Below, piece by piece: positions 1 to 64,000 of a stretch of DNA of 64,000 nt. A program made the position numbers and the translations under genes. This DNA is from Bacteroidota bacterium (GTDB taxonomy: Bacteria > Bacteroidota > Bacteroidia > NS11-12g > UBA955): the NCBI GenBank assembly GCA_023957335.1, contig JAMLHC010000005.1:124001-188000 (forward strand). The letters run 5' to 3'. Each line of letters starts with the position of its first letter. Position 1 is the first letter of the stretch. A model generated the notes under the pieces. That model did no database searches and had not been told where the DNA came from. It worked only from the letters and a program-made list of their open reading frames with translations.

Positions 1-1
1 T

Positions 2-382
2 ACATTTAAAACTCATATTACTCAAATCAAAAATATAAGGGCAGGCGAAGGGGTAGGATATGGTTTTCAGAATGTCGAAAATAAGGAACGTAAAATTGCA
101 ATCATCGCAGTGGGGTATGCAGATGGATTCAATCGAAAATTTAGCCGCCACAATCATTTTGTACTCATCAATGGACAGAAAGCAGAGATAGTCGGAAATG
201 TTTGTATGGATATGAGCATGGTGGATGTAACTGATATTAAATGTTATGAAGGTGATAGCGTGCTTCTTTTCGGAGAAGAATTACCGATAAATCTATGGGC
301 AGAAAAATTGGATACAATACCTTATGAAGTGCTGACCTCAATCAGCCAAAGGGTAAGAAGAGTTTTTGTGTCAGAAAGCTAA
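2..382 (+). CDS. alr: Alanine racemase, C-terminal part (5'-truncated by window edge)
   Basis: The last 126 residues of a PLP-dependent alanine racemase, which supplies D-alanine for peptidoglycan. The frame is open from base 2, so the start lies outside the window. Visible are the GEGVGYG segment, whose Tyr (residue 20 of the visible part) matches the catalytic Tyr of the family, then VGYADGFNRK and VGNVCMDMSMVDVT, the C-terminal beta-domain signatures, and a terminal YEVLTSISQRVRR. In many Bacteroidota this domain is the C-terminal half of a MurF-Alr fusion; whether that holds here cannot be seen. Confidence 0.93.
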   Translation, partial: TFKTHITQIKNIRAGEGVGYGFQNVENKERKIAIIAVGYADGFNRKFSRHNHFVLINGQKAEIVGNVCMDMSMVDVTDIKCYEGDSVLLFGEELPINLWAEKLDTIPYEVLTSISQRVRRVFVSES

Positions 383-424
383 ACCGCCAACATACCGCAA
401 CGCAACTCAATTCATTCAATGCGT

Positions 425-1156
425 TTATGATTGGGTGTACTGAGGCAGTTCCATCGGTACTTCTATTAATAAAATCTCAGAATGTTCCGTAGCTGTCAGT
501 TCAAATGAACCTGTGTCCCAAATCCCCATACCATCGCGTCTGTTCAAGATTTGATTTTCAATTTTGGCTTGACCTTCTAACACAAATACATAGACTCCAT
601 TGCCGGATTTCTTGAGTTTATATTCTTTAGAAATTCCTTTTTCAAAATTTGCCAGATGCATCCATGCATCCTGATGTATCCAAACACCTCCATCACTTGG
701 ATTTGGCGAGAGAATCTGCTGAAAATCATTTAGTTTTTTGTTGGCAATGATAGATTTCTGGTCATATCTGGGTTCGACATCACGTTCTCGACTCAAAATC
801 CATAGTTGAAGAAATTTGACTTCTTTGTCGTTATTGGCATTTTTTTCTGAATGAACCATTCCGCTACCTGCGCTCATCACTTGTATTTCTCCTTTGCGAA
901 TTATGCCTTCATTGCCCATGCTGTCGCCATGTTGCAAATCCCCTTCCAAAGGAATACTGATAATTTCCATGTTTTTATGCGGATGCTTGCCAAATCCCAT
1001 TCCTGCTTGTACGGTATCATCATTTAAGACCCTTAATGTGCCAAAATTCATTCTATCTGAATTGTAGTAATTTGCAAAACTAAATGTGTGGTAAGTGTTT
1101 AACCAACCGTGATTTGCGTGACCTCTGCTTTCTGCGCTATGATAAATGGTTTTCAT
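425..1156 (-). CDS. Pirin family protein (YhaK/YhhW-type)
   Basis: A 243-residue bicupin of the pirin family; some members have quercetinase activity, but the physiological role is usually unknown. The N-terminal cupin carries the expected metal ligands: His58 and His60 in KHPHKNME, and His102 and Glu104 in GMVHSEKN. The second cupin (about residues 150-243) is present. Convergent with the racemase gene and divergent from rmuC. A second, unrelated-subtype pirin lies at 36237-37112. The ATG at 1156 is the only sensible start, as the homology begins immediately after it. Confidence 0.9.
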   Translation of the reverse strand: MKTIYHSAESRGHANHGWLNTYHTFSFANYYNSDRMNFGTLRVLNDDTVQAGMGFGKHPHKNMEIISIPLEGDLQHGDSMGNEGIIRKGEIQVMSAGSGMVHSEKNANNDKEVKFLQLWILSRERDVEPRYDQKSIIANKKLNDFQQILSPNPSDGGVWIHQDAWMHLANFEKGISKEYKLKKSGNGVYVFVLEGQAKIENQILNRRDGMGIWDTGSFELTATEHSEILLIEVPMELPQYTQS

Positions 1157-1277
1157 ATTCTATCAAATTGATACTGCAAAACTATATATAACAATTTCAG
1201 CAGACATTGACGTAAGATAAGAAACTAATTTGTGGATTAAAATGTAATCTGTTGATGATTGCTTTTCGCATTAAGAT

Positions 1278-1285
1278 TACCTTTG
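1278..1285 (+). promoter_or_regulatory. Bacteroidota -7 box for rmuC
   Basis: TACCTTTG fits the TAnnTTTG consensus and ends 6 bp before the rmuC ATG. No clear -33 TTTG at the usual distance. The short gap suggests a leaderless transcript. Confidence 0.5.
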
Positions 1286-1291
1286 TGAACT

Positions 1292-2656
1292 ATGATAATA
1301 TTCTTTTATTTGTTTGTGGGTCTGGCGCTTGGACTTATTATAGGTTGGCTTGTCAAGAGTAAAAACAGTAATAGCTCATCATTAGAATACGATAAACAAA
1401 TTGCTGCCTTACAGCATGAGAAAATAATGTTGGAAAGCAACCTGAAAATGGGTGCTGAACAAATAGCGGAACTGACACAAAGAACAGCCAAAGACACAGA
1501 GCAGATTATTGAACTTAATAGAAGGATTGCCGGCTTAGAGAGCGACAACCGAAACTGGAAAGAAAGGTTGGAACAACATCAACAAGATGCCGAAAAAAAT
1601 GAGAAAATTCTGAAAGAAAGATTTGAAAACATTGCGAACAAAATTCTCGATGAAAAATCGCAAAAATTCATAGAGACCAATCGTACCAATTTGGATGTTA
1701 TCCTCAATCCACTTAAAGAAAAGATTACAAATTTTGAACAAAAGGTAGAACAGACCTATACAAACGAAGCCAAAGAACGACATTCCCTTAAAGATGAAGT
1801 GAAAAATTTGGTTGAACTCAATACAAAACTTAACACAGAAGCACAAAATCTGACACGTGCGCTCAAAGGCGATAGAAAAAAACAAGGTAATTGGGGTGAA
1901 CTCATGTTGGATAATATCTTAGAAAGCAGTGGCTTGAGAGAGGGTATGGAATACGAAAAGCAGTATACCACCACCAACGATGAATCTCAAAGAATTTATC
2001 CTGATTTTGTGGTAAAACTGCCTGAGCATAAACACTTGATTATTGACTCCAAAGTGTCTTTGGTAGCTTATGAACGCTTTGTAAATACAGAAGATGCAGA
2101 AACACAACAAAGTGCTATCAACGAGCATATTATTTCTGTCAAAAACCATGTGCGCGACTTGTCTGACAAGAATTATTTCAAAGCCGGTGGTTTGAACTCA
2201 CCCGATTTTGTGCTTTTGTTCATGCCAATAGAATCTTCTTTTGCTGCTGCAATAGAAGCCGATGCAGATTTATTCAATTTTGCATGGGAGAAAAAAATTG
2301 TGATAGTCAGTCCAAGTACTTTGTTAGCTACACTCAAAACAGTTGCCAGCCTTTGGAGGTTGGAAAAACAAAATTTGAACGCAGCAAAAATTGCATCCGA
2401 AGCCGGAGGGCTTTATGATAAGTTCAATGGTTTGGTGGAAGAATTAAAAAAACTTGGCAATCAAATCAATACTGTACAAGGTACTTATAAGGATGCATTT
2501 AGTAAATTGTCAACAGGAAACGGCAACTTGGTATCAAAAGTTCATAAGATTAAATTACTTGGAGCCAAAACCTCTAAACAAATCGATCTGAATCTTGTGA
2601 ACGAAGCGCTGGAAAATGACAAGGAGGAAGAATTTAATGAAGATAATCTATCTTAA
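1292..2656 (+). CDS. rmuC: DNA recombination protein RmuC homolog
   Basis: 454 residues. An N-terminal membrane segment (about residues 2-21) is followed by a long Lys/Glu/Gln-rich coiled coil (about 30-185) and the RmuC nuclease-like domain, starting near KKQGNWGE (about residue 194) and including DSKVSLVAYERF (about 252-263). RmuC proteins limit inversions at short inverted repeats; the biochemical activity is inferred from family membership. The length and order match the family. The acidic C-terminal tail is ordinary. Transcribed alone, with a -7 box directly upstream. Confidence 0.93.
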   Translation: MIIFFYLFVGLALGLIIGWLVKSKNSNSSSLEYDKQIAALQHEKIMLESNLKMGAEQIAELTQRTAKDTEQIIELNRRIAGLESDNRNWKERLEQHQQDAEKNEKILKERFENIANKILDEKSQKFIETNRTNLDVILNPLKEKITNFEQKVEQTYTNEAKERHSLKDEVKNLVELNTKLNTEAQNLTRALKGDRKKQGNWGELMLDNILESSGLREGMEYEKQYTTTNDESQRIYPDFVVKLPEHKHLIIDSKVSLVAYERFVNTEDAETQQSAINEHIISVKNHVRDLSDKNYFKAGGLNSPDFVLLFMPIESSFAAAIEADADLFNFAWEKKIVIVSPSTLLATLKTVASLWRLEKQNLNAAKIASEAGGLYDKFNGLVEELKKLGNQINTVQGTYKDAFSKLSTGNGNLVSKVHKIKLLGAKTSKQIDLNLVNEALENDKEEEFNEDNLS

Positions 2657-2713
2657 AATACAGAAGGTAATCATGTGAATTTGTGGTTAATGTAGGTGTA
2701 GAAATTAAAAATG

Positions 2714-2721
2714 TAGCTTTG
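2714..2721 (+). promoter_or_regulatory. Bacteroidota -7 box for the TauE/SafE gene
   Basis: TAGCTTTG matches TAnnTTTG and ends 5 bp before the ATG at 2727. Its last G is the first base of an upstream in-frame GTG (2721), which argues that translation starts at 2727 instead. Confidence 0.5.
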
Positions 2722-2726
2722 TGGCG

Positions 2727-3587
2727 ATGGAGCAACTTGTTTACTCGTTAATGTTGGTCGTGGTATCACTCTTTGCGGGATTGGTAGGCGCATTGACGGG
2801 ATTAGGCGGAGGGATAATCATTGTTCCGGCACTTACATTGCTCTTTGACGTTCCCATTCCTTACGCCATTGCCACGTCTTTGATTGCTGTTATTAGTACA
2901 TCCAGTGGTGCCGCCTCTGCCTATGTCAAAGAGGGTTATACAAATCTGCAAGTAGGTATGTTTTTGCAGATTGCTACCTCTCTGGGTGCAGTTTTGGGTG
3001 CAGTTGTTATTCTGTGGATGAATGTCCCTACTGATTTATTAGGAATTGTTTTTGGTTTGGTACTGATTGTAACAGCCATTCTGACAATGCAAGCCAAAGC
3101 AGACCATAGGGAAGCAGTTGTACGAGGCTCATTATCCGAAAAATTACAACTCTATGGAGCATTTCCCGTCAATGGTGTCCAAGAAAAATATGGCTCAGCC
3201 AACCCCATACTCGGCTCTGTTGTTATGTCTGTTGCAGGCTTCTTGTCCGGATTGTTGGGAGTGGGCGGTGGCGTCTTTAAGGTGCTGGCTATGGACAATG
3301 TGATGCGATTGCCTTTCAAGGTGTCCACAACAACCAGTAATTTTATGATTGGTGTAACCGCTGTTTCAAGTGCTATTATCTATCTTGCCAATGGATATGT
3401 TGTACCATTGTTAGCAGCACCGGTGTTGATTGGTATTATTATAGGCTCATTTCTGGGAGCTAAAATTTTAAATAAAATTAATGTGAAACTGCTTAAGCAA
3501 ATCTTTGCCGTCATTGTGGTAGTTATCGCACTCTACATGATTTATAATGGGTTGACAGGTAATTTTAGTTCAAAACATCATGCTTAA
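2727..3587 (+). CDS. TauE/SafE family sulfite/organosulfonate-type exporter (TSUP)
   Basis: 286-residue integral membrane protein, nearly all hydrophobic, with two inverted-repeat-like halves each containing the family glycine motif: GALTGLGGGIIIVPAL near residue 20 and SGLLGVGGGVF near residue 173. TSUP proteins move sulfite, sulfonates or related small anions; the substrate cannot be deduced. The stop overlaps the next gene by 8 bp, so the two are cotranscribed and probably function together. An in-frame GTG at 2721 would add two residues but overlaps the promoter box. Confidence 0.9.
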   Translation: MEQLVYSLMLVVVSLFAGLVGALTGLGGGIIIVPALTLLFDVPIPYAIATSLIAVISTSSGAASAYVKEGYTNLQVGMFLQIATSLGAVLGAVVILWMNVPTDLLGIVFGLVLIVTAILTMQAKADHREAVVRGSLSEKLQLYGAFPVNGVQEKYGSANPILGSVVMSVAGFLSGLLGVGGGVFKVLAMDNVMRLPFKVSTTTSNFMIGVTAVSSAIIYLANGYVVPLLAAPVLIGIIIGSFLGAKILNKINVKLLKQIFAVIVVVIALYMIYNGLTGNFSSKHHA

Positions 3588-3972
3588 AATATCAAATTCG
3601 GAAAACGAAACTAAGCATATTCAGAAATTAATCGGGAATACGCTACGTCTGGGTGTCTGGGTATCATTTTGTTTGTCAATATTGGGCGTTTTGTTGTCTT
3701 TTTTGAAAATCCCTAACTCGCCAGAAACGCAACAAATATTTACAGAAAACCCTGCTAAATTTTCGTTCACAGAGTTGCTTTCAGGGCTTATTTGCCTTGA
3801 TGCAAGCCATATTGCGATGTGTGGAGTAATTGTTATGCTGTTAACTCCATTATTGCGAGTTATCTTTCTTTTGTTTGCGTATCAAAAACAGAAAAATTCA
3901 ATGTATGAAGTCATTTCTTACATCGTCTTGGTCATAATTCTTTTAAGCGTTGTGATTGGGGTGGTAAAGTAA
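3580..3972 (+). CDS. DUF1634 domain membrane protein
   Basis: 130 residues with three predicted membrane segments (about 22-42, 80-100 and 112-129). Small DUF1634 proteins are commonly encoded next to TauE/SafE permeases and probably act as an accessory subunit. The 8-bp overlap with the permease gene supports translational coupling. No catalytic motif is visible. Family assignment rests on size, topology and this neighbourhood. Confidence 0.78.
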   Translation: MLKISNSENETKHIQKLIGNTLRLGVWVSFCLSILGVLLSFLKIPNSPETQQIFTENPAKFSFTELLSGLICLDASHIAMCGVIVMLLTPLLRVIFLLFAYQKQKNSMYEVISYIVLVIILLSVVIGVVK

Positions 3973-4040
3973 CTTGAATATCGGACTGTTTTAGACCAAT
4001 TTGTGCGTAACATGTACACTATTCTCAGCCTAAAATAATC

Positions 4041-4048
4041 TAACTTTG
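4041..4048 (+). promoter_or_regulatory. Bacteroidota -7 box for the Fur-family gene
   Basis: TAACTTTG, a perfect TAnnTTTG, ends 8 bp before the ATG at 4057. No well-spaced -33 TTTG. Confidence 0.5.
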
Positions 4049-4056
4049 CCCTCATT

Positions 4057-4581
4057 ATGCCTGATGCTAAAACAGTCACAAAAAATATCATAGAGCTCAA
4101 GGAAACGGTTCGCAAGATTTTTACTGAGTTTCTTGAAGAAAATGGACATCGTAAGACTCCGGAACGCTATGCTATTCTTGATGAAATTTATTCAAAGAGA
4201 GAGCATTTTGACGTTGATACACTTTATATTCAAATGAAAAACCGCAAATACAGAGTGAGCCGTGCAACAGTTTATAATACCTTGGATTTGTTGTTAGAAG
4301 CAGGATTGGTTAAAAGACATCAGTTCGGACAAAATCTTGCTATGTATGAGCAAGCTTATGGCTCCATGCAACATGACCATTTAATTTGTGTGGCATGCAG
4401 CAAAGTGTTTGAGTTTTGCGACCCGCGCATTCAGTTGATTAAAAATACGATGGGAGAAATGCTTAACTTTCAGGTTAAACATCACAGTTTACATTTGTTT
4501 GGAAACCCTCCATTAGATGAAAAATCTGTTTGTCAAAATTGCAAAAAAGTGGTTTCACCGGATATGCAAGATTCTAATTAA
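4057..4581 (+). CDS. Fur family transcriptional regulator
   Basis: 174-residue metal-dependent repressor. A winged-helix DNA-binding part (about residues 30-90, with [19 protein letters not shown]) precedes the dimerisation domain. Metal sites are visible: His106 and His108 in [10 protein letters not shown], a structural-zinc cysteine set Cys111/Cys114 and Cys159/Cys162, and His142, His143 and His146. Both CxxC pairs are intact. Whether it senses Fe, Zn, Mn or peroxide cannot be decided from the residues alone. It precedes purA and fumC on the same strand (26-bp gap to purA), a linkage probably of transcription, not function. Confidence 0.9.
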
Positions 4582-4607
4582 ATAATTCAAAAATACGATA
4601 CAGCGAA

Positions 4608-5879
4608 ATGATAGATGTAGTTTTAGGTTTGCAGTGGGGAGATGAAGGAAAAGGCAAGATTGCGGATTTTCTTACTCCGAGATATGATTTGGTGGCAAGA
4701 TTTCAGGGAGGTCCCAATGCAGGACACAGCCTTGCTTTTAATGATAAAAAAGTAGTTTTGAATACAATTCCTTCAGGAATATTTCATGAAACTTGTCTCA
4801 ACGTGATTGGAAATGGCGTGGTGGTTGACCCCGTACGCATCAAAGAAGAAATTGCCAGAGTTCAAGAAATGGGAGGAGAGCCTATAAAAAATCTTGTTTT
4901 TAGTAGAAAAGCAACGATTATTCTGCCCACACATAGAGTCTTAGACGCTGCTTCTGAATTTGCCAGAGGAGAAGAAAAAATCGGTTCTACGCTACGTGGA
5001 ATCACCCCCGCATACCGTGACAAAATCGGTAGGACAGCTTTGTTCTTGGGCGAAATATTCTCAGATAAGTTTATCCAGCACTATGAAGAACTCAAAAGGA
5101 CACACCTGAAATATATAGGATACTACGGATATAAAGACTTTGACTTGGCTGTATTAGAAAAAGAATTCTTTGCTGCCATTGAGTTTCTCAAAGATTTTAA
5201 ATTTGATGATACCGAATATCTGGTGAATGAATCTTGTGCTGCCGGCAAAAAGGTTCTGGCTGAAGGTGCACAAGGTTCTATGTTGGATATTGATTTCGGC
5301 TCTTACCCCTTTGTAACTTCTTCCAATACTATTTCGGGAGGTGTTTGCAACGGACTTGGTGTTGCACCCAATAAAGTACACAATGTATCAGGCATTTTTA
5401 AAGCATACTGTACCAGAGTAGGCAGTGGTCCTTTTCCCACAGAGTTAGACAATGAAATAGGAGAGACCTTGCGTAAAAATGGATTTGAGTTTGGGGCAAC
5501 TACGGGCCGCCCCAGACGCTGTGGTTGGCTTGATTTGGTGGCGCTCAAATATGCAATCATGTTAAGCGGGGTAAACAAACTGATAATGATGAAAGCAGAT
5601 GTGTTATCAGGTATGGAAACGCTCAATGTATGTACACATTACATCATTGATGGCAAAAGAACTGATAGATTCCCGACTAATCTGTGCAATGCAAAGGTAG
5701 AACCGGTTTATAAAGAGTTTAAAGGTTGGAAAGAAGACATTAGTATTTGCAAAACTGTGGATGAACTTCCACAAACATTTAGGGATTATATTCAATTTAT
5801 TGAAACTTTTACGGGAGTGAAAGTCCATATCATTTCCGTTGGACCTGATAGAGAGCAAACAATTTTAAATCACAATTAA
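4608..5879 (+). CDS. purA: Adenylosuccinate synthetase
   Basis: 423 residues, full length. Converts IMP and aspartate, with GTP, to adenylosuccinate in AMP synthesis. The P-loop-like GLQWGDEGKGK (residues 7-17) is at the N-terminus, followed by FQGGPNAGHS, GSTLRGITPAYRDKIGR, and GATTGRPRRCGWLDLVAL in the substrate region. Second gene of a run with the Fur-family gene upstream and fumC 19 bp downstream. Its start is fixed by the N-terminal MIDVVLGLQWGDEG. Confidence 0.98.
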   Translation: MIDVVLGLQWGDEGKGKIADFLTPRYDLVARFQGGPNAGHSLAFNDKKVVLNTIPSGIFHETCLNVIGNGVVVDPVRIKEEIARVQEMGGEPIKNLVFSRKATIILPTHRVLDAASEFARGEEKIGSTLRGITPAYRDKIGRTALFLGEIFSDKFIQHYEELKRTHLKYIGYYGYKDFDLAVLEKEFFAAIEFLKDFKFDDTEYLVNESCAAGKKVLAEGAQGSMLDIDFGSYPFVTSSNTISGGVCNGLGVAPNKVHNVSGIFKAYCTRVGSGPFPTELDNEIGETLRKNGFEFGATTGRPRRCGWLDLVALKYAIMLSGVNKLIMMKADVLSGMETLNVCTHYIIDGKRTDRFPTNLCNAKVEPVYKEFKGWKEDISICKTVDELPQTFRDYIQFIETFTGVKVHIISVGPDREQTILNHN

Positions 5880-5898
5880 GCAATAATATTTAAAAGAT

Positions 5899-7326
5899 AT
5901 GACAGACAGCAATTTCAGAATAGAAAAAGACAGCATGGGCGAAGTAAAAGTTCCTGCTAATGTGTATTGGGGAGCACAAACAGAGCGTTCATTTGAGAAT
6001 TTCAAAATTGGCGGACAGAGACACAAGATGCCCATTGAGATTATTCGTGCTTTTGCCTATCTAAAAAAGGCAGCAGCATTGACAAACTGTGAACTTGGTG
6101 TGCTGAGCCAAGAAAAATGCGATCTCATTGGGCAGGTTTGTGATGAAATACTTGCGGGTAAATTAGATGACCAGTTTCCGCTTGTGATTTGGCAAACCGG
6201 CTCAGGAACTCAGTCCAATATGAATGTAAACGAAGTAATTGCCAACCGAGGTCACGTTATAAAAGGCGGAAAACTGACTGACGAAAAGAAATTTTTACAT
6301 CCCAATGACGATGTAAATAAATCTCAAAGTTCAAATGATACCTATCCAACAGCCATGTCCATCGCGGTATATAAACAAGTGATTGATTATACACTGCCCG
6401 GAATGCAGGCATTGAAAACAACCATTAAGCATAAAGCAAGAGAGTTTGCCAATGTGATTAAAAACGGTCGTACCCACATGATGGATGCAACGCCAATTAC
6501 AGTAGGACAAGAATTCTCCGGTTATAGACAGCAATTAGAAAACGGATTAAAATCAATTGAATTTACGCTCAAAGGAGTGGCGGAAATTGCCTTAGGAGGA
6601 ACTGCGGTGGGAACCGGTATTAATACTCCCAAAGGATACACAAACCTTGTTGCAAAACATATTGCCAATTTGACGGATATGCCTATCATTACTGCACCTA
6701 ACAAGTTTGAAGCCTTGTCCGCACATGATGCAATGGTGGATTTACATGGCGCATTAAAACGGGTAGCTGTTTCTTGTATGAAAATTGCCAACGATATTCG
6801 CTTGTCCAGCTCAGGTCCCAGAAGTGGAATAGGAGAGTTGTTCATTCCGGAAAATGAACCAGGGTCTTCTATTATGCCGGGAAAAGTTAATCCTACTCAG
6901 GTTGAAGCATTGACAATGGTATGTGCACAAATCATGGGCAACGATGTTGCTGTTTCAGTTGCCGGTTCAAACGGACAATTTCAGTTGAATGTATTCAAAC
7001 CCGTGATTGCGGTTAATCTACTTGATTCTGCCAGACTTTTGGGAGAGGCTTGCTTGTCATTCAACAACCATTGTATGGTGGGCGTAGAACCCAACTATAC
7101 TGAAATTAAGCATAAACTTGAAAATTCACTTATGTTGGTAACAGCTCTTAATACCCATATAGGATATGATAATGCTGCCAAAATTGCTAAAAAGGCACAT
7201 GCTGAAAATACCACTTTGCGCAAAGCTGCAATTGAGCTTGGATTACTTACAAATGAGCAGTTTGATGAATGGGTTCGTCCTGAAAATATGATTGGGAATG
7301 TAAATGATTCAATTAAATTTGACTAA
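5899..7326 (+). CDS. fumC: Fumarate hydratase, class II
   Basis: 475 residues. Iron-independent fumarase of the TCA cycle, interconverting fumarate and malate. The superfamily signature [13 protein letters not shown] lies at residues 322-334, with the catalytic serine in it; [17 protein letters not shown] and [13 protein letters not shown] are also present. Length is typical for FumC. Follows purA closely (19 bp); both handle fumarate-linked metabolism, since purine synthesis releases fumarate via PurB. Confidence 0.97.
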
Positions 7327-7331
7327 TCAAA

Positions 7332-7775
7332 ATGAATAATATGAAATACTGGAAAATTTTAACTTTAGTGACAGTTTTGGCTGCAATTGTTTCTTGTAAT
7401 CAAAAGAAAGGACAGGGCGTTTATGGTGAAAAATTTGAGATAAACAATCCGCTTACGGTAGATGATTTGTTGGCAAAAATGGAAGGAAAAGATGTCATTG
7501 AAGCACAAGTGAAAGGTGTGATTACCGGAGTTTGTAAGAGTGAAGGTTGTTGGATTACTTTCACCACAAAAGATGGAGAAGCATTTTATATTAATACCAA
7601 GGATAAAGCATTCAGCCTTCCCCCTGAAGTTGTCGGAAAAACTGCTATTGCAAAAGGAAGTGCACTTTCTATCGAAAAACAAAAACAGATAGAAATAGAA
7701 GCAGGGGAAGACCCTGATGATTTGGATTGGATTGATGCTGTAAGCTTTAGCGCAGACGGAATTATTGTACAATAG
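7332..7775 (+). CDS. DUF4920 domain lipoprotein
   Basis: 147 residues. The N-terminus looks like a lipoprotein signal with Cys22 in AAIVSCNQ as the likely lipidated residue. The body has the GVCKSEGCWITF motif (Cys68, Cys73, Trp74) typical of DUF4920, an uncharacterised Bacteroidota periplasmic or outer-membrane lipoprotein family. The paired cysteines could bind a metal or form a disulfide; neither can be decided here. It starts 5 bp after the fumC stop, so is cotranscribed. An alternative ATG at 7341 would shorten it by three residues. Confidence 0.8.
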   Translation: MNNMKYWKILTLVTVLAAIVSCNQKKGQGVYGEKFEINNPLTVDDLLAKMEGKDVIEAQVKGVITGVCKSEGCWITFTTKDGEAFYINTKDKAFSLPPEVVGKTAIAKGSALSIEKQKQIEIEAGEDPDDLDWIDAVSFSADGIIVQ

Positions 7776-7858
7776 GAATTAAAAAAGAGGAGAAGGGTGG
7801 TTTTACTAAAGAATTGCTCACTTTCCTCTTTGATTATTGTTTGTACTCAACAAACCTT

Positions 7859-8009
7859 CTGTCATGCTGAGTGTTTTTGTAGCTCCGAACAAAAACGTAT
7901 CGAAGCATGCTGAGTTTAATTTCAAAAGACCATTATCGTCCTCCTTAGGTCACCCTTCTAAGCACTCGCCCCAAGCGCGCATCATCGCTGCGAGCACTCA
8001 GGATGACAG
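7859..8009. repeat. Palindrome-ended interspersed repeat, copy 1
   Basis: A 151-bp unit whose first 15 bases (CTGTCATGCTGAGTG) are the inverted complement of its last 15 with one mismatch. Its start-to-start distance to copy 2 is 158 bp. Such GTCATGCTGAG/CTCAGGATGAC-ended repeats are common between Bacteroidota genes; that is recollection, not a search. No convincing coding potential: a 63-residue frame across it (7837-8028) has no gene-like features. Confidence 0.8.
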
Positions 8010-8016
8010 TGTGTTT

Positions 8017-8166
8017 CTGTCATGCTGAGTGTTTTTGTAGCTCCGAACAAAAACTAATCGAAGCATGCTGAGTTTAATTTCAAAAGACTGTAATCATCCA
8101 ACTCCTGTCATCCTTCGATACACTCGTCCCAAGCGCACACCATCGCTGCGAGCACTCAGGTTGACA
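8017..8166. repeat. Palindrome-ended interspersed repeat, copy 2
   Basis: Second, slightly diverged copy of the 7859-8009 unit in the same orientation. The first half is nearly identical, including the internal tcgaagcatgctgag segment. The terminal inverted repeat is more decayed (GGTTGACA in place of GGATGACA). The pair occupies most of the gap between the DUF4920 gene and hutI. Confidence 0.78.
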
Positions 8167-8201
8167 ATGTGCGACAACCGTACTAAATAGACTAATTTTC
8201 T

Positions 8202-9449
8202 TTATTGAGGCTCGAAAAAGAATCCCCGCAACATCACCCTTTCTGGTTTTAGTCCAGCAAAATGATAGGGAGCCAAAGCCAAAGTAGTCTTGGGTTTGAA
8301 AAATAGCAGCGAAGCTTCTTTACCTACGGTAATACTGCCCAATTCATGCTGCAATTCGAGTGCGGCTGCCGCATTCAACGTGAGTGCATTAAATGCCTCT
8401 TCCGGCAATAATTTCATTTTAATACAAGCTAAAGACCAGACGAACAATAAATTTCCCGAAGGACATGAACCGGGATTGAAGTCAGAAGCCAACACTAAGG
8501 GCAATCCTGCAGTTATAAGTTCGCGAGCCGGTGTGTATTTCATATTGAGATAGAATGAACAACCGGGCAAAGCCACAGGCATTGTCTGTGAGTTCATTAA
8601 TATATCAATCTCTGCTTGACCTATATTTTCCAAGTGATCCACAGAAATAGCACCACATTTCACACCGGATTGAACTCCTCCTGAAACACTTAATTGGTTT
8701 GCGTGAATTTTGGCTTTCAGACCATATTGAGCAGCATGTGTAAGAATATCTTCAGTTTCTTCGGTAGTAAAAAAACCGGTTTCGCAAAAGACATCAATAT
8801 AATCAACAAGCCCTTGTGAAATCGTCTGTGGAATCATTTCATTCTTGATTTTGTTAATATAGGCGGAGCGATTTTGTTTGTATTCGGGAGGGATAGCATG
8901 TGCACCCAGCAATGTTCGTTTTACAAAAAATCTATTGAAAGACTTGATTTTGGTAGCTACTTCGAGGATTTTAACTTCGCTTTCTGTTGTAAGTCCATAA
9001 CCGCTTTTGAGCTCGAATGCAATCGTGCCGGTGCTGATACAATTATAGATACGTTGCATGGAGGATGCAAGCAGAGTTTCTTTATCCATATTTTGCATGG
9101 CTCGAGCGGAGTTGAGAATGCCGCCACCTGCTGCTGCAATCTCCTCATAACTTTTACCCTCAATCTTCATCTTGAATTCTTCCTCGCGTGTTTTAGGAAA
9201 AATAATATGTGTATGCGAATCAACCAGTCCTGGCATCACAGTTTGCCCGGCAGCATCAATGATTTCGTCAAAGGTGGATTCATCCGGCATAGTATTGTTG
9301 GAACCAAAATCGGAGATTTTGTCTTTTTCTATACTTAGCCAGGCATCTTCGATACTATTTACGAATTTCATTTCTACACCGGACAATCGTTCTTTTTCGA
9401 TAGGCTGTATGCCGTATAAAATGCCAATATTTTTAATCAAAGATTTCAT
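8202..9449 (-). CDS. hutI: Imidazolonepropionase
   Basis: 415 residues from the ATG at 9449. Amidohydrolase that opens imidazolone-5-propionate to formiminoglutamate in histidine degradation. Metal-site residues are visible: His79 and His81 in GLVDSHTHIIF, His249 in KIHANQL, and Asp323 in LASDFNPGSCPSG. The longer frame starting at 9479 would add ten residues that overlap the divergent gene, so 9449 is preferred. No other hut gene is in the window, so the pathway is scattered or encoded elsewhere. Downstream lies the repeat pair. Confidence 0.93.
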   Translation of the reverse strand: MKSLIKNIGILYGIQPIEKERLSGVEMKFVNSIEDAWLSIEKDKISDFGSNNTMPDESTFDEIIDAAGQTVMPGLVDSHTHIIFPKTREEEFKMKIEGKSYEEIAAAGGGILNSARAMQNMDKETLLASSMQRIYNCISTGTIAFELKSGYGLTTESEVKILEVATKIKSFNRFFVKRTLLGAHAIPPEYKQNRSAYINKIKNEMIPQTISQGLVDYIDVFCETGFFTTEETEDILTHAAQYGLKAKIHANQLSVSGGVQSGVKCGAISVDHLENIGQAEIDILMNSQTMPVALPGCSFYLNMKYTPARELITAGLPLVLASDFNPGSCPSGNLLFVWSLACIKMKLLPEEAFNALTLNAAAALELQHELGSITVGKEASLLFFKPKTTLALAPYHFAGLKPERVMLRGFFFEPQ

Positions 9450-9451
9450 CT

Positions 9452-9459
9452 TAATTTTG
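9452..9459 (+). promoter_or_regulatory. Bacteroidota -7 box for the gamma-carbonic anhydrase gene
   Basis: TAATTTTG (TAnnTTTG) in the 15-bp gap between the divergent hutI start and the ATG at 9465, ending 5 bp before that ATG. Supports 9465 as the start and a leaderless transcript. Confidence 0.48.
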
Positions 9460-9464
9460 CTCGC

Positions 9465-9974
9465 ATGATTACGGTGCAAATGTTACAAAATACAATTAAA
9501 AAAGGTAAAGAAGTTTTTATAGCCGATAATGCGAGAGTTATAGGACGTGTTGAACTCGGTGACGAAGTGTCAGTTTGGTTTGGGGCAGTTTTGCGCGGAG
9601 ATATTGATGAAATTAAGATTGGCAACAGAACGAACCTTCAAGATAATGTTGTGATTCACGTGGACAAAAATTCACCCTGTATAATTGGAGATGAATGTAT
9701 TATTGGTCATGGTGCTATTGTACATGGAGCAAAACTCGCCAACAATGTATTGGTGGGGATGCATGCCACCGTCTTAAACGATGTTGAGATTGGCGAGTAT
9801 TCAATTATCGGAGCAGGGGCTGTTGTTTCGCAAGGAGTTAAAATACCTCCTTTTTCTTTGGTTTTGGGTGTTCCGGGAAAGGTGGTCAAAACCTACGATG
9901 AATCTATCAAAGCCCGTATCAGACAGAATGCACAGAATTATATCGACCTTTCTAAAATCTATTTACAATTATAA
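9465..9974 (+). CDS. Gamma carbonic anhydrase family protein (left-handed beta-helix)
   Basis: 169 residues made of hexapeptide repeats (IGRVELGDEVSVWFGAVLRG and onwards), the left-handed beta-helix fold. Candidate zinc ligands of the gamma class are present: His65 in VVIHVD, and His82 and His87 in GHGAIVHG. An extra His100 occurs in VGMHATV, where relatives usually have Gly. Could be a CO2 hydratase, or a PaaY/YrdA-like protein without strong activity. Followed 9 bp later by the arsC-like gene, so probably cotranscribed. An alternative ATG at 9480 exists. Confidence 0.88.
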   Translation: MITVQMLQNTIKKGKEVFIADNARVIGRVELGDEVSVWFGAVLRGDIDEIKIGNRTNLQDNVVIHVDKNSPCIIGDECIIGHGAIVHGAKLANNVLVGMHATVLNDVEIGEYSIIGAGAVVSQGVKIPPFSLVLGVPGKVVKTYDESIKARIRQNAQNYIDLSKIYLQL

Positions 9975-9983
9975 ATATTCAAA

Positions 9984-10328
9984 ATGAAATACGTCATTTA
10001 TCACAACCCGAGATGTTCAAAAAGTAGAGAATCGCTTTGTTACTTACAAGAACAAGGAGCCGAAATAGAAGTCAAAGAATACATGAAAGACGCACCGAGT
10101 GCGCAAGAATTGGCAACATTGCTGAAATTGTTGAAGATACCGGCAATAGACTTGATACGGAAAAATGAAAATGTTTTTAAAACAAAATTTGCTGATAAAA
10201 ACTATACAGACGAGCAATGGATTAAAGTCATGGCAGAAAATCCTATACTTATTGAAAGACCCATTGTAATCAAAGGAAAACAGGCAGTAATCGGTCGCCC
10301 TATACAGAAAGTGATAGATTTGGGATAA
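9984..10328 (+). CDS. arsC: ArsC/Spx family protein (arsenate reductase-like)
   Basis: 114-residue thioredoxin-fold protein of the glutaredoxin-coupled ArsC family. Cys11 in YHNPRCSKSRE is the expected catalytic cysteine. Arg59 (LIRKNE), Arg92 (ERPIV) and Arg105 (IGRP) correspond to the three arginines of the arsenate-binding pocket in enteric ArsC. Many chromosomal members (YffB/ArsC-like) have no proven arsenate activity, and there is no arsenic transporter or ArsR nearby, so the role is uncertain. Starts 9 bp after the gamma-CA gene. Confidence 0.85.
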   Translation: MKYVIYHNPRCSKSRESLCYLQEQGAEIEVKEYMKDAPSAQELATLLKLLKIPAIDLIRKNENVFKTKFADKNYTDEQWIKVMAENPILIERPIVIKGKQAVIGRPIQKVIDLG

Positions 10329-10392
10329 ATCGGTATTCTTTGGGTTTTCAATGCGGTATAAATTCATTTAGTTTGCACTATCATTCAGCGCT

Positions 10393-11115
10393 ATGGCAGA
10401 GTTATCTCTTGTAATCCCTTGTATTTTGAACCATTTGTATCCTCAAACGGCAGAAAAAAGTGTTAAAATATTTCAGAAATTGGGGTATTCAATAAACATT
10501 GCTGAAAATCAAGGTTGTTGCGGATACCCTTATTTGGTGAACGGGGAAAAGGGTGCCGTAAAGGAATTAGCTCAAAAAATGTTGTTTGATTTTCAGACAG
10601 GGAAACGAGACCACAAAATTGCATCTTTATCGCCTCAATGTCATTATACAATCAGCCGTTCTTATCCTTATTTGTTTCACAACTCCGTAATGCATAATTT
10701 GAGTCAAAAAGTATTGTCAGATGTATTGGATATATTTTCTATTCTGGCTGAGTTACAAATAGTGATTACGCCACCTGAAAGGCAATTATTGGTAATAGAT
10801 AATCTTTCCGATTTGTCGCTCATTAATACTATCACGGGGTATAATTCAAAAGATACAAATTGGATTACTCAAGATTCAGGCTATGGATGTTCCGGAGTGG
10901 GAAGTGGTATGAATAAGTTTAATACTAAAGCTGCTCGTTTGTCTGTATTGGACTATTGTAAGTTTGCGAATGAGAACAATGTGAATACCATAACTTTTAC
11001 GGATGAATTTTCACTCTCTTTTGCGGATTCAGTAATTGAGCAAGATAAATTATCATTGAAAACGCAGCACATATTTGATGTACTCTATGAGCAACTCTTT
11101 ACCACAAACGATTAA
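10393..11115 (+). CDS. LutA/YkgE-like (Fe-S) oxidoreductase subunit
   Basis: 240 residues, the length of LutA, a subunit of the LutABC lactate-utilisation complex. The first CCG domain is recognisable: Cys10 (VIPCILNHLYP), Cys42-Cys43-Gly44 (NQGCCGYPY) and Cys83 (SPQCHYTI). The second CCG domain is degenerate: the usual CCGFGG-type motif reads GYGCSGVGSG, with Cys166 followed by Ser. No lutB or lutC is adjacent. The next gene, a lactate/malate-type dehydrogenase, overlaps its 3' end, suggesting a shared oxidative role. The exact substrate is unknown. Confidence 0.72.
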   Translation: MAELSLVIPCILNHLYPQTAEKSVKIFQKLGYSINIAENQGCCGYPYLVNGEKGAVKELAQKMLFDFQTGKRDHKIASLSPQCHYTISRSYPYLFHNSVMHNLSQKVLSDVLDIFSILAELQIVITPPERQLLVIDNLSDLSLINTITGYNSKDTNWITQDSGYGCSGVGSGMNKFNTKAARLSVLDYCKFANENNVNTITFTDEFSLSFADSVIEQDKLSLKTQHIFDVLYEQLFTTND

Positions 11116-12202
11116 TCACATTGCACTTGCCGAATTCGTTACGCAAGTTTTTATTCAATATGGATTTTCTCCAAATCATGCCCAACAAGCGGCTCATGTA
11201 CTTTGTAAAGCAGACCTGAGAGGAATTGATTCTCATGGGGTTGCAAGGCTTATTGGATATTTGCGATTGATTGAGGCGGGTAGGTTAAACCCGAATCCTA
11301 ATTTCAAATGGCTGACTGACAGACCTTCTGCCGCAACGCTTGATGCAGATGCTGGTATTGGATTGATTTCTGCTAGGATTGCTATGCAAAAAGCAATAGA
11401 GAAAGCCAAGATTACAGGTGTTGCTTTTGTAGGAGTCTCGAATTCTAATCACTTCGGAATAGCAGGAGCACACAGCGAATTAGCTGTTGAACATGGCATG
11501 ATTGGTTGGTCAATGACCAACGCTAGTCCACTCGTAGCTCCAGATGGTAGCATGCAGAGAATATTTGGAACCAACCCAATTTCTGTGGCAGTGCCCAATC
11601 CCTTGTCTGAGAATGGTCAACCGTTTATTTTAGATATGGCGACCAGTGCCGCTGCCAATGGCAAACTCGAAATTGCCAGTAGAGAAGGACATCCTATTCC
11701 TGAAGGTTGGGCAAAAGATAAAAATGGTAAGCCTTCGCATAACCCTAATATTCTCAAAGAAGGAGGAGCACTTGTTCCCTTGGGAAGTGATGATGAGCAT
11801 AGTGTCCATAAAGGGTATGGCTTGGGGGCATTGGTGGACATTTTGACGGGCGTACTTACAGGAGCTAACTTTAGCACATTTGTACCTCCCTTTGTAGCAT
11901 TTTTGAATGTAGTGGACAACCTGCCGGGCAAAGGAATAGGGCACTTTGTGGGTGCAATGGACATTGGTGCATTTATTGAGCCGATACAGTTTTATGAAAG
12001 AATGAAACTTTGGTCGGATCAAATAAAAAATGCCACAACTATTCAAGGACACCCTGCTCTGATGGTGCATGGAGAACCGGAGTTCATGAATGAAAAGGAA
12101 CGTTTAGTAAATGGAATTAACCTGAATCCGCTTGTAGGCAAGGAAATGAAAGAATTAGCCCACAAACTCAATATGGAAACCGATTTATTTAATCATTTTT
12201 GA
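11087..12202 (+). CDS. Ldh family oxidoreductase (malate/L-lactate/ureidoglycolate dehydrogenase type)
   Basis: 371 residues from the ATG at 11087. Belongs to the NAD(P)-dependent LDH2/MDH2 family, distinct from classical Rossmann LDH. Typical segments are DLRGIDSHGVARL, SNHFGIAGAHSELAV, FGTNPISVAVPNP and HKGYGLGALVDILTGVLTGA. Substrate could be malate, lactate or another 2-hydroxyacid. The start overlaps the LutA-like gene by 29 bp (a longer start at 11078 is possible), implying tight cotranscription. The stop is 3 bp before the RemB-like gene. Confidence 0.9.
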   Translation: MSNSLPQTINHIALAEFVTQVFIQYGFSPNHAQQAAHVLCKADLRGIDSHGVARLIGYLRLIEAGRLNPNPNFKWLTDRPSAATLDADAGIGLISARIAMQKAIEKAKITGVAFVGVSNSNHFGIAGAHSELAVEHGMIGWSMTNASPLVAPDGSMQRIFGTNPISVAVPNPLSENGQPFILDMATSAAANGKLEIASREGHPIPEGWAKDKNGKPSHNPNILKEGGALVPLGSDDEHSVHKGYGLGALVDILTGVLTGANFSTFVPPFVAFLNVVDNLPGKGIGHFVGAMDIGAFIEPIQFYERMKLWSDQIKNATTIQGHPALMVHGEPEFMNEKERLVNGINLNPLVGKEMKELAHKLNMETDLFNHF

Positions 12203-12205
12203 ACC

Positions 12206-13891
12206 GTGAAATCAAACCTGCTTTTCATATTCACGCTTTTGATTGTATCCGGTCTTAATGCGCAAGATAATATAATTCCTGCCGGACACCGAATGATGTC
12301 AATGGCAGACCGATACGAAATCCTAAGTGGAAAGTTTGTCAAAGGAACACAAATGACCGGTGGGTTTGTGCAACGCAAACATATTCTGGAACTCATCAGC
12401 AATGATTCAGGGCTTTCTTTACAGGATATTTTTAATCGTGATAAATACCTAAACAAAGATCTGCAATTAGGCAGAAATACCGAATTTCCCAACTTTAACC
12501 GAAGTCCTTTTTATCGAAATATCTTTGCTTCTCCGGCATATTTTATGGATTATTATGACTCTGCAAAAAATTACAGAATAACGCTCAATCCGGTTCTTGC
12601 CATAGGAGTGGGGAAGGATTTGGTTAATACCTCGAAAACTTCGTATAGAAATACAAGAGGCGTTGAAATCAAAGGGTTTATTGGTAAAAAACAAAACTTT
12701 GGATTTTATTCTATTGCTACAGAAAACCAGACTGCTTTGCCTGATTTTGTGAACTACTATACAGATAGTTTCGGGTACCTTCCTAACCAAACTTTTTGGA
12801 AAAAATTTAAGAAGACCGGTTATGATTATTTTCAAGCAAGAGGCTATGTATGGTGGGATATTAATTCATTTGTAACACTGCGCTTCGGGCAGGACAAAGT
12901 GTTTTGGGGCAATGGAATCAGATCTATGGTATTGGGTGATTTTTCACCTGCTAATCTATTTTTTCAAATCAATACGAATCTTGGTATTTTTAACTATCAA
13001 AACTATTATGGACAATTTACGGATTTTTCTACACTTACGGGAGCTACATTGCTCAAACGCAAGTTTGGAACTTTTCATAGATTGGGTGTAAACATCAGTA
13101 AAAATGTAAATATTGGTGTTTTTGAAGCGGTGATTTTCGATCGTCAAGATTCAACGCAAAGTGATCGGTATGACCTTGCCTATCTTAATCCACTTATTTT
13201 TTATCGCGCCATTGAACAACAACTTGGCAGTCGCGATAATGCGGTGCTTGGGCTTGATTGGAAGTGGAACTTTCTTAAGAGATTTCAATTTTACGGTCAG
13301 TTTGTTTTAGATGAATTTGTCCTAAAGGAAATCAAAGCTCAGAGCGGTTGGTGGGCAAATAAATTTTCTTTTCAAACCGGAGCCAAATATGTCAATATGT
13401 TCGGTGTTAGCAATCTGGATTTTCAAGCTGAGTTCAATGTAGTAAGACCTTATACATATAGCCATTTTCGCAGTGGCGGAAATTGGGCGAATTTTGGACA
13501 ACCATTGGCACACCCGCTCGGAGCTAATTTTAAAGAAATAATTGTGAAGTTGTCTGCACAACCTCTCAATAGACTGTATGTGGATTTTACTTTTCTTGAA
13601 TACATCAAAGGGGAAGACTTTTCTGTTAACGGGGTAAATTATGGCGGCAACATTCTCAGGGATTATTCCAAGAGAGTAGGAGATTATGGAAACAAAATTG
13701 GACAAGGAAAAGCAGTTGGAGCGGGTATTTTGGATTTGAATATTGCCTATATGCTTTGGCACAATTTCTTTGTAGAAAGTCGAATTTATTACAAGTTATA
13801 TGACTTTAATGATCGATACCCAAATACCAAATGGTTCAATGTAGGTATTCGATGGAATATTGACTCCGAGCAAAGATTGATGTATTATTAA
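12206..13891 (+). CDS. Outer-membrane beta-barrel protein, RemB/Wzi-like
   Basis: 561 residues starting with GTG. A signal peptide (LLFIFTLLIVSGLNAQ, cut after Ala about residue 19) leads a long run of alternating aromatic strands typical of an outer-membrane barrel, ending in an aromatic Tyr-Tyr. Segments such as RFGQDKVFWGNGIRSM and SDRYDLAYLNPLIFYRAIEQ resemble the capsule-assembly Wzi family and Flavobacterium gliding protein RemB, as I recall them. Function here (polysaccharide export or surface anchoring) is inference. Only 3 bp follow the dehydrogenase stop, so it is transcribed with it; it converges on purL. Confidence 0.72.
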   Translation: MKSNLLFIFTLLIVSGLNAQDNIIPAGHRMMSMADRYEILSGKFVKGTQMTGGFVQRKHILELISNDSGLSLQDIFNRDKYLNKDLQLGRNTEFPNFNRSPFYRNIFASPAYFMDYYDSAKNYRITLNPVLAIGVGKDLVNTSKTSYRNTRGVEIKGFIGKKQNFGFYSIATENQTALPDFVNYYTDSFGYLPNQTFWKKFKKTGYDYFQARGYVWWDINSFVTLRFGQDKVFWGNGIRSMVLGDFSPANLFFQINTNLGIFNYQNYYGQFTDFSTLTGATLLKRKFGTFHRLGVNISKNVNIGVFEAVIFDRQDSTQSDRYDLAYLNPLIFYRAIEQQLGSRDNAVLGLDWKWNFLKRFQFYGQFVLDEFVLKEIKAQSGWWANKFSFQTGAKYVNMFGVSNLDFQAEFNVVRPYTYSHFRSGGNWANFGQPLAHPLGANFKEIIVKLSAQPLNRLYVDFTFLEYIKGEDFSVNGVNYGGNILRDYSKRVGDYGNKIGQGKAVGAGILDLNIAYMLWHNFFVESRIYYKLYDFNDRYPNTKWFNVGIRWNIDSEQRLMYY

Positions 13892-13936
13892 ACGTAAAAT
13901 GCTTAAATAGGAATAAGTCTATTTTAAAGGATATTA

Positions 13937-16900
13937 CTACAAATAATAATCTACCCCATTCTTGAAGATGTTGTGATAGCTTGCATCAGGTATGTTTTTG
14001 AACAAACCATCAGCAAAACGTTCTGCATGTCCCATACGACCGTATATTTTGCCGGATTCGCTGGTAACACCCTCAATCCCAAAGAGAGAATTGTTTGGAT
14101 TATATGGCATTCCATGCGCAATATTGCCGGCTGAATCCACATATTGAGTTGCAATTTGTCCTTTGCGATAAAGCTTTTCCAACACTTCTTTGTTGGCTAC
14201 AAATCTACCTTCGCCATGGCTGATGGGAACGGTATAAATGCTTCCTTTCATTCCTTTGAGCCAAGGACTGTGGTCATTAATTACCTTAACGTTTACCATT
14301 TGTGAGATATGTCTGCCTATGGCATTATGTGCTAAAGTAGGAGATTGGGCATCGAGGTCGCGAATTTCTCCAAAAGGCAATAAACCGGATTTAACCAATG
14401 CCTGAAAACCGTTGCAAATACCAAGAATCATCCCGTCTCTGGAAAGAAGTTTGTGTACTGCTTCTTTCATCTTTGCATTTTTCAGAACATTTACAATAAA
14501 TTTAGCAGAGCCGTCCGGTTCATCTCCGGCTGAAAAACCTCCGCTAAAAACCAAAATCTGTGAGTTGTTTATTTCTTTCACCCAGGCATCAATACTTTCG
14601 TTCAATAACTGCTGATTAATGTTTACCAAAGGAAGAGAGCTTATAATTCCACCTTCTTTTCGGAATACATTGGCAGTTTCATATTCACAGTTGGTACCTG
14701 GGAAAACCGGTACAAAAACTCTGGGTTTAATATTATGTTTGAGAATATTGATTGTGGAAGGTTCAGTATTGTTCAGGGTTGCAGGGAATTCTACCACCTC
14801 TTTTTTGCGTTCTAGGGTGGGAAATAACTCTTCAAATGTGTGAGTGTATGCTGATAACAGCTCAGCAATTTCGCATTGAACGTGATTGATAGACAGCGTT
14901 GCTTTGTTGTTTACAACCCCAATCTTAGCGAATAATGGGTGCAAAATCGGTTCTGTAGTTTCAATAATCATGCTGCCAATGCTTGTTGCCAAAGCATGTT
15001 CTGCAAATTGTACTTCACATCCTAAAGCATTTCCAAAACTCATTTGAGCCAATGCAACTGCTATTCCGCCTTGTTTAATGGTTTTGGCAGAAACAATTTT
15101 TCTACTGCCTATTTCGCGGTAGATAAAATCAAAAGCTTCCTTGAGTGCATTGTAGTCGGGCAGGCTGTTAGATTGTGCTTTGTGGCTAAATAAATATATA
15201 TGATTACCTGATTTTTTGAACTCTGGTGAAATTACATTCTTTTTCAAACCGGGTGCACAAGCAAATGAAATTAAGGTAGGAGGGACATTGAGTTCGCCAA
15301 AAGTACCACTCATACTGTCTTTGCCGCCAATGGCTGCGAGTTCAAAATTCATTTGTGCATTATATGCACCCAGCAAGGATGCAAAAGGTTTACCCCATTT
15401 TGAGGGATTGTTGCCGAGTTTTTCAAAATATTCTTGAAAACTTAGTCTAATATCTTGGTATCTGCCTCCCATTGCCACAATCTTAGCCACGCTTTCGACT
15501 ACTGCATGAGCAGCCCCCGTCATGGAGTTTGTACTGCTGAGATCTGCATCAAACCCCCAGCTTGCTAAGGAAACGGTTTCAATATTTGTGGCATTTAAGA
15601 CGGGTAAAGTGTGAACACTGCCTTCCATTTCCGTAATTTGATTTCTACCGCCCAGCGGCATTACAACGGTTGTACCGCCTACTGTGCTGTCAAACATTTC
15701 AATCAACCCTTTCTTGCTACCTATATTTTTTTCCTCAAGATATTTGAGTAAGTTTTCTTTGTTAAATTCTGTATTGTCAGCAGTAACAGGCAATAAATGA
15801 TTTACGATAATGTTTTGGGTTTTGGCACATCCGTTTGTATTCAGAAATTCTCTGCTGAGATCGACTATCATATTGCCTTTCCAAAACATCTGCATCCTCC
15901 CGCTGTCGGTTACTTTGGCAACCGCCACTGCTACAATATTTTCTTTGTTACACTCAGATATGAATTTGTCTTGGTCGCATGCAGAAATGACTACTGCCAT
16001 ACGTTCTTGACTTTCGGAAATAGCGAGTTCTGTTCCATTTAACCCTTCATATTTCAGTGGCAATACATCTAAATTAATTTCAAGGCTATCTGCAATTTCT
16101 CCAATCGCAACTGAGACACCTCCTGCTCCGAAATCGTTTGATTTCTTAATCATCAAACTCACTTTGGGATTTCTGAATAGTCGCTGAATTTTACGTTCTT
16201 CAACTGCATTGCCCTTTTGAACTTCAGTACTCAAAGTGTGAATACTGTTTTCGTCTTGTTCTTTGCTTGAGCCTGTGGCACCGCCAACTCCGTCTCGACC
16301 TGTGGCTCCTCCTAAGACGATAATAATATCTCCGGTCTGTGGATGTTCGCTTTTGATTTGGCTGACGGGTGCTGCACCTACGACAAAACCTACTTCCATT
16401 CTTTTGGCTTTGTAGCCTTCATGGTAAATTTCACTTACTTGTGACGTAGCTAATCCGAACTGGTTCCCGTAACTACTGTAGCCGTTTGCAGCTTGTTTGC
16501 TAATAGTGCGTTGAGGCAGTTTGCCACGCATTGTTTTTTCGATGGGTTCCAAAACATTGCCTGCCCCGGTCAATCGCATTGCCTGATATACATAAGAACG
16601 TCCACTGAGCGGGTCGCGAATGGCTCCGCCCAAGCAGGTGCTGGCACCACCAAAAGGTTCTATTTCTGTTGGGTGATTATGTGTTTCATTTTTGAATAAC
16701 AGATGCCAAGGCTCTTTTTTGCCGTCATATTCTACATCAATGCGGATAGTGCATGCGTTGATTTCATCGGAAATTACAAGGTTGTCTAATTTGCCGGTTT
16801 TGTTAAAGTATTTTGCACATATAGTAGCTAAATCCATCAACGAGATTGGTTTGTGCTCTCTGTCTAACTGTTTTCTTTTGGATAAATAATCATTGAAAAT

Positions 16901-17620
16901 GCTTTCCAAAGTATTTTTGAATTCACCTTCAAAAGCAATATCTGTAAGCTCTGTATTGAACGTAGTGTGACGACAATGGTCGCTCCAATAAGTGTCCAAT
17001 ACTTTAAGTTCAGTTTCGGTTGGATTTCTGTTCTCAGTACGAAAATATTGTTGAATATATTCAAGGTCGTCAAAACCAAATGCAAAGCCGTTTTCATTAT
17101 AAAATGTTTTAAGTAGATCGGTATCCCATTGAATGAAACCGTTGTAAGTAATGACTTGAGCAGGGAGTGAAGATTCTGGGTATTGAATTAAATTCAGATT
17201 TTTTTCTCTGCTTTCAACTTTGTTGATTAAAAGAGCCTTCACTTGAATCAACTCACCGCTTGTAATTCCTTCAATATCAATCAGTTTTCCGCTTCGTACT
17301 TTGGCATTGGCAGCATTAGTGAGCAAGGCAATGCTTTGTTCTGCGCTATCTGCACGCTGGTCGTATTGGCCTGGGAGAAATTCATAAGCAATAAAATGTT
17401 TTTTTGCAGGATTATCTTCGTGTGCAATATCTACAACCGGGTCAACAAAAACAGCATTTTTCGCTTTGATAAAAGAGGCTTCATCTAAATTAAAGACATC
17501 ATATATATTATATACTTTCGCATTGATTGCATTAGGTGCAACCTGCCTTATTTCGTTTAATACTTTAGAACTTTCAACATCGAAAAGTTCTCTTTTACCT
17601 ACATAAATTCGTTTGTTCAT
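13937..17620 (-). CDS. purL: Phosphoribosylformylglycinamidine synthase (large, single-chain)
   Basis: 1227 residues, the fused large PurL type that contains its own glutaminase domain. Converts FGAR to FGAM with ATP and glutamine in purine synthesis. Seen in order: N-terminal PurS-like part, two AIRS-type domains (ETHNHPTEIEPFGG near residue 315), and a C-terminal class I glutamine amidotransferase with the nucleophile in ILGICNGFQAL (about residue 1068) and SHGEGRF (about 1133). Transcribed alone; convergent with the RemB-like gene 45 bp away. Many antisense frames inside it are shadows. Confidence 0.98.
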   Translation of the reverse strand: MNKRIYVGKRELFDVESSKVLNEIRQVAPNAINAKVYNIYDVFNLDEASFIKAKNAVFVDPVVDIAHEDNPAKKHFIAYEFLPGQYDQRADSAEQSIALLTNAANAKVRSGKLIDIEGITSGELIQVKALLINKVESREKNLNLIQYPESSLPAQVITYNGFIQWDTDLLKTFYNENGFAFGFDDLEYIQQYFRTENRNPTETELKVLDTYWSDHCRHTTFNTELTDIAFEGEFKNTLESIFNDYLSKRKQLDREHKPISLMDLATICAKYFNKTGKLDNLVISDEINACTIRIDVEYDGKKEPWHLLFKNETHNHPTEIEPFGGASTCLGGAIRDPLSGRSYVYQAMRLTGAGNVLEPIEKTMRGKLPQRTISKQAANGYSSYGNQFGLATSQVSEIYHEGYKAKRMEVGFVVGAAPVSQIKSEHPQTGDIIIVLGGATGRDGVGGATGSSKEQDENSIHTLSTEVQKGNAVEERKIQRLFRNPKVSLMIKKSNDFGAGGVSVAIGEIADSLEINLDVLPLKYEGLNGTELAISESQERMAVVISACDQDKFISECNKENIVAVAVAKVTDSGRMQMFWKGNMIVDLSREFLNTNGCAKTQNIIVNHLLPVTADNTEFNKENLLKYLEEKNIGSKKGLIEMFDSTVGGTTVVMPLGGRNQITEMEGSVHTLPVLNATNIETVSLASWGFDADLSSTNSMTGAAHAVVESVAKIVAMGGRYQDIRLSFQEYFEKLGNNPSKWGKPFASLLGAYNAQMNFELAAIGGKDSMSGTFGELNVPPTLISFACAPGLKKNVISPEFKKSGNHIYLFSHKAQSNSLPDYNALKEAFDFIYREIGSRKIVSAKTIKQGGIAVALAQMSFGNALGCEVQFAEHALATSIGSMIIETTEPILHPLFAKIGVVNNKATLSINHVQCEIAELLSAYTHTFEELFPTLERKKEVVEFPATLNNTEPSTINILKHNIKPRVFVPVFPGTNCEYETANVFRKEGGIISSLPLVNINQQLLNESIDAWVKEINNSQILVFSGGFSAGDEPDGSAKFIVNVLKNAKMKEAVHKLLSRDGMILGICNGFQALVKSGLLPFGEIRDLDAQSPTLAHNAIGRHISQMVNVKVINDHSPWLKGMKGSIYTVPISHGEGRFVANKEVLEKLYRKGQIATQYVDSAGNIAHGMPYNPNNSLFGIEGVTSESGKIYGRMGHAERFADGLFKNIPDASYHNIFKNGVDYYL

Positions 17621-17736
17621 TACTTAAAATAAGAATCGCGAAATTAGCCAAAAAGGGCGAAAGAAATTGAGAATTAAAAGAGGGTTTAGGTCGATTTTGT
17701 GTGTAATTGAATTTATAATTGCGTAGATGCAAAGTC

Positions 17737-18351
17737 TTATACCAACTCACCTTTGGCTTGTCTGATGATGATGGGCACGTCCTCGGTCAGGTCAATCACG
17801 GTTGAAGGAATATTGCCTCCGCTGCCTGATGCAATCATAAAATCCACTTTGTCGCTGAAATTTGATTCTATTTCTGTTGGGTCTGTTTGATAATCCAGTA
17901 TTTCGTCTTCTGAGTGCACAGAAGTGGATACCAACGGATAACCCAGTGTTTCCGTCAGTTTGATTGTGATTTTGTTGTCAGGAATTCTAATACCTAAGGT
18001 TTTCCTATTGTTTAGAAATAATTTAGGAATGTTAGAGTTGGCTTTCAAAATAAATGTAAAAGGACCCGGCAAATTTCTTTTAAGAATTTTATAAACTGAA
18101 GTGGAGAATGATTGGGTATATTCTGATATATTTTTGAGGTCGGGAAAAATAACAGAGAGATTAGCCTTTTCAGGCTTTTTGCCTATGAGTTTGCAAATAC
18201 GCTCAATGCCCCTTTTGTTGTTCAGCCCGCACACAATTGCATAAATAGTGTCAGTAGGAACAATGCCTATCTCTCCGTTTTCAAGTCTTTTTGAAACTTC
18301 TTCTATTATCCTGTTGTCAGGATTCCATTCAAAAGTTTCAAAATATTCCAT
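17737..18351 (-). CDS. YrdC/Sua5-family protein (threonylcarbamoyl-AMP synthase-like)
   Basis: 204 residues from the ATG at 18349-18351; a longer frame to 18381 would overlap the preceding gene. It has the YrdC-domain pattern: GEIGIVPTDTIYAIVCGL, LIGKKPEKANLSVIFPD, LPGPFTFILKAN and LGIRIPDN. The family makes threonylcarbamoyl-AMP for tRNA t6A37 modification. There is no Sua5 C-terminal domain, so it is the short TsaC/YciO form; YciO paralogs are hard to separate by eye. Last gene of the sucC-mscL-DUF3078-yrdC run. Confidence 0.85.
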   Translation of the reverse strand: MEYFETFEWNPDNRIIEEVSKRLENGEIGIVPTDTIYAIVCGLNNKRGIERICKLIGKKPEKANLSVIFPDLKNISEYTQSFSTSVYKILKRNLPGPFTFILKANSNIPKLFLNNRKTLGIRIPDNKITIKLTETLGYPLVSTSVHSEDEILDYQTDPTEIESNFSDKVDFMIASGSGGNIPSTVIDLTEDVPIIIRQAKGELV

Positions 18352-18364
18352 GATGAGTAAATAA

Positions 18365-19378
18365 TTATAGTCTATCTCCAAACATATAGGAAAAGCCGAT
18401 TCCTAATACGTGTTTGAACTGTATTCTTGGATTTACCATGGGTGTCTCTGGTGTAACATCAATGTCATCATCATAAATGAGATGGGTGAAAATTGATGCA
18501 GTGATGTATTTGTTCACTTTCATATTAATGGTCGTTTCCCAGTTTACGTCAGTTTTGTTTAACGTTTTGTAGTTTGTGAATAAATCAATTCTGCTTTTAA
18601 GATTCACATTTGTCATCACATCTCTATTGAACATTGCACTCAAATACCATCCTAACTCTGTTCTGAATTTCTGACCTGTACCTGCGATTATGTTGCCTAG
18701 TGCATCCGTTTCTGCTTTTTTAACCCCAAATGAACCAAGGTCTGCAAGTCTTTGCTCATTGACAATGGTAAATTTGCCTGTAACCGGAGAAAGATAGAAT
18801 GACAAATAGCTTGTAGGTTTGTAGTCAAATCCTACTGAAAGCATTCCAAACGCAGGAGCAAGGAAATTGGATATATGTTGTCCTCTTGTTCCTGACGCAG
18901 GGTCAAAGGCTGAATAGCCTTGAAAGAACTGAGATTTGAATTCCAATAAGGCAGTATAATTCAACTTTGGTGTGATTTTGCGCCCGTATTTTGAAAGGAT
19001 TGATAATTTATCCTCATTTTTATAAAATTTATTGAGAGTGCCATCAGGGTATTTGGCGGCACCATTTCGAATGGTTCCCCATGACGCATCAAAGTAGTTC
19101 TCCCAAGTCATTTTGTTGGTTTTATAGATAGCAAAACTGTTGCCTATGAGCGTAAATGCAACGGAACTTTGTCCTCCTGCTGCCCAGTTTTTTAAGCCTA
19201 CATTAGTGAAATTGCTATTGATGAACCCGCCTGTAAGCCAGCCTTTATTTTCTGTTGTGAAATCTTTTTTTGTATCCACAAATTTTTTGACATCGGTGCT
19301 TTGTGAAAATGAGTTGTTTGTGAATATCAATAAAAAAGCTGCCATAGTTGCAGCTTTTGAAATAAGTCTAAAATTCAT
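18365..19378 (-). CDS. DUF3078 domain protein (putative outer-membrane protein)
   Basis: 337 residues with an N-terminal signal peptide (cut near NNSFSQ, about residue 25). The body has repeated amphipathic, aromatic strands and WLTGGFINSNFTNVGLKNWAAGG near the N-terminus, as in the Bacteroidota DUF3078 family; it ends in a beta-barrel-like SYMFGDRL. Function unknown; probably an outer-membrane barrel. Six base pairs separate it from mscL upstream, so they are cotranscribed. Confidence 0.82.
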   Translation of the reverse strand: MNFRLISKAATMAAFLLIFTNNSFSQSTDVKKFVDTKKDFTTENKGWLTGGFINSNFTNVGLKNWAAGGQSSVAFTLIGNSFAIYKTNKMTWENYFDASWGTIRNGAAKYPDGTLNKFYKNEDKLSILSKYGRKITPKLNYTALLEFKSQFFQGYSAFDPASGTRGQHISNFLAPAFGMLSVGFDYKPTSYLSFYLSPVTGKFTIVNEQRLADLGSFGVKKAETDALGNIIAGTGQKFRTELGWYLSAMFNRDVMTNVNLKSRIDLFTNYKTLNKTDVNWETTINMKVNKYITASIFTHLIYDDDIDVTPETPMVNPRIQFKHVLGIGFSYMFGDRL

Positions 19379-19384
19379 TTTGTG

Positions 19385-19768
19385 TTACTTGTTTTTTAAT
19401 AAATCGCGTATTTCAGTTAATAATACTTCTTCGTTAGATGGGGCAGGAGGGGCAGAAGGTGCAGCCTCTTCTTTCTTTTTGAGTGAGTTAACCCCTTTAA
19501 TCATCATAAATAGCACAAAAGCAATGATGACAAAATTAATTACATTGGAAAGAAAGCTTCCATACTTCACATTTCCGAAAATTGTCAATTCTGCAATGTT
19601 TTTCAGGTTGGCTGCTTCCAATGCAGGGTTTAGGAGAAGTGGTGTGATAATGTCGTCAACCATAGAGGTAATAATTTTGCCAAAGGCACCTCCGATAATA
19701 ACAGCTACTGCTAAGTCCACGACATTGCCTCTGATGGCAAATGATTTAAATTCTTTAATGATTCCCAT
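19385..19768 (-). CDS. mscL: Large-conductance mechanosensitive channel
   Basis: 127 residues. Pentameric channel that opens on membrane stretch to release solutes after osmotic downshock. The N-terminal helix and TM1 are plain (MGIIKEFKSFAIRGN, then VVDLAVAVIIGGAFGKI), as are VNFVIIAFVLFMMIKGVN for TM2 and the charged C-terminal helix ending LLTEIRDLLKNK. Length is close to the usual 125-150. Located 8 bp after sucC and 6 bp before the DUF3078 gene. Confidence 0.96.
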   Translation of the reverse strand: MGIIKEFKSFAIRGNVVDLAVAVIIGGAFGKIITSMVDDIITPLLLNPALEAANLKNIAELTIFGNVKYGSFLSNVINFVIIAFVLFMMIKGVNSLKKKEEAAPSAPPAPSNEEVLLTEIRDLLKNK

Positions 19769-19776
19769 ATTTGTAT

Positions 19777-20991
19777 TTAGTTATTAATAAGTTTTTTCAC
19801 TAATTCGGCTGCTTCTTTCAACTGAATTGCCGAGTACACCTTCAAACCTGAATTGTCAATGATGTTTTTGGCTTCTTCTGCGTTGGTACCTTGTAATCTA
19901 ACAATGATAGGAACATTGACATTACCAAGATTTTTATAAGCCTCTACTACGCCATTCGCAACTCTGTCACAACGTACGATTCCCCCAAAAATATTGATAA
20001 GAATAGCTTTCACATTTGGGTCTTTAAGTATGATTTTAAATCCGGCTTCTACGGTTTCTGCATTAGCCGTTCCGCCCACATCAAGAAAGTTAGCAGGTTC
20101 TCCTCCGGAAAGTTTGATGATGTCCATAGTCGCCATCGCCAGACCGGCACCGTTTACCATACAGCCTACGTTTCCGTCTAATTTAACGTAGTTGAGATTG
20201 TATTTTTTTGCCTCAACCTCTGTTGGGTCTTCTTCGGATTCGTCTCTCAATGCTTCTAAGTCGGTATGTCTGTACAAAGCATTTTCATCAAGATTTACTT
20301 TGGCATCCACAGCAATAATTCTGTCATCTGATGTTTTTAATACCGGATTAATTTCAAACATGGATGAATCTGTTGCATCATAAGCTTTATATAGGGCGGT
20401 TACAAACTTAACCATCTCTTTTGCGGCTTTGTCTTGCAAGTTGAGGTTATATGCAATTTTTCTGGCTTGAAATGGTTGAAGCCCAACTGCAGGGTCGATT
20501 ATTTCCTTTTGAATTTTCTCAGGACTATTTTCAGCTACTTCTTCTATATCCATTCCGCCTTCTGTGGTATAAACAATCACGTTTTTGCCGGTCTGACGGT
20601 CGAGCAACACACTCATATAGAATTCTTTAGGGTCGCTTGGTCCGGGATAAAATACATCTTGAGCAACCAATACTTTATTAACTTTTTTGCCTGCTGCTCC
20701 TGTTTGCTTGGTAACCAATACATTTCCAAGAAGGTTGTGTGCAATTGTTTTTACATCATCTAATGATTTTGCTAATGCAACACCTCTTTGTTCTGAGCCA
20801 ACAATTTTACCTTTTCCTCTTCCTCCCGCATGGATTTGGGCTTTGACTACAAGCCATCCGCTTCCTGTTTCTTGTTGAACTTGTTTTCCTGCTTCGACTG
20901 CTTGTTCGGGGCTGTCGGCAACAACACCCTCTTGAATGGAAACTCCATAACTTTTAAGGATTTGTTTTGCCTGATATTCGTGAATATTCAT
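19777..20991 (-). CDS. sucC: Succinate-CoA ligase (ADP-forming), beta subunit
   Basis: 404 residues. ATP-grasp subunit that with SucD interconverts succinyl-CoA and succinate in the TCA cycle. Starts [17 protein letters not shown], carries the ATP-grasp HAGGRGKGK and the conserved [12 protein letters not shown], and ends with LVKKLINN. sucD is not adjacent, as in many Bacteroidota. First gene of a four-gene run with mscL, DUF3078 and yrdC; a -7 box is upstream. Confidence 0.97.
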
Positions 20992-21030
20992 GTAATTTTA
21001 ATAATAAAAAATGTTGTTTTTTGGGTGGCG

Positions 21031-21038
21031 CAAATATA
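21031..21038 (-). promoter_or_regulatory. Bacteroidota -7 box for the sucC operon
   Basis: Read on the minus strand as TATATTTG (TAnnTTTG), 39 bp upstream of the sucC ATG. No clear -33 element. Confidence 0.4.
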
Positions 21039-21058
21039 GAAAATTTGTAACCTGTATT

Positions 21059-22141
21059 TTATGAAATTTTAAGGGTCTGATTGGGCTTAACAATTTGAAC
21101 CCAGCCATATTTGTCAGGGATTTGCATGGTTCTGATTTTGTTCAACTCAGTTTTTACTTTTTCTGCTACAAGCTCTTTACTCATGTCTAATTTGTAAATC
21201 TCATTGTCTATACCGACTAATTGAATATTAGCAACAGATACGGCTGTCCCGGTAACAAACATTTCGTCCAAAGTGCCTTCTTTATGCCAGTTGATTAAAT
21301 CGTCTATAGAAATTCTACCTTCAACAACTTCATAACCCATGTCTTTGAGCAGACGAATGACAGAATCTCTGGTAATACCGGCTAAAATACTATCCGAAAG
21401 GGCAGGGGTGTAAATAGTTTTACCTTTTCTAAGAAAAACATTAGAAGTGCCTGTCTCTTCTAAATATTTGAGTTCAACCGCATCTATCCATAGATTTTGG
21501 TCAAAACCTTTGTCTTTGGCCACTTTTGCAGGATAAAGCGATGCAGCATAGTTGCCTGCACATTTGGCTGTACCCACACCGCCTCTTACAGAACGAACAT
21601 GGTATTTGTCTATATAAACTTTGACAGGATGCGCATAATAACTTCCGGCAGGACAGCCATATATCATAAATTTATAGGTTTCGGAAACTTTGATACCCAA
21701 TGTCCAATCGGTGGCAAACATGAATGGTCGGATATATAATGAAGCACCTTCGGCTGAAGATATCCATGCGCGATCTAAATCTACCAATGCATGCACACAT
21801 TGAATAAATAATTCTTCGGGTAACTCGGGCATCGCCATTCTGTGAGCAGATTTGTTGAATCGTTTGGCGTTTTGTTCTGCTCTAAATACGGCTACCTCTC
21901 CGGTTTGGCTTTTGAATGCTTTTAATCCTTCAAAAATAGATTGTCCGTAATGTAGGGCTGATAGTCCCGGAGGGATAGAAATATCACCAAAAGGAACTAT
22001 TTCAGGGTTGCCCCATTTGCCGTCTTTGTAATCACACACGACCATGTGGTCGGTGAATAATTTTCCAAACTCAATTTTGTCAGGATTAAATTGATTTATT
22101 CTTGATTGTTTGGTTTTGTTGATGCTAATTTGAAAACTCAT
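21059..22141 (-). CDS. ilvE: Branched-chain amino acid aminotransferase (class IV PLP)
   Basis: 360 residues, the long (type II) branched-chain aminotransferase. Transfers amino groups between Leu/Ile/Val and 2-oxoglutarate. The PLP lysine is Lys193 in GVGTAKCAGNYAASL; other signatures are HYGQSIFEGLKAF, YIRPFMFATD and EETGTSNVFL. Starts at the ATG at 22141. Not linked to other ilv/leu genes in this window. Divergent from the hypothetical gene at 22181. Confidence 0.96.
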   Translation of the reverse strand: MSFQISINKTKQSRINQFNPDKIEFGKLFTDHMVVCDYKDGKWGNPEIVPFGDISIPPGLSALHYGQSIFEGLKAFKSQTGEVAVFRAEQNAKRFNKSAHRMAMPELPEELFIQCVHALVDLDRAWISSAEGASLYIRPFMFATDWTLGIKVSETYKFMIYGCPAGSYYAHPVKVYIDKYHVRSVRGGVGTAKCAGNYAASLYPAKVAKDKGFDQNLWIDAVELKYLEETGTSNVFLRKGKTIYTPALSDSILAGITRDSVIRLLKDMGYEVVEGRISIDDLINWHKEGTLDEMFVTGTAVSVANIQLVGIDNEIYKLDMSKELVAEKVKTELNKIRTMQIPDKYGWVQIVKPNQTLKIS

Positions 22142-22180
22142 TATGGCGCGAATGTAAGTCCATTTTAAAAACCTCGCAAA

Positions 22181-22678
22181 TTGAACTCACAAAATATAGA
22201 TAAAAACGCAGTAGAATCATTTACATCCTTTATGGGAGATGAATTCTTCTTAATTCAAGATATTGTACATTACGGTACTATTCCTTCCGAAGGCGGTAAT
22301 AAATACAAGTACTTGAATATTTTTGACTTCCCCGAAGATAAGGTTATACCGGATGCTTTTCGAGATAGTTTTGTTGAACTACATACAATTATTAGTAAAG
22401 GCGGACATACAATGGATATGGAGGGGATGTGTCTTATTAACCTGCACCAAGTGCAAGGAATTCGCCTACAAAATATTATTGAAAAGCTTTCGCCAAAATA
22501 TATCACATTCTGGGGTTCAGATCCACAAAAACTCGGCTTGTATATTCAACCTATGAAGGGTATGGTTTGGAACGGAATTAAAATATTGCGACTGGAAAAT
22601 CTTGAAGAAACCTTCGCAGACCCCGGACTGAAAAACAAAACCGAACAATTCTTAAAATATCTATTTGGAATTCAATGA
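22181..22678 (+). CDS. Conserved-looking hypothetical protein upstream of rdgB
   Basis: Up to 165 residues if the TTG at 22181 is used; the first internal ATG (22232) would give 148. I do not recognise the family. The protein is soluble, with no signal or membrane segment, and rich in aromatic and acidic residues (KYITFWGSDPQKLGLYI, GMVWNGIKILRLENLEE). Its stop overlaps the rdgB start (ATGA), so translation is coupled. That coupling is the only hint at a role. The start remains uncertain. Confidence 0.75.
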   Translation: MNSQNIDKNAVESFTSFMGDEFFLIQDIVHYGTIPSEGGNKYKYLNIFDFPEDKVIPDAFRDSFVELHTIISKGGHTMDMEGMCLINLHQVQGIRLQNIIEKLSPKYITFWGSDPQKLGLYIQPMKGMVWNGIKILRLENLEETFADPGLKNKTEQFLKYLFGIQ

Positions 22679-23253
22679 GCTTGATTTTTGCAACAGGCAA
22701 TGCGCATAAGTTGGAAGAAGCATCTACCATCTTGAATTTGGATATTATTCCTGCATCAAAGGATTTATTAAAAAGTACTCCGCCCGAAAGTGGTTCTACG
22801 TTTGAAGAAAATGCTCTTATCAAAGCAAAATATATTTTTGAGATGACGGGAGTGCCTTGTTTTGCTGAAGATAGCGGGCTCTGTGTGACAGCATTGAATG
22901 GTGCACCGGGTATCTTTTCTGCGCGATTTGCAGGCGAAAATGCAAACGATCAACTAAACAATCTGTTGTTGTTGAAGAAACTTGCCGGACAACATGACCG
23001 TCAAGCATTTTTCTGTGCAACCATTTGTTATATGGACACCCAAGGATATCATTTTTTTGAAGGAAGTGTAAATGGTCAAATTGCGCATGAACTTTATGGA
23101 AATTCCGGTTTTGGCTACGACCCGCTCTTTATTCCTCTTGGTTATACTCAAACATTTGCCGAACTCGGCTTGGAAATAAAAAACTGTATCAGTCATAGAA
23201 AAAGAGCTTTGCTAAAACTGAAAGAATTTTTGGATAAAAAAAATCATTCATAA
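22675..23253 (+). CDS. rdgB: Non-canonical purine NTP pyrophosphatase (RdgB/HAM1)
   Basis: 192 residues. Hydrolyses (d)ITP and XTP to monophosphates, cleaning the nucleotide pool. Signatures: LIFATGNAHKLEEA at the N-terminus, TFEENALIKAKYIFEMTGVP, CFAEDSGLCVTALNGAPGIF, and GNSGFGYDPLFIP followed by SHRKRALLKL. The start codon overlaps the upstream stop by 4 bp (ATGA). Length is usual for the family. Confidence 0.96.
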   Translation: MSLIFATGNAHKLEEASTILNLDIIPASKDLLKSTPPESGSTFEENALIKAKYIFEMTGVPCFAEDSGLCVTALNGAPGIFSARFAGENANDQLNNLLLLKKLAGQHDRQAFFCATICYMDTQGYHFFEGSVNGQIAHELYGNSGFGYDPLFIPLGYTQTFAELGLEIKNCISHRKRALLKLKEFLDKKNHS

Positions 23254-23273
23254 TGTCACATTCCCATTTATCA

Positions 23274-23281
23274 TAGTTTTG
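23274..23281 (+). promoter_or_regulatory. Bacteroidota -7 box for the QueA-like gene
   Basis: TAGTTTTG (TAnnTTTG) ends 7 bp before the TTG start at 23289, supporting that unusual start codon. Confidence 0.42.
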
Positions 23282-23288
23282 CAGCGGT

Positions 23289-24488
23289 TTGACTAATCCA
23301 CTTTTATCTCTGAAACCTCAGTCGCTTTCTGAATTTGATTATGAACTTCCCGATAGTCGTATTGCCAAATTTCCATTGAGTAAACGCGATTCATCGAAAT
23401 TATTGTTTTATAATAAAGGAGAGATTTTACATTCTTCTTTTGCCGACATTGTCAATGTGATACCTTCACACGCAGCCTTGCTTTTTAATAAATCCAAGGT
23501 GGTGCCTGCTCGCTTAGAATTTTTAAAAGAATCCGGCACAAGAATAGAAGTTTTCTTACTTGAACCTTATGAATCCGAATATAGCAGTACGTTTAGTAGC
23601 AAGGGAGAGGTGCAATTTAAAACCCTTGTAGGAAATAAGAAGCGTTGGAAAGAAGGTCAAGTCTTGACAAATAATGCAGGAAAGTTTGTGTTAAATGCAA
23701 ATTGGATTAATAGAGAAGGGAATATTGTAAATCTGTCATGGAATAATGAATATTCATTTTCAGAAGTTTTAGACAGTATAGGTAAATTACCCCTACCTCC
23801 TTATTTGAACCGAGACCCGATAAAATCAGATTATACAACATATCAAACGGTATTTGCCGAAGAAGTAGGTGCAGTGGCTGCACCCACAGCAGCTTTGCAT
23901 TTTGAAAAACGCGAGTTGAATTTGCTGCAACAAAAAGGAATATCAACACATAAAATGACCTTACATGTTTCTGCCGGTACTTTTTTACCCGTTACTGTTG
24001 AAAATGTGTTAGAACATCCGATGCACAACGAAATCTTTTATTATGACAAACAGGATGTGCATTATTTATTTGAAACTGACTTTCTTATTCCTGTGGGTAC
24101 AACTTCTCTTAGAATGGCAGAAAGTCTTTATTGGATGGGACTTGCACTATTGCACAATAAGGATGTGTCTTTTAGCTTAGATAAGTTATTTCCCTATCAG
24201 TCGCAATTTGAATGTGTGGACAAGAATGAAGTTAAAAATGCACTGCTAAGTTATTTGGACTCTCATCCAAACCAACGAATCAAAGCATCTACACGTCTGA
24301 TGATTATTCCGGGGTACAAACCGCAACTGTGCAAGGGTTTGATTACTAATTTTCATCAACCTTGTTCTACTCTGGTCATGTTGGTGGCTTCCTTGATTGG
24401 TAATGATTGGCATAAAGTTTACCAAAGTGCTTTAGAGAATGATTATCGGTTTTTAAGTTATGGCGACAGTAGTTTGCTGATTTGGTAA
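23289..24488 (+). CDS. QueA-family paralog (S-adenosylmethionine:tRNA ribosyltransferase-isomerase-like)
   Basis: 399 residues from a TTG codon. Clearly homologous to QueA: FDYELPDSRIAKFPLSKRD at the N-terminus, VGAVAAPTAALHFEKRELN in place of the canonical [28 protein letters not shown], and TNFHQPCSTLVMLVASLIGN near the C-terminus. It is about 50 residues longer than the true QueA encoded 2 kb away and diverges at the substrate signature (AAPTAA for APPTAG). Likely a lineage-specific paralog of changed function; no ancillary queuosine gene is adjacent. Converges on the ABC permease gene. Confidence 0.82.
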   Translation: MTNPLLSLKPQSLSEFDYELPDSRIAKFPLSKRDSSKLLFYNKGEILHSSFADIVNVIPSHAALLFNKSKVVPARLEFLKESGTRIEVFLLEPYESEYSSTFSSKGEVQFKTLVGNKKRWKEGQVLTNNAGKFVLNANWINREGNIVNLSWNNEYSFSEVLDSIGKLPLPPYLNRDPIKSDYTTYQTVFAEEVGAVAAPTAALHFEKRELNLLQQKGISTHKMTLHVSAGTFLPVTVENVLEHPMHNEIFYYDKQDVHYLFETDFLIPVGTTSLRMAESLYWMGLALLHNKDVSFSLDKLFPYQSQFECVDKNEVKNALLSYLDSHPNQRIKASTRLMIIPGYKPQLCKGLITNFHQPCSTLVMLVASLIGNDWHKVYQSALENDYRFLSYGDSSLLIW

Positions 24489-24501
24489 TACTGTAAAACT
24501 C

Positions 24502-25767
24502 TTATTCATATCTAAGTGCGTCAATCGGATTAAGTTTGGCAGCTTTGCGTGCGGGGTAAATTCCTGCTACCAGCCCAACTAAAATACAAATAGTCAAAGC
24601 TACAAGTATCCATCCCCAAGGTACAATGAACCCTGTTGACATCATCATTCCCACAATATTTCCTATTCCAATTCCCAAGATAATTCCTACTACACCTCCG
24701 ATGATGCAAATGACGATAGCTTCTGTGAGGAATTGAGCCAAAATTTCTTTGGGGCGAGCACCAATTGCTATACGAGTACCAATTTCACGGGTTCGTTCAG
24801 ACACAGAAACCAACATGATGTTCATGAGTCCTATGGCAGCCCCCACCAATGTAATAAATGAAATAATAGTGGCAGATAGAGTCAAAGCTTTTAGGTTTTG
24901 CAAAAGACTTTCGGTGGCTGAATTGCTTTTAGAAACTTCAAAGTTATCCGCTTCTTCGGGATGGAGCTTTCTAATTTGTCGTAGTGTGATTTTGGCTTCA
25001 TCCATAGCAAAATCTATTAATTCTCCTTTGGTTACCCCAACCAGTATTACAAAATTGGTTGCATTACTCAAATAGAGCGAGCGTGCACGATTGATTGGAA
25101 TATACATAACCCGGTCTTCACCGCCAAATCCCATACTGCCACCCTTTTTTTCAAGTACGCCAATGACCTTGTATTTGACCCCATTATAACTAATGTTGCT
25201 ATCTATTGCATTTGCGTTTGGAAAAAGCCCTGCGGCAATATCAAATCCTATGATTGCAACCGGGCTGCCCGCTTCTGCTTCAAAGGGAGAAATGTTTCTG
25301 CCTTTGTATATGTCAGAAGCTGAAAGCCTTAGATAACCTTCGTCTATTGCCAATATTCGATTGTTGGGGTTGGTTTGTGCAAAATTAGATTTGAGAATAC
25401 CTTGCATATCAATAAAGGCTGAAACAGCAATGGTAGCGGGGAAGTTGTATTCTTCTTTAAACTCTTGTGTTTGTTCATATTTAATGGTTTCATATTGGGT
25501 TACTTTATGAGCGCCCATAATTGCCATCTTTCCGCTTCTGTCTCTTATGCTGAAAGTGTTTGCGCCCATGCGAGAAAAGTTTTTGTTGATTGCTACTTCC
25601 AATCCTTCAATAGCAGTCAACATTCCTACAAGAGCCGTAATTCCAATGGCAATGATAGCAACCGTAATAATGGTTCTTAATAAAGTTCCTTTAATAGAGT
25701 TGACAGCAATTTTTATGTTTTCGCCTAAGCTCAATCTGAGTTCAAAAGTAGTGTAAATTTGCCTCAT
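24502..25767 (-). CDS. MacB/FtsX-type ABC transporter permease
   Basis: 421 residues from the ATG at 25765-25767; the frame stays open to 25800 but that would run into lipB. One N-terminal membrane helix ([19 protein letters not shown]), a periplasmic core domain of about 220 residues (MacB_PCD type, containing [19 protein letters not shown]), then three C-terminal helices of the FtsX domain, with [17 protein letters not shown] before the second. Such permeases export lipoproteins, peptides or antibiotics, or signal through mechanotransmission. No ATPase or membrane-fusion gene is adjacent. Its start codon overlaps that of lipB. Confidence 0.9.
25754..25761 (+). promoter_or_regulatory. Bacteroidota -7 box for lipB
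   Basis: TAAATTTG (TAnnTTTG) ends 4 bp before the lipB ATG and lies inside the 5' coding end of the divergent permease gene. No clear -33 TTTG. Confidence 0.42.
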
Positions 25768-26428
25768 GAATGTTTTTGAATTTGAGGACTGGAGTATCAT
25801 AGAATATGGAAAAGCACGTCAGAAGCAACTGGAAAGATTTCAGAAAAACTTAGCAGACAAAATAGCAGGAAAGCCCATGAGGTCTTGTTTGATTTTTTGT
25901 GAACATGAACCTGTCATTACCTTTGGCAAAAGCGCCAACAAAGACAATATGCTTTTTAATGTTGAATGGCTCACAAAACAAGGAGTTTCAGTGTATGATA
26001 CCGAAAGAGGGGGAGATGTTACTTTCCATGGACCTGAACAATTAGTGGCATATCCCCATTTTGATATTGAAACTATGGGCAAAGGAGTCAGAGATTATAT
26101 TGACTCAATCGAAGAAGTAATCATTCAAACCATTGCGCACTATGGCATTCAAGGCGAACGTACCAAGGGTTACACCGGAGTCTGGCTTGATGTGGGAACA
26201 TCCAAAGAAAGAAAAATTGCCGCCATAGGAGTCAAATGCAGTCGGGGTGTAACCATGCATGGATTAGCACTCAATGTCAATACAGACTTACACTTTTTCA
26301 ATTACATTATTCCATGTGGAATAGAAGGGAAAGGGGTAACTTCAATTGAAAAAGAAGTGTCTCGTAAAATACCAATGGATGAAGTCAAGGCAATTATGCG
26401 GCAGAAATTTGAAGAAGTTTTTGCTTAG
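25766..26428 (+). CDS. lipB: Lipoyl(octanoyl) transferase
   Basis: 220 residues. Moves octanoyl groups from acyl carrier protein to lipoyl domains such as those of pyruvate dehydrogenase. The catalytic dyad is visible as Lys150 (ERKIAAIG) and Cys184 (IIPCGI), 34 residues apart as in known LipB proteins. [17 protein letters not shown] (81-97) and [12 protein letters not shown] are the other signatures. Ends 1 bp from the queA stop (convergent). The only ATG available overlaps the start of the divergent permease gene. Confidence 0.96.
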
Positions 26429-26429
26429 C

Positions 26430-27476
26430 TTATAAAATCAGCATCGCATCACCGTAGCAAAGAAAACTATAGTCTTTTGCGAGTGCCTCCTTGTAAGCCT
26501 TCATCATAAAATCATAACCTGCAAAAGAAGCTACCAGCATTAGGTTTGTGGTGCGTGGTCCATGGAAATTAGTAATAAAAGCATTTGCATTTGAGAAATC
26601 GTAAGGAGGAGAAATAAACTTCCCTGTCCATCCGGAAGTGGGATTTAATGTTTTAGAAGATGAAACGGAGCTTTCTAATGCCCTCATAACACTAGAACCA
26701 ACAGCAAATACACGCTTGCCGTTTTCCATAGTTGAGTTCACTAAAGAGGCAATTTCAGGACTAATCGTAAAGTTTTCAGAATCCATTTTGTGTTTGGTCA
26801 AATCTTCCACTTCTACTTCTCTGGATGCTCCCATACCAAGATGAAGTGTCATTTTGCCGATTTTTACACCTTTGATATCCATACGTATTAATAACTCGCG
26901 GCTAAAATGTAATCCGGCAGTGGGAGGAGCAATAGCACCTTCATTTTCTGCAAAGATGGTTTGATATCTTTCAATATCAATGGGTTCTGCAGGACGGTTC
27001 AAGTATTGTGGAATAGGTGTTAAGCCAATTCTTTTGACAACTGAAATAAATTCTTCATTGTTTCCGTCAAAAATAAAACGGATGGTTCTTCCACGAGAGG
27101 TTGTGTTGTCAATAACCTCAGCTACCAAGTCGTCATCGCCAAAGTACAATTTATTTCCAACTCTGATTTTTCTTGCAGGTTCTACTAAAACATCCCAATA
27201 TTTCAGTTCGGGGTTAAGTTCCCTTAAAAGAAAAATCTCAATCATAGCACCTGTTTTTTCCTTGTTACCGTGCAGATGTGCCGGAAATACTTTGGTGTCA
27301 TTCAAAATAAGAGCATCTCCTTCATTGGCATAATTTAAAATGTCTTTGAATTGCTTGTGTTCAATGGTTTGAGTACGCCTATCCAATATCATCAGCTTGC
27401 ATTCATCGCGATGCTCATTAGGGTATTTAGCAATTTTATTCTCAGGTAAATCAAATCTAAAATGTGATAATTTCAT
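26430..27476 (-). CDS. queA: S-adenosylmethionine:tRNA ribosyltransferase-isomerase
   Basis: 348 residues from the ATG at 27476, giving the standard [19 protein letters not shown] beginning; a frame extending to 27515 is open but adds a non-homologous leader. Converts preQ1 in tRNA to epoxyqueuosine using the ribosyl part of SAM. Canonical signatures present: [49 protein letters not shown] and [20 protein letters not shown]. This is the true QueA of the window, compared with the divergent paralog at 23289-24488. Confidence 0.95.
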
Positions 27477-27615
27477 GTTATTTTGAAATGAAGGGGTATT
27501 TTTTAAGACCTGCAAAAGTATTATTTTTTTGCTGATATAACGACTTCAATTTTTTATCCGATGCTTTCGTCCAATAACACACGAATATCAGGCGAAAATA
27601 CAAAAGTAAAAGAAG

Positions 27616-27623
27616 TATATTTG
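27616..27623 (+). promoter_or_regulatory. Bacteroidota -7 box for lepB
   Basis: TATATTTG (TAnnTTTG), 26 bp upstream of the lepB ATG. Confidence 0.42.
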
Positions 27624-27649
27624 TCGCCAAACAAAATAAAACCGTATAA

Positions 27650-29191
27650 ATGGACGCAGTTGGGTTGGATAAATTACTTGGATGGTTAATTACCTTGTTG
27701 GTTATTAATAAAGTTGGACTTTTTCTTCTTTTTCGTAAAGCCGGATTTCATAATGCGTGGCAAGCATTGATTCCGTTTTGGAATTGGTTTGTTTTAGCAA
27801 AGATTGTTGGCAGAGCTTGGTGGTATGGATTGCTGATTCAAATTCCCATTGTGGGTGTTATTGTTTGGTACACCTTAAGTATTGATTGTATTAAGAGTTT
27901 TGGAAGATTTCGTTTTTGGGAAAGTGTTTTAGCACTTATAGCGCAGCCATTCTATTTTCTTTTTATAGGTCTAAAGAAAGATGTGGTATACCTCGGAGCT
28001 TCTCACAGTGTAGAGTTTAATAAAAAGTATGCAGTTATCAAAAGAACAGGGATGCGTGAGTGGGCTGATGCTATTTTGTTTGCCGTGGTTGTAGCGTATG
28101 TTATTCGAACTTTTTTTATAGAGGCGTTCAAAATTCCTACACCTTCTATGGAAAAAACTTTGCGTGTCGGTGATTTCTTGTTTGTAAGTAAAGTGCACTA
28201 TGGGGTACGTTTTCCCATGACACCATTGGCTATTCCCTTTGCACATCAGGATATAGCCGGAATTAAAGCGTATAGTGAAATTTTACAGCTGCCGTACATG
28301 CGATTACCTGCTTTGGAGAGAATTAAACGTGGAAATATTGTAGTATTTAACTATCCCAACGAACCTGATAGACCGGTAGATAAAAAGACACATTATATTA
28401 AAAGATGTGTTGGCTTGCCGGGAGATTCTCTTCAAGTTAAAAATGGTTTTGTTTATACCAATGGAAAACTCACAGACGACACAAGTAAACTTCAATTTCA
28501 GTACTTGGTTACATTTAAAAAATATGAATTGACGGATGATGTTTTATTTGATGAATTGGATCTATATGATTATATTCGACATGCGGATATAGCTTCATAT
28601 CTCCAAAGTGGCAGTGGATTTTCTTCAGACCCTTTAGTTTATGAAATGCCGTTAGACCATCAAAAATTAGAAAAGGTCAAGAAATTTGTTGATCTGAAGT
28701 CTGTTCATAGAATTTCTTATGATAGTGCTTCTGCTCATGGCAGGGATGTGTATCCGCATAATCCATTGCTATTTCATTGGAGTGTAGACAATTACGGACC
28801 CATTTATATACCTAAAAAAGACGATGAGATTGTGATGAATGACAGTAGTTATTGGTTGTATGGCAAAATAATCAGAGATTATGAAGACAACCCGTCATTA
28901 ACACTAAAGCAGGGTAAGGTATATATTGATGGAAATCTTGTATCAAAATATAAATTTAAAATGAACTATTATTGGATGATGGGGGACAACCGGCACAATT
29001 CTGCAGATTCTCGTTCTTGGGGCTTTGTACCTGAAAATCACATTGTAGGGAAGCCATTGTTTATTTTCTTTAGCATGAAATATAGTCGCAAGTTTGACCC
29101 TGATAAAACAAATAGGACAGGAGCCATTGAATTTACAGATGAGTTTCAACGCATCCGATTTAATAGGATGTTTCGTCAAGCGTCTCAATAA
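27650..29191 (+). CDS. lepB: Signal peptidase I with N-terminal DUF5684-like membrane domain
   Basis: 513 residues, about 190 longer than E. coli LepB. Residues 8-110 form a hydrophobic multi-helix part (AGFHNAWQALIPFWNWFVLAK), resembling the DUF5684 domain often fused to Bacteroidota LepB. A further helix (about 138-158) anchors the protease. Catalytic Ser166 lies in KIPTPSMEKTLRVGD and Lys251 in HYIKRCVGLPGDS; the box E-like MMGDNRHNSADSRSWG is near the C-terminus. Cleaves signal peptides of exported proteins, so it is needed for the secreted cargo at 40-56 kb. The large insertion between the catalytic Lys region and the final box is usual in this phylum. Confidence 0.95.
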   Translation: MDAVGLDKLLGWLITLLVINKVGLFLLFRKAGFHNAWQALIPFWNWFVLAKIVGRAWWYGLLIQIPIVGVIVWYTLSIDCIKSFGRFRFWESVLALIAQPFYFLFIGLKKDVVYLGASHSVEFNKKYAVIKRTGMREWADAILFAVVVAYVIRTFFIEAFKIPTPSMEKTLRVGDFLFVSKVHYGVRFPMTPLAIPFAHQDIAGIKAYSEILQLPYMRLPALERIKRGNIVVFNYPNEPDRPVDKKTHYIKRCVGLPGDSLQVKNGFVYTNGKLTDDTSKLQFQYLVTFKKYELTDDVLFDELDLYDYIRHADIASYLQSGSGFSSDPLVYEMPLDHQKLEKVKKFVDLKSVHRISYDSASAHGRDVYPHNPLLFHWSVDNYGPIYIPKKDDEIVMNDSSYWLYGKIIRDYEDNPSLTLKQGKVYIDGNLVSKYKFKMNYYWMMGDNRHNSADSRSWGFVPENHIVGKPLFIFFSMKYSRKFDPDKTNRTGAIEFTDEFQRIRFNRMFRQASQ

Positions 29192-29244
29192 CGAATTTCC
29201 ACCTTAGTTGGACTTATATTACAACCTTAAATGAATCAATTAAT

Positions 29245-29252
29245 TACCTTTG
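29245..29252 (+). promoter_or_regulatory. Bacteroidota -7 box for the TlpA-like gene
   Basis: TACCTTTG (TAnnTTTG). An alternative TTG start at 29250 falls inside this box, which supports the ATG at 29280 instead. Confidence 0.45.
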
Positions 29253-29279
29253 AAATCAAATAAAGAACCATATTTTTTT

Positions 29280-30437
29280 ATGAAAATAAATCAAACAGCA
29301 ATCCGACTATTCATCATACTTCCAATTTTATGCATAACGTTTGGACTCAATGCCCAAAGTAAAAAAAATAAAAAGAAGAATGAGAAAACAAGCACTTCCT
29401 TTGTTGTGACAGGAAAAATTCATGGTGTAATCCAAAAAGAACAAATTATGCTCGGAGAGTTGTATCAAAATAAAGTAACTCCTTTTGATACCACAATACT
29501 CAATATGACAGATTCTTCATTTGAGTTTCAAGGCGAAGTAATCGAAGATATAGTTGTTTATCTTATACTGAGTCAGTCAACAGTAGTACCATTCATTGTT
29601 TCCGGTGGTTCAAATCACAATTTTGATATTTATCTTACATCACAAGGCATTGAATTTGAAGTGTCGGGGAAAAAGTCCGAAAGATCACAGAAAATTCGTA
29701 ATTTTTTGGAAGAATACTCCAAAACAGAATATTCAATGCAGTCTATTGAGAACATGTTTAAATCCGGCAAAGTGGAGATAGATAAGGCTTCTGCTATGGA
29801 AGCGGAGTATTATCGATTAATGAATCAATCCAAATTATCTCAGGAGATGATGCTTGCTGATTCAACTAATCCCTTGGGTGCATATTTTGTATTGAATGCA
29901 TTTATTGAAACTCCTACTAAGACAGATTTTGACAAAGTTTTTAAGGTATTTGAACTTGGTGCACCACAGTCTAAATATATTATTGATTTGCAAAACAGGT
30001 ATAATATTGAGAAAAGCACAATGATAGGGGAGATAGCACCGAATATTTCCCTGCCTAATCCGAATGGGGATACAATCGAACTCTATTCACTCAGAGGAAA
30101 ATTAGTGTTAATAGACTTCTGGGCTTCGTGGTGCGGACCTTGTCGGATGGAAAATCCTAATAATAAAAGGATGTATGAAAAATATGCATCTAAAGGTTTT
30201 GAAATATATGCTGTCAGTTTAGATCGAACAAAGAATGATTGGACTAAAACCATTGCCTCAGACGGGTTGTCTTGGATTCATGTGAGTGATTTGGCATATT
30301 GGAACAGCGCACCGGCAAAGATGTATAAAATACATTCAATTCCCGCTACATATTTACTTGATAAAGATGGAAGGATATTAGCCAAAAACTTGCGTGGACA
30401 AGAATTAGAACAGTTTTTAGATAACTATTTCAAATAG
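29280..30437 (+). CDS. TlpA/ResA-type thioredoxin protein with N-terminal DUF4369-like domain
   Basis: 385 residues from the ATG at 29280. A signal peptide (LFIILPILCITFGLNAQ) exports it to the periplasm. The first 220 residues resemble the DUF4369 domain that precedes many Bacteroidota thioredoxins; the C-terminal 140 form the thioredoxin domain with the redox pair Cys285 and Cys288 in FWASWCGPCRMENP and a cis-proline in SIPATYLLDKDG. Likely a disulfide reductase for periplasmic proteins or cytochrome maturation; the client is unknown. Confidence 0.88.
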   Translation: MKINQTAIRLFIILPILCITFGLNAQSKKNKKKNEKTSTSFVVTGKIHGVIQKEQIMLGELYQNKVTPFDTTILNMTDSSFEFQGEVIEDIVVYLILSQSTVVPFIVSGGSNHNFDIYLTSQGIEFEVSGKKSERSQKIRNFLEEYSKTEYSMQSIENMFKSGKVEIDKASAMEAEYYRLMNQSKLSQEMMLADSTNPLGAYFVLNAFIETPTKTDFDKVFKVFELGAPQSKYIIDLQNRYNIEKSTMIGEIAPNISLPNPNGDTIELYSLRGKLVLIDFWASWCGPCRMENPNNKRMYEKYASKGFEIYAVSLDRTKNDWTKTIASDGLSWIHVSDLAYWNSAPAKMYKIHSIPATYLLDKDGRILAKNLRGQELEQFLDNYFK

Positions 30438-30521
30438 AGTTGCTGATAATGTTTTTCTTAATCACGTGTGTATCTAAACTTAGACGCTGTGAATTAAGTG
30501 TTAATGTTTCAAAAAAAAAAC

Positions 30522-30552
30522 TTTGCAATATCAAATTTGACATATAACTTTG
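30522..30552 (+). promoter_or_regulatory. Full Bacteroidota promoter (TTTG-N19-TAACTTTG) of the small lipoprotein gene
   Basis: A -33 TTTG at 30522-30525 and a -7 TAACTTTG at 30545-30552, separated by 19 bp, the canonical spacing. The ATG is 21 bp downstream. This is one of the two best promoter matches in the window and suggests strong expression. Confidence 0.7.
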
Positions 30553-30573
30553 CAAGCCTAAATAAAACAAAAA

Positions 30574-30801
30574 ATGAAAAAATTATTTTTAGTATTTGCA
30601 TTTGTTTCTATCGCTGCTTTTACTGCATGTAACTCAGCAGAAACTACTACTGAACCAGAAGCAACAGAGGAAACAACTACTCCAACTGAAGAAGCTGCTC
30701 CTGTTGAAGCTGCACCTGCAACTGAAACTGCACCTGCAACTGAAACTGCACCTGCAACTGAGGATGCTCCTGCAACCGAAGCTGCTCCTGCTACAAAGTA
30801 G
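30574..30801 (+). CDS. Small Thr/Glu/Ala/Pro-repeat lipoprotein
   Basis: 75 residues. A lipoprotein signal with Cys19 in AAFTACNS is followed by a low-complexity tail of ATETAP/ATEAAP-like hexapeptides running to the C-terminus. The repeat is also visible in the DNA as an 18-bp tandem unit around 30706-30795. No catalytic domain. It has its own canonical promoter and a strong terminator, so it is a short, monocistronic and probably abundant envelope lipoprotein, perhaps a flexible surface tether. The repeat makes a second frame (30596-30808) look open, but that one is Leu/Gln/His-rich nonsense. Confidence 0.82.
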   Translation: MKKLFLVFAFVSIAAFTACNSAETTTEPEATEETTTPTEEAAPVEAAPATETAPATETAPATEDAPATEAAPATK

Positions 30802-30822
30802 TCTTTGAAAGACTTCTGTTAG

Positions 30823-30849
30823 AAAAAGCGACTCATTGAGTCGCTTTTT
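30823..30849. terminator. Bidirectional rho-independent terminator
   Basis: Perfect 11-bp stem (AAAAAGCGACT at 30823-30833, AGTCGCTTTTT at 30839-30849) with a 5-base loop and T-run on the plus side and A-run on the other. It ends the small lipoprotein transcript and, in the other direction, could end rsgA, whose stop is 6 bp away. Confidence 0.88.
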
Positions 30850-30855
30850 TTTTGC

Positions 30856-31788
30856 TTATTCAAATATGTTCTCTCCGTGGATTATACCAATATAACCATT
30901 GTAGCGTCCACTATCTATTTCTCCTTTATCAACGGCTTGAATGATTGCACATTCCGGTTCATTGATATGTAAACAATCCTTAAATTTACATTGACTTGCT
31001 ATTGTCCTGAACTCCGGATAGTATTGTCCCAACTCTTGTTTATTAATATCTATAATGCCAAAATCTCTTATTCCGGGTGTATCAATAATTGAAGTATCGC
31101 TATCAAGAATATGCATTTCTGCAAATGTTGTTGTGTGCTTTCCTTTTAAGTATTTTTCTGAAAGATGGTTGGTCTTAATATTAAGTTCGGGGTTTAATCG
31201 GTTGATAATGGTGGATTTGCCTGCTCCGGAATGTCCACATATTAAACTTGCCTTTCCTTGTATTAAGTGTTTTAATTTGAAAATATTCTCCCCTTGCAAA
31301 GCATCAATTTTAATGGTTTGGTAACCTATGGAATTGTATAAAGATTCAAAAATTTTCAGTTGAGCTAATTCTTCATCAGTAAGAATGTCAACCTTGTTAA
31401 ATATGATGAGAGCAGGAATATGATAGGCTTCGGCAGTAATCAAAATTCGGTCAAGAAAACCTTGTGAAGTAGTAGGGGTGGTGAATGTAAAAACCGGCAT
31501 TACCAAATCAATATTGGAGGCAATAATTTGAAATTGACTGGATAGTTTATTTGATTTTCTGACAATATAATTGTTCCGAATATGTAATTTCCCAATTATC
31601 CCATACTCATTGCCTTTATTATCTTGTTCTAATGTAAAATCAACTCTGTCACCAACAGCCAATGGATTGGTGGACTTGTAATCAGGCAATCTAAATTTAC
31701 CTCTGATTCTGCATTGAAACACCAAATCAGTATTTGTATCTTTGACTAAATACCACGATCCGGTTGATTTAATTACAATGCCTTCCAT
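30856..31788 (-). CDS. rsgA: Ribosome small subunit-dependent GTPase A
   Basis: 310 residues from the ATG at 31788. Circularly permuted GTPase in 30S subunit maturation: OB-fold first, then the G4 motif IIFNKVDIL before G1 GHSGAGKSTIINRL and G3 DTPGIRDFG, and a C-terminal zinc knuckle CKFKDCLHINEPEC. A longer frame begins at 31812, but that start would sit inside the rplS terminator stem, so 31788 is chosen. Downstream of rplS on the same strand but separated by that terminator. Confidence 0.96.
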   Translation of the reverse strand: MEGIVIKSTGSWYLVKDTNTDLVFQCRIRGKFRLPDYKSTNPLAVGDRVDFTLEQDNKGNEYGIIGKLHIRNNYIVRKSNKLSSQFQIIASNIDLVMPVFTFTTPTTSQGFLDRILITAEAYHIPALIIFNKVDILTDEELAQLKIFESLYNSIGYQTIKIDALQGENIFKLKHLIQGKASLICGHSGAGKSTIINRLNPELNIKTNHLSEKYLKGKHTTTFAEMHILDSDTSIIDTPGIRDFGIIDINKQELGQYYPEFRTIASQCKFKDCLHINEPECAIIQAVDKGEIDSGRYNGYIGIIHGENIFE

Positions 31789-31795
31789 TACTAAA

Positions 31796-31829
31796 ATAAA
31801 AAGGTCGGTCAAAGATAGTTGACCGACCT
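31796..31829 (-). terminator. Rho-independent terminator of rplS
   Basis: Perfect 11-bp inverted repeat (AGGTCGGTCAA at 31802-31812, TTGACCGACCT at 31819-31829, 6-base loop). The A-rich run on its left reads as a T-run on the minus strand, the rplS direction. Confidence 0.85.
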
Positions 31830-31857
31830 CATATTGCCTTTATCAAAAGGAATATAA

Positions 31858-32202
31858 TTAAATTTTTTCTTTAATACGAGCGTTCTTACCGGTTAGGTTT
31901 CTTAGATAGAAAATCTTAGCTCTTCTAACTTTTCCCTTTTTCATAAGCTCAATCTTTGCAATTTTAGGGCTCTGAACCGGAAATATTCTTTCCACACCAA
32001 CACCATTAGATATTTTTCTAACAGTAAAAGTTTCAGTTGCACCTTCTCCATTTCTTTGAATTACGTCACCTTGAAAAATTTGAGGTCTTTCTTTGTTTCC
32101 TTCTTTAATTATATAGTGTACCGCTACTTTATCACCTGCTTTAAAATCAGGAAGATCAGTTCTTAATTCGTGAATTTCCAAGTTCTTAATAACGTTGCTC
32201 AT
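31858..32202 (-). CDS. rplS: 50S ribosomal protein L19
   Basis: 114 residues, full length. L19 sits at the 30S-50S interface. Recognisable by [59 protein letters not shown] and [14 protein letters not shown]. Flanked by a -7 box upstream and a terminator downstream, so monocistronic; not linked here to rpsP/rimM/trmD as in many bacteria. Confidence 0.98.
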
Positions 32203-32225
32203 TTTATCTTCTTTTTATGGGGCTG

Positions 32226-32254
32226 CAAAGGTAAGAAAAAGCTGCTTATTCAAA
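32226..32254 (-). promoter_or_regulatory. Promoter of rplS
   Basis: On the minus strand: TACCTTTG (32226-32233) preceded by TTTG (32251-32254) with a 17-bp spacer, slightly shorter than usual. The ATG is 23 bp downstream. Confidence 0.55.
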
Positions 32255-32295
32255 AACAATTTTATCAAACTTATTTACAGTATTTTTTTTGTGTC

Positions 32296-32694
32296 TTAAA
32301 TCTTGGTCTTTACTATCATTGCTCTTGGAAACGAGTCCTTGCATTTATATAATAGTGCTACTGCTTCTGCTCTTGTTAGAAATGTTCCCGCAAATACCTT
32401 GAAATTAGGCTCATACCATTCAACAGTGCAAACATATTTATTGCTGAATTGCGAGTCAAATTTAGATTTTATATTATCGGCAGCAGTTTTGTCATCTGAA
32501 AAGAATAGTTGAATGGTAAAACCATCTCTTGTTTTAGCATTAGGCTTTAACCGATCACTCTTTTGACTCTCTTGTGCTGCAATTAATTCTGTTGGTTTGA
32601 CAATGTCTCCACTGTGCTCAAATACCCATGCAGATGCTATTAAAGTCGTAATACTTAGAAGAATGTAAGATAAAATCGTTTGAGTTTTCTTCAT
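32296..32694 (-). CDS. SPOR-like domain protein with N-terminal membrane anchor
   Basis: 132 residues from the ATG at 32694. An N-terminal hydrophobic helix (TILSYILLSITTLIASAWVF) is followed by a linker and a C-terminal 70-residue domain with the SPOR pattern: GFTIQLFFSDDKTAADNI, then WYEPNFKVFAGTFLTRAEAVALL. SPOR domains bind denuded septal peptidoglycan; that role is inferred. Located 58 bp after secA on the same strand. A start at 32718 is possible but adds a weak leader. Confidence 0.8.
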   Translation of the reverse strand: MKKTQTILSYILLSITTLIASAWVFEHSGDIVKPTELIAAQESQKSDRLKPNAKTRDGFTIQLFFSDDKTAADNIKSKFDSQFSNKYVCTVEWYEPNFKVFAGTFLTRAEAVALLYKCKDSFPRAMIVKTKI

Positions 32695-32752
32695 TTGAAT
32701 TAATGCAAATATAGACAAGTATTAATCAAACACAATGCCACCTGTAAATTGC

Positions 32753-35700
32753 CTATGCACCATGGCAATTTTTATATTTCTTGCCACTTCCACACGGACA
32801 CAGGTCATTTCTGCCCACTAACTTCTCTGACTTGATGGGCGCTGTTGCAACACGTTCTTGTTGTTGATTTGTCTGTGCATTAGTTGACACATTTTCTTCT
32901 CTTGAAGTTTTTAATGCCGGTGTTGCTGGTCGTCTTTCCTGTCTCGCTTCTCTTACATTATGGTCATTTCCTCCATCAATTCTGGCTTTAAATAAGTAAG
33001 ATATAACATTGTTGTTCATCCTGCCCATAAATGATTGGAATAAATTGAATGACTCTAACTTATAAATAAGTAAAGGGTCTTTTTGTTCGAAGACCGCATT
33101 GTTTGAAGTCTGTTTCAAATCGTCTAATTCCCTCAAGTGGTCTTTCCATTCATCGTCTATGGTCGCTAATGTGATGGATTTTTCAAAACTCTTAATTAAC
33201 TCTCTTCCGTTTGAATTGAATACTTCATTCAGGGTTACAACAACCCCCATTTGTTTCATACCGTCAGAAAAAGGAACCATCACATTTTCAACCGTATTGC
33301 CTTCATTCTTAAATATTCTTTCAAGAACAGGCAGTGCGACAGAAATAATGGATTCATTTTTTTGCTGATAAGATTTGATGGCAGATTGAAAAACTTCGAT
33401 CGTGATATCGTCTTCTCGATTTTGTTTGAAATCCTCTTCGGAAATTTCAATGTCTATCGCAAGGGATTTATATAGTTCAAATTTAAATCCCTCAAAATCA
33501 TCATCCTCTTTAAAGATATGCACTTTGTCTGCCAGCCAATCATAGAGCATATTTTGAATATCAATCTCAATTTTAGTTCCGAACAACGCATTTTTTCTTC
33601 TAGCATAGATAACGGTTCTTTGTTTGTTCATCACGTCATCATATTCTAATAATCGTTTACGTATTCCAAAGTTGTTTTGTTCTACCTTCTTTTGAGCTCT
33701 TTCGATGTTTTTGCTGAGCATGCTGTGTTGCAACACTTCGCCTTCCTTATAACCCAAACGGTCCATAACTCTTGATGCACGTTCAGAACCGAAAAGTCGC
33801 ATTAAGTTATCTTCCAAAGAAACAAAGAACTGGGAAGAACCCGGATCTCCTTGTCGTCCTGCACGTCCGCGTAACTGTCTGTCAACCCTACGAGATTCAT
33901 GTCTTTCTGTACCGAGAATGGCTAATCCGCCTGACTTCTTAACTTCTTCTGTAATTTTAATGTCGGTACCACGTCCTGCCATATTTGTTGCAATTGTTAC
34001 AGCACTTGGCTTGCCAGCTTCAGCTATAATCTCCGCTTCACGCTGATGTTGTTTTGCATTTAATACATTGTGGCGGATTTTGCGCATGGTAAGCATTCTT
34101 GCTAACAATTCCGATATCTCAACCGATGTAGTGCCGACAAGAACCGGTCTGCCTTGCTGTGTTAGTTCCACAATATGTTCAATCACAGCATTGAATTTTT
34201 CACGGGTAGTTTTGTAGAGTAAATCCTGTAAGTCATTTCTGACAATGGGCTTATTGGTAGGTATCACAACTACATCTAACTTATAAATTTCCCAAAATTC
34301 ACCGGCTTCGGTTTCAGCTGTACCTGTCATACCTGATAGCTTGTGGTACATTCTGAAATAATTCTGCAATGTAATTGTAGCATAAGTTTGAGTTGCTGCT
34401 TCAATTTTTACATTTTCTTTTGCTTCAATTGCTTGGTGTAAGCCGTCTGAGTATCTTCTTCCATCAAGTACACGACCGGTCTGTTCGTCAACAATCTTAA
34501 CTTTGCCTTCTTGAACAATGTACTCAATATCTCGTTCAAATAGGGTATAGGCTTTTAATAACTGATGAACGGCATGCAAGCGCTCAGACTTGACAGAGAA
34601 GTTTCTAAGGATTGTGTCTTTCTTTTGAAGTTTATCTTTTTCTTCAAGTCCACTTTTGTCTAAGTCTGCCAAATCAGAACCCAAGTCAGGCATGATGAAG
34701 AAATCGGGTTCTTCTCCAGATTTTGTCATGGTTTCAATACCTCTGTCAGTCAGTTCAATGGTGTTATTTTTTTCGTCAATGACAAATAGTAAACCTTCAT
34801 CTACAATATGCATGTGTTTTTCTTGATCCTGCAAATAGTAGTTCTCGGTTTTTGTCAATAGTGTCCTGAGACCGGGTTCACTTAAGTATTTTATTAAAGC
34901 TTTATTTTTAGGTAATCCTCTATGACATCGTAACAAAGCCAAGCCACCTTCTTTCTCACCGGTTTTACCTTCGCCTATCAAGCGTTTAGCCTCAACAAGG
35001 GTGTTGGTGATATTCTTGCGTTGTAATTCATATAGTGCAGCAATACGGGGTTTGAGTGCATCAAACTCTTGTTGATTTCCTTTGGGGACAGGACCGGATA
35101 TAATCAAAGGCGTTCTGGCATCATCAATCAATACAGAGTCAACCTCGTCAACCATGGCAAAGTGAAGTTTGCCTTGTACGAGTTCTTCCGGTGTATGGGA
35201 CATATTGTCTCTTAAATAGTCAAAACCGAACTCATTGTTTGTTCCGTAAACAATATCGCATGCATAAGCCTTTTTCCTTTCCGGTGAATTGGGTCTGTGA
35301 AAGTCAATACAATCAACACTAAGACCATGAAACTGGAAAATTGGTCTGTTCCATTCGCAGTCCCTTTTTGCCAAATAATCATTTACTGTAATGACGTGAA
35401 CACCGCGTCCGCCAAGAGCATTCAAATAAGAGGGAAGGGTAGAAACCAATGTTTTTCCTTCTCCTGTTGCCATTTCAGCTATCTTACCCTGGTGTAGAAC
35501 TACTCCGCCTATAAGTTGAACATCATAATGAATCATGTTCCACTTAATCATTGACCCGGCAGCTTCCCATTCATTTTGATAGTAAGCTTTGCTGCCATTA
35601 ATACTAACATAGTTATGTCGAGTAGCAATTTCTCTGTCCCAGTCACTGGCGGTAACTTCTATCTTATCATTTTCTGCAAATCTTTTGGCGGTATCTTTAA

Positions 35701-36055
35701 CAATAGCAAATGCTTGAGGAAGTATTTCCAACAATACTTCTTCTAATTTTGTGTCGCGTTCTTTCTCTAAGGTGTCTATGCGCGCATATAGAGCATCCTT
35801 TTCATCGAGACTCTCAAAAGGCAACTCGTCAATTTGTTTTTTACAATCAATGACTTCATCGTCAATTCCTTTAAGGGATTCTTTTATATACTCTTTGAGT
35901 TCAGCCGTTTTGGCTCGGAGTTCATCATTGCTTAGATTTTTATATTCTTCAAAATATTCATTAATCCTTGCTACATAAGGTTCCAGTTCTTTAACATCTC
36001 GTTCTGATTTGTTTCCGAAAACTTTTCCTAAACCTTTTAAAATTCCATTAAACAT
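32753..36055 (-). CDS. secA: Preprotein translocase ATPase SecA
   Basis: 1100 residues, the enlarged Bacteroidota form (E. coli has 901). ATP-driven motor that pushes preproteins through SecYEG. Visible: MATGEGKTLVSTLPSYL (Walker A), VDEVDSVLIDDARTPLIISG (DEAD-like box), ATNMAGRGTDIKI and RRVDRQLRGRAGRQGDPG helicase motifs, and a C-terminal zinc motif GRNDLCPCGSGKKYKNCHG. The Lys/Glu-rich insertion near residues 50-100 explains part of the extra length. It serves the T9SS cargo of this window, which need Sec export first. Confidence 0.98.
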   Translation of the reverse strand: MFNGILKGLGKVFGNKSERDVKELEPYVARINEYFEEYKNLSNDELRAKTAELKEYIKESLKGIDDEVIDCKKQIDELPFESLDEKDALYARIDTLEKERDTKLEEVLLEILPQAFAIVKDTAKRFAENDKIEVTASDWDREIATRHNYVSINGSKAYYQNEWEAAGSMIKWNMIHYDVQLIGGVVLHQGKIAEMATGEGKTLVSTLPSYLNALGGRGVHVITVNDYLAKRDCEWNRPIFQFHGLSVDCIDFHRPNSPERKKAYACDIVYGTNNEFGFDYLRDNMSHTPEELVQGKLHFAMVDEVDSVLIDDARTPLIISGPVPKGNQQEFDALKPRIAALYELQRKNITNTLVEAKRLIGEGKTGEKEGGLALLRCHRGLPKNKALIKYLSEPGLRTLLTKTENYYLQDQEKHMHIVDEGLLFVIDEKNNTIELTDRGIETMTKSGEEPDFFIMPDLGSDLADLDKSGLEEKDKLQKKDTILRNFSVKSERLHAVHQLLKAYTLFERDIEYIVQEGKVKIVDEQTGRVLDGRRYSDGLHQAIEAKENVKIEAATQTYATITLQNYFRMYHKLSGMTGTAETEAGEFWEIYKLDVVVIPTNKPIVRNDLQDLLYKTTREKFNAVIEHIVELTQQGRPVLVGTTSVEISELLARMLTMRKIRHNVLNAKQHQREAEIIAEAGKPSAVTIATNMAGRGTDIKITEEVKKSGGLAILGTERHESRRVDRQLRGRAGRQGDPGSSQFFVSLEDNLMRLFGSERASRVMDRLGYKEGEVLQHSMLSKNIERAQKKVEQNNFGIRKRLLEYDDVMNKQRTVIYARRKNALFGTKIEIDIQNMLYDWLADKVHIFKEDDDFEGFKFELYKSLAIDIEISEEDFKQNREDDITIEVFQSAIKSYQQKNESIISVALPVLERIFKNEGNTVENVMVPFSDGMKQMGVVVTLNEVFNSNGRELIKSFEKSITLATIDDEWKDHLRELDDLKQTSNNAVFEQKDPLLIYKLESFNLFQSFMGRMNNNVISYLFKARIDGGNDHNVREARQERRPATPALKTSREENVSTNAQTNQQQERVATAPIKSEKLVGRNDLCPCGSGKKYKNCHGA

Positions 36056-36097
36056 ATAGTGTGTTATATCTGTGTTTTCCCAATTTTAAGGGACTTG

Positions 36098-36105
36098 CAA
36101 AAGTA
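36098..36105 (-). promoter_or_regulatory. Bacteroidota -7 box for secA
   Basis: TACTTTTG on the minus strand (TAnnTTTG), 42 bp upstream of the secA ATG. Confidence 0.4.
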
Positions 36106-36236
36106 GTTGATTCACACAAATAAATAAAGGAACTCGGAATAAAACTATAGGAAAAAATAAATGGTTTTATAGAAAAAAAGGCAGGACGATTGTTTTTTAT
36201 CAAGGCACGTATGCATTAGGAATGCAAGATTATCTG

Positions 36237-37112
36237 TCAATCCAACACCCCAAATTTACCATTGTTGAAATCATCAATAGCTTCAATAATTTCATTTCGC
36301 GTATTCATTACAAAGGGTCCATGAGCAAATATCGGTTCTCTGAGTGGTTTACCTGCCATTATGAGCACGATGGAATCTTCCATTGCTTCAATAGAAAAGC
36401 TTTCTCCGTCTGTGTTAAATAAAACAAAGTGGTCTGTGGGTACTTCCTCTTCTATATTCACTTTAATGCTGCCTTTGATGACAAGGGCAGCTACAGTATA
36501 GTGTGTAGGAAAAGTGAAAACTGATTTACCGCCTTTGTTCAATTTAGCGTTCTGCAGTTCAACCGGAGAAAAAGTAAATGCAGGTCCTTTGACTCCATTG
36601 TATTCTCCGGCAATTACTTCTACTGTACCCGCATGGTCTGGGAGTTCAACTTTGCCCATTTGTTCTTTTGTGATACTTTGATATTTGGGCTTTTGTTTTT
36701 TATTTTCTTTTGAAAGATTGACCCAAAGTTGTACCATTTGTAGATTTCCACCTTCTTTGCTGAAAGTCTCCTCATGGAATTCTTTATGTAAGATGCCTGA
36801 ACCGGCTGTCATCCATTGAACATCTCCTTCGCCAATGATGCCACCACCTCCTGAGTTGTCATTGTGTTTAATTCTGCCTTTGTAAGCAATGGTTACTGTT
36901 TCAAATCCCTTGTGAGGATGTACTCCCACACCTTTGGGTTCATTGCTTGGTGGAAAATAAAAATCCGCGTTGTAATCAAGTACCAGAAATGGGTCCATGC
37001 GCTGCATGTCTAATCTGAAAGCACCGGGAATAAAATTATGTACACGGAAACCATCACCTACATAATGAGGAGGTTTGGGTGATACAACAATTTCAATGCT
37101 TCTGTTTTTCAT
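36237..37112 (-). CDS. Pirin family protein (bicupin)
   Basis: 291 residues, the common-length pirin. N-terminal cupin ligands are intact: His65 and His67 in GVHPHKGFETVT, and His109 and Glu111 in GILHKEFHEE. The C-terminal cupin contains the typical GKPLREPIFAHGPFVMNT ending. Followed upstream on the same strand by YceI and a Crp-family regulator, a grouping that suggests a shared stress or redox response. Different subtype from the pirin at 425-1156. Confidence 0.92.
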   Translation of the reverse strand: MKNRSIEIVVSPKPPHYVGDGFRVHNFIPGAFRLDMQRMDPFLVLDYNADFYFPPSNEPKGVGVHPHKGFETVTIAYKGRIKHNDNSGGGGIIGEGDVQWMTAGSGILHKEFHEETFSKEGGNLQMVQLWVNLSKENKKQKPKYQSITKEQMGKVELPDHAGTVEVIAGEYNGVKGPAFTFSPVELQNAKLNKGGKSVFTFPTHYTVAALVIKGSIKVNIEEEVPTDHFVLFNTDGESFSIEAMEDSIVLIMAGKPLREPIFAHGPFVMNTRNEIIEAIDDFNNGKFGVLD

Positions 37113-37193
37113 TTGTTTTTTATTTTGAAAACGGGCGCACTATATACGCCCTATTTTTTGTTTGAATAATATTTGGAGAGGGTTTGCGTACAG

Positions 37194-37739
37194 TTATTTG
37201 TTCTTTACAATCTCTGCATCAATTGCTAATTTCACTTCGTCACTTACTACAAGTCCGCCTGTTTCTAACGCTGCGCTCCAACTAAGTCCAAAATCTTGTC
37301 GGTTGATTTTACCATTAAGGGTAAAACCGGCTCTTTCGTTACCGTAAGGATCGTTGACTATGCCTCCAAATTCAGCGTCAAGCGTGATTTCTTTGGACAC
37401 TCCTTTTATTGTTAGGTTGCCGGTAATTTGAAATGTTTCCTCGCTTTTTTTAACAATATTACTGCTTTCAAAGTGAAGGTGTGTGTGGTTGGCTGCATCA
37501 AAGAAATCAGCACTTTTAAGATGCCCGTCTCTTTGTTCGTTATCTGTAAATACTGAATTGGCATCAATATCTACCTTTACTTGTGCAGTAGAAAAATCGT
37601 TTCCTTGTGTAGTAACATCTACATTGAAATTTTGGAATTTTCCTTTTACATTGCTCACGACCATGTGACGAACTCTAAAACCGATTTCACTGTGAACCGG
37701 GTCAATAGACCATTTTGATTGAATTGCTGTGTTGCTCAT
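37194..37739 (-). CDS. YceI family protein
   Basis: 181 residues from the ATG at 37739; the frame remains open to 37787 but a -7 box lies within that extension. YceI proteins form a lipocalin-like barrel that can bind isoprenoid lipids. Typical features: WSIDPVHSEIGFRVRHMVVSNVKG at the N-terminus (given in parts: IDPVHSEIGF, VRHMVVSNVKG), SADFFDAANHTHLHFES, GNLTIKGVSKEITLDAEF and INRQDFGLSW. No signal peptide with this start, so a cytoplasmic form. 81 bp separate it from the pirin gene. Confidence 0.92.
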   Translation of the reverse strand: MSNTAIQSKWSIDPVHSEIGFRVRHMVVSNVKGKFQNFNVDVTTQGNDFSTAQVKVDIDANSVFTDNEQRDGHLKSADFFDAANHTHLHFESSNIVKKSEETFQITGNLTIKGVSKEITLDAEFGGIVNDPYGNERAGFTLNGKINRQDFGLSWSAALETGGLVVSDEVKLAIDAEIVKNK

Positions 37740-37772
37740 AATTTTTAAAATTTTTGTTGTTATTGAATGATG

Positions 37773-37780
37773 CAAAGGTA
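37773..37780 (-). promoter_or_regulatory. Bacteroidota -7 box for yceI
   Basis: TACCTTTG on the minus strand (TAnnTTTG), 33 bp upstream of the ATG at 37739. Argues against the longer yceI frame starting at 37787. Confidence 0.5.
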
Positions 37781-37828
37781 TGAGCACATTTCTCCATGCA
37801 CATTGATGTATGTTAAGAAAACATATAC

Positions 37829-38413
37829 TTACATTTTTTTGTTAGCCATATCTTTTCTGACACGGCTAAGACTTTCAGGAGTAATTCCCAAATATGAGGC
37901 TATCATCCATTGAGGTACACGTTGCATTAGGTCTGGGTAGAGTCTTATAAATTCCAGATAACGGCTTTGTGCATCAGCACCAATCAGCATATTTACCCTG
38001 TTTTGTAAATGACGAATATGATTTTGCAAAAGATAGTCATTGTAGGTTCTGAATTCAGGACTGATAGCTGTTGCATTTTCAAAATAATTAATGTCAAGTA
38101 CTGTGAGCAATGTGTCTTCTATAGCATCAATAAAGTATTCCGATGGTTTATTAAAGTATATGCTGCTTCGGTCACTCACAAACCATGCTTCAGGTGCAAA
38201 TTGGATAATGTGTTCTTTGCCGTTTGAGTCAATAGAATACATGCGCAATAATCCGGATTCTACAAAAAAGGTTTGTTTGCAAATTTCATCTCTCATTTGC
38301 AATAGCTCTCCTTTCTTAACTATTTTGTTGCTCAGACAAGAAGTGCATAATTGCTCTAAATGTGCAGAACGTACTAATGCCTTATCACGCAAATAATCAT
38401 GAAAACTTATCAT
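37829..38413 (-). CDS. Crp/Fnr family transcriptional regulator
   Basis: 194 residues. A cyclic-nucleotide-binding-like beta-roll (about residues 20-125, with GELLQMRDEICKQTFFVESGLL split around residue 45) and a C-terminal helix-turn-helix (VPQWMIASYLGITPESLSRV). No Fnr-type N-terminal cysteine cluster. It is of the short Crp class that often lies next to pirin or YceI genes in Bacteroidota; a plausible, unproven local regulator of the two genes downstream. Confidence 0.9.
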   Translation of the reverse strand: MISFHDYLRDKALVRSAHLEQLCTSCLSNKIVKKGELLQMRDEICKQTFFVESGLLRMYSIDSNGKEHIIQFAPEAWFVSDRSSIYFNKPSEYFIDAIEDTLLTVLDINYFENATAISPEFRTYNDYLLQNHIRHLQNRVNMLIGADAQSRYLEFIRLYPDLMQRVPQWMIASYLGITPESLSRVRKDMANKKM

Positions 38414-38444
38414 TCACTTTGTTTCAATTTAGCCAAACACAGCT

Positions 38445-39581
38445 TTATGCAAGATTATTTATAGCGTCTGTTACAGGACCGAGTTCAACCAGTTTTTTGA
38501 TATAATCATCAAGAGAATGTTCGTTATCTCTTTGAATGTTAGCATCCTTAATGGTTTCTTGCCCTGCGATTAAGAGATTTTTGATATTTTCTTTGGAAGC
38601 ATCAGCCATGTTGGAGTTATACAAAGGTTTTGCATTGCCTTCAATACCTCTGAGTCTTGCCGGCACATCCACTCTTTTATAATTTTTTTTGTTATCGCCT
38701 TCTAATGTGTCAAATAACAAGCTAACTTGATAATTAACTGTGTCTAAGCCTCCGTCCATCATTATATCAGAAATGGACTTAGCCCAATTAAGTGCCCCCC
38801 AATTGCCGGCACGTTGATAGTTTTTTAAATCAAGTAATTGAGAACCCGTACCGATTGAAAGCATCAGCATATCTTTTGCGCTGGGTTTGTTGATACCGAC
38901 ATTTTCGAAATCAGTAGTTCTGGCTTCTGCATAAGCGCACATGGTTGGGTTATTTGCAAAGACCCCACCGTCAATATTTACCATTTGGGAATTATTTCCA
39001 AAGTTGCGGATAATGGCAGGAGGGAAGTAAGTGGGAGCAGCAGAAGTAGAGCGGGCAACATCCCTCACCATGAACTTTCTGTCGGATTTATGTTTTTCAA
39101 CCTCACGACTATTAAAGAAAAATGATTTTTGGGATTGCATATCATAAGTAGTAATAATTAAACGTCCGAGCAGTTGGTCAAATATGATGTCTCCAAATTT
39201 ATCCTTAAAGATGCTTTCAATGGTTTCGGGTTTATATTGAGTTGCATTAAATAGCTGTCTCAATCCAAGCCAATCATTTTTTTTGGATTGATTGAAAATA
39301 GCTTCTCCCTTTTCAGAATAGAGTTTGAGCGCTTCGGATGCAGTGTATTTTGCTCGAGGATTGCCCGCATCAAATCTCTTGGGGTTAGGTATCAAATAAA
39401 AGCAGCCTAATATACCGCCCGTACTAGTTCCTACAATCATGTCAAAATAATCTGCAATGCGAGCATTTGGATTATTGCTAAACTCTGCCAGTTTGCTTTC
39501 TACATATTGAAGGACGGAAGCAGGTATAATTCCTCTGATGCCACCGCCATCGAGGCTCAAGATTCGGACTTTATTTGCCAT
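38445..39581 (-). CDS. Patatin-like phospholipase
   Basis: 378 residues. Predicted lipid acyl hydrolase with a Ser-Asp dyad: oxyanion DGGGIRG (residues 11-17), nucleophile Ser53 in IVGTSTGGILG, and Asp204 in NIDGGVFANNP. No signal peptide, so cytoplasmic. Of the bacterial patatin class that includes CBASS/CapV-type effectors, but there is no nucleotide cyclase or other defence gene next to it, so a metabolic lipase is more likely. Monocistronic by spacing. Confidence 0.92.
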   Translation of the reverse strand: MANKVRILSLDGGGIRGIIPASVLQYVESKLAEFSNNPNARIADYFDMIVGTSTGGILGCFYLIPNPKRFDAGNPRAKYTASEALKLYSEKGEAIFNQSKKNDWLGLRQLFNATQYKPETIESIFKDKFGDIIFDQLLGRLIITTYDMQSQKSFFFNSREVEKHKSDRKFMVRDVARSTSAAPTYFPPAIIRNFGNNSQMVNIDGGVFANNPTMCAYAEARTTDFENVGINKPSAKDMLMLSIGTGSQLLDLKNYQRAGNWGALNWAKSISDIMMDGGLDTVNYQVSLLFDTLEGDNKKNYKRVDVPARLRGIEGNAKPLYNSNMADASKENIKNLLIAGQETIKDANIQRDNEHSLDDYIKKLVELGPVTDAINNLA

Positions 39582-39989
39582 AATACTGAATGTTTAGTTA
39601 GAATATTGCAAGAATAATGAAATATTCTAATACTATGTAGTAGTAGCTGAAAATAAAACAAGTCATCAGCAGTGATGACTTGTTCTGTTGGGTGGTAAGA
39701 TAAATACTTTATCGAACCTATTTAAGTGTTTATTCTCTAATATCCACGATTAACGTTGACCTTTTTCAACTAATCCATTGTTAAAATCCGTTTCTAATAT
39801 GCCCAACTTTTTAGTTGCTTGAATTTTTATTAATTAATTCGATAAAGTTATTGTTGCTGTCCGAATAAGTACTTAAGGTCAAATTGGAAACGGTCACTTG
39901 CATTAAGTGTGGTGTAAATATAGGGATTTTTATTGCTGATTTATATTGTTTTCGGAAATGTAATCAAGGTTCTGAACAAATCCTTTGAT
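39582..39989. other. Non-coding gap between the patatin gene and the secreted-protein island
   Basis: About 400 bp with no gene-like frame. It holds a perfect hairpin (39658-39683, listed separately) and otherwise AT-rich sequence in which I see no promoter or RNA. It forms the left edge of the T9SS island. Confidence 0.6.
39658..39683 (-). terminator. Hairpin, probable terminator on the minus strand
   Basis: Perfect 11-bp stem (ACAAGTCATCA, loop GCAG, TGATGACTTGT). On the minus strand it is followed by TTTTATTTT, as expected of a terminator for transcripts coming from the secreted-protein gene that ends at 40120. Confidence 0.6.
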
Positions 39990-40137
39990 GCCACGATGTA
40001 TAGTCGCCAAGCTATAGCTGCGCTCAATCGCAAGTTTGCGTGTCAAGGCGATTGCGACCCGCGAGCCGTCAATACAGGCATACAGTTTTTCCTTGCTCTG
40101 GTGGGGGCGGACAGCAATGTTATTCTTTACAAATGCT
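39990..40137 (+). pseudogene. Fragment of an M43-type metalloprotease gene
   Basis: A 50-residue plus-strand stretch (AIAALNRKFACQGDCDPRAVNTGIQF, read in parts AIAALNRKF and RAVNTGIQFFLALVGADSN) aligns with residues about 120-160 of the intact metalloprotease at 50903 and of the truncated copy at 47823. It has neither the upstream signal peptide nor the catalytic HExxH, and it ends where the 3' end of the convergent secreted-protein gene begins. It is a recombination remnant. Confidence 0.75.
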
Positions 40138-42993
40138 CAATTTAGCGTGCATTATCCATCGTTTGCCATCAAACACATGCACAAGGTATATGCCTGCATT
40201 GATGCGGCTAATGTCTATGGTATTTACGCCTGCTTGCAATTGCACCTTCATAATCAGGTTGCCGGCAATACCTATGATTTCGTAAACATAGTTGCCTGAT
40301 TCTGCAATTTCAAATGTTAGCTCGGTGCTTGCAGGATTGGGGTACAGCTTTATGTTTTTAAACAGTATGGTGCTTACGCTGATATTAGCCGTGTCAGGAA
40401 CATGAATTGTATCAGAGAAAGCAGAGGAGCAGCCAAAAGTATTTGTAATCATTAGTCGGTAAACTCCTGTATCTGTGAGGATTAAATGATTTTGATTTGA
40501 CCCGACAGGCTGCCCGTATCTGAACCATTGATAATTGCTTGCTGCTGCTGCTGTTTTCAGCGTGTCGCTATCCTTGTAAATAGTCGGAGCATTTGGAACA
40601 GTATCTAATGTAATGGTTATTGTGTCGTTCAACACACAAAGGTTGTGGGCTGTAATCTTTACCCAATAAGTCCCTGCATTGCTGACTTCAATTTCCTGTG
40701 TGGTTTCGTTTGTGTTCCACAAATAAGATAACATATCAGCAGGAGCAATAAGCATAACGGAAGTGTCTAAGTTCTCACACCAATTTATGTTGTCGCCCAA
40801 GAAATCGGGTGCAATATCGGGAAGCGTATCTATGGAAACAGTAAGGGTGTCGCTGAATACGCAAAGGTTATGCGCTGTAACTGTTACCCAATATACGCTC
40901 TCATTGCTGATTTCTATCTGTTGGATAGTGTCGTTGGTACTCCAAAGATATTGCAGCATATCAGTAGGGGCAGCAAGGATTACGGAAGTGTCTATGTTCT
41001 CACACCAACTAATGTTGCCACCAAGAAAGTTTGACCCGACATTCGGCAGCGTGTCTATGCTTACAATAACTGTGTCATACAGAGCGCAATACTTATGAGG
41101 GGTAATCTTTACCCAATAAATCCCTGCACTATCGGTTTGTATTTGTTGGATTGTGTCGCCTGTGTTCCACAAATAAGATAGCATATTATCAGGGGCTTTG
41201 AGAATTACAGAGGTGTCCAAGTTTTCGCACCAATTTATGTTGTCGCCCAAAAAGTCGGGTTCTATATAGGGAAGTGTATCTATGGAAATAACAAGTGTAT
41301 CATATAGCACACAGAAATTAGGAGTGGTTATTTTAACAATATAAACCCCTGCTGTGTCGGTTGTAATTTCATCGCCTGTCGCTCCTGTGTTCCATTGGTA
41401 GCAGTGCATACTGCTTGGGGCTGTGAGCGTTATACTTCCGTTTGAGTTTTCGCACCAGCCTGTGTCGTTGCCGAGAAAGTTAGAAGTTATTTTGGGTAAA
41501 ATATCTACTGTCTTAGTGATAGTGTCGCTCCTGCTGCCGTTGCTTGCAACATAGCGAACACTATAAACGCCTGTGTCTGTAAGTTCAATCAGGGGATTTT
41601 TAATGCTTGCTGTCATTGCAGAACTCCCCTGTTTGCTGATTTCCCAACTGTGAGTGTTAGCCTGAAACGTGTCTTGTCCGTGAAATTGAATTGTATTTGA
41701 GATACAATCCAATTCATAAGCAAAATTGATACTTGGTGTATGGAAATAGCTTTTGACAAAATTCGGAAGACCATAAGTGATTTTATTTATCCCCATATCT
41801 ATACCTTGAATTGTGATTTTTGTTGAATCAATAAGTCCTCTATTTTCTACTAAAACCAAATTATTTGAATCCATTAACGACAAAGCAAATTTATCTTTAT
41901 AGGTTATGCTTTGAAGTTCAAAACTAAAACCAATAACATAGAATTTACGTTTTGAACTAACAGTTGAGGCACTATCATTAGGGTCAAAATCAAATACATT
42001 TAATCCGCTATCACGCTCTACTATGTAAAGTCGTGAATTATCTTTGGAGAAAGATAAACCAAGTACAGGGTATCTAATACTATCAATAGTATATAAAAAT
42101 TTTGCTCCCCCAAGTGATTTGTCAAATTGATAGATTTCAACAATCCTATTTAATGGAGGAATATTTGTATTAACCTTGATAAGATAATTGCCACTAAGAG
42201 AAAATACCATAGGGAAAGCTGCACCTTGTGCGCCCCCAGCAGGGGTAGAAAAAGATTTGGAAACAACAGGGCAGGAAATAATGCCTTGTGAAGTAAGCAA
42301 ATAAGAATACAGGTTATTCGCTTCAAACTCGTGTACTGTTATCCAAATATCTCTTCCGTTATCCGCTTTTACTACGGCTATGGGTTCGCACACACTATAC
42401 ATCAGAACAGAGTCTTTATATGCAACTCTAAAAGTATCTGCTTCTTTGACAATCAGGTTTACGGAAAACTGTTTGGTGGTGCTTATGTTGTAGTAAGTGT
42501 TGAACAAATAAATGCTGTCAGGATTATCTTCATGAAAAACAAAGACCGACCCCATTCTTGACGAAGAATGCCCTAATGAGAGGTTTCCGTTATGGATTAC
42601 CTCATGGTTTGCGTTCCAAATCTTCTCGCCATTGCTGTAAAGCAATAGGTTTCCGTCTTGGTCGGTGTGTACGGCTGCCGCCTCGTCTGTGTGTATGCTT
42701 GTCGGTACTTGGTAAATGGTATCAGGGTCAAAGCGCAAGCCTACACCATGCCCAAAATGCCAATTTCTAGTACGGTTGAAGTCGGGGTTGGTTTCGTAGG
42801 GTTGGGCGTGTGCGCCTAAGCCACTAATCAATATCAGAAAAGAAATCTTTAAGCGAGATTTCGTGAATTTTGAGCAAAGACAAGAAGTAATCCATTGAGA
42901 GATTTTGCCACCCCCGTTCCACTTTCCAATAGTAAGCCCTGCTAAGGTCAAAGTCCATTGCAAAATTCTCATAGCTTGTGTACCCTTTTTCAA
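40120..42993 (-). CDS. T9SS-sorted beta-propeller/Ig-like secreted protein (N-terminus altered)
   Basis: 957-residue frame. Residues 64-430 are the NWHFGHGVGLRF-type beta-propeller-like region seen in Bacteroidota surface proteins; about 455-495 a PKD-like segment; 499-798 four Ig-like repeats of exactly 75 residues, each with an FLGxNxxWCE motif; about 800-870 another Ig-like unit; and 880-957 a T9SS type A sorting domain (YPNPASTELTFEI onward). The signal-peptide core FLILISGLGAHAQ is at 52-64, too far from any ATG: residues 1-55 overlap the HTH gene 42824-43048 in another frame. So either the start is non-standard or the gene is silent. Its C-terminal 6-8 codons run into the protease fragment at 40137. 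Confidence 0.78.
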   Translation of the reverse strand: MKKGTQAMRILQWTLTLAGLTIGKWNGGGKISQWITSCLCSKFTKSRLKISFLILISGLGAHAQPYETNPDFNRTRNWHFGHGVGLRFDPDTIYQVPTSIHTDEAAAVHTDQDGNLLLYSNGEKIWNANHEVIHNGNLSLGHSSSRMGSVFVFHEDNPDSIYLFNTYYNISTTKQFSVNLIVKEADTFRVAYKDSVLMYSVCEPIAVVKADNGRDIWITVHEFEANNLYSYLLTSQGIISCPVVSKSFSTPAGGAQGAAFPMVFSLSGNYLIKVNTNIPPLNRIVEIYQFDKSLGGAKFLYTIDSIRYPVLGLSFSKDNSRLYIVERDSGLNVFDFDPNDSASTVSSKRKFYVIGFSFELQSITYKDKFALSLMDSNNLVLVENRGLIDSTKITIQGIDMGINKITYGLPNFVKSYFHTPSINFAYELDCISNTIQFHGQDTFQANTHSWEISKQGSSAMTASIKNPLIELTDTGVYSVRYVASNGSRSDTITKTVDILPKITSNFLGNDTGWCENSNGSITLTAPSSMHCYQWNTGATGDEITTDTAGVYIVKITTPNFCVLYDTLVISIDTLPYIEPDFLGDNINWCENLDTSVILKAPDNMLSYLWNTGDTIQQIQTDSAGIYWVKITPHKYCALYDTVIVSIDTLPNVGSNFLGGNISWCENIDTSVILAAPTDMLQYLWSTNDTIQQIEISNESVYWVTVTAHNLCVFSDTLTVSIDTLPDIAPDFLGDNINWCENLDTSVMLIAPADMLSYLWNTNETTQEIEVSNAGTYWVKITAHNLCVLNDTITITLDTVPNAPTIYKDSDTLKTAAAASNYQWFRYGQPVGSNQNHLILTDTGVYRLMITNTFGCSSAFSDTIHVPDTANISVSTILFKNIKLYPNPASTELTFEIAESGNYVYEIIGIAGNLIMKVQLQAGVNTIDISRINAGIYLVHVFDGKRWIMHAKLSICKE
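40600..41499 (-). repeat. Four tandem 225-bp Ig-like repeats
   Basis: Residues 499, 574, 649 and 724 of the encoded protein each begin a unit of exactly 75 residues (LPxIxxxFLG...WCEN...ISIDT). Units two and four are the most alike (both FLGDNINWCENLDTSV). Homologous genes at 46965 and 48812 have only one such unit, so the number varies between copies. Confidence 0.88.
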
Positions 42994-43048
42994 TTCGTAA
43001 TCGCTTTAATTTCGCTGCAATTTTAGCGATAATATTTCTCGTATCCAT
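42824..43048 (-). CDS. Small XRE-like helix-turn-helix protein (HTH-A)
   Basis: 74 residues from an ATG. Shares with the proteins at 43147 and 48481 the pattern IxxLRxxKGYxSYExFAxDxDL...YYW..E.G, a helix-turn-helix of the XRE type, and the ending SLKDFFSDID. Probably a DNA-binding regulator. Unlike the other two it is codirectional with a secreted-protein gene, and its stop codon lies inside that gene's signal-peptide region: the two frames overlap for about 170 bp. No partner toxin is present. Confidence 0.75.
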   Translation of the reverse strand: MDTRNIIAKIAAKLKRLRIEKGYTSYENFAMDFDLSRAYYWKVERGWQNLSMDYFLSLLKIHEISLKDFFSDID

Positions 43049-43090
43049 AACCTTGTGGTTTTAACAACACAGTAGTCTAAACTTTTTTAA

Positions 43091-43143
43091 CTTTGAGGCG
43101 ACATAAACCCGCTAAACCGTGTCTTAAGGATATGAAAGAAAAT
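43091..43143. repeat. Shared boundary repeat, copy 1
   Basis: The first 26 bases (from CTTTGAGGCGACATAAACCC) are identical to 48428-48453, and the similarity continues with a few differences to about 43143. In both places it lies just past the 3' end of an HTH gene. It may mark the end of a mobile or recombining segment. Confidence 0.75.
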
Positions 43144-43146
43144 TAC

Positions 43147-43377
43147 TCAAATACCGCTATCCTTAAAAAACTCCTCGAAAGTGAGTTCGTGAATGTCCAA
43201 AATTCTTTTAAGGTAAACAAGAGATATGTTTCTTCCCTTTTCAATGCTCCAATAATACTTTCTGTCAATATCGTGAGCTACTGCAAAGGTTTCGTAGCTT
43301 CTGTATCCCTTGCCAAGTCTAAGGTTTTTAATCTTCTGACCTATCTTTTCCAAAGTTTCTTTGTCGCTGACATTCAC
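43147..43377 (-). CDS. Small XRE-like helix-turn-helix protein (HTH-B)
   Basis: 76 residues from GTG at 43377. Same family as HTH-A and HTH-D: KIKNLRLGKGYRSYETFAVAHDI, read in parts as LRLGKGYRSYETFA and HDIDRKYYWSIEKG, then ILDIHELTFEEFF. Head-to-head with the GLUG-repeat gene, whose ATG is 81 bp away, so it may control both itself and that gene. Followed by the boundary repeat and then HTH-A in the same direction. Confidence 0.75.
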   Translation of the reverse strand: MNVSDKETLEKIGQKIKNLRLGKGYRSYETFAVAHDIDRKYYWSIEKGRNISLVYLKRILDIHELTFEEFFKDSGI

Positions 43378-43458
43378 AAAGCAAACAGACTTAAAAATAA
43401 TTCTTGTTTTTACGGAATATATACCTCATTTTTGCGAAGTCAATTAGATAAAATAGGC

Positions 43459-45432
43459 ATGGACACCCGTTTAATTAACTACTTCGTGAAAACATTCTTG
43501 TTGTTTTGTGTCGCCATGTGCCTTTTTGTTACAGAATCAAGAGCACAGTTTTCAGGAGGAGCTGGTACGGCAGATAATCCGTATCAGATAGCCAGTTTAG
43601 ACGATTTGATACTGTTGAGTGAAAGCCCCGAATATTGGGATTATATCACTTATTTCATTCAGACGGCTGATATTGACGCATCAAGCACCGATACACTGAA
43701 TGGTGGTTTAGGGTTTAAGCCGATAGGTACAGGATATGCAGTAAATGAGCAAAGTTTTTCAGGTTTTTACAATGGAAACGGACACATTATCTACAATCTG
43801 TACATTAACAGACCTTACCAAGATAATGTCGGACTTTTCGGGGCTACTTCTAATGGAGGACATCTTGATACAATAATTATTGTTAGGAATCTTAAATTGA
43901 TTGGTGTTCAAGTGGTTGGAAATGATCATGTAGGCGGATTGGTTGGAGCAAATGCTGGTAGAATTATTAACTGCTTTGTGTCTGGCAGTGTTACAGGTAA
44001 CAATGTTGTTGGAGGAATAACAGATTTTTCAAGAGGAGTTATTGACTGCCGAAGTGAAGCCAACATTGTTGGGAACAATGATGTAGGAGGATTGGTGGGA
44101 ATAATATCTACTTCATTAATTGGTCATACAATAATAAATTCATCTGCGTCTGGCGATGTTATAGGTAAAAATAATGTAGGAGGGCTTGCAGGAGGAAATA
44201 TGTTAGCATTAGGAATGGAGAATCTCGTTTGTTTTTCTTTTGCAACTGGTAATGTTACGGGAGAAGAAAACATAGGAGGCATAGTGGGGCAAAACAAGGC
44301 AGAGTTGTCGGAATGTTATGCCACAGGTGATGTTTCAGGAGTAAAGAATGTGGGAGGGTTGATAGGATATAATGAACGTAAGATCAGCAACTGTTACAGT
44401 ATGGGAAGAGTTGTTGGCAGTATAAATATTGGCGGAGTAATAGGGTATGAAATGGGAATCATTACTACTTGCTATAGCACCAGTGAGGTTACAGGAGATT
44501 CAAATGTCGGAGGTTTTGCGGGATTAGCCCATATAGGTATTACAGAAAACAGTGGTTTCTACAACAATGCTAATATAGATAGAAGTGCTGCAACAGGTTT
44601 GTCATTGTCAGAAATGCAGGTGGATTCCAATTTTCAGGGGTTTAATTTTGATACTGTATGGGCTATATACCCACTCATTAATTGCGGCTATCCTTACTTG
44701 CAGGCACTTCCCCCTGCTGCAACTGACACTATTACTTCAACAACTGACAATTCTCGGTGCGGACTGGGAACTTTAACCTTACAGGCTTCTGCACAAAGCG
44801 GAGCGCTAAATTGGTATGACACGGAAACACATGGCACTATACTAAACACAGGAGAATACTTTGTAACCCCTTTCTTGGATTCCTCTGCTTTGTTTTGGGT
44901 GGAGTTGCATCATGGCATTTGTGCATTGCCAAGACAGGCGGTTGCAGCAACGCTTTTTATACTCGACAACCATGTTGAAAAGGTAGCCGAAACTTTGTTT
45001 GCCAAACAGGACAATGTTCAATATCAATGGCTTGACTGCAATGACAATTTCAACCCCATTTCGGGGGCGGTAATGCAATTCTTTATCCCTGCTGCTGCGG
45101 GCAGCTATGCCGTAGAAATAACCCAAAACGCCTGTATTGACACAAGTGCTTGTGTGGGATTTACAGGCAATGTTAGTATAAGCAGCAAACATCATCTTTT
45201 TTCCGTTTACCCTAACCCCGCCACCACAGAGATAACCATTGAAGTTTTGGAGCAAGGCGGCTACTCTTATGAGATAACAGGAATTGCAGGAAACCTCATC
45301 ACATCGGGCAACCTGCAAGCAGACGTAAACACCATAGACATCAGCCGCATGAGCGCAGGCATGTACCTTGTTCATGTGCTGATTGACAATAACAGAATAA
45401 CAACATACAAGTTTATCAAACAAACAGAATAA
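43459..45432 (+). CDS. GLUG-repeat protein with T9SS type A sorting domain
   Basis: 657 residues from the ATG at 43459; the frame is open back to 43093 but that part is antisense to HTH-B. Signal peptide cut after SRA (residue 29). Residues about 100-380 contain about nine GLUG-type repeats, each with a VGGLVG-like core (HVGGLVG, DVGGLVG, NVGGLIG, NIGGVIG and others) and often CYATGxV. Then an Ig-like segment (CGLGTLTLQASAQSGALNWY) and a C-terminal sorting domain from SVYPNPATTEITIEV. GLUG repeats are found in adhesins and IgA-protease-like surface proteins. Its sorting domain closely resembles that of the 40120 gene although the N-terminal parts are unrelated. Confidence 0.88.
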   Translation: MDTRLINYFVKTFLLFCVAMCLFVTESRAQFSGGAGTADNPYQIASLDDLILLSESPEYWDYITYFIQTADIDASSTDTLNGGLGFKPIGTGYAVNEQSFSGFYNGNGHIIYNLYINRPYQDNVGLFGATSNGGHLDTIIIVRNLKLIGVQVVGNDHVGGLVGANAGRIINCFVSGSVTGNNVVGGITDFSRGVIDCRSEANIVGNNDVGGLVGIISTSLIGHTIINSSASGDVIGKNNVGGLAGGNMLALGMENLVCFSFATGNVTGEENIGGIVGQNKAELSECYATGDVSGVKNVGGLIGYNERKISNCYSMGRVVGSINIGGVIGYEMGIITTCYSTSEVTGDSNVGGFAGLAHIGITENSGFYNNANIDRSAATGLSLSEMQVDSNFQGFNFDTVWAIYPLINCGYPYLQALPPAATDTITSTTDNSRCGLGTLTLQASAQSGALNWYDTETHGTILNTGEYFVTPFLDSSALFWVELHHGICALPRQAVAATLFILDNHVEKVAETLFAKQDNVQYQWLDCNDNFNPISGAVMQFFIPAAAGSYAVEITQNACIDTSACVGFTGNVSISSKHHLFSVYPNPATTEITIEVLEQGGYSYEITGIAGNLITSGNLQADVNTIDISRMSAGMYLVHVLIDNNRITTYKFIKQTE

Positions 45433-45440
45433 GTTCTAAT

Positions 45441-45692
45441 TCAATCAAACTCAAAAAAACATTTTATGTCAACATCAAGTGCTTTAGATATGGTATATAG
45501 TTGTGAAACACTCGTATTTATCTTACCCGTTTCAATTCTTACTATTTGGCTTCTTGTAAGTCCTGCTTCAAAAGCCAACTGGGTCTGTGCCAACTTCTGG
45601 GCTTTTCGGATTTCTTTTATCCTTAAACCCAATTTAATAATAAACTCCTCTTCTCTTAATTGTTGCACCCAACAAAAGTGTACCGAGCACAA
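45441..45692 (-). CDS. XRE family helix-turn-helix protein (HTH-C)
   Basis: Up to 83 residues; no ATG, and the usable starts are TTG (45692) or GTG (45668, 75 residues). A standard XRE domain: LGLRIKEIRKAQKLAQTQLA, then AGLTRSQIVRIETGKINTS and LYTISKALDVDI. This is a different subfamily from HTH-A, B and D. It begins 64 bp from the divergent secreted-protein gene at 45757 and ends 8 bp from the stop of the GLUG gene, so it is tucked between two cargo genes. Confidence 0.8.
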   Translation of the reverse strand: MCSVHFCWVQQLREEEFIIKLGLRIKEIRKAQKLAQTQLAFEAGLTRSQIVRIETGKINTSVSQLYTISKALDVDIKCFFEFD

Positions 45693-45709
45693 AAAACAAA
45701 TGAAGCATA

Positions 45710-45741
45710 TTTGCTACAATAAATACTTTCGTTTACATTTG
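45710..45741 (+). promoter_or_regulatory. Full Bacteroidota promoter (TTTG-N20-TACATTTG)
   Basis: TTTG at 45710-45713 and TACATTTG at 45734-45741, 20 bp apart, with the ATG 15 bp on. It lies in the gap between HTH-C and the cargo gene. An inverted pair ACAAATG (45696-45702) and CATTTGT (45736-45742) flanks it and could be a regulator site. The gene it drives is frameshifted, so the promoter has outlived the reading frame. Confidence 0.72.
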
Positions 45742-45756
45742 TACCCGATAAGGAAT

Positions 45757-46962
45757 ATGAAGAACCTCTATGCTATATTAATAATTTTGCTCGTGGGCGT
45801 TGCTGCACACGCCCAACCCTACGCAACCAATCCTGACTTTAACAGAACCCGCAACTGGCACTTTGGGGACGGAGTAGGCTTACGCTTTGACCCTGACACC
45901 ATTTACAAGGTGCAAACAAGCATACAAACCCATGAAGCCGCAGCCGTTCACACCGACCAAGACGGAAACCTGTTGCTTTACAGCAATGGGGAAACCATTT
46001 GGAACGCCAACCACGAGATAATCCACAATGGCAACCTTGCTCTTGGTCATCACTCCTCAAACTTAGGTTCTGTATTTGTGTTCCATGAGGACAACCCCGA
46101 TAGTATTTATCTTTTCAATACTTATTACAACATAAGCACCACAAAAGAATTTTCTGTAAACCTGATTGTAAGGGAAGCGGACACTTTCAGAGTTGCGTAT
46201 AAAGATTCTGTTTTGATGTATAGCGTGTGCGAACCCATAGCCGTAGTAAAAGCCGACAATGGCAGAGATATTTGGGTGGTAGTACATGAGTTTGGAGCGA
46301 ACAACCTGTATTCTTATTTGCTTACTTCACAGGGTATTGTTTCCTGCCCTGTTGTTTCCAAATCTTTTTCTACTCCTTTTGGTAGTCCGCAAGCAGCATT
46401 CTTCACAATGGTTTTTTCTTCTGACGGGAGCTATATGGCAAAAGTAAATACCAATCAGACTTTTCCTCTCATAAAAAGGGTCGAAACGTATCGCTTTCAT
46501 TCGGGCAATGGAAAGTTTGATTTTTTGTATTCTCTTGATAGTTTAGCTCAACTAACAACAGGGCTTTGTTTCAACAAAGATAACTCATATTTGTTTGTAA
46601 CGGAACGTGATGATGATTTGCTATCTTTTAAATTTAATCCGAATGACAGTTTATCTACTATTAACTCGAAGAACAAAATTGCTCTTAGTGGACTTAAATC
46701 TAAATTACAACAAATGCCATATAATTATGGGGTTGCCTTAATGAGAAGAAGACCTGATGATGTATCCTTTATAGATTTTATTGTAAACGATGATTTGGAT
46801 ACAATTAAAGTTTTAGAGGAAAAAATTGATTTAAATGCTACGATGAATTATGTTTTCCCCAATTTCAACCAAAGTTACTTTTATACCCCCCCTATCAATT
46901 TCACGGACAAGACACGTTTTCCGCAACAACGCATGATTGGCTCATTACCAAACAAGGAATAA
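45757..46962 (+). pseudogene. Frameshifted T9SS beta-propeller protein gene, 5' part
   Basis: 401 codons from the ATG at 45757, with an intact signal peptide (LYAILIILLVGVAAHAQ) and a beta-propeller region very similar to residues 64-425 of the 40120 gene. Compared with that copy, 40 bp are missing at 46896-46901, between two CAATTT direct repeats, which shifts the frame and leads to a stop at 46962. Translation would give a secreted protein without Ig-like or sorting domains. The remainder continues in a different frame as 46965-47777. Confidence 0.85.
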
Positions 46963-46964
46963 CT

Positions 46965-47777
46965 ATGACAGCAAGCATTAAAAGTCCTTTGATTGAGTTT
47001 CAGGACACAGGAGTTTACTCTGTCCGCTACATTGCTTCCAACGGAAGCAGAAGCGATACCCTCACCAAAGAAGTAACAATGCTACCCAAGATTTACAAAA
47101 ACTTTCTCGGTAATGACACAGGTTGGTGCGAGAGCGTAGGCGCAAGCATACCCCTGAAAGCACCCGCAGGAATGTTTTGCTACCAATGGAACACAGGGGA
47201 AACAGGCGATGAAATAACAACTGACACAGCAGGGATTTATATCGCCAAAATCACAACTCCCAACTTCTGCGTTCTCTATGACACCATAAATATAGTTATA
47301 GACAGTATTCCCGACAAGCCTGTAATCACTATAAGTCAAGATACATTAAAAACCAATGCAATAGGAAATATCAGATACCAATGGTACAAAGATGAGTTTA
47401 TGACAGGCTCAAACCAACCTTACTTGGTTTATAGCGACAGCGGAATATACAAGGTTGAAATCATTACATCAGGCGGCTGTTTAGGCATATCAGATACAGT
47501 TCAGATAAGAGGCACAAGAGCAAGAACCTTACAGCCCAATGCTTTTGTAAAAATATTCCCTAATCCCATAGACAACTATTTCTACATTGAAGTTTTAGCA
47601 AAAGAAAATCTCAAAGCAGAAATCGTTGATATAACAGGAAAAAAAGTATTTGATACAGAACTTTCAAACGGACTAAACAAAATAGAAGCAGGTAATATAG
47701 AGAACGGCATCTATTTTCTCAAAATCAGATTTGAAGATGAAAGTACAGGAATTTACAAACTAATTAAGACAAACTAA
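46965..47777 (+). pseudogene. Frameshifted T9SS beta-propeller protein gene, 3' part
   Basis: 270 codons from an ATG at 46965, immediately past the stop of the 5' part. Holds the PKD-like segment, one FLGNDTGWCE Ig-like unit, another Ig-like unit (QWYKDEFMTGSNQPYL) and a T9SS type A sorting domain (KIFPNPIDNYFYIEV). The frame is already homologous upstream of that ATG (FHGQDTFSATTHDW), showing that it is the continuation of the 45757 gene. Without a signal peptide it cannot be exported on its own. Confidence 0.83.
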
Positions 47778-47822
47778 TAAGGAGAACATAATTACATAAT
47801 CCACAACTTAATAAAAACTATT

Positions 47823-48443
47823 ATGAAAAAGAAAGTACAACTTATCTTAGTGGCAATGCTGTTGCCCTTTCTCAACGGCACAGCCCAAGACACAATCCGT
47901 TGTGTACACAACCAATTCTTGCAAGAGTATCAAGATTCCAACCCTCGCAGCCCTGATATTTCCAAGATTATCAGCTATGGAACAAAACGCTTTAGAGAAA
48001 AGAACCCAAACCTCGCTTTTTATCCCAAGCCTATGCCCGCCCCGCCTTGTGATATCTGTATGACCATAGACCCTGATTGTTTTAAAAGCAAATATGCCTT
48101 ACCCGTAATAGTGCATATTGTAGCAAAAACAACAGATGTAACCATAGGGCAAGGAAGCAATATCCCAGACGAGCAAGTGTATAATGCACTTGCTGCCCTC
48201 AACAGGCAGTTTGCAGGCTTTGGGCAAACAGACAGCAGAGCCGTAAACACAGGCATACAATTTTACCTCGCTCCTGTGGGGGCAGACAGCAGCGGCATAA
48301 TCCGCTACAACTCCCCCCTCAGCAGCGTAGCCCCTCTCACATTCGCTCCCTTGCGCAATCTTGTTGATACTCCGCTCAACACCAACCAATACATTCATAT
48401 CTTTGTGGTGGACAGTATTTGTTTTACCTTTGAGGCGACATAA
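47823..48443 (+). pseudogene. Truncated M43-type metalloprotease
   Basis: 206 codons. Closely similar to the first 198 residues of the intact protease at 50903 (same signal peptide type, ICMTIDPDCFKS, YALPVIVHIVAK, AVNTGIQFYLAPVGADSSGI). Similarity breaks at 48419, right after FVVDSI, and nine unrelated codons precede a stop. The catalytic HExxHxxGxxH (residues 251-261 of the full copy) is lost, so the product cannot be an active protease. The break is followed after 8 bp by the boundary repeat and HTH-D. Confidence 0.85.
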
Positions 48444-48480
48444 ACCCGCTAAAATGTGTCTTATAGCTATGAAAGAAAAA
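48428..48480. repeat. Shared boundary repeat, copy 2
   Basis: Partner of 43091-43143 (first 26 bases identical). Here it starts 8-9 bp past the point where the protease copy loses similarity and ends at the 3' end of HTH-D. Confidence 0.75.
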
Positions 48481-48729
48481 CTACTCAATATCCTCAAAAA
48501 ACTCTTTAAGGCTGATTTTGTGAATATCAAGGATTTTAAGAATACTCTGTATTGTGGGGTTGGTTTTAGCACTCTCTATTCTCCAATACTGTACTGTTGG
48601 CAAATCATGGTCTATGGCAAAATGTTCATAATTAGAGTACCCTTTATCAATCCTCAACTTCTTGATTTTGGCAGCCATAGCAACTATGCGCCTATCAGAT
48701 TGTACCTTATTAACTTTATTTCCCGCCAA
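48481..48729 (-). CDS. Small XRE-like helix-turn-helix protein (HTH-D)
   Basis: 82 residues if the TTG at 48729 is used, 65 from the ATG at 48678. Same family as HTH-A and HTH-B (IKKLRIDKGYSNYEHFAIDHDL, read as LRIDKGYSNYEHF, then ILDIHKISLKEFFEDIE). Head-to-head with the secreted-protein gene at 48812; the gap contains a perfect 12-bp palindrome and a -7 box. No toxin-like partner. Confidence 0.76.
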   Translation of the reverse strand: MAGNKVNKVQSDRRIVAMAAKIKKLRIDKGYSNYEHFAIDHDLPTVQYWRIESAKTNPTIQSILKILDIHKISLKEFFEDIE

Positions 48730-48768
48730 CTCACCGCAAAAAGGTAGAAAAAAAATGAGAACAAGTAT

Positions 48769-48780
48769 ATCATATATGAT
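48769..48780. promoter_or_regulatory. Candidate operator palindrome
   Basis: ATCATATATGAT is a perfect 12-bp palindrome between HTH-D and the secreted-protein gene. It overlaps the place where a -33 element would be, 9 bp before the -7 box at 48790, as expected for a repressor site. No experimental support. Confidence 0.45.
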
Positions 48781-48789
48781 GGAATATAA

Positions 48790-48797
48790 TATCTTTG
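48790..48797 (+). promoter_or_regulatory. Bacteroidota -7 box for the 48812 gene
   Basis: TATCTTTG (TAnnTTTG), 14 bp before the ATG at 48812. No TTTG at -33; the palindrome lies there instead. Confidence 0.5.
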
Positions 48798-48811
48798 CTC
48801 CGACAAAGCCA

Positions 48812-50857
48812 ATGAAAAAGCATTACCTCATATCAGCAATCATTTTGCTTTTTGCAGGGGTGGGCGCACACGCCCAACCCTACGAAACCAACCCCGACTA
48901 CAAACGGGCTAATATTTGGTATTTTGGCGACAGCGCGGGGATAGATTTTAGTTCAGGCTCGCCTGTTTCCTTAACAAACAGCAAGATGTATGCTTTAGAA
49001 GCATCAGGCACTATTGCAGATACCAATGGCAATTTACTATTCTATACAAACGGACAAACTGTTTGGAATAAGAACCACGAGATTATGGAAGGGGGAAATG
49101 GATTAGAGGGAAGCCAAGATGCCTCGCAGAACGGCTTAATTCTTAACCACCCCGACAATGATTCTTTGTATTACATCTTTCTTACACCTTATTCCTATGA
49201 TTATATGAATGGGCTGAAATATTGCGTTGTCAATATAAAAGCCAACAACGGAAACGGAAAGGTTAGTGAAAAGAATATTCTGCTGCACCCTAATTCATCT
49301 GAAAAAGTCAGTGCGGTTTATCACGCCAACGGCAGGGATATTTGGATAATAGGGCATGAATGGGGAAACAATAACTTTTACTTATACCTACTCACAAGTA
49401 ATGGATTTAATCAATGCCCTGTCATCAACTCTGTTGGAATTCAATATAAAAAAAGCAGTATATTTACTGATGGAATATTTGTAAATCAAGGATTTATAAA
49501 GTTTTCTCCAAACTCTAAGTATATGGCTCATGTATTTACCCCAACAGACCCCTTAAATATCTTCAGCGAACTTTACAGGTTTGATAAAACAAATGGTCAT
49601 TTGGAATTGTTTACAACAATTCCAAATGACCGTTATCTTTGGGGTGCAGAGTTTTCAGACAACAGCGAGAATTTGTTTATTTGCCGAAGAGATAGTCCAG
49701 TATTGGTATATAATATTCCAACTAATCAATACAGAATGATTGATAGCTTAATCTTGCCGTCTGCTACACAATTACAATTATCCAATGACGGAAATATTTA
49801 CTTTGGATTGGCAGACTCAACTTTTATTGGAATAATAAACGGCAACGATTTTAATAATATTCACATAAATAAGAAGGCTGTAAACTTATCAAAAGGGACA
49901 ATGCAATATGGTCTCCCTAACATCTTTGTAGGCTATCTAACCCATGGACAGCCAAGAATTATATATGAGGATAAGTGCAGCAATCAAACCTTTGATTTCG
50001 GGTTATCTTATTTGGCGGCTAATGTAACTAAATGGATATTTACGCACCCGAACAACGAGTTTGAGCGTACAGAAGACAACCCAACTGTTACTTTTCCCGA
50101 TACAGGACTTTGGACAGTAAAATGCGTCCTGCTTTCCAATGATACACTTTCAACCACTTTGTTTGCAGAAGCCCAAATACCCCACAACTTCTTAGGCAAT
50201 GACACAGGTTGGTGTGAGGAGTTGGGCGCAAGCCTCACACTGCAAGCCCCAAGCGGTATGCACTGCTATGAATGGAACACAGGCGAAACCGCCTCTCAAA
50301 TCTCTGCTGACACAACAGGGATTTACATAGCAAAAATCACAACTCCCAATTTCTGTATCTTTTATGACACAATAGCAGTTTCAATAGATACTACTCCCCC
50401 AAAGCCTGTAATCTATCAAAACCACGACACCCTCAAAACAGATGTTTCAGCCAAAGGCTATCAATGGTATAAAGACAACAACCCCACAGGCGAAAACAAC
50501 AATTTCCTGAAAATAACAGACACAGGAATTTACCGCCTGACCATAACAAGCAATGCAGGGTGTGTAGCTCAATCCGATACGCTTAATGTATTCAGGGTGG
50601 GAGTGAAAGGGGTAGAAAGATTAGATTTTAAGGTTTATCCCAATCCGTTTACTGATGAACTGATTATTGAGCTAAAAGAAGATAAGAAGCCTGAAATAAT
50701 CATATTCAATTCGCTTGGGCAGGAAATACTAAAAACCACCCTAACAAACACAATAGAAAGAATACATACAGCCAAATGGAAACAAGGAGTTTACTTCATG
50801 GAAGTAACCCAACAAAACGGAATTAAACAAATAATAAAACTAATAAAAACCGAATAA
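48812..50857 (+). CDS. T9SS-sorted beta-propeller/Ig-like secreted protein
   Basis: 681 residues from the ATG at 48812 (the frame is open back to 48662, but that part is antisense to HTH-D). Signal peptide LISAIILLFAGVGAHAQ. Residues about 25-430 form the beta-propeller-like region (IWYFGDSAGIDFSSGSP, GNLLFYTNGQTVWNKNHEIM), followed by a PKD-like segment, one FLGNDTGWCE Ig-like unit, a QWYKDNNPTGENNNFL unit and a C-terminal T9SS type A sorting domain (KVYPNPFTDELIIEL onward). The only intact member of the three related cargo genes in the window. The metalloprotease gene follows after 45 bp. Confidence 0.88.
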   Translation: MKKHYLISAIILLFAGVGAHAQPYETNPDYKRANIWYFGDSAGIDFSSGSPVSLTNSKMYALEASGTIADTNGNLLFYTNGQTVWNKNHEIMEGGNGLEGSQDASQNGLILNHPDNDSLYYIFLTPYSYDYMNGLKYCVVNIKANNGNGKVSEKNILLHPNSSEKVSAVYHANGRDIWIIGHEWGNNNFYLYLLTSNGFNQCPVINSVGIQYKKSSIFTDGIFVNQGFIKFSPNSKYMAHVFTPTDPLNIFSELYRFDKTNGHLELFTTIPNDRYLWGAEFSDNSENLFICRRDSPVLVYNIPTNQYRMIDSLILPSATQLQLSNDGNIYFGLADSTFIGIINGNDFNNIHINKKAVNLSKGTMQYGLPNIFVGYLTHGQPRIIYEDKCSNQTFDFGLSYLAANVTKWIFTHPNNEFERTEDNPTVTFPDTGLWTVKCVLLSNDTLSTTLFAEAQIPHNFLGNDTGWCEELGASLTLQAPSGMHCYEWNTGETASQISADTTGIYIAKITTPNFCIFYDTIAVSIDTTPPKPVIYQNHDTLKTDVSAKGYQWYKDNNPTGENNNFLKITDTGIYRLTITSNAGCVAQSDTLNVFRVGVKGVERLDFKVYPNPFTDELIIELKEDKKPEIIIFNSLGQEILKTTLTNTIERIHTAKWKQGVYFMEVTQQNGIKQIIKLIKTE

Positions 50858-50902
50858 GGAAAAAACAATTACAAAATAATCCATAACTAAATATTTACCA
50901 TC

Positions 50903-53900
50903 ATGAAAAGAAAAGTCCAACTTATCTTAATGGCAATGCTATTGCCCTTCTTCAACGGCACCGCCCAAGACACGTTTACCTGTGTACACGACCTTATGCT
51001 GGAACAGCAAAAGCAAGCCAACCCGCATTTGGGCGATATGCCCCAGCTCATCAGCTACGGAGCAAAACGCTGGCGGGAGCGCAACCCCAATTTTGTTTTT
51101 TACCCCAAGCCGCAGCCCGCTCCCCCTTGCAGTATCTGCATGACCATCGACCCTGACTGCTTCAAAAGCCGCTACGCCCTGCCTGTCATAGTCCACATAG
51201 TAGCCAAACCGGGCGACACAACAGCAGGACAAGGCAGCAACATACCCAACAGTCAGGTGTACAACGCCCTTGCCGCGCTCAACAGGCAGTTTGCGGGCTA
51301 CGGTATTCCCGACAATCATACGGTTGCCGTAAACACAGGCATACAGTTCTACTTAGCCCCTGTGGGCGCGGACAGCAGCGGCATAATCCGCTACAACAGC
51401 CCCCTGAGCAGCATACCTTCGGGTACGCTCGCCCCTCTCCGCGCTCTCATGGACTCCACACTTAATACCAACGAATACATTCATATCTTTGTGGTGGACA
51501 GTATTGAAAAACCGGGGGTAATGGGCTACGCAAGCTACCCTGAAACGGGTTTTAACCATGCGGTGGTGGTGAGCCGAAAACGATTTGGCGATGCAAGCCA
51601 AGCATGCTCCCAGTGTCAATTGCACAGCCAAAGCCGCAACAAAACCCTTGCCCACGAGCTTGGGCACTTTCTCGGCTTGCGCCACACCTTTCAGGGCGGC
51701 TGCGCTCCTGACAGTGCCGACTGCGAAGTGCAGGGGGACGGCTGCTGCGACACTCCGCCTGTGGCGGCACAAAACGAACAATGCCCCACAGGCATAAACT
51801 CCTGTCCCGACAACGACCCCCGCCCCGACCAGATAGAAAACTTCATGGACTACACAAGCGAAGCCTGCTCCAAATGGTTCACCCGCAACCAGGCGGAGCG
51901 AATGTACCATGTGCTTGAAACCTACAAGCGGGAGCTGACGGATATTGAAAACCTCATCACCCATCAGCCCAATATATGTATGTTCAGCGCACGGTTCAAA
52001 ATGCAGAACCCTGTGATGTGCGACACAGGCAATACGGTGCTGTTCAGAGCCTTGCCTTACACTAACACAGGCGTAAACTATATATGGACAATCTACGACA
52101 GCCTGCAACAGACAGTCCATTCCGCCACAATAACGGACAACCACGAATGGCAGTATTACATGGACGAAAAAGGCAAATACGATGTCCGCCTGCAAGTGGC
52201 TTACAACAGCGACACCGCAACGGAATACATACCCCAAGCCCTGTGGGTAGTAACCTGCGGTGCCGCCCTAAGCCACGAGGGCGGTAACTGGTTCTTTGGC
52301 AATCATGCAGGGCTTGTCTTCACGGAAGCAGGTGTCAGACCAAGCATGGAGCTTTCTTTTCGTGCGCCAAATAACATGAACGCCAATGAAGGTAACGTAA
52401 GCATAAGCGACAAAGAGGGAAATCTGATGTTCTATGCAAGCGGGCGTAACCATAAAATTGACAGAGGAGTGGTGTACAACAGCAATCATAATGCAACGAA
52501 TAATGGCAATGGGGAGGGCTTCAAGATGGCAGACAACTGCGCACAGCCTGCCGTAGTATTTCCTTATCCCAACGACACCACCAAAACCCTGATGCTGCAC
52601 AGCACTGTTACATACGAAGGAAACCTCTATTACAGCATACTGCACAAAAAGTCCAACGGACTTTACGACACATTGTTTAATTATAAAAATATTCCTGTTA
52701 CTATAGCGGGTATCATGCAAAATAAAGATAATGCCATAGATGCAGGAGAGAATCTAACTGTTGTTGCAAAATGCTACGGTGTTGGATATTGGTTAGCTAC
52801 TACAGTACGCTTTGATAAAAACGAAGAGGATTACTATCTAGCAATAATATCTATTGATACAAATGGCTTTCAGTTAGTTGATACAATGCTTGTTCCTGGA
52901 TTTGATGGGGCTAATCTACACTATGGTCAAGGAAAGTTCTCTCCAGATGCCACCAAATACGCCACTTTTAATAATATCTATAATTTTGACCGAGCCACAG
53001 GCAAGCTCACGCACCTTGCAGAGTTGCCTTTCCCTAACTATCTTATATATGGCTTGTCATTCAGCCCCAATTCCCGCTATCTGTACTGGATTGGTGAAAA
53101 TGAGGGCACCACCCAAAACCTTATCCGCAGGGTGGATTTATCTTTCAATAACCCGCTCTCTTACATTCAAGATATAGGGATTGCTCCCAACAATGCCTCT
53201 TGGCAGGCAATGCAACTAGGACCCGACAACAGGCTCTACATAGCCAACATAGGAAGCTCAGAACTTGCCGTCATCAACCACCCTGATGCTGACTGGAGCA
53301 AAATCCACCATAACCCGCTCGGCTACGAGCCTTATGGAGTACCACTGCAAATAGGCGGCATGGGGGGTGTATCGGTAATGGGCTTGCCCAATCAGATAGA
53401 CGCAAAGAGAATAGAAGTTATCAAAGATACCATTTACTACACGATAAAAGACTGTAACACTGTTGTTTTCAGTAGCACTGCTTGTTGTCGAGGTAGCTAC
53501 CTATGGATGTTCGGAGATGGAGATACTTCCATGCAGCCATATCCCGAACCGCACACCTACGCAGGAGTGGGCGTTTACCATGTCAAACTCGTGCTTGACG
53601 GAACAGACACCGTTCGTGTTACCGTCCCGCTTTTCAATCCCAAAGTGCGTATTTCGGGCGATACGCTCCTGTGCAACGAGAACCAATATGCAACCTACAC
53701 CGCCCTTGACATAGACAGCTTTTCCAAAAACTACCAACTGCATTGGGAAATCAAGGACGGCACATACAGCCTTAACTACGCTACAAGTAACACCATAGAG
53801 CCGGTCTTTGACGCTCTGCCCGCCCAAGTCATAGTCCATGTAACCGACCCCGCAACCGAGTGTGAAGCAAGGGATACAATCACAGTCAATCAGATTGCCG

Positions 53901-56605
53901 AACTTGCCACCAACAAAATCAATAACGGAATACCTGCATTTGCCTCGTGTTCTCCTGCTGGTACTTTCTCTTTGGAGGGCAACACACCTTCGGGGGGCGG
54001 CACTTTCTATTATTCGTGGTATTACTCCTACAACAATCAGGATTGGGTGGATATGGAACAATACACCCAAAACCTGACCAATCAACCGCTTGAGAGAACA
54101 ATTTATTTCAAACGCCTTCTGTATCCCGATGCGTGCTATAATTGGAGCAATGTAGTGAAAGTTGTACCCGCCATTCAGGGGAATGATATATTTCCACTGA
54201 ATCCGCTGTATGACGAACGGGTCTGCGATCCGATATTTGGCGGTTCGTTGTTAACGTTTCTGCGTAGCGATACGGTCGTAGTCTATGACGACCCCGCCCA
54301 TTCTTATTACTTCAAATGGCAGACAAGCTCCAACGGTTATGCGTGGACAGACATTGCGGAATATATAGACAATCAGGCATATTTTTGGGTGGACTGGCGT
54401 TACAGTCCTCGCGGAATCGAACGCAGGTTTGACGACCATGAACCCCGTAAGTATATCAGAAAGATTGTAGCTGCTTCTTCCTATTCCTCCCCGTTTTCCT
54501 ATTGTTCAGACACAAGCAACGTACTTACAATCACCAATTACAACATAGACAGCATGCGAGCCATCCGTTTCTATGCCTACGACCCTGATATTATTCACGG
54601 AGATATTATGCTTATAGAGCCGGACAGTTTGTTTAGGGTGGTATGGCAGACAAGCTGCAATGGCACAGACTGGACGGACATCACAGCAGGGTTTAACCAT
54701 GACACGCTTTGGGGGGTGCAGTCGCTCGGAGCGGAGTTTGTTCGCAGAAAGATAGTTAAGCTGACTAATCAGGGCTTTACTTATTGCGACAGCCTCCTGA
54801 GTAATGTGCTGGAATGTAACCCGTTGACCATGCAGCCCGTTTCTCAAGTAGTGCAAATTGGAGAATACGCAACATTTTATTTGGATTACTCCTCTGCCGA
54901 TCCTTTCGCTATTCAATGGCAGCAGTACAATCCAAGCACAAGCAGTTGGGATAATATCGCTGGCGCAACTTCTGCTGAACTACGCATTCACGCTAATAAA
55001 TGTAACGATGATACCTTGTTTAGGGCATTGATAACCAACGCATGCAGGTCGCTGATTACGGACAGTGTCGCGCTTCATGTTGTAAATAATCACTCTGATT
55101 TCTTTCTATGGCTGAAAGATTTGCCGTCCGACACAGCCCGTGAGCCGAATATAGAAGTGTCTGCCAAGAATAATTATTTCGGGAGTCCCGACATAGCCGC
55201 AAGCAACACGGTAACGGTAGTCAACGGCAGACTGACTATGATAACCGTGCTGGACAGGGAGTTAGACTTGTACGTAACCGTGCGCAACAAGGGTGCAGAC
55301 ACAAGCGGAGGAGGTGAACTGTATCTGTATGCGAGTCTCAGCGGACTGAACCCCGAGTGGGATTTCAGTTTCATGGATATCCCTACTGTTATAGCATTGA
55401 GTCCATCCAGAGTGGTATCTAATTATAATATTTTTGGTAACCCTCCAATATTTGGAACCGAAGGCACTCCTGTCAATAGCGAGGGTATTCCCATACCCGA
55501 CATCCCACCGGGTGACAGTGTGCGCATACACTACCGTTGGACCAATCCGCCAGAGCATTTTGTGCAACACTATTTCTCTCGGTCGGGGAGTGTATATCCC
55601 ACGAGCAATGCAGTGATCTATCTTGCGCGTATAACGGAGTGCAGCAGTTATCCTTTTGAGATGAGCTATCCGGAGGTCATCTTTAGCTCTACTTCTGTTC
55701 AGGGCACCGCCAAAGTTAATATTAAACAGAATGCAAAAGTGGCGGCACTCCATTGCTACACGCTTCCGGTACATAATGATGCGGTGAGTCCGTTTAATTC
55801 GTCTCAAATGCAGCCTGATATCATTACAATGGTATCGAGCAAAATGGTTCTTCCTGTAGATATAGGTGTGGATGTGGATTCGGCAAATGCCTTTTTTGAT
55901 AATGCGGAGATGTACGTTTTCTTTGATGATGTGTTGTGGGATGCTTTTGTTGCAGGGGGTAATATCGGAGGAGGCTACACCATAGTAGAGGACGGTGTTT
56001 TCAGGGTGAGCAACTATGGTGCGGTATTTTGGAGCAATATGTTTTTGGATACCGGGGTGGTGGGTCATGCGGGCTTCTCGTTTTACTACAAGACGGGCGA
56101 AGACACTTCTGGCGCATTGATAAACAATAAATTCAGGGTTTTTCTGACCGAAGATTCACAAGAGCAGGGCAGTCTGTCGCTGTATGTGGACTCTAAGCTG
56201 AAGGGCATCAACGGAGGTCAGACAATGATGATACCGGCTCAGCCCCGAGATGCAGCAGACAAACGCATTGCAGGCACACAAAGCCATGCCAAAGAATCTG
56301 CAATCGCCTCACCACTACCGACTCAGGAGCGTGACCCGACAACAGATGAATTTATGTTCAGTTTTCGCCCCAATCCGTTCAGCCGGGAGTTGTTTGTGCG
56401 TGTGAGCAATGCCGAGCCGGCTGCGGTTATTTCGTTATCTTACATGAACGGCAAGGTGGTTTATGAACATGTCATAAGCGGTGAGAGCCGCGCCCCATAT
56501 TACGAATTTACGATACCTGCACAAGCATTTGCCGAGGGCGTATATCTTCTCTCGTATCAATCCCCAACCCGCAAAGCAGTTAAAAAAGCAGTGTTGCTTA
56601 GGTAG
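50903..56605 (+). CDS. Giant secreted M43-type metalloprotease with PKD and T9SS sorting domains
   Basis: 1900 residues. Signal peptide cut near FFNGTAQ (residue 22). Residues about 50-345 are a pappalysin/cytophagalysin-type (M43) zinc protease: HELGHFLGLRH at 251-261 supplies the three zinc histidines and Glu252, and Met315 in ENFMDYT is the Met-turn. From about 455 to 845 lies a beta-propeller-like region (GNWFFGNHAGLVF) homologous to the neighbouring cargo proteins, then a PKD domain (SYLWMFGDGDTS, about 862-915), several Ig-like segments, and a type A sorting domain from FRPNPFSRELFVRV (about 1817). Likely exported by Sec then T9SS to the surface or medium as a protease. The 5' third is visibly GC-richer than the rest of the window. 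Long antisense frames inside it are shadows. Confidence 0.9.
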   Translation: MKRKVQLILMAMLLPFFNGTAQDTFTCVHDLMLEQQKQANPHLGDMPQLISYGAKRWRERNPNFVFYPKPQPAPPCSICMTIDPDCFKSRYALPVIVHIVAKPGDTTAGQGSNIPNSQVYNALAALNRQFAGYGIPDNHTVAVNTGIQFYLAPVGADSSGIIRYNSPLSSIPSGTLAPLRALMDSTLNTNEYIHIFVVDSIEKPGVMGYASYPETGFNHAVVVSRKRFGDASQACSQCQLHSQSRNKTLAHELGHFLGLRHTFQGGCAPDSADCEVQGDGCCDTPPVAAQNEQCPTGINSCPDNDPRPDQIENFMDYTSEACSKWFTRNQAERMYHVLETYKRELTDIENLITHQPNICMFSARFKMQNPVMCDTGNTVLFRALPYTNTGVNYIWTIYDSLQQTVHSATITDNHEWQYYMDEKGKYDVRLQVAYNSDTATEYIPQALWVVTCGAALSHEGGNWFFGNHAGLVFTEAGVRPSMELSFRAPNNMNANEGNVSISDKEGNLMFYASGRNHKIDRGVVYNSNHNATNNGNGEGFKMADNCAQPAVVFPYPNDTTKTLMLHSTVTYEGNLYYSILHKKSNGLYDTLFNYKNIPVTIAGIMQNKDNAIDAGENLTVVAKCYGVGYWLATTVRFDKNEEDYYLAIISIDTNGFQLVDTMLVPGFDGANLHYGQGKFSPDATKYATFNNIYNFDRATGKLTHLAELPFPNYLIYGLSFSPNSRYLYWIGENEGTTQNLIRRVDLSFNNPLSYIQDIGIAPNNASWQAMQLGPDNRLYIANIGSSELAVINHPDADWSKIHHNPLGYEPYGVPLQIGGMGGVSVMGLPNQIDAKRIEVIKDTIYYTIKDCNTVVFSSTACCRGSYLWMFGDGDTSMQPYPEPHTYAGVGVYHVKLVLDGTDTVRVTVPLFNPKVRISGDTLLCNENQYATYTALDIDSFSKNYQLHWEIKDGTYSLNYATSNTIEPVFDALPAQVIVHVTDPATECEARDTITVNQIAELATNKINNGIPAFASCSPAGTFSLEGNTPSGGGTFYYSWYYSYNNQDWVDMEQYTQNLTNQPLERTIYFKRLLYPDACYNWSNVVKVVPAIQGNDIFPLNPLYDERVCDPIFGGSLLTFLRSDTVVVYDDPAHSYYFKWQTSSNGYAWTDIAEYIDNQAYFWVDWRYSPRGIERRFDDHEPRKYIRKIVAASSYSSPFSYCSDTSNVLTITNYNIDSMRAIRFYAYDPDIIHGDIMLIEPDSLFRVVWQTSCNGTDWTDITAGFNHDTLWGVQSLGAEFVRRKIVKLTNQGFTYCDSLLSNVLECNPLTMQPVSQVVQIGEYATFYLDYSSADPFAIQWQQYNPSTSSWDNIAGATSAELRIHANKCNDDTLFRALITNACRSLITDSVALHVVNNHSDFFLWLKDLPSDTAREPNIEVSAKNNYFGSPDIAASNTVTVVNGRLTMITVLDRELDLYVTVRNKGADTSGGGELYLYASLSGLNPEWDFSFMDIPTVIALSPSRVVSNYNIFGNPPIFGTEGTPVNSEGIPIPDIPPGDSVRIHYRWTNPPEHFVQHYFSRSGSVYPTSNAVIYLARITECSSYPFEMSYPEVIFSSTSVQGTAKVNIKQNAKVAALHCYTLPVHNDAVSPFNSSQMQPDIITMVSSKMVLPVDIGVDVDSANAFFDNAEMYVFFDDVLWDAFVAGGNIGGGYTIVEDGVFRVSNYGAVFWSNMFLDTGVVGHAGFSFYYKTGEDTSGALINNKFRVFLTEDSQEQGSLSLYVDSKLKGINGGQTMMIPAQPRDAADKRIAGTQSHAKESAIASPLPTQERDPTTDEFMFSFRPNPFSRELFVRVSNAEPAAVISLSYMNGKVVYEHVISGESRAPYYEFTIPAQAFAEGVYLLSYQSPTRKAVKKAVLLR

Positions 56606-56682
56606 GAATAGTGTTGTTGTGTTATAGGGTTCGTGCTTGTTTGGCGGGTAATGGATGCTCGCATATTCTGCCGAGAGCAAAC

Positions 56683-56712
56683 AAAAAAAGGTCGCATTTG
56701 CGACCTTTTTTT
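56683..56712. terminator. Bidirectional rho-independent terminator
   Basis: A-run, then GGTCGCA, loop TT, TGCGACC and a T-run (stem at 56683-56696 and 56699-56712). It lies after the giant protease gene on one side and after tRNA-Phe on the other, and fits both. Confidence 0.88.
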
Positions 56713-56719
56713 GTTTGGG

Positions 56720-56792
56720 TGGTACCAGCTGGAATCGAACCAGCGACACAAGGATTTTCAGTCCTTTGCTCTACCAACTGAGCTATGGTACC
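56720..56792 (-). tRNA. tRNA-Phe (GAA anticodon)
   Basis: 73 nt on the minus strand. The acceptor ends GGTACCA and TGGTACC pair; the D arm (AGCTCAGTTGGTAGAGC), anticodon arm (AAGGA, loop CTGAAAA, TCCTT) and T arm (GCTGG TTCGATT CCAGC) all fold as a tRNA cloverleaf. The anticodon is GAA. The 3' CCA is not exactly encoded (ACCCA follows the acceptor stem). A terminator lies just downstream. Confidence 0.95.
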
Positions 56793-56831
56793 GGTTGGTT
56801 TGAGAGGGTGCAAAAATAGCTTTTTATCAAA

Positions 56832-56860
56832 AAGAAAAAAATCTTTTTCAAGAAAGATTT
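56832..56860 (-). terminator. AT-rich terminator after pdhB
   Basis: On the minus strand, an 8-bp stem AAATCTTT/AAAGATTT (56839-56846 and 56853-56860, loop of 6) followed by a T-rich run. It overlaps the pdhB stop codon by two bases. The stem is weak. Confidence 0.5.
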
Positions 56861-57839
56861 AAGCTCTATATGTAACCTGATTTACAGCCTCAATGATGCG
56901 TTTTACATTGGGCAAATAAGCGTCAACCAAAGTGGAAGCATAAGGCAGTGGCACGTCTTGACTTGTTACGCGCACAATGGGAGCGTCTAAATAGTCAAAA
57001 GCTTTGCGTTGAACCATATATGCAATTTCACTTGAAATGGAAGCCAATGGCCATGCTTCTTCCACAATGACTAATCTATTAGTTTTTTGAATAGATTTTA
57101 TGACAGTTTCATAATCAATAGGGCGTACAGAGCGCAAGTCAATCAGTTCAACTTCAATGCCTGATTTAGCAAGTTCGTTGGCTGCATCAGATGCAACATG
57201 CATCATTTTACCAAAAGAGACTACCGTAACATCTTTTCCTTCTCTGGCAACGTGGGCTTTGCCTATTTCAAGGAGATATTCTTCTTCGGGAACTTCCCAT
57301 TTCATTCCATACATTTGCTCAGACTCCATAAAAATAACAGGGTTGTCATCTCTAATTGCTGATTTGAGCAAACCTTTTGCATCATAAGGGTTTGAAGGGA
57401 CAATCACTTTGAGTCCTGCAGTATTTGCATACCAATTTTCAAAAGCATTTGAGTGTTGTGCGCCCAATTGACCGGCTGAGGCAGTAGGTCCTCTGAAAAC
57501 TATCGGACAGAAAAATTCACCTCCGCTCATGCTGTGCATTTTGGCTGCTGAGTTGATAATTTGGTCAATAGCTACAAGTGAAAAGTTGAAAGTCATGAAT
57601 TCAACAATAGGTCTCAATCCGGCCATGGAAGCACCAATGGATATACCGGTAAATCCAAGTTCTGCAATAGGAGTGTCTATAACTCTCTTTGCGCCAAACT
57701 CGTCTAACATTCCCTGACTCACCTTATAAGCCCCGTTGTATTCCGCCACTTCTTCTCCTATAAGAAAAATGTTAGAATCTCTACGCATTTCTTCGCTCAT
57801 GGCTTCTCGCAAGGCTTCTCTGAATTGGATTTGTCTCAT
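56859..57839 (-). CDS. pdhB: Pyruvate dehydrogenase E1 component, beta subunit
   Basis: 326 residues. Forms the E1 heterotetramer with PdhA and decarboxylates pyruvate through thiamine diphosphate. Typical segments: REALREAMSEEMRRDSNIFLIGEEVAEYNGAYKVSQG (read as REALREAMSEEM and IGEEVAEYNGAYKVSQG), IDTPIAELGFTGISIGASM, FNFSLVAIDQIINSAAK and VIVEEAWPLASISSEIA. Length standard. PdhA and E2 genes are not in the window. Could in principle be a branched-chain E1 beta, but the sequence fits pyruvate E1 best. LipB at 25766 supplies octanoyl groups for such complexes. Confidence 0.93.
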   Translation of the reverse strand: MRQIQFREALREAMSEEMRRDSNIFLIGEEVAEYNGAYKVSQGMLDEFGAKRVIDTPIAELGFTGISIGASMAGLRPIVEFMTFNFSLVAIDQIINSAAKMHSMSGGEFFCPIVFRGPTASAGQLGAQHSNAFENWYANTAGLKVIVPSNPYDAKGLLKSAIRDDNPVIFMESEQMYGMKWEVPEEEYLLEIGKAHVAREGKDVTVVSFGKMMHVASDAANELAKSGIEVELIDLRSVRPIDYETVIKSIQKTNRLVIVEEAWPLASISSEIAYMVQRKAFDYLDAPIVRVTSQDVPLPYASTLVDAYLPNVKRIIEAVNQVTYRA

Positions 57840-57864
57840 TTATGATGATATTATTTTGGATGGG

Positions 57865-57872
57865 CAAAAGTA
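57865..57872 (-). promoter_or_regulatory. Bacteroidota -7 box for pdhB
   Basis: TACTTTTG on the minus strand (TAnnTTTG), 25 bp before the pdhB ATG. Confidence 0.42.
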
Positions 57873-58015
57873 ATGATTGACTTTTTATTTAACAATTAAT
57901 AATTCGCAATTATCCCTCTGTGAGTAAATTGTAAAGCGGCAATAGGGGAGATTAATGCACGGTATGTTAATTATCAATTCTCTATTCTTCATTGATTTTA
58001 TATTTATTTGCGCCA

Positions 58016-59428
58016 ATGAAATTGACATGTTGGGGTGCTGCAGGAGTTGTGACAGGAAGTATGCATTTGTTGGAAACCAATTCAGGACACAGGATTCTGA
58101 TTGATTGTGGACTATATTATGAAAAGAAAAACAAGGATATAACAGAAAATAATCGACATTTTCCTTTCAATCCAAAGAGTATAGATGCTGTTGTGCTTAC
58201 ACATGCGCACATTGACCATAGCGGAAATTTGCCTAACCTTGTCAACCAAGGATTTGCCGGAAAAATATTTTGTACCCCGCCAACCAAAGAGCTCTCAGCA
58301 TATTTACTTGAAGACTCGGTCAATATTCAGATGGCGTCTATTGACAAAACTGTTTTTAAGAAAAATAATTCCCATAAAAAGAAAAAGAACCTCAGTGAAA
58401 GTTTGTTGTATAGTTATAAGCACATTAAACAAACCATAGAACAAGTTGTAACAATGGATTACAACCGGAGTAGGTCAATTGCAAATGATATTGAAATAAT
58501 GTTTGTAAATGCAGGTCATATTTTGGGTGCTGCTTCTGTGTTGATTAAAGTTACGGAGGGGAATGATGTTAAAACTATTGGTTTTACAGGAGATTTGGGG
58601 AATTCAGATGCTAAACTTACCATTGATCCTATTCCGCTTCCGCAGCCCGACTTTTTAGTGATGGAGGCAACCTATGGTGGACGTTTTCATACAAAAGGCA
58701 CAGATGTAAAAAAAGTGCTATTGCAAGAAGTGATTGAAACTTGTGTAAATAAAAAAGGCAAATTGGTTATACCGGCTTTTAGTGTTGGCAGAACACAAGC
58801 TATCATTTTTACTTTACATCAGTTGTTTATAGAGGGTAGGATGCCCGCAGTCAAGGTCTATACAGATAGTCCGCTGGCAATCAAAACAACACGTATGTAT
58901 GAGTCTTATATCGATTTGTTAAACGCAGAAGCCAAATATTTTCATCAAAAACATGGGGAGCTATTCGAGTTCGATTTACTCTATACCCTTTTAAATCCGG
59001 TTCATAGTGAGAGTGTCAGTCTGGACACAGAACCTTGCGTTATTATTTCAGCAGCAGGAATGGTTGAAGGAGGTAGAATTCAACAACACGTAAGAACCAA
59101 TATTTCTAATCCTGATTCCACAATTTTGATTGCCGGTTATTGTGCCGAAGGAACCTTTGGGCACCTGTTATTGCAAGGGTTAAGCCATGTGGTGATTAAT
59201 AAAAAAGAAAGACCGGTTCGTGCTACTGTTAAACAAACTGACGGATTTTCAGCACATCCTGACCACACCGGATTGCTTCATTATATTCAGCAAGCTACCG
59301 ATGAAAACACAAGTAAAGTGATTATTGTCCATTCAGATACACAATCAGCACATGCTTTCAAAGATGCAATTAACCCAACTCTACATCCGGAAGTAGCAGA
59401 AAGAGGGAAGGTGTATGAATTAAGTTAA
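58016..59428 (+). CDS. MBL-fold/beta-CASP metallohydrolase (RNA-specificity type)
   Basis: 470 residues from the ATG at 58016; a start at 57992 is possible but adds a weak leader. The metallo-beta-lactamase core has HAHIDHSG (His63, His65, Asp67, His68), a further His in NAGHILGAASV and the Asp in GFTGDLGNSD. The beta-CASP region follows (EATYGGRFH, VIPAFSVGRTQAIIF) and a C-terminal RMMBL-like segment (GFSAHPDHTGLLHYI). Relatives include RNA-processing nucleases of the Ysh1/CPSF-73-like group; specific substrate unknown. Convergent with map. Confidence 0.92.
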   Translation: MKLTCWGAAGVVTGSMHLLETNSGHRILIDCGLYYEKKNKDITENNRHFPFNPKSIDAVVLTHAHIDHSGNLPNLVNQGFAGKIFCTPPTKELSAYLLEDSVNIQMASIDKTVFKKNNSHKKKKNLSESLLYSYKHIKQTIEQVVTMDYNRSRSIANDIEIMFVNAGHILGAASVLIKVTEGNDVKTIGFTGDLGNSDAKLTIDPIPLPQPDFLVMEATYGGRFHTKGTDVKKVLLQEVIETCVNKKGKLVIPAFSVGRTQAIIFTLHQLFIEGRMPAVKVYTDSPLAIKTTRMYESYIDLLNAEAKYFHQKHGELFEFDLLYTLLNPVHSESVSLDTEPCVIISAAGMVEGGRIQQHVRTNISNPDSTILIAGYCAEGTFGHLLLQGLSHVVINKKERPVRATVKQTDGFSAHPDHTGLLHYIQQATDENTSKVIIVHSDTQSAHAFKDAINPTLHPEVAERGKVYELS

Positions 59429-59441
59429 TTTGGAATTACTT

Positions 59442-60227
59442 TTAAAATTCTCCAATATCGGTCAGTGCTTCTACCCCTGTTTCTGTTACCAAAAGAGTAT
59501 GTTCAAACTGAGCCGATAATTTCCCGTCAATGGTACGTGCTGTCCAACCATCATTGCGGTCTATTTTGCATCTGGCTTTACCCTGATTTATCATAGGTTC
59601 TATGGTGAAAATCATACCGGGCTGCATAATTGCTCCTGAATCTTTGGGTGCACTGTGATCTACTTGTGGCTCTTCGTGGAATTCAACACCCACACCGTGT
59701 CCGGCAAATTCAAAAACAACGGAATAACCTTTGGGTTGAACATGTTTGCTGATAGCATGTCCAATATTGCCAAATCTGTTTCCGGGTTTAACCTGCTCAA
59801 TACCTTTCCAAAGACTCTGACGGGTAATTTCAATAAGGTTAGCGGCTTCTTTGGATATTTCCCCTATGGGATACATTCGACAAGTATCTCCGTAATATCC
59901 GTTGAGGATGGGAGTTACATCAATGTTGAGTATATCGCCTTCTTTTAAAATATAATTATTAGGAATTCCATGACATACTACATCGTTTACCGAAGTACAG
60001 CAGGAACCGGGAAAAGGCGGGTGTCCATAACCCTTTGTTGCAGCAATAGCTCCGTGGTCATGTGTGAATTCGGCACATTTAGTATCAATATATTTTGTAG
60101 AATTTCCCGGTACGGCAAACTGTCCTAAATACTTCAATGTCTCAGCAGCGAGTTTGCTGGCAGCTTTGATTCCTTCAATTTGTTCTTGATTTTTTATGAG
60201 TATTCTTGATTTCTTTCCTAACATCAT
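59442..60227 (-). CDS. map: Methionine aminopeptidase, type I
   Basis: 261 residues. Removes the initiator Met. The dinuclear metal ligands are recognisable in GHPPFPGSCCTSVNDVVCHGIP, LNIDVTPILNGYYGDTCRM, EFAGHGVGVEFHEEPQV, and IFTIEPMIN and LSAQFEHTLLVTE. It starts MMLGKKSRILIK; translation may begin at either Met (60227 or 60224). Stop is 13 bp from the MBL gene stop. Length typical for the group. Confidence 0.97.
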   Translation of the reverse strand: MMLGKKSRILIKNQEQIEGIKAASKLAAETLKYLGQFAVPGNSTKYIDTKCAEFTHDHGAIAATKGYGHPPFPGSCCTSVNDVVCHGIPNNYILKEGDILNIDVTPILNGYYGDTCRMYPIGEISKEAANLIEITRQSLWKGIEQVKPGNRFGNIGHAISKHVQPKGYSVVFEFAGHGVGVEFHEEPQVDHSAPKDSGAIMQPGMIFTIEPMINQGKARCKIDRNDGWTARTIDGKLSAQFEHTLLVTETGVEALTDIGEF

Positions 60228-60270
60228 ATTTTTGATTTAATCGGTACTAATACGGGGCAAAGATTTTATG

Positions 60271-61032
60271 TTATTTTAAGGGTTCAAAAACAGCCAGTGG
60301 TGCCATTCTTGCTTTGTTTAGTGTTAATCTATTTTCGCTTACAGAGAGATTGTCAACCATCTCCAATACCTGTCTATATTCATCTTCTATGCTGTCGGGA
60401 CAAGCCATTAGTGTACTTAACCCTTTGCTTAGTTCGAGTCTGAACATATAGGTAATTCTATATTGATAGTTCATGACATTGCAACCGACTTTTGTTACAG
60501 CTCGTCTTTCCTTGCTGTTAAAAATTAAATAATGTGTTTCAGCATCGCCTTCTACTTTTTTCCCGTTTAGTTCAACCAAATGCCACTTAATGTCTTCTAC
60601 CTCCGGATTCCCGTTTTTGGATAAAACATAGAATTGTGCTAATTCCCCTTTCACCGGATTATGAGCCGAATCAAGTATTCTAACTTGGTCTTCTTCAACT
60701 TTAAATTTAAATGGATGTCCGTTGGACAAATGAATGATGTTGCCATTCTCCCATGAAAATGTGCCTTTGATTGTATCAGAAATCATGGGTTCTTTACCTA
60801 AATAGGTGCTGATGAGCGTATAAGTTAAATCTGAATTGATAGTTAATTCAGTCTCAATACCTTCGCAGTCTGCACACGGAATCACTCCGGAATATATACC
60901 TGCCCAATCCAAAGATGACTCTGAGGTATGGCTGTCGGGTGTTGCAACTTGAATGGATTTGTTACTGCTGTTGCACGCTATCATTGCTGCACAAATTGTA
61001 AAAAGAGTTGTTGTTTTAAAAAAATATATCAT
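60271..61032 (-). CDS. Lipoprotein with NlpE-like and META domains
   Basis: 253 residues. Lipoprotein signal with Cys20 in AAMIACNS. An NlpE-like domain follows (DWAGIYSGVIPCADCEGIETEL, where Cys53 and Cys56 form the CADC motif) that in E. coli senses envelope stress and copper. The C-terminal 115 residues form a META/HslJ-type domain (DIKWHLVELNGKKVEGD, FNSKERRAVTKVGCNVM, STLMACPDSIEDEY). The two domains in one chain occur in other Bacteroidota. Its 5' end overlaps mgtE by 4 bp, so both are coupled. Role in envelope stress is inference. Confidence 0.85.
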   Translation of the reverse strand: MIYFFKTTTLFTICAAMIACNSSNKSIQVATPDSHTSESSLDWAGIYSGVIPCADCEGIETELTINSDLTYTLISTYLGKEPMISDTIKGTFSWENGNIIHLSNGHPFKFKVEEDQVRILDSAHNPVKGELAQFYVLSKNGNPEVEDIKWHLVELNGKKVEGDAETHYLIFNSKERRAVTKVGCNVMNYQYRITYMFRLELSKGLSTLMACPDSIEDEYRQVLEMVDNLSVSENRLTLNKARMAPLAVFEPLK

Positions 61033-62426
61033 AATAAAGTACCATTTAAGACAATAGCGGCTATTGAAAAGTAAATAATCAGTCCTGTAACATCCACCAA
61101 AGTTGCTACAAAAGGTGCAGATGATGTTGCAGGGTCAATTTTCAATTTTTTGAGAATTATCGGAATCATTGAGCCTGCCAAGGTTCCCCAAAGCACAATT
61201 CCAATAAGTGAAAAGAAGATTGTGAGTGCAATTAAAAACCAATGTTGTCCATAATCATACCATTTGAATATGTGCCATACTGTGATTCTGATAAAACCAA
61301 TGCTGCCTAAAATTACACCCAGTAGGAACCCGGAAAAAATTTCACGTCTCATCACAAACCACCAATCTCGTAGTGTAAGTTCTTTCAATGCTAATGCTCT
61401 GATTATGAGTGTTGCCGCTTGAGAACCGCTATTTCCTCCACTGGAAATAATCAAAGGCACAAACAGAGCCAATATGACAGCTTGAGAAATTTCATCTTCA
61501 AAATAGCCCATGGCAGTAGCTGTCAGCATTTCGCCAATGAATAAGATAATCAACCATGTTGCTCTTTTTTGAGTAAGTTTAAATAGACTTGTTTTGACAT
61601 AAGGAAAATCAAGCTTCTCAACCCCCCCGAATTTTTGTATTTTTTCAGTTTCTTTTTGTTCGGCAACGTCCATGATATCGTCAACGGTAACAACACCCAG
61701 CAGAATATTGTTGTCGTTTACAACGGGAATGACAACCCTGTCATAATCTTTGAATTTTTGGATGGCATGTTCTTGTGTGTCATTGATTTGAAGAGATACA
61801 AAGTTTTTGTCCATTAACTCTGTAATTTTCATTTCAGGAGGGTTTAAAACCAATCTTCTGACTTGAATATCATCTACCAATTTACCTTCATTATCAATGA
61901 CATATATTACATTAGATGCTTCGGAGTCTTTAAAATTCTTACGCAAGAATGCGCTTGCCTCCGCAATGGTCATGTCTTGGGTAATAGCGGCATAGTCAGT
62001 ATCTATCAAACGAGCTACACTGTTTTCAGAATACCCAAGAAAGTTTTGAGTTTCTTTCTTGTTGTCTTCATCCAGATAATGAATATAAACTGTACGTTCG
62101 AGGGCTGTTAAATCACTAAAAAAACTGGTTCTGTTGTCACTGCTCAGATTGTTGAGTAGGTGGGAGGCTTGTTGAGATGATAGTTGTCTTACCAGTTTGT
62201 GTTGAAGCTGTTCATCAATGTAAGGGAATGACCATAATTGTAATTCTGCGTCAAATGTGACAAATATGGAACAGGCTTTGTCCTCAGGAATTACATCCAA
62301 TACTTCGGCAATTTCTGCGGGATGTACTTTTTCCGGCTCTTTATCAAAGAGAGAAAAAATATTGAATTCGGTTTCCCAGTCAATATTTCTTATTTTGTCT
62401 TGTAGTATTTCTTCTACGTTCTCCAT
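61029..62426 (-). CDS. mgtE: Magnesium transporter MgtE
   Basis: 465 residues. Cytosolic N-terminal superhelical domain (HPAEIAEVLDVIPEDKA), two CBS domains (about residues 130-255: TDYAAITQDMTIAEASAFL, MDKNFVSLQINDTQEHAI) and a C-terminal five-helix pore with SSGGNSGSQAATLIIRALALKEL and SSAPFVATLVDVTGLIIYFSIA. Mg2+-gated Mg2+ uptake. Length typical. Translationally coupled (4-bp overlap) to the NlpE-META gene downstream. Confidence 0.96.
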   Translation of the reverse strand: MENVEEILQDKIRNIDWETEFNIFSLFDKEPEKVHPAEIAEVLDVIPEDKACSIFVTFDAELQLWSFPYIDEQLQHKLVRQLSSQQASHLLNNLSSDNRTSFFSDLTALERTVYIHYLDEDNKKETQNFLGYSENSVARLIDTDYAAITQDMTIAEASAFLRKNFKDSEASNVIYVIDNEGKLVDDIQVRRLVLNPPEMKITELMDKNFVSLQINDTQEHAIQKFKDYDRVVIPVVNDNNILLGVVTVDDIMDVAEQKETEKIQKFGGVEKLDFPYVKTSLFKLTQKRATWLIILFIGEMLTATAMGYFEDEISQAVILALFVPLIISSGGNSGSQAATLIIRALALKELTLRDWWFVMRREIFSGFLLGVILGSIGFIRITVWHIFKWYDYGQHWFLIALTIFFSLIGIVLWGTLAGSMIPIILKKLKIDPATSSAPFVATLVDVTGLIIYFSIAAIVLNGTLL

Positions 62427-62534
62427 GACACATATTCCTGACTAATAATGAATTAACTACATTAAAACTCCCAATTTGGAATTAGGAGGTGCAAATTAAG
62501 TTCTTACTTTTTAAAATTCAGCCATGACACAAAA

Positions 62535-62563
62535 AAAAATCAAAGTATAATACTTTGATTTTT
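62535..62563. terminator. Terminator of the secG operon
   Basis: Perfect 14-bp inverted repeat with one central base (AAAAATCAAAGTAT / ATACTTTGATTTTT). On the minus strand it is followed by a T-run and stands 53 bp past the secG stop. Confidence 0.82.
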
Positions 62564-62616
62564 AAAAGTTCTTTCTGTTCAACTTAGTAGAACTAAGTTA
62601 CGAAACTATTGTTGAA

Positions 62617-63027
62617 CTACTGTGCCGGAGCAGGTTGAGGTCCCTGTTGGGGAGCCTGTGGTTGAGCAGGGTCCTGTGCTCCATTAGGCTCTGGAGTAGT
62701 GGGTAGAGTCGGTGTAGTTGAAGGCAAGCCTTTTTGCATGATTTCCTCTAATTGTGGATCTATTTTACCATCTTTTGTGCCCTGTGTAGGCGACTTTGTG
62801 TTGTGTCTTGGCAAATATCCGGCAGCTAACAATGAAACAATCATCACAAGTCCTGCGGCAACCCATGTGATTTTTTCAACGATATCGGTAGTTTTCTTTA
62901 CTCCGAAAAATTGATTTCCGGTTGAGAAGTTAGAAGCAAGTCCGCTGCCTTTGGGGTTTTGTACTAATACTACTGCAATCAATACAATACCTACGATAAT
63001 GGCAAAAATTAATAAGAAGGTTAACAT
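62617..63027 (-). CDS. secG: Preprotein translocase subunit SecG
   Basis: 136 residues. Two membrane helices (about 4-22 and 55-72) around the cytosolic loop PKGSGLASNFSTGNQFFGVKK, split here as PKGSGLASNFSTGNQ, the SecG hallmark. The C-terminal third is a low-complexity Pro/Gln/Ala tail (PAQPQAPQQGPQPAPAQ), as in other Bacteroidota SecG. Part of SecYEG; follows the TPR-like gene by 2 bp. Confidence 0.95.
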   Translation of the reverse strand: MLTFLLIFAIIVGIVLIAVVLVQNPKGSGLASNFSTGNQFFGVKKTTDIVEKITWVAAGLVMIVSLLAAGYLPRHNTKSPTQGTKDGKIDPQLEEIMQKGLPSTTPTLPTTPEPNGAQDPAQPQAPQQGPQPAPAQ

Positions 63028-63029
63028 AT

Positions 63030-64000
63030 TTATTCCGTGTCTTTTTTAAGTTCTTTTATAAGGGCTGCAAAATAACTCTCTTTTTGTGGAAATTTCAACT
63101 TTAATTTTTCGTAAGCCCAAATAGCCTCCGGTATATGCCCTTGTTTTACATAAATGCTTGCTAATGTTTCTGTTACAATGTCGTCATCTAGCTCTAAACT
63201 CTTTATAGCAGCCTTTTCTGCTTTGAAAAAATCTGTTTTAGGATGGCTAATACTAGGTTGGTTTTTGAGAAAAGAATCAATTAACGCAATAGAATCAGAA
63301 TGATTTGATTTTATCTCTGAATGGGAAGGGGGGGGCGATGTTGTGGGTGTAGAGTCGGTTGTTAGTATGGATTCAGTTGCGTCTTTGATTGGTTTTGAAA
63401 ATTGATTGAGCCAGTCAGAAAAACTATGGAATTCGGTTGTTTGTGTTTCTATGATAGGTTGCAACAATTCAATTTCTTCAGCATTTTCCACTGTTTCATC
63501 CTGTTCATCCCATTTATCCTGTTGCTTACATGTTTTTGATATGGTTTGCTCAGATTCAATTTCACCTGTTTCTATAATATTATCGGAAGTATTGGTCCTT
63601 GAAACTTGTTCTACATGTTCTATTGTGGGCGTCTCTTCGGGTGCTGTAATTTCTGACTCAGACTCAATATTTTCGTGTAATGTTTGAGGTACAAGGGTAT
63701 CTATACTTGGCAACTCCTTTTGATTTTCAGGCTTATTTGTTAGAATTTCAGTTTTATCTTCTTCACTGATGGGTTGTTCTGTTATTGAAAGTGGTTGTGC
63801 ACTTTGAATGAATGAAAATAACCAAGCTCTGTCTATCACCCTGAGAGAAGCTTTTTTGACCTGTTTATCATATTTATAGTCCTCTTTCTCTTTGTATATT
63901 TTAGCCAATAAAATATGAGGCAAATTGTAATAGGGAAACTCAGCTACAAGTGTCTCAAGTGTTGCTATTTCTTTATCTGAAACAGAGTTTGGGTTATTCA
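63030..64000 (-). CDS. TPR-like protein upstream of secG (5' part outside window)
   Basis: The frame is open to the window edge; at least 322 residues are visible. The N-terminal part reads LETLVAEFPYYNLPHILLAKIYKEK, seen in parts as LVAEFPYYNLPHILLAK, the pattern of a Bacteroidota family with degenerate tetratricopeptide repeats. A long acidic, low-complexity linker (Glu/Thr/Ser-rich) follows, then SFSDWLNQFSKPI and a C-terminal TPR-like pair (ETLASIYVKQGHIPEAIWAYEKLKLKFPQ, read in parts). A TTG at 63923 is a possible start, but homology extends beyond it, so the gene continues off the window. Cotranscribed with secG. Role unknown. Confidence 0.8.
   Translation of the reverse strand, partial: NNPNSVSDKEIATLETLVAEFPYYNLPHILLAKIYKEKEDYKYDKQVKKASLRVIDRAWLFSFIQSAQPLSITEQPISEEDKTEILTNKPENQKELPSIDTLVPQTLHENIESESEITAPEETPTIEHVEQVSRTNTSDNIIETGEIESEQTISKTCKQQDKWDEQDETVENAEEIELLQPIIETQTTEFHSFSDWLNQFSKPIKDATESILTTDSTPTTSPPPSHSEIKSNHSDSIALIDSFLKNQPSISHPKTDFFKAEKAAIKSLELDDDIVTETLASIYVKQGHIPEAIWAYEKLKLKFPQKESYFAALIKELKKDTE

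Follow-up and report, generated by a model that had tools for sequence, protein, structure and literature searches.

Silent-cassette gene conversion systems are those of the pilin or antigen type, in which a related second copy lies nearby. Small variable segments and deletions between repeats shorter than 30 bp have been put down to replication slippage (PMC2884548), and polymerases have been shown to slip where short direct repeats accompany a hairpin (PMC4134008). Here, we compare these and related systems with a locus in a 64,000-nucleotide stretch of DNA (the window; all coordinates refer to it) from a Bacteroidota bacterium (GCA_023957335.1, contig JAMLHC010000005.1, positions 124,001 to 188,000 of the forward strand). 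At this locus, a gene with the ends of a type IX secretion system (T9SS) cargo protein (gene b, 45757-47777, plus strand) is split by a frameshift. We consider it very likely (probability of about 0.9) that gene b is a recently inactivated T9SS cargo paralog that lost its frame through a slippage deletion between TCAATTT repeats.

Results

Gene b lacks 40 bp at a short direct repeat

Global alignment of gene b (45757-47777) with its paralog gene a (40120-42993, minus strand) contained a single 40-base gap, in agreement with the preliminary description of this DNA, according to which 40 bp are missing from gene b. The hexamer CAATTT was located where that description had placed it, at 41683-41688 and 41723-41728 on the minus strand and at 46896-46901 on the plus strand; it is indeed a direct repeat, but the sequence common to both ends is 7 bp long (TCAATTT) rather than 6. 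The two TCAATTT copies of gene a start exactly 40 bp apart and are separated by 33 nt, and the segment that they bound (41683-41729, minus strand) holds a 13-bp hairpin. In gene b, alignment and an end-homology search placed the missing 40 bp at the sole remaining TCAATTT (46895-46901, plus strand), so that the spacer and one repeat copy are gone and the other copy is retained. CAATTT by itself occurs in the window at chance level (128 occurrences versus 124 expected). For a 40-bp deletion, end homology of at least 7 bp is rare and beyond chance, being found at 8 of 2,714 placements in gene a and at 40 of 63,840 in the window.

An error of assembly or consensus, by which the cell would have the 40 bp and the assembly would have dropped them, is very unlikely: the contig spans 319 kb of a seven-contig assembly rated 99.95% complete, and collapse of the paralog copies is improbable because the longest exact match between genes a and b at the site is 25 nt. 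Loss of 40 bp at a 7-bp repeat is not known to be a common type of error in reads.

The frame change separates the start of gene b from its sorting tail

Past the deletion there is a single change of frame; homology resumes in another frame, as the preliminary description had it, in the open reading frame at 46965-47777. The upstream open reading frame (45466-46962, with its native start at ATG 45757) ends at TAA 46960-46962, about 20 codons past the break. The 5′ part of gene b (45757-46962, plus strand) carries a signal peptide, recognized by eye, and an N-terminal domain; the 3′ part (46965-47777, plus strand) carries an Ig-like part and a Por_Secre_tail domain (PF18962) and has no signal peptide. 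The TAA therefore stands between an N-terminal frame without a sorting tail and a C-terminal frame without a signal peptide, and ATG 46965 sits 2 nt past it. No further stop or frameshift was found in gene b. PF18962 scored above the family cut-off in gene a, in the 3′ part of gene b, and in the third paralog, gene c (48812-50857, plus strand), in which start, body, and sorting tail are all present. Because the 5′ product of gene b would lack the tail and the 3′ frame lacks a signal peptide, export of either piece to the cell surface is not expected.

The promoter and signal peptide of gene b are retained, as previously described, the latter as judged by eye only. The promoter-like box (TTTG-N20-TACATTTG, 45710-45741, plus strand) is of the −33/−7 type of Bacteroidota, with the consensus taken from PMC6847099. 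This pattern has six matches in the window with 2.9 expected, so that the box is notable only because of its place, 15 nt before ATG 45757.

The lost segment is present in all other homologs

The protein alignment comprised genes a and c, the two open pieces of gene b entered separately, and 19 further homologs, namely, L005 from the same genome and 18 of 29 loci in other genomes (the remaining 11 were left out of the alignment). All 21 homologs other than gene b have the lost segment, and one of its columns is a Cys in every one of them. Judged from these paralogs and relatives, the spacer-bearing form is ancestral and the deletion is the derived state, indicating that the 40 bp were lost in gene b and not gained in gene a. 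Close relatives by which gene b might be dated were sparse: no DNA match to it was present in G001, the one other genome of the genus that was searched, and protein scans returned one distant locus only from genome contigs, one distant locus from viral contigs, and none from plasmids. In-frame stops were detected at one place each in the relatives from G020 and G021 and also in G010; because the G010 stops lie at least partly in the overlap with an upstream gene for a helix-turn-helix (HTH) protein, decay in relatives was left uncounted.

A hairpin adjoins the second repeat in gene a

As single-stranded DNA, the gene a segment can form a 13-bp stem with a 5-nt loop that adjoins the second repeat. 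Its folding energy was −7.9 kcal/mol, versus −2.5 kcal/mol (standard deviation, 1.25) for shuffled sequences (z = −4.3), and none of 200 shuffles was as good. Of 566 overlapping 47-nt stretches of gene a, 3 reached that stem length (at most one mismatch), as did 30 of 12,791 in the window, whereas 10 of 566 and 39 of 3,198, respectively, folded at least as well; the hairpin is thus less exceptional by folding energy than by stem length. Among the 21 homologs, the stem of gene a is the longest (12 Watson-Crick pairs counted, with 9 in the next). Direct repeats of at least 7 nt occur in this segment in 3 of the 21 (gene a, L031, and L036), yet L031 and L036 have no such deletion, which counts against the slippage explanation.

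As regards a possible independence of RecA, the 7-bp homology in gene b falls below the 30-bp threshold quoted in PMC2884548. During replication, the nascent strand would have paired with the wrong TCAATTT copy, the second in place of the first or vice versa, a mispairing probably aided by the hairpin in the intervening 40 bp. The 40 bp, including one TCAATTT copy, would then have been lost from gene b, shifting the frame toward a stop about 20 codons on and leaving a product without the sorting tail. A further point against this explanation is that only a paralog, gene a (the nearest one), displays the repeat together with the hairpin; the ancestor of gene b presumably carried the same pair. 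The sequences themselves show the 40-bp gap, the 7-bp repeat, a single switch of frame, no other lesions, and the hairpin of the paralog, and from these we infer slippage as the mechanism of the deletion and a probable loss of function of gene b.

The break is younger than the duplication

To gauge the age of the break, we compared genes a and b on either side of it. The dN/dS ratio was 0.17 in the 5′ part, 0.11 in the 3′ part, and 0.14 in the first 140 codons of the 3′ part, while dS exceeded 1.1 and was close to saturation. When gene c served as the outgroup, residue changes past the break numbered 9 unique to gene a versus 10 unique to gene b. The 291 codons past the break contain no stop, and 120 of their 2,619 possible single-base changes would make one; the probability of finding no stop without constraint is 0.45, 0.14, and 0.018 at 0.02, 0.05, and 0.1 substitutions per site, respectively. 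The lack of any other stop or frameshift, together with the low dN/dS, indicates that the break happened much later than the a/b duplication.

Past purifying constraint in both frames, together with the position of ATG 46965 just past TAA 46960-46962, might suggest that both pieces of gene b are used, with reinitiation at this ATG or ribosomal frameshifting yielding functional products. We regard this as highly improbable: a signal peptide is absent from the C-terminal piece, any product of frameshifting would remain short of 13 to 14 residues, including the Cys that all 21 homologs retain, and the constraint is accounted for by selection before the break.

Gene a has lost its own start

The preliminary description took the reading frame at 40120-42993 for an intact homolog. 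Its body is open to the Por_Secre_tail (40120-42824, minus strand), but its native start, signal-peptide region, and promoter-like box have been lost. The open frame 5′ of 42824 lies out of frame within a 74-amino-acid XRE-type HTH gene (42824-43048, minus strand; HTH_3, E = 0.0035; HTH_31, E = 0.0021; both below the Pfam cut-off), which runs straight into gene a in another frame and whose stop directly abuts the end of the gene a signal-peptide region. Three loci in relatives (L025, L030, and L032) have an HTH gene of this kind 5′ of a cargo homolog and on its strand; there, a promoter-like sequence covers the 3′ end of the HTH gene (with TTTC replacing TTTG as the −33 element in L030), and a start and a signal peptide come next. 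These elements are missing in gene a, and TAnnTTTG is absent from 42825-43100 on its strand. A paralog with an open frame should therefore not be taken for an intact donor copy.

The gene a frame at 42824-42993 (minus strand), overprinted on the 3′ part of the HTH gene, encodes a signal-peptide-like stretch, perhaps by chance; the gene a product may be exported via this stretch read from the HTH tail. In the Ig-like part of gene a (40590-41339, minus strand) there are three direct repeats spaced by 225 bp and 68 to 70% identical, with none listed in genes b and c.

Neither slippage nor gene a is a likely route back

The preliminary description left two outcomes side by side, recent decay and a reversible on/off state. 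The first agrees with the lack of other lesions and the low dN/dS; the second is not supported by the following comparison. Gene conversion from gene a, restoring an ON state from a frameshifted OFF state, is highly doubtful, although the paralog bearing the 40 bp sits 5.2 kb away and gene b keeps its promoter-like box and, by eye, its signal peptide. Exact identity between the two genes beside the site extends for 25 nt on the 3′ side only, and on the 5′ side there is no exact tract of at least 14 nt for about 520 bp, until 46340-46373; long common tracts on both sides of the site, as for gene-conversion switching, are therefore lacking. Across all segments tested, pS between the two genes ranged from 0.59 to 0.73 and thus gave no indication of recent exchange. 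Given this short, one-sided identity and high pS, we rejected gene a as a source of repair by conversion. The gene a segment is inverted relative to gene b and about 75% identical at the site. When the genome itself was searched with 211 bp around the segment, the only matches were gene a and the flank of gene b itself, leaving no other donor copy of the 40-bp region.

Slippage could not restore the 40 bp because they are unique sequence. No tandem repeat arrays, as in slipped-strand phase variation, were present in 45400-47800, and no pairs of inverted repeats, as in an invertible promoter, were found around the gene b promoter in 45400-45900. Scarcely credible is the remaining alternative, that genes a and b form an inverted pair with complementary damage (start lost in a, frame lost in b) acting as a slow inversion switch, in which rare recombination across 660-bp, 80%-identical inverted arms would join the start of gene b to the body of gene a.

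The surrounding cluster is accessory and partly broken

M43-type metalloprotease genes adjoining the cargo genes are likewise broken. A truncated one lies beside gene b (47823-48443, plus strand) and is 75% identical to residues 1 to 201 of the product of a 1,900-amino-acid gene at 50903; a fragment of a further one lies at 40008-40133 (plus strand). In the sister species (G001), one contig carries matches to 36712-39584 and to 56718-57872, which starts with tRNA-Phe, with 105 bp between them. The 17.1 kb between these flanks (39585-56717), with genes a, b, and c and the M43-type genes, therefore has no counterpart there; the flanking gene on the side opposite tRNA-Phe is presumably patatin-like. 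Ends of a site-specific island were sought by comparing 39550-40120 with 56560-56800 and rejected, since the longest direct repeat, at 10 bp, was too short.

The window holds four small XRE-type HTH genes, all on the minus strand (42824-43048, 43147-43425, 45441-45713, and 48481-48678), three of which are oriented divergently from a gene for a secreted protein. Three of the four belong to one subfamily, with 45441-45713 more distant. This subfamily (alignment A1) occurs in 8 of 69 genomes of the family, once each in the seven others. In four of these seven (G021, G012, G010, and G023), a cargo homolog follows the HTH gene immediately on the same strand, and in three of the four the 3′ end of the HTH gene is overlaid by a cargo promoter-like sequence. 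In G026 and G036, the HTH gene is oriented divergently from a neighbor that has a signal-peptide-like start, and in G002 it is flanked by unrelated genes. A narrow literature search found no paper combining T9SS with XRE or helix-turn-helix. An XRE regulator repeatedly placed before this cargo family, with promoter-like sequence over its 3′ end, could merit a study of its own.

A 58-nt repeat (43085-43142 and 48422-48479; 90% identical) lies behind two HTH genes whose products share about 41 to 44% of their residues. Two copies of the 25-nt core of this repeat are present in this genome, and none of 66 relatives has it. The repeat could be a rearrangement breakpoint or a recombination site.

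Discussion

Gene b looks like a case of ordinary gene decay, not like an on/off switch, within an accessory cluster whose secreted-protein genes have been duplicated repeatedly and are decaying. As a single event it carries little weight; it is a textbook case of a hairpin and short direct repeats leading to a frameshift deletion.

Compared with described systems, genes a and c and the 3′ part of gene b end as T9SS cargo with a Por_Secre_tail (PF18962) does, whereas gene b is split and gene a has no normal start. With silent-cassette gene conversion, the locus shares the related second copy nearby (gene a), but the two copies are too diverged, lack long common flanks, and bear no mark of recent exchange. 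With slipped-strand phase variation at tandem repeats, it shares a frame change that is not a multiple of three at a repeat, but gene b has no tandem array and its unique 40 bp are not regainable by slippage. The closest likeness is to slippage deletion between short direct repeats, or short-homology-dependent illegitimate recombination: the spacer has gone together with one copy of the repeat, the homology is below 30 bp, the distance is short, and the spacer, as seen in gene a, holds a hairpin. From that system, the locus differs in host and gene only.
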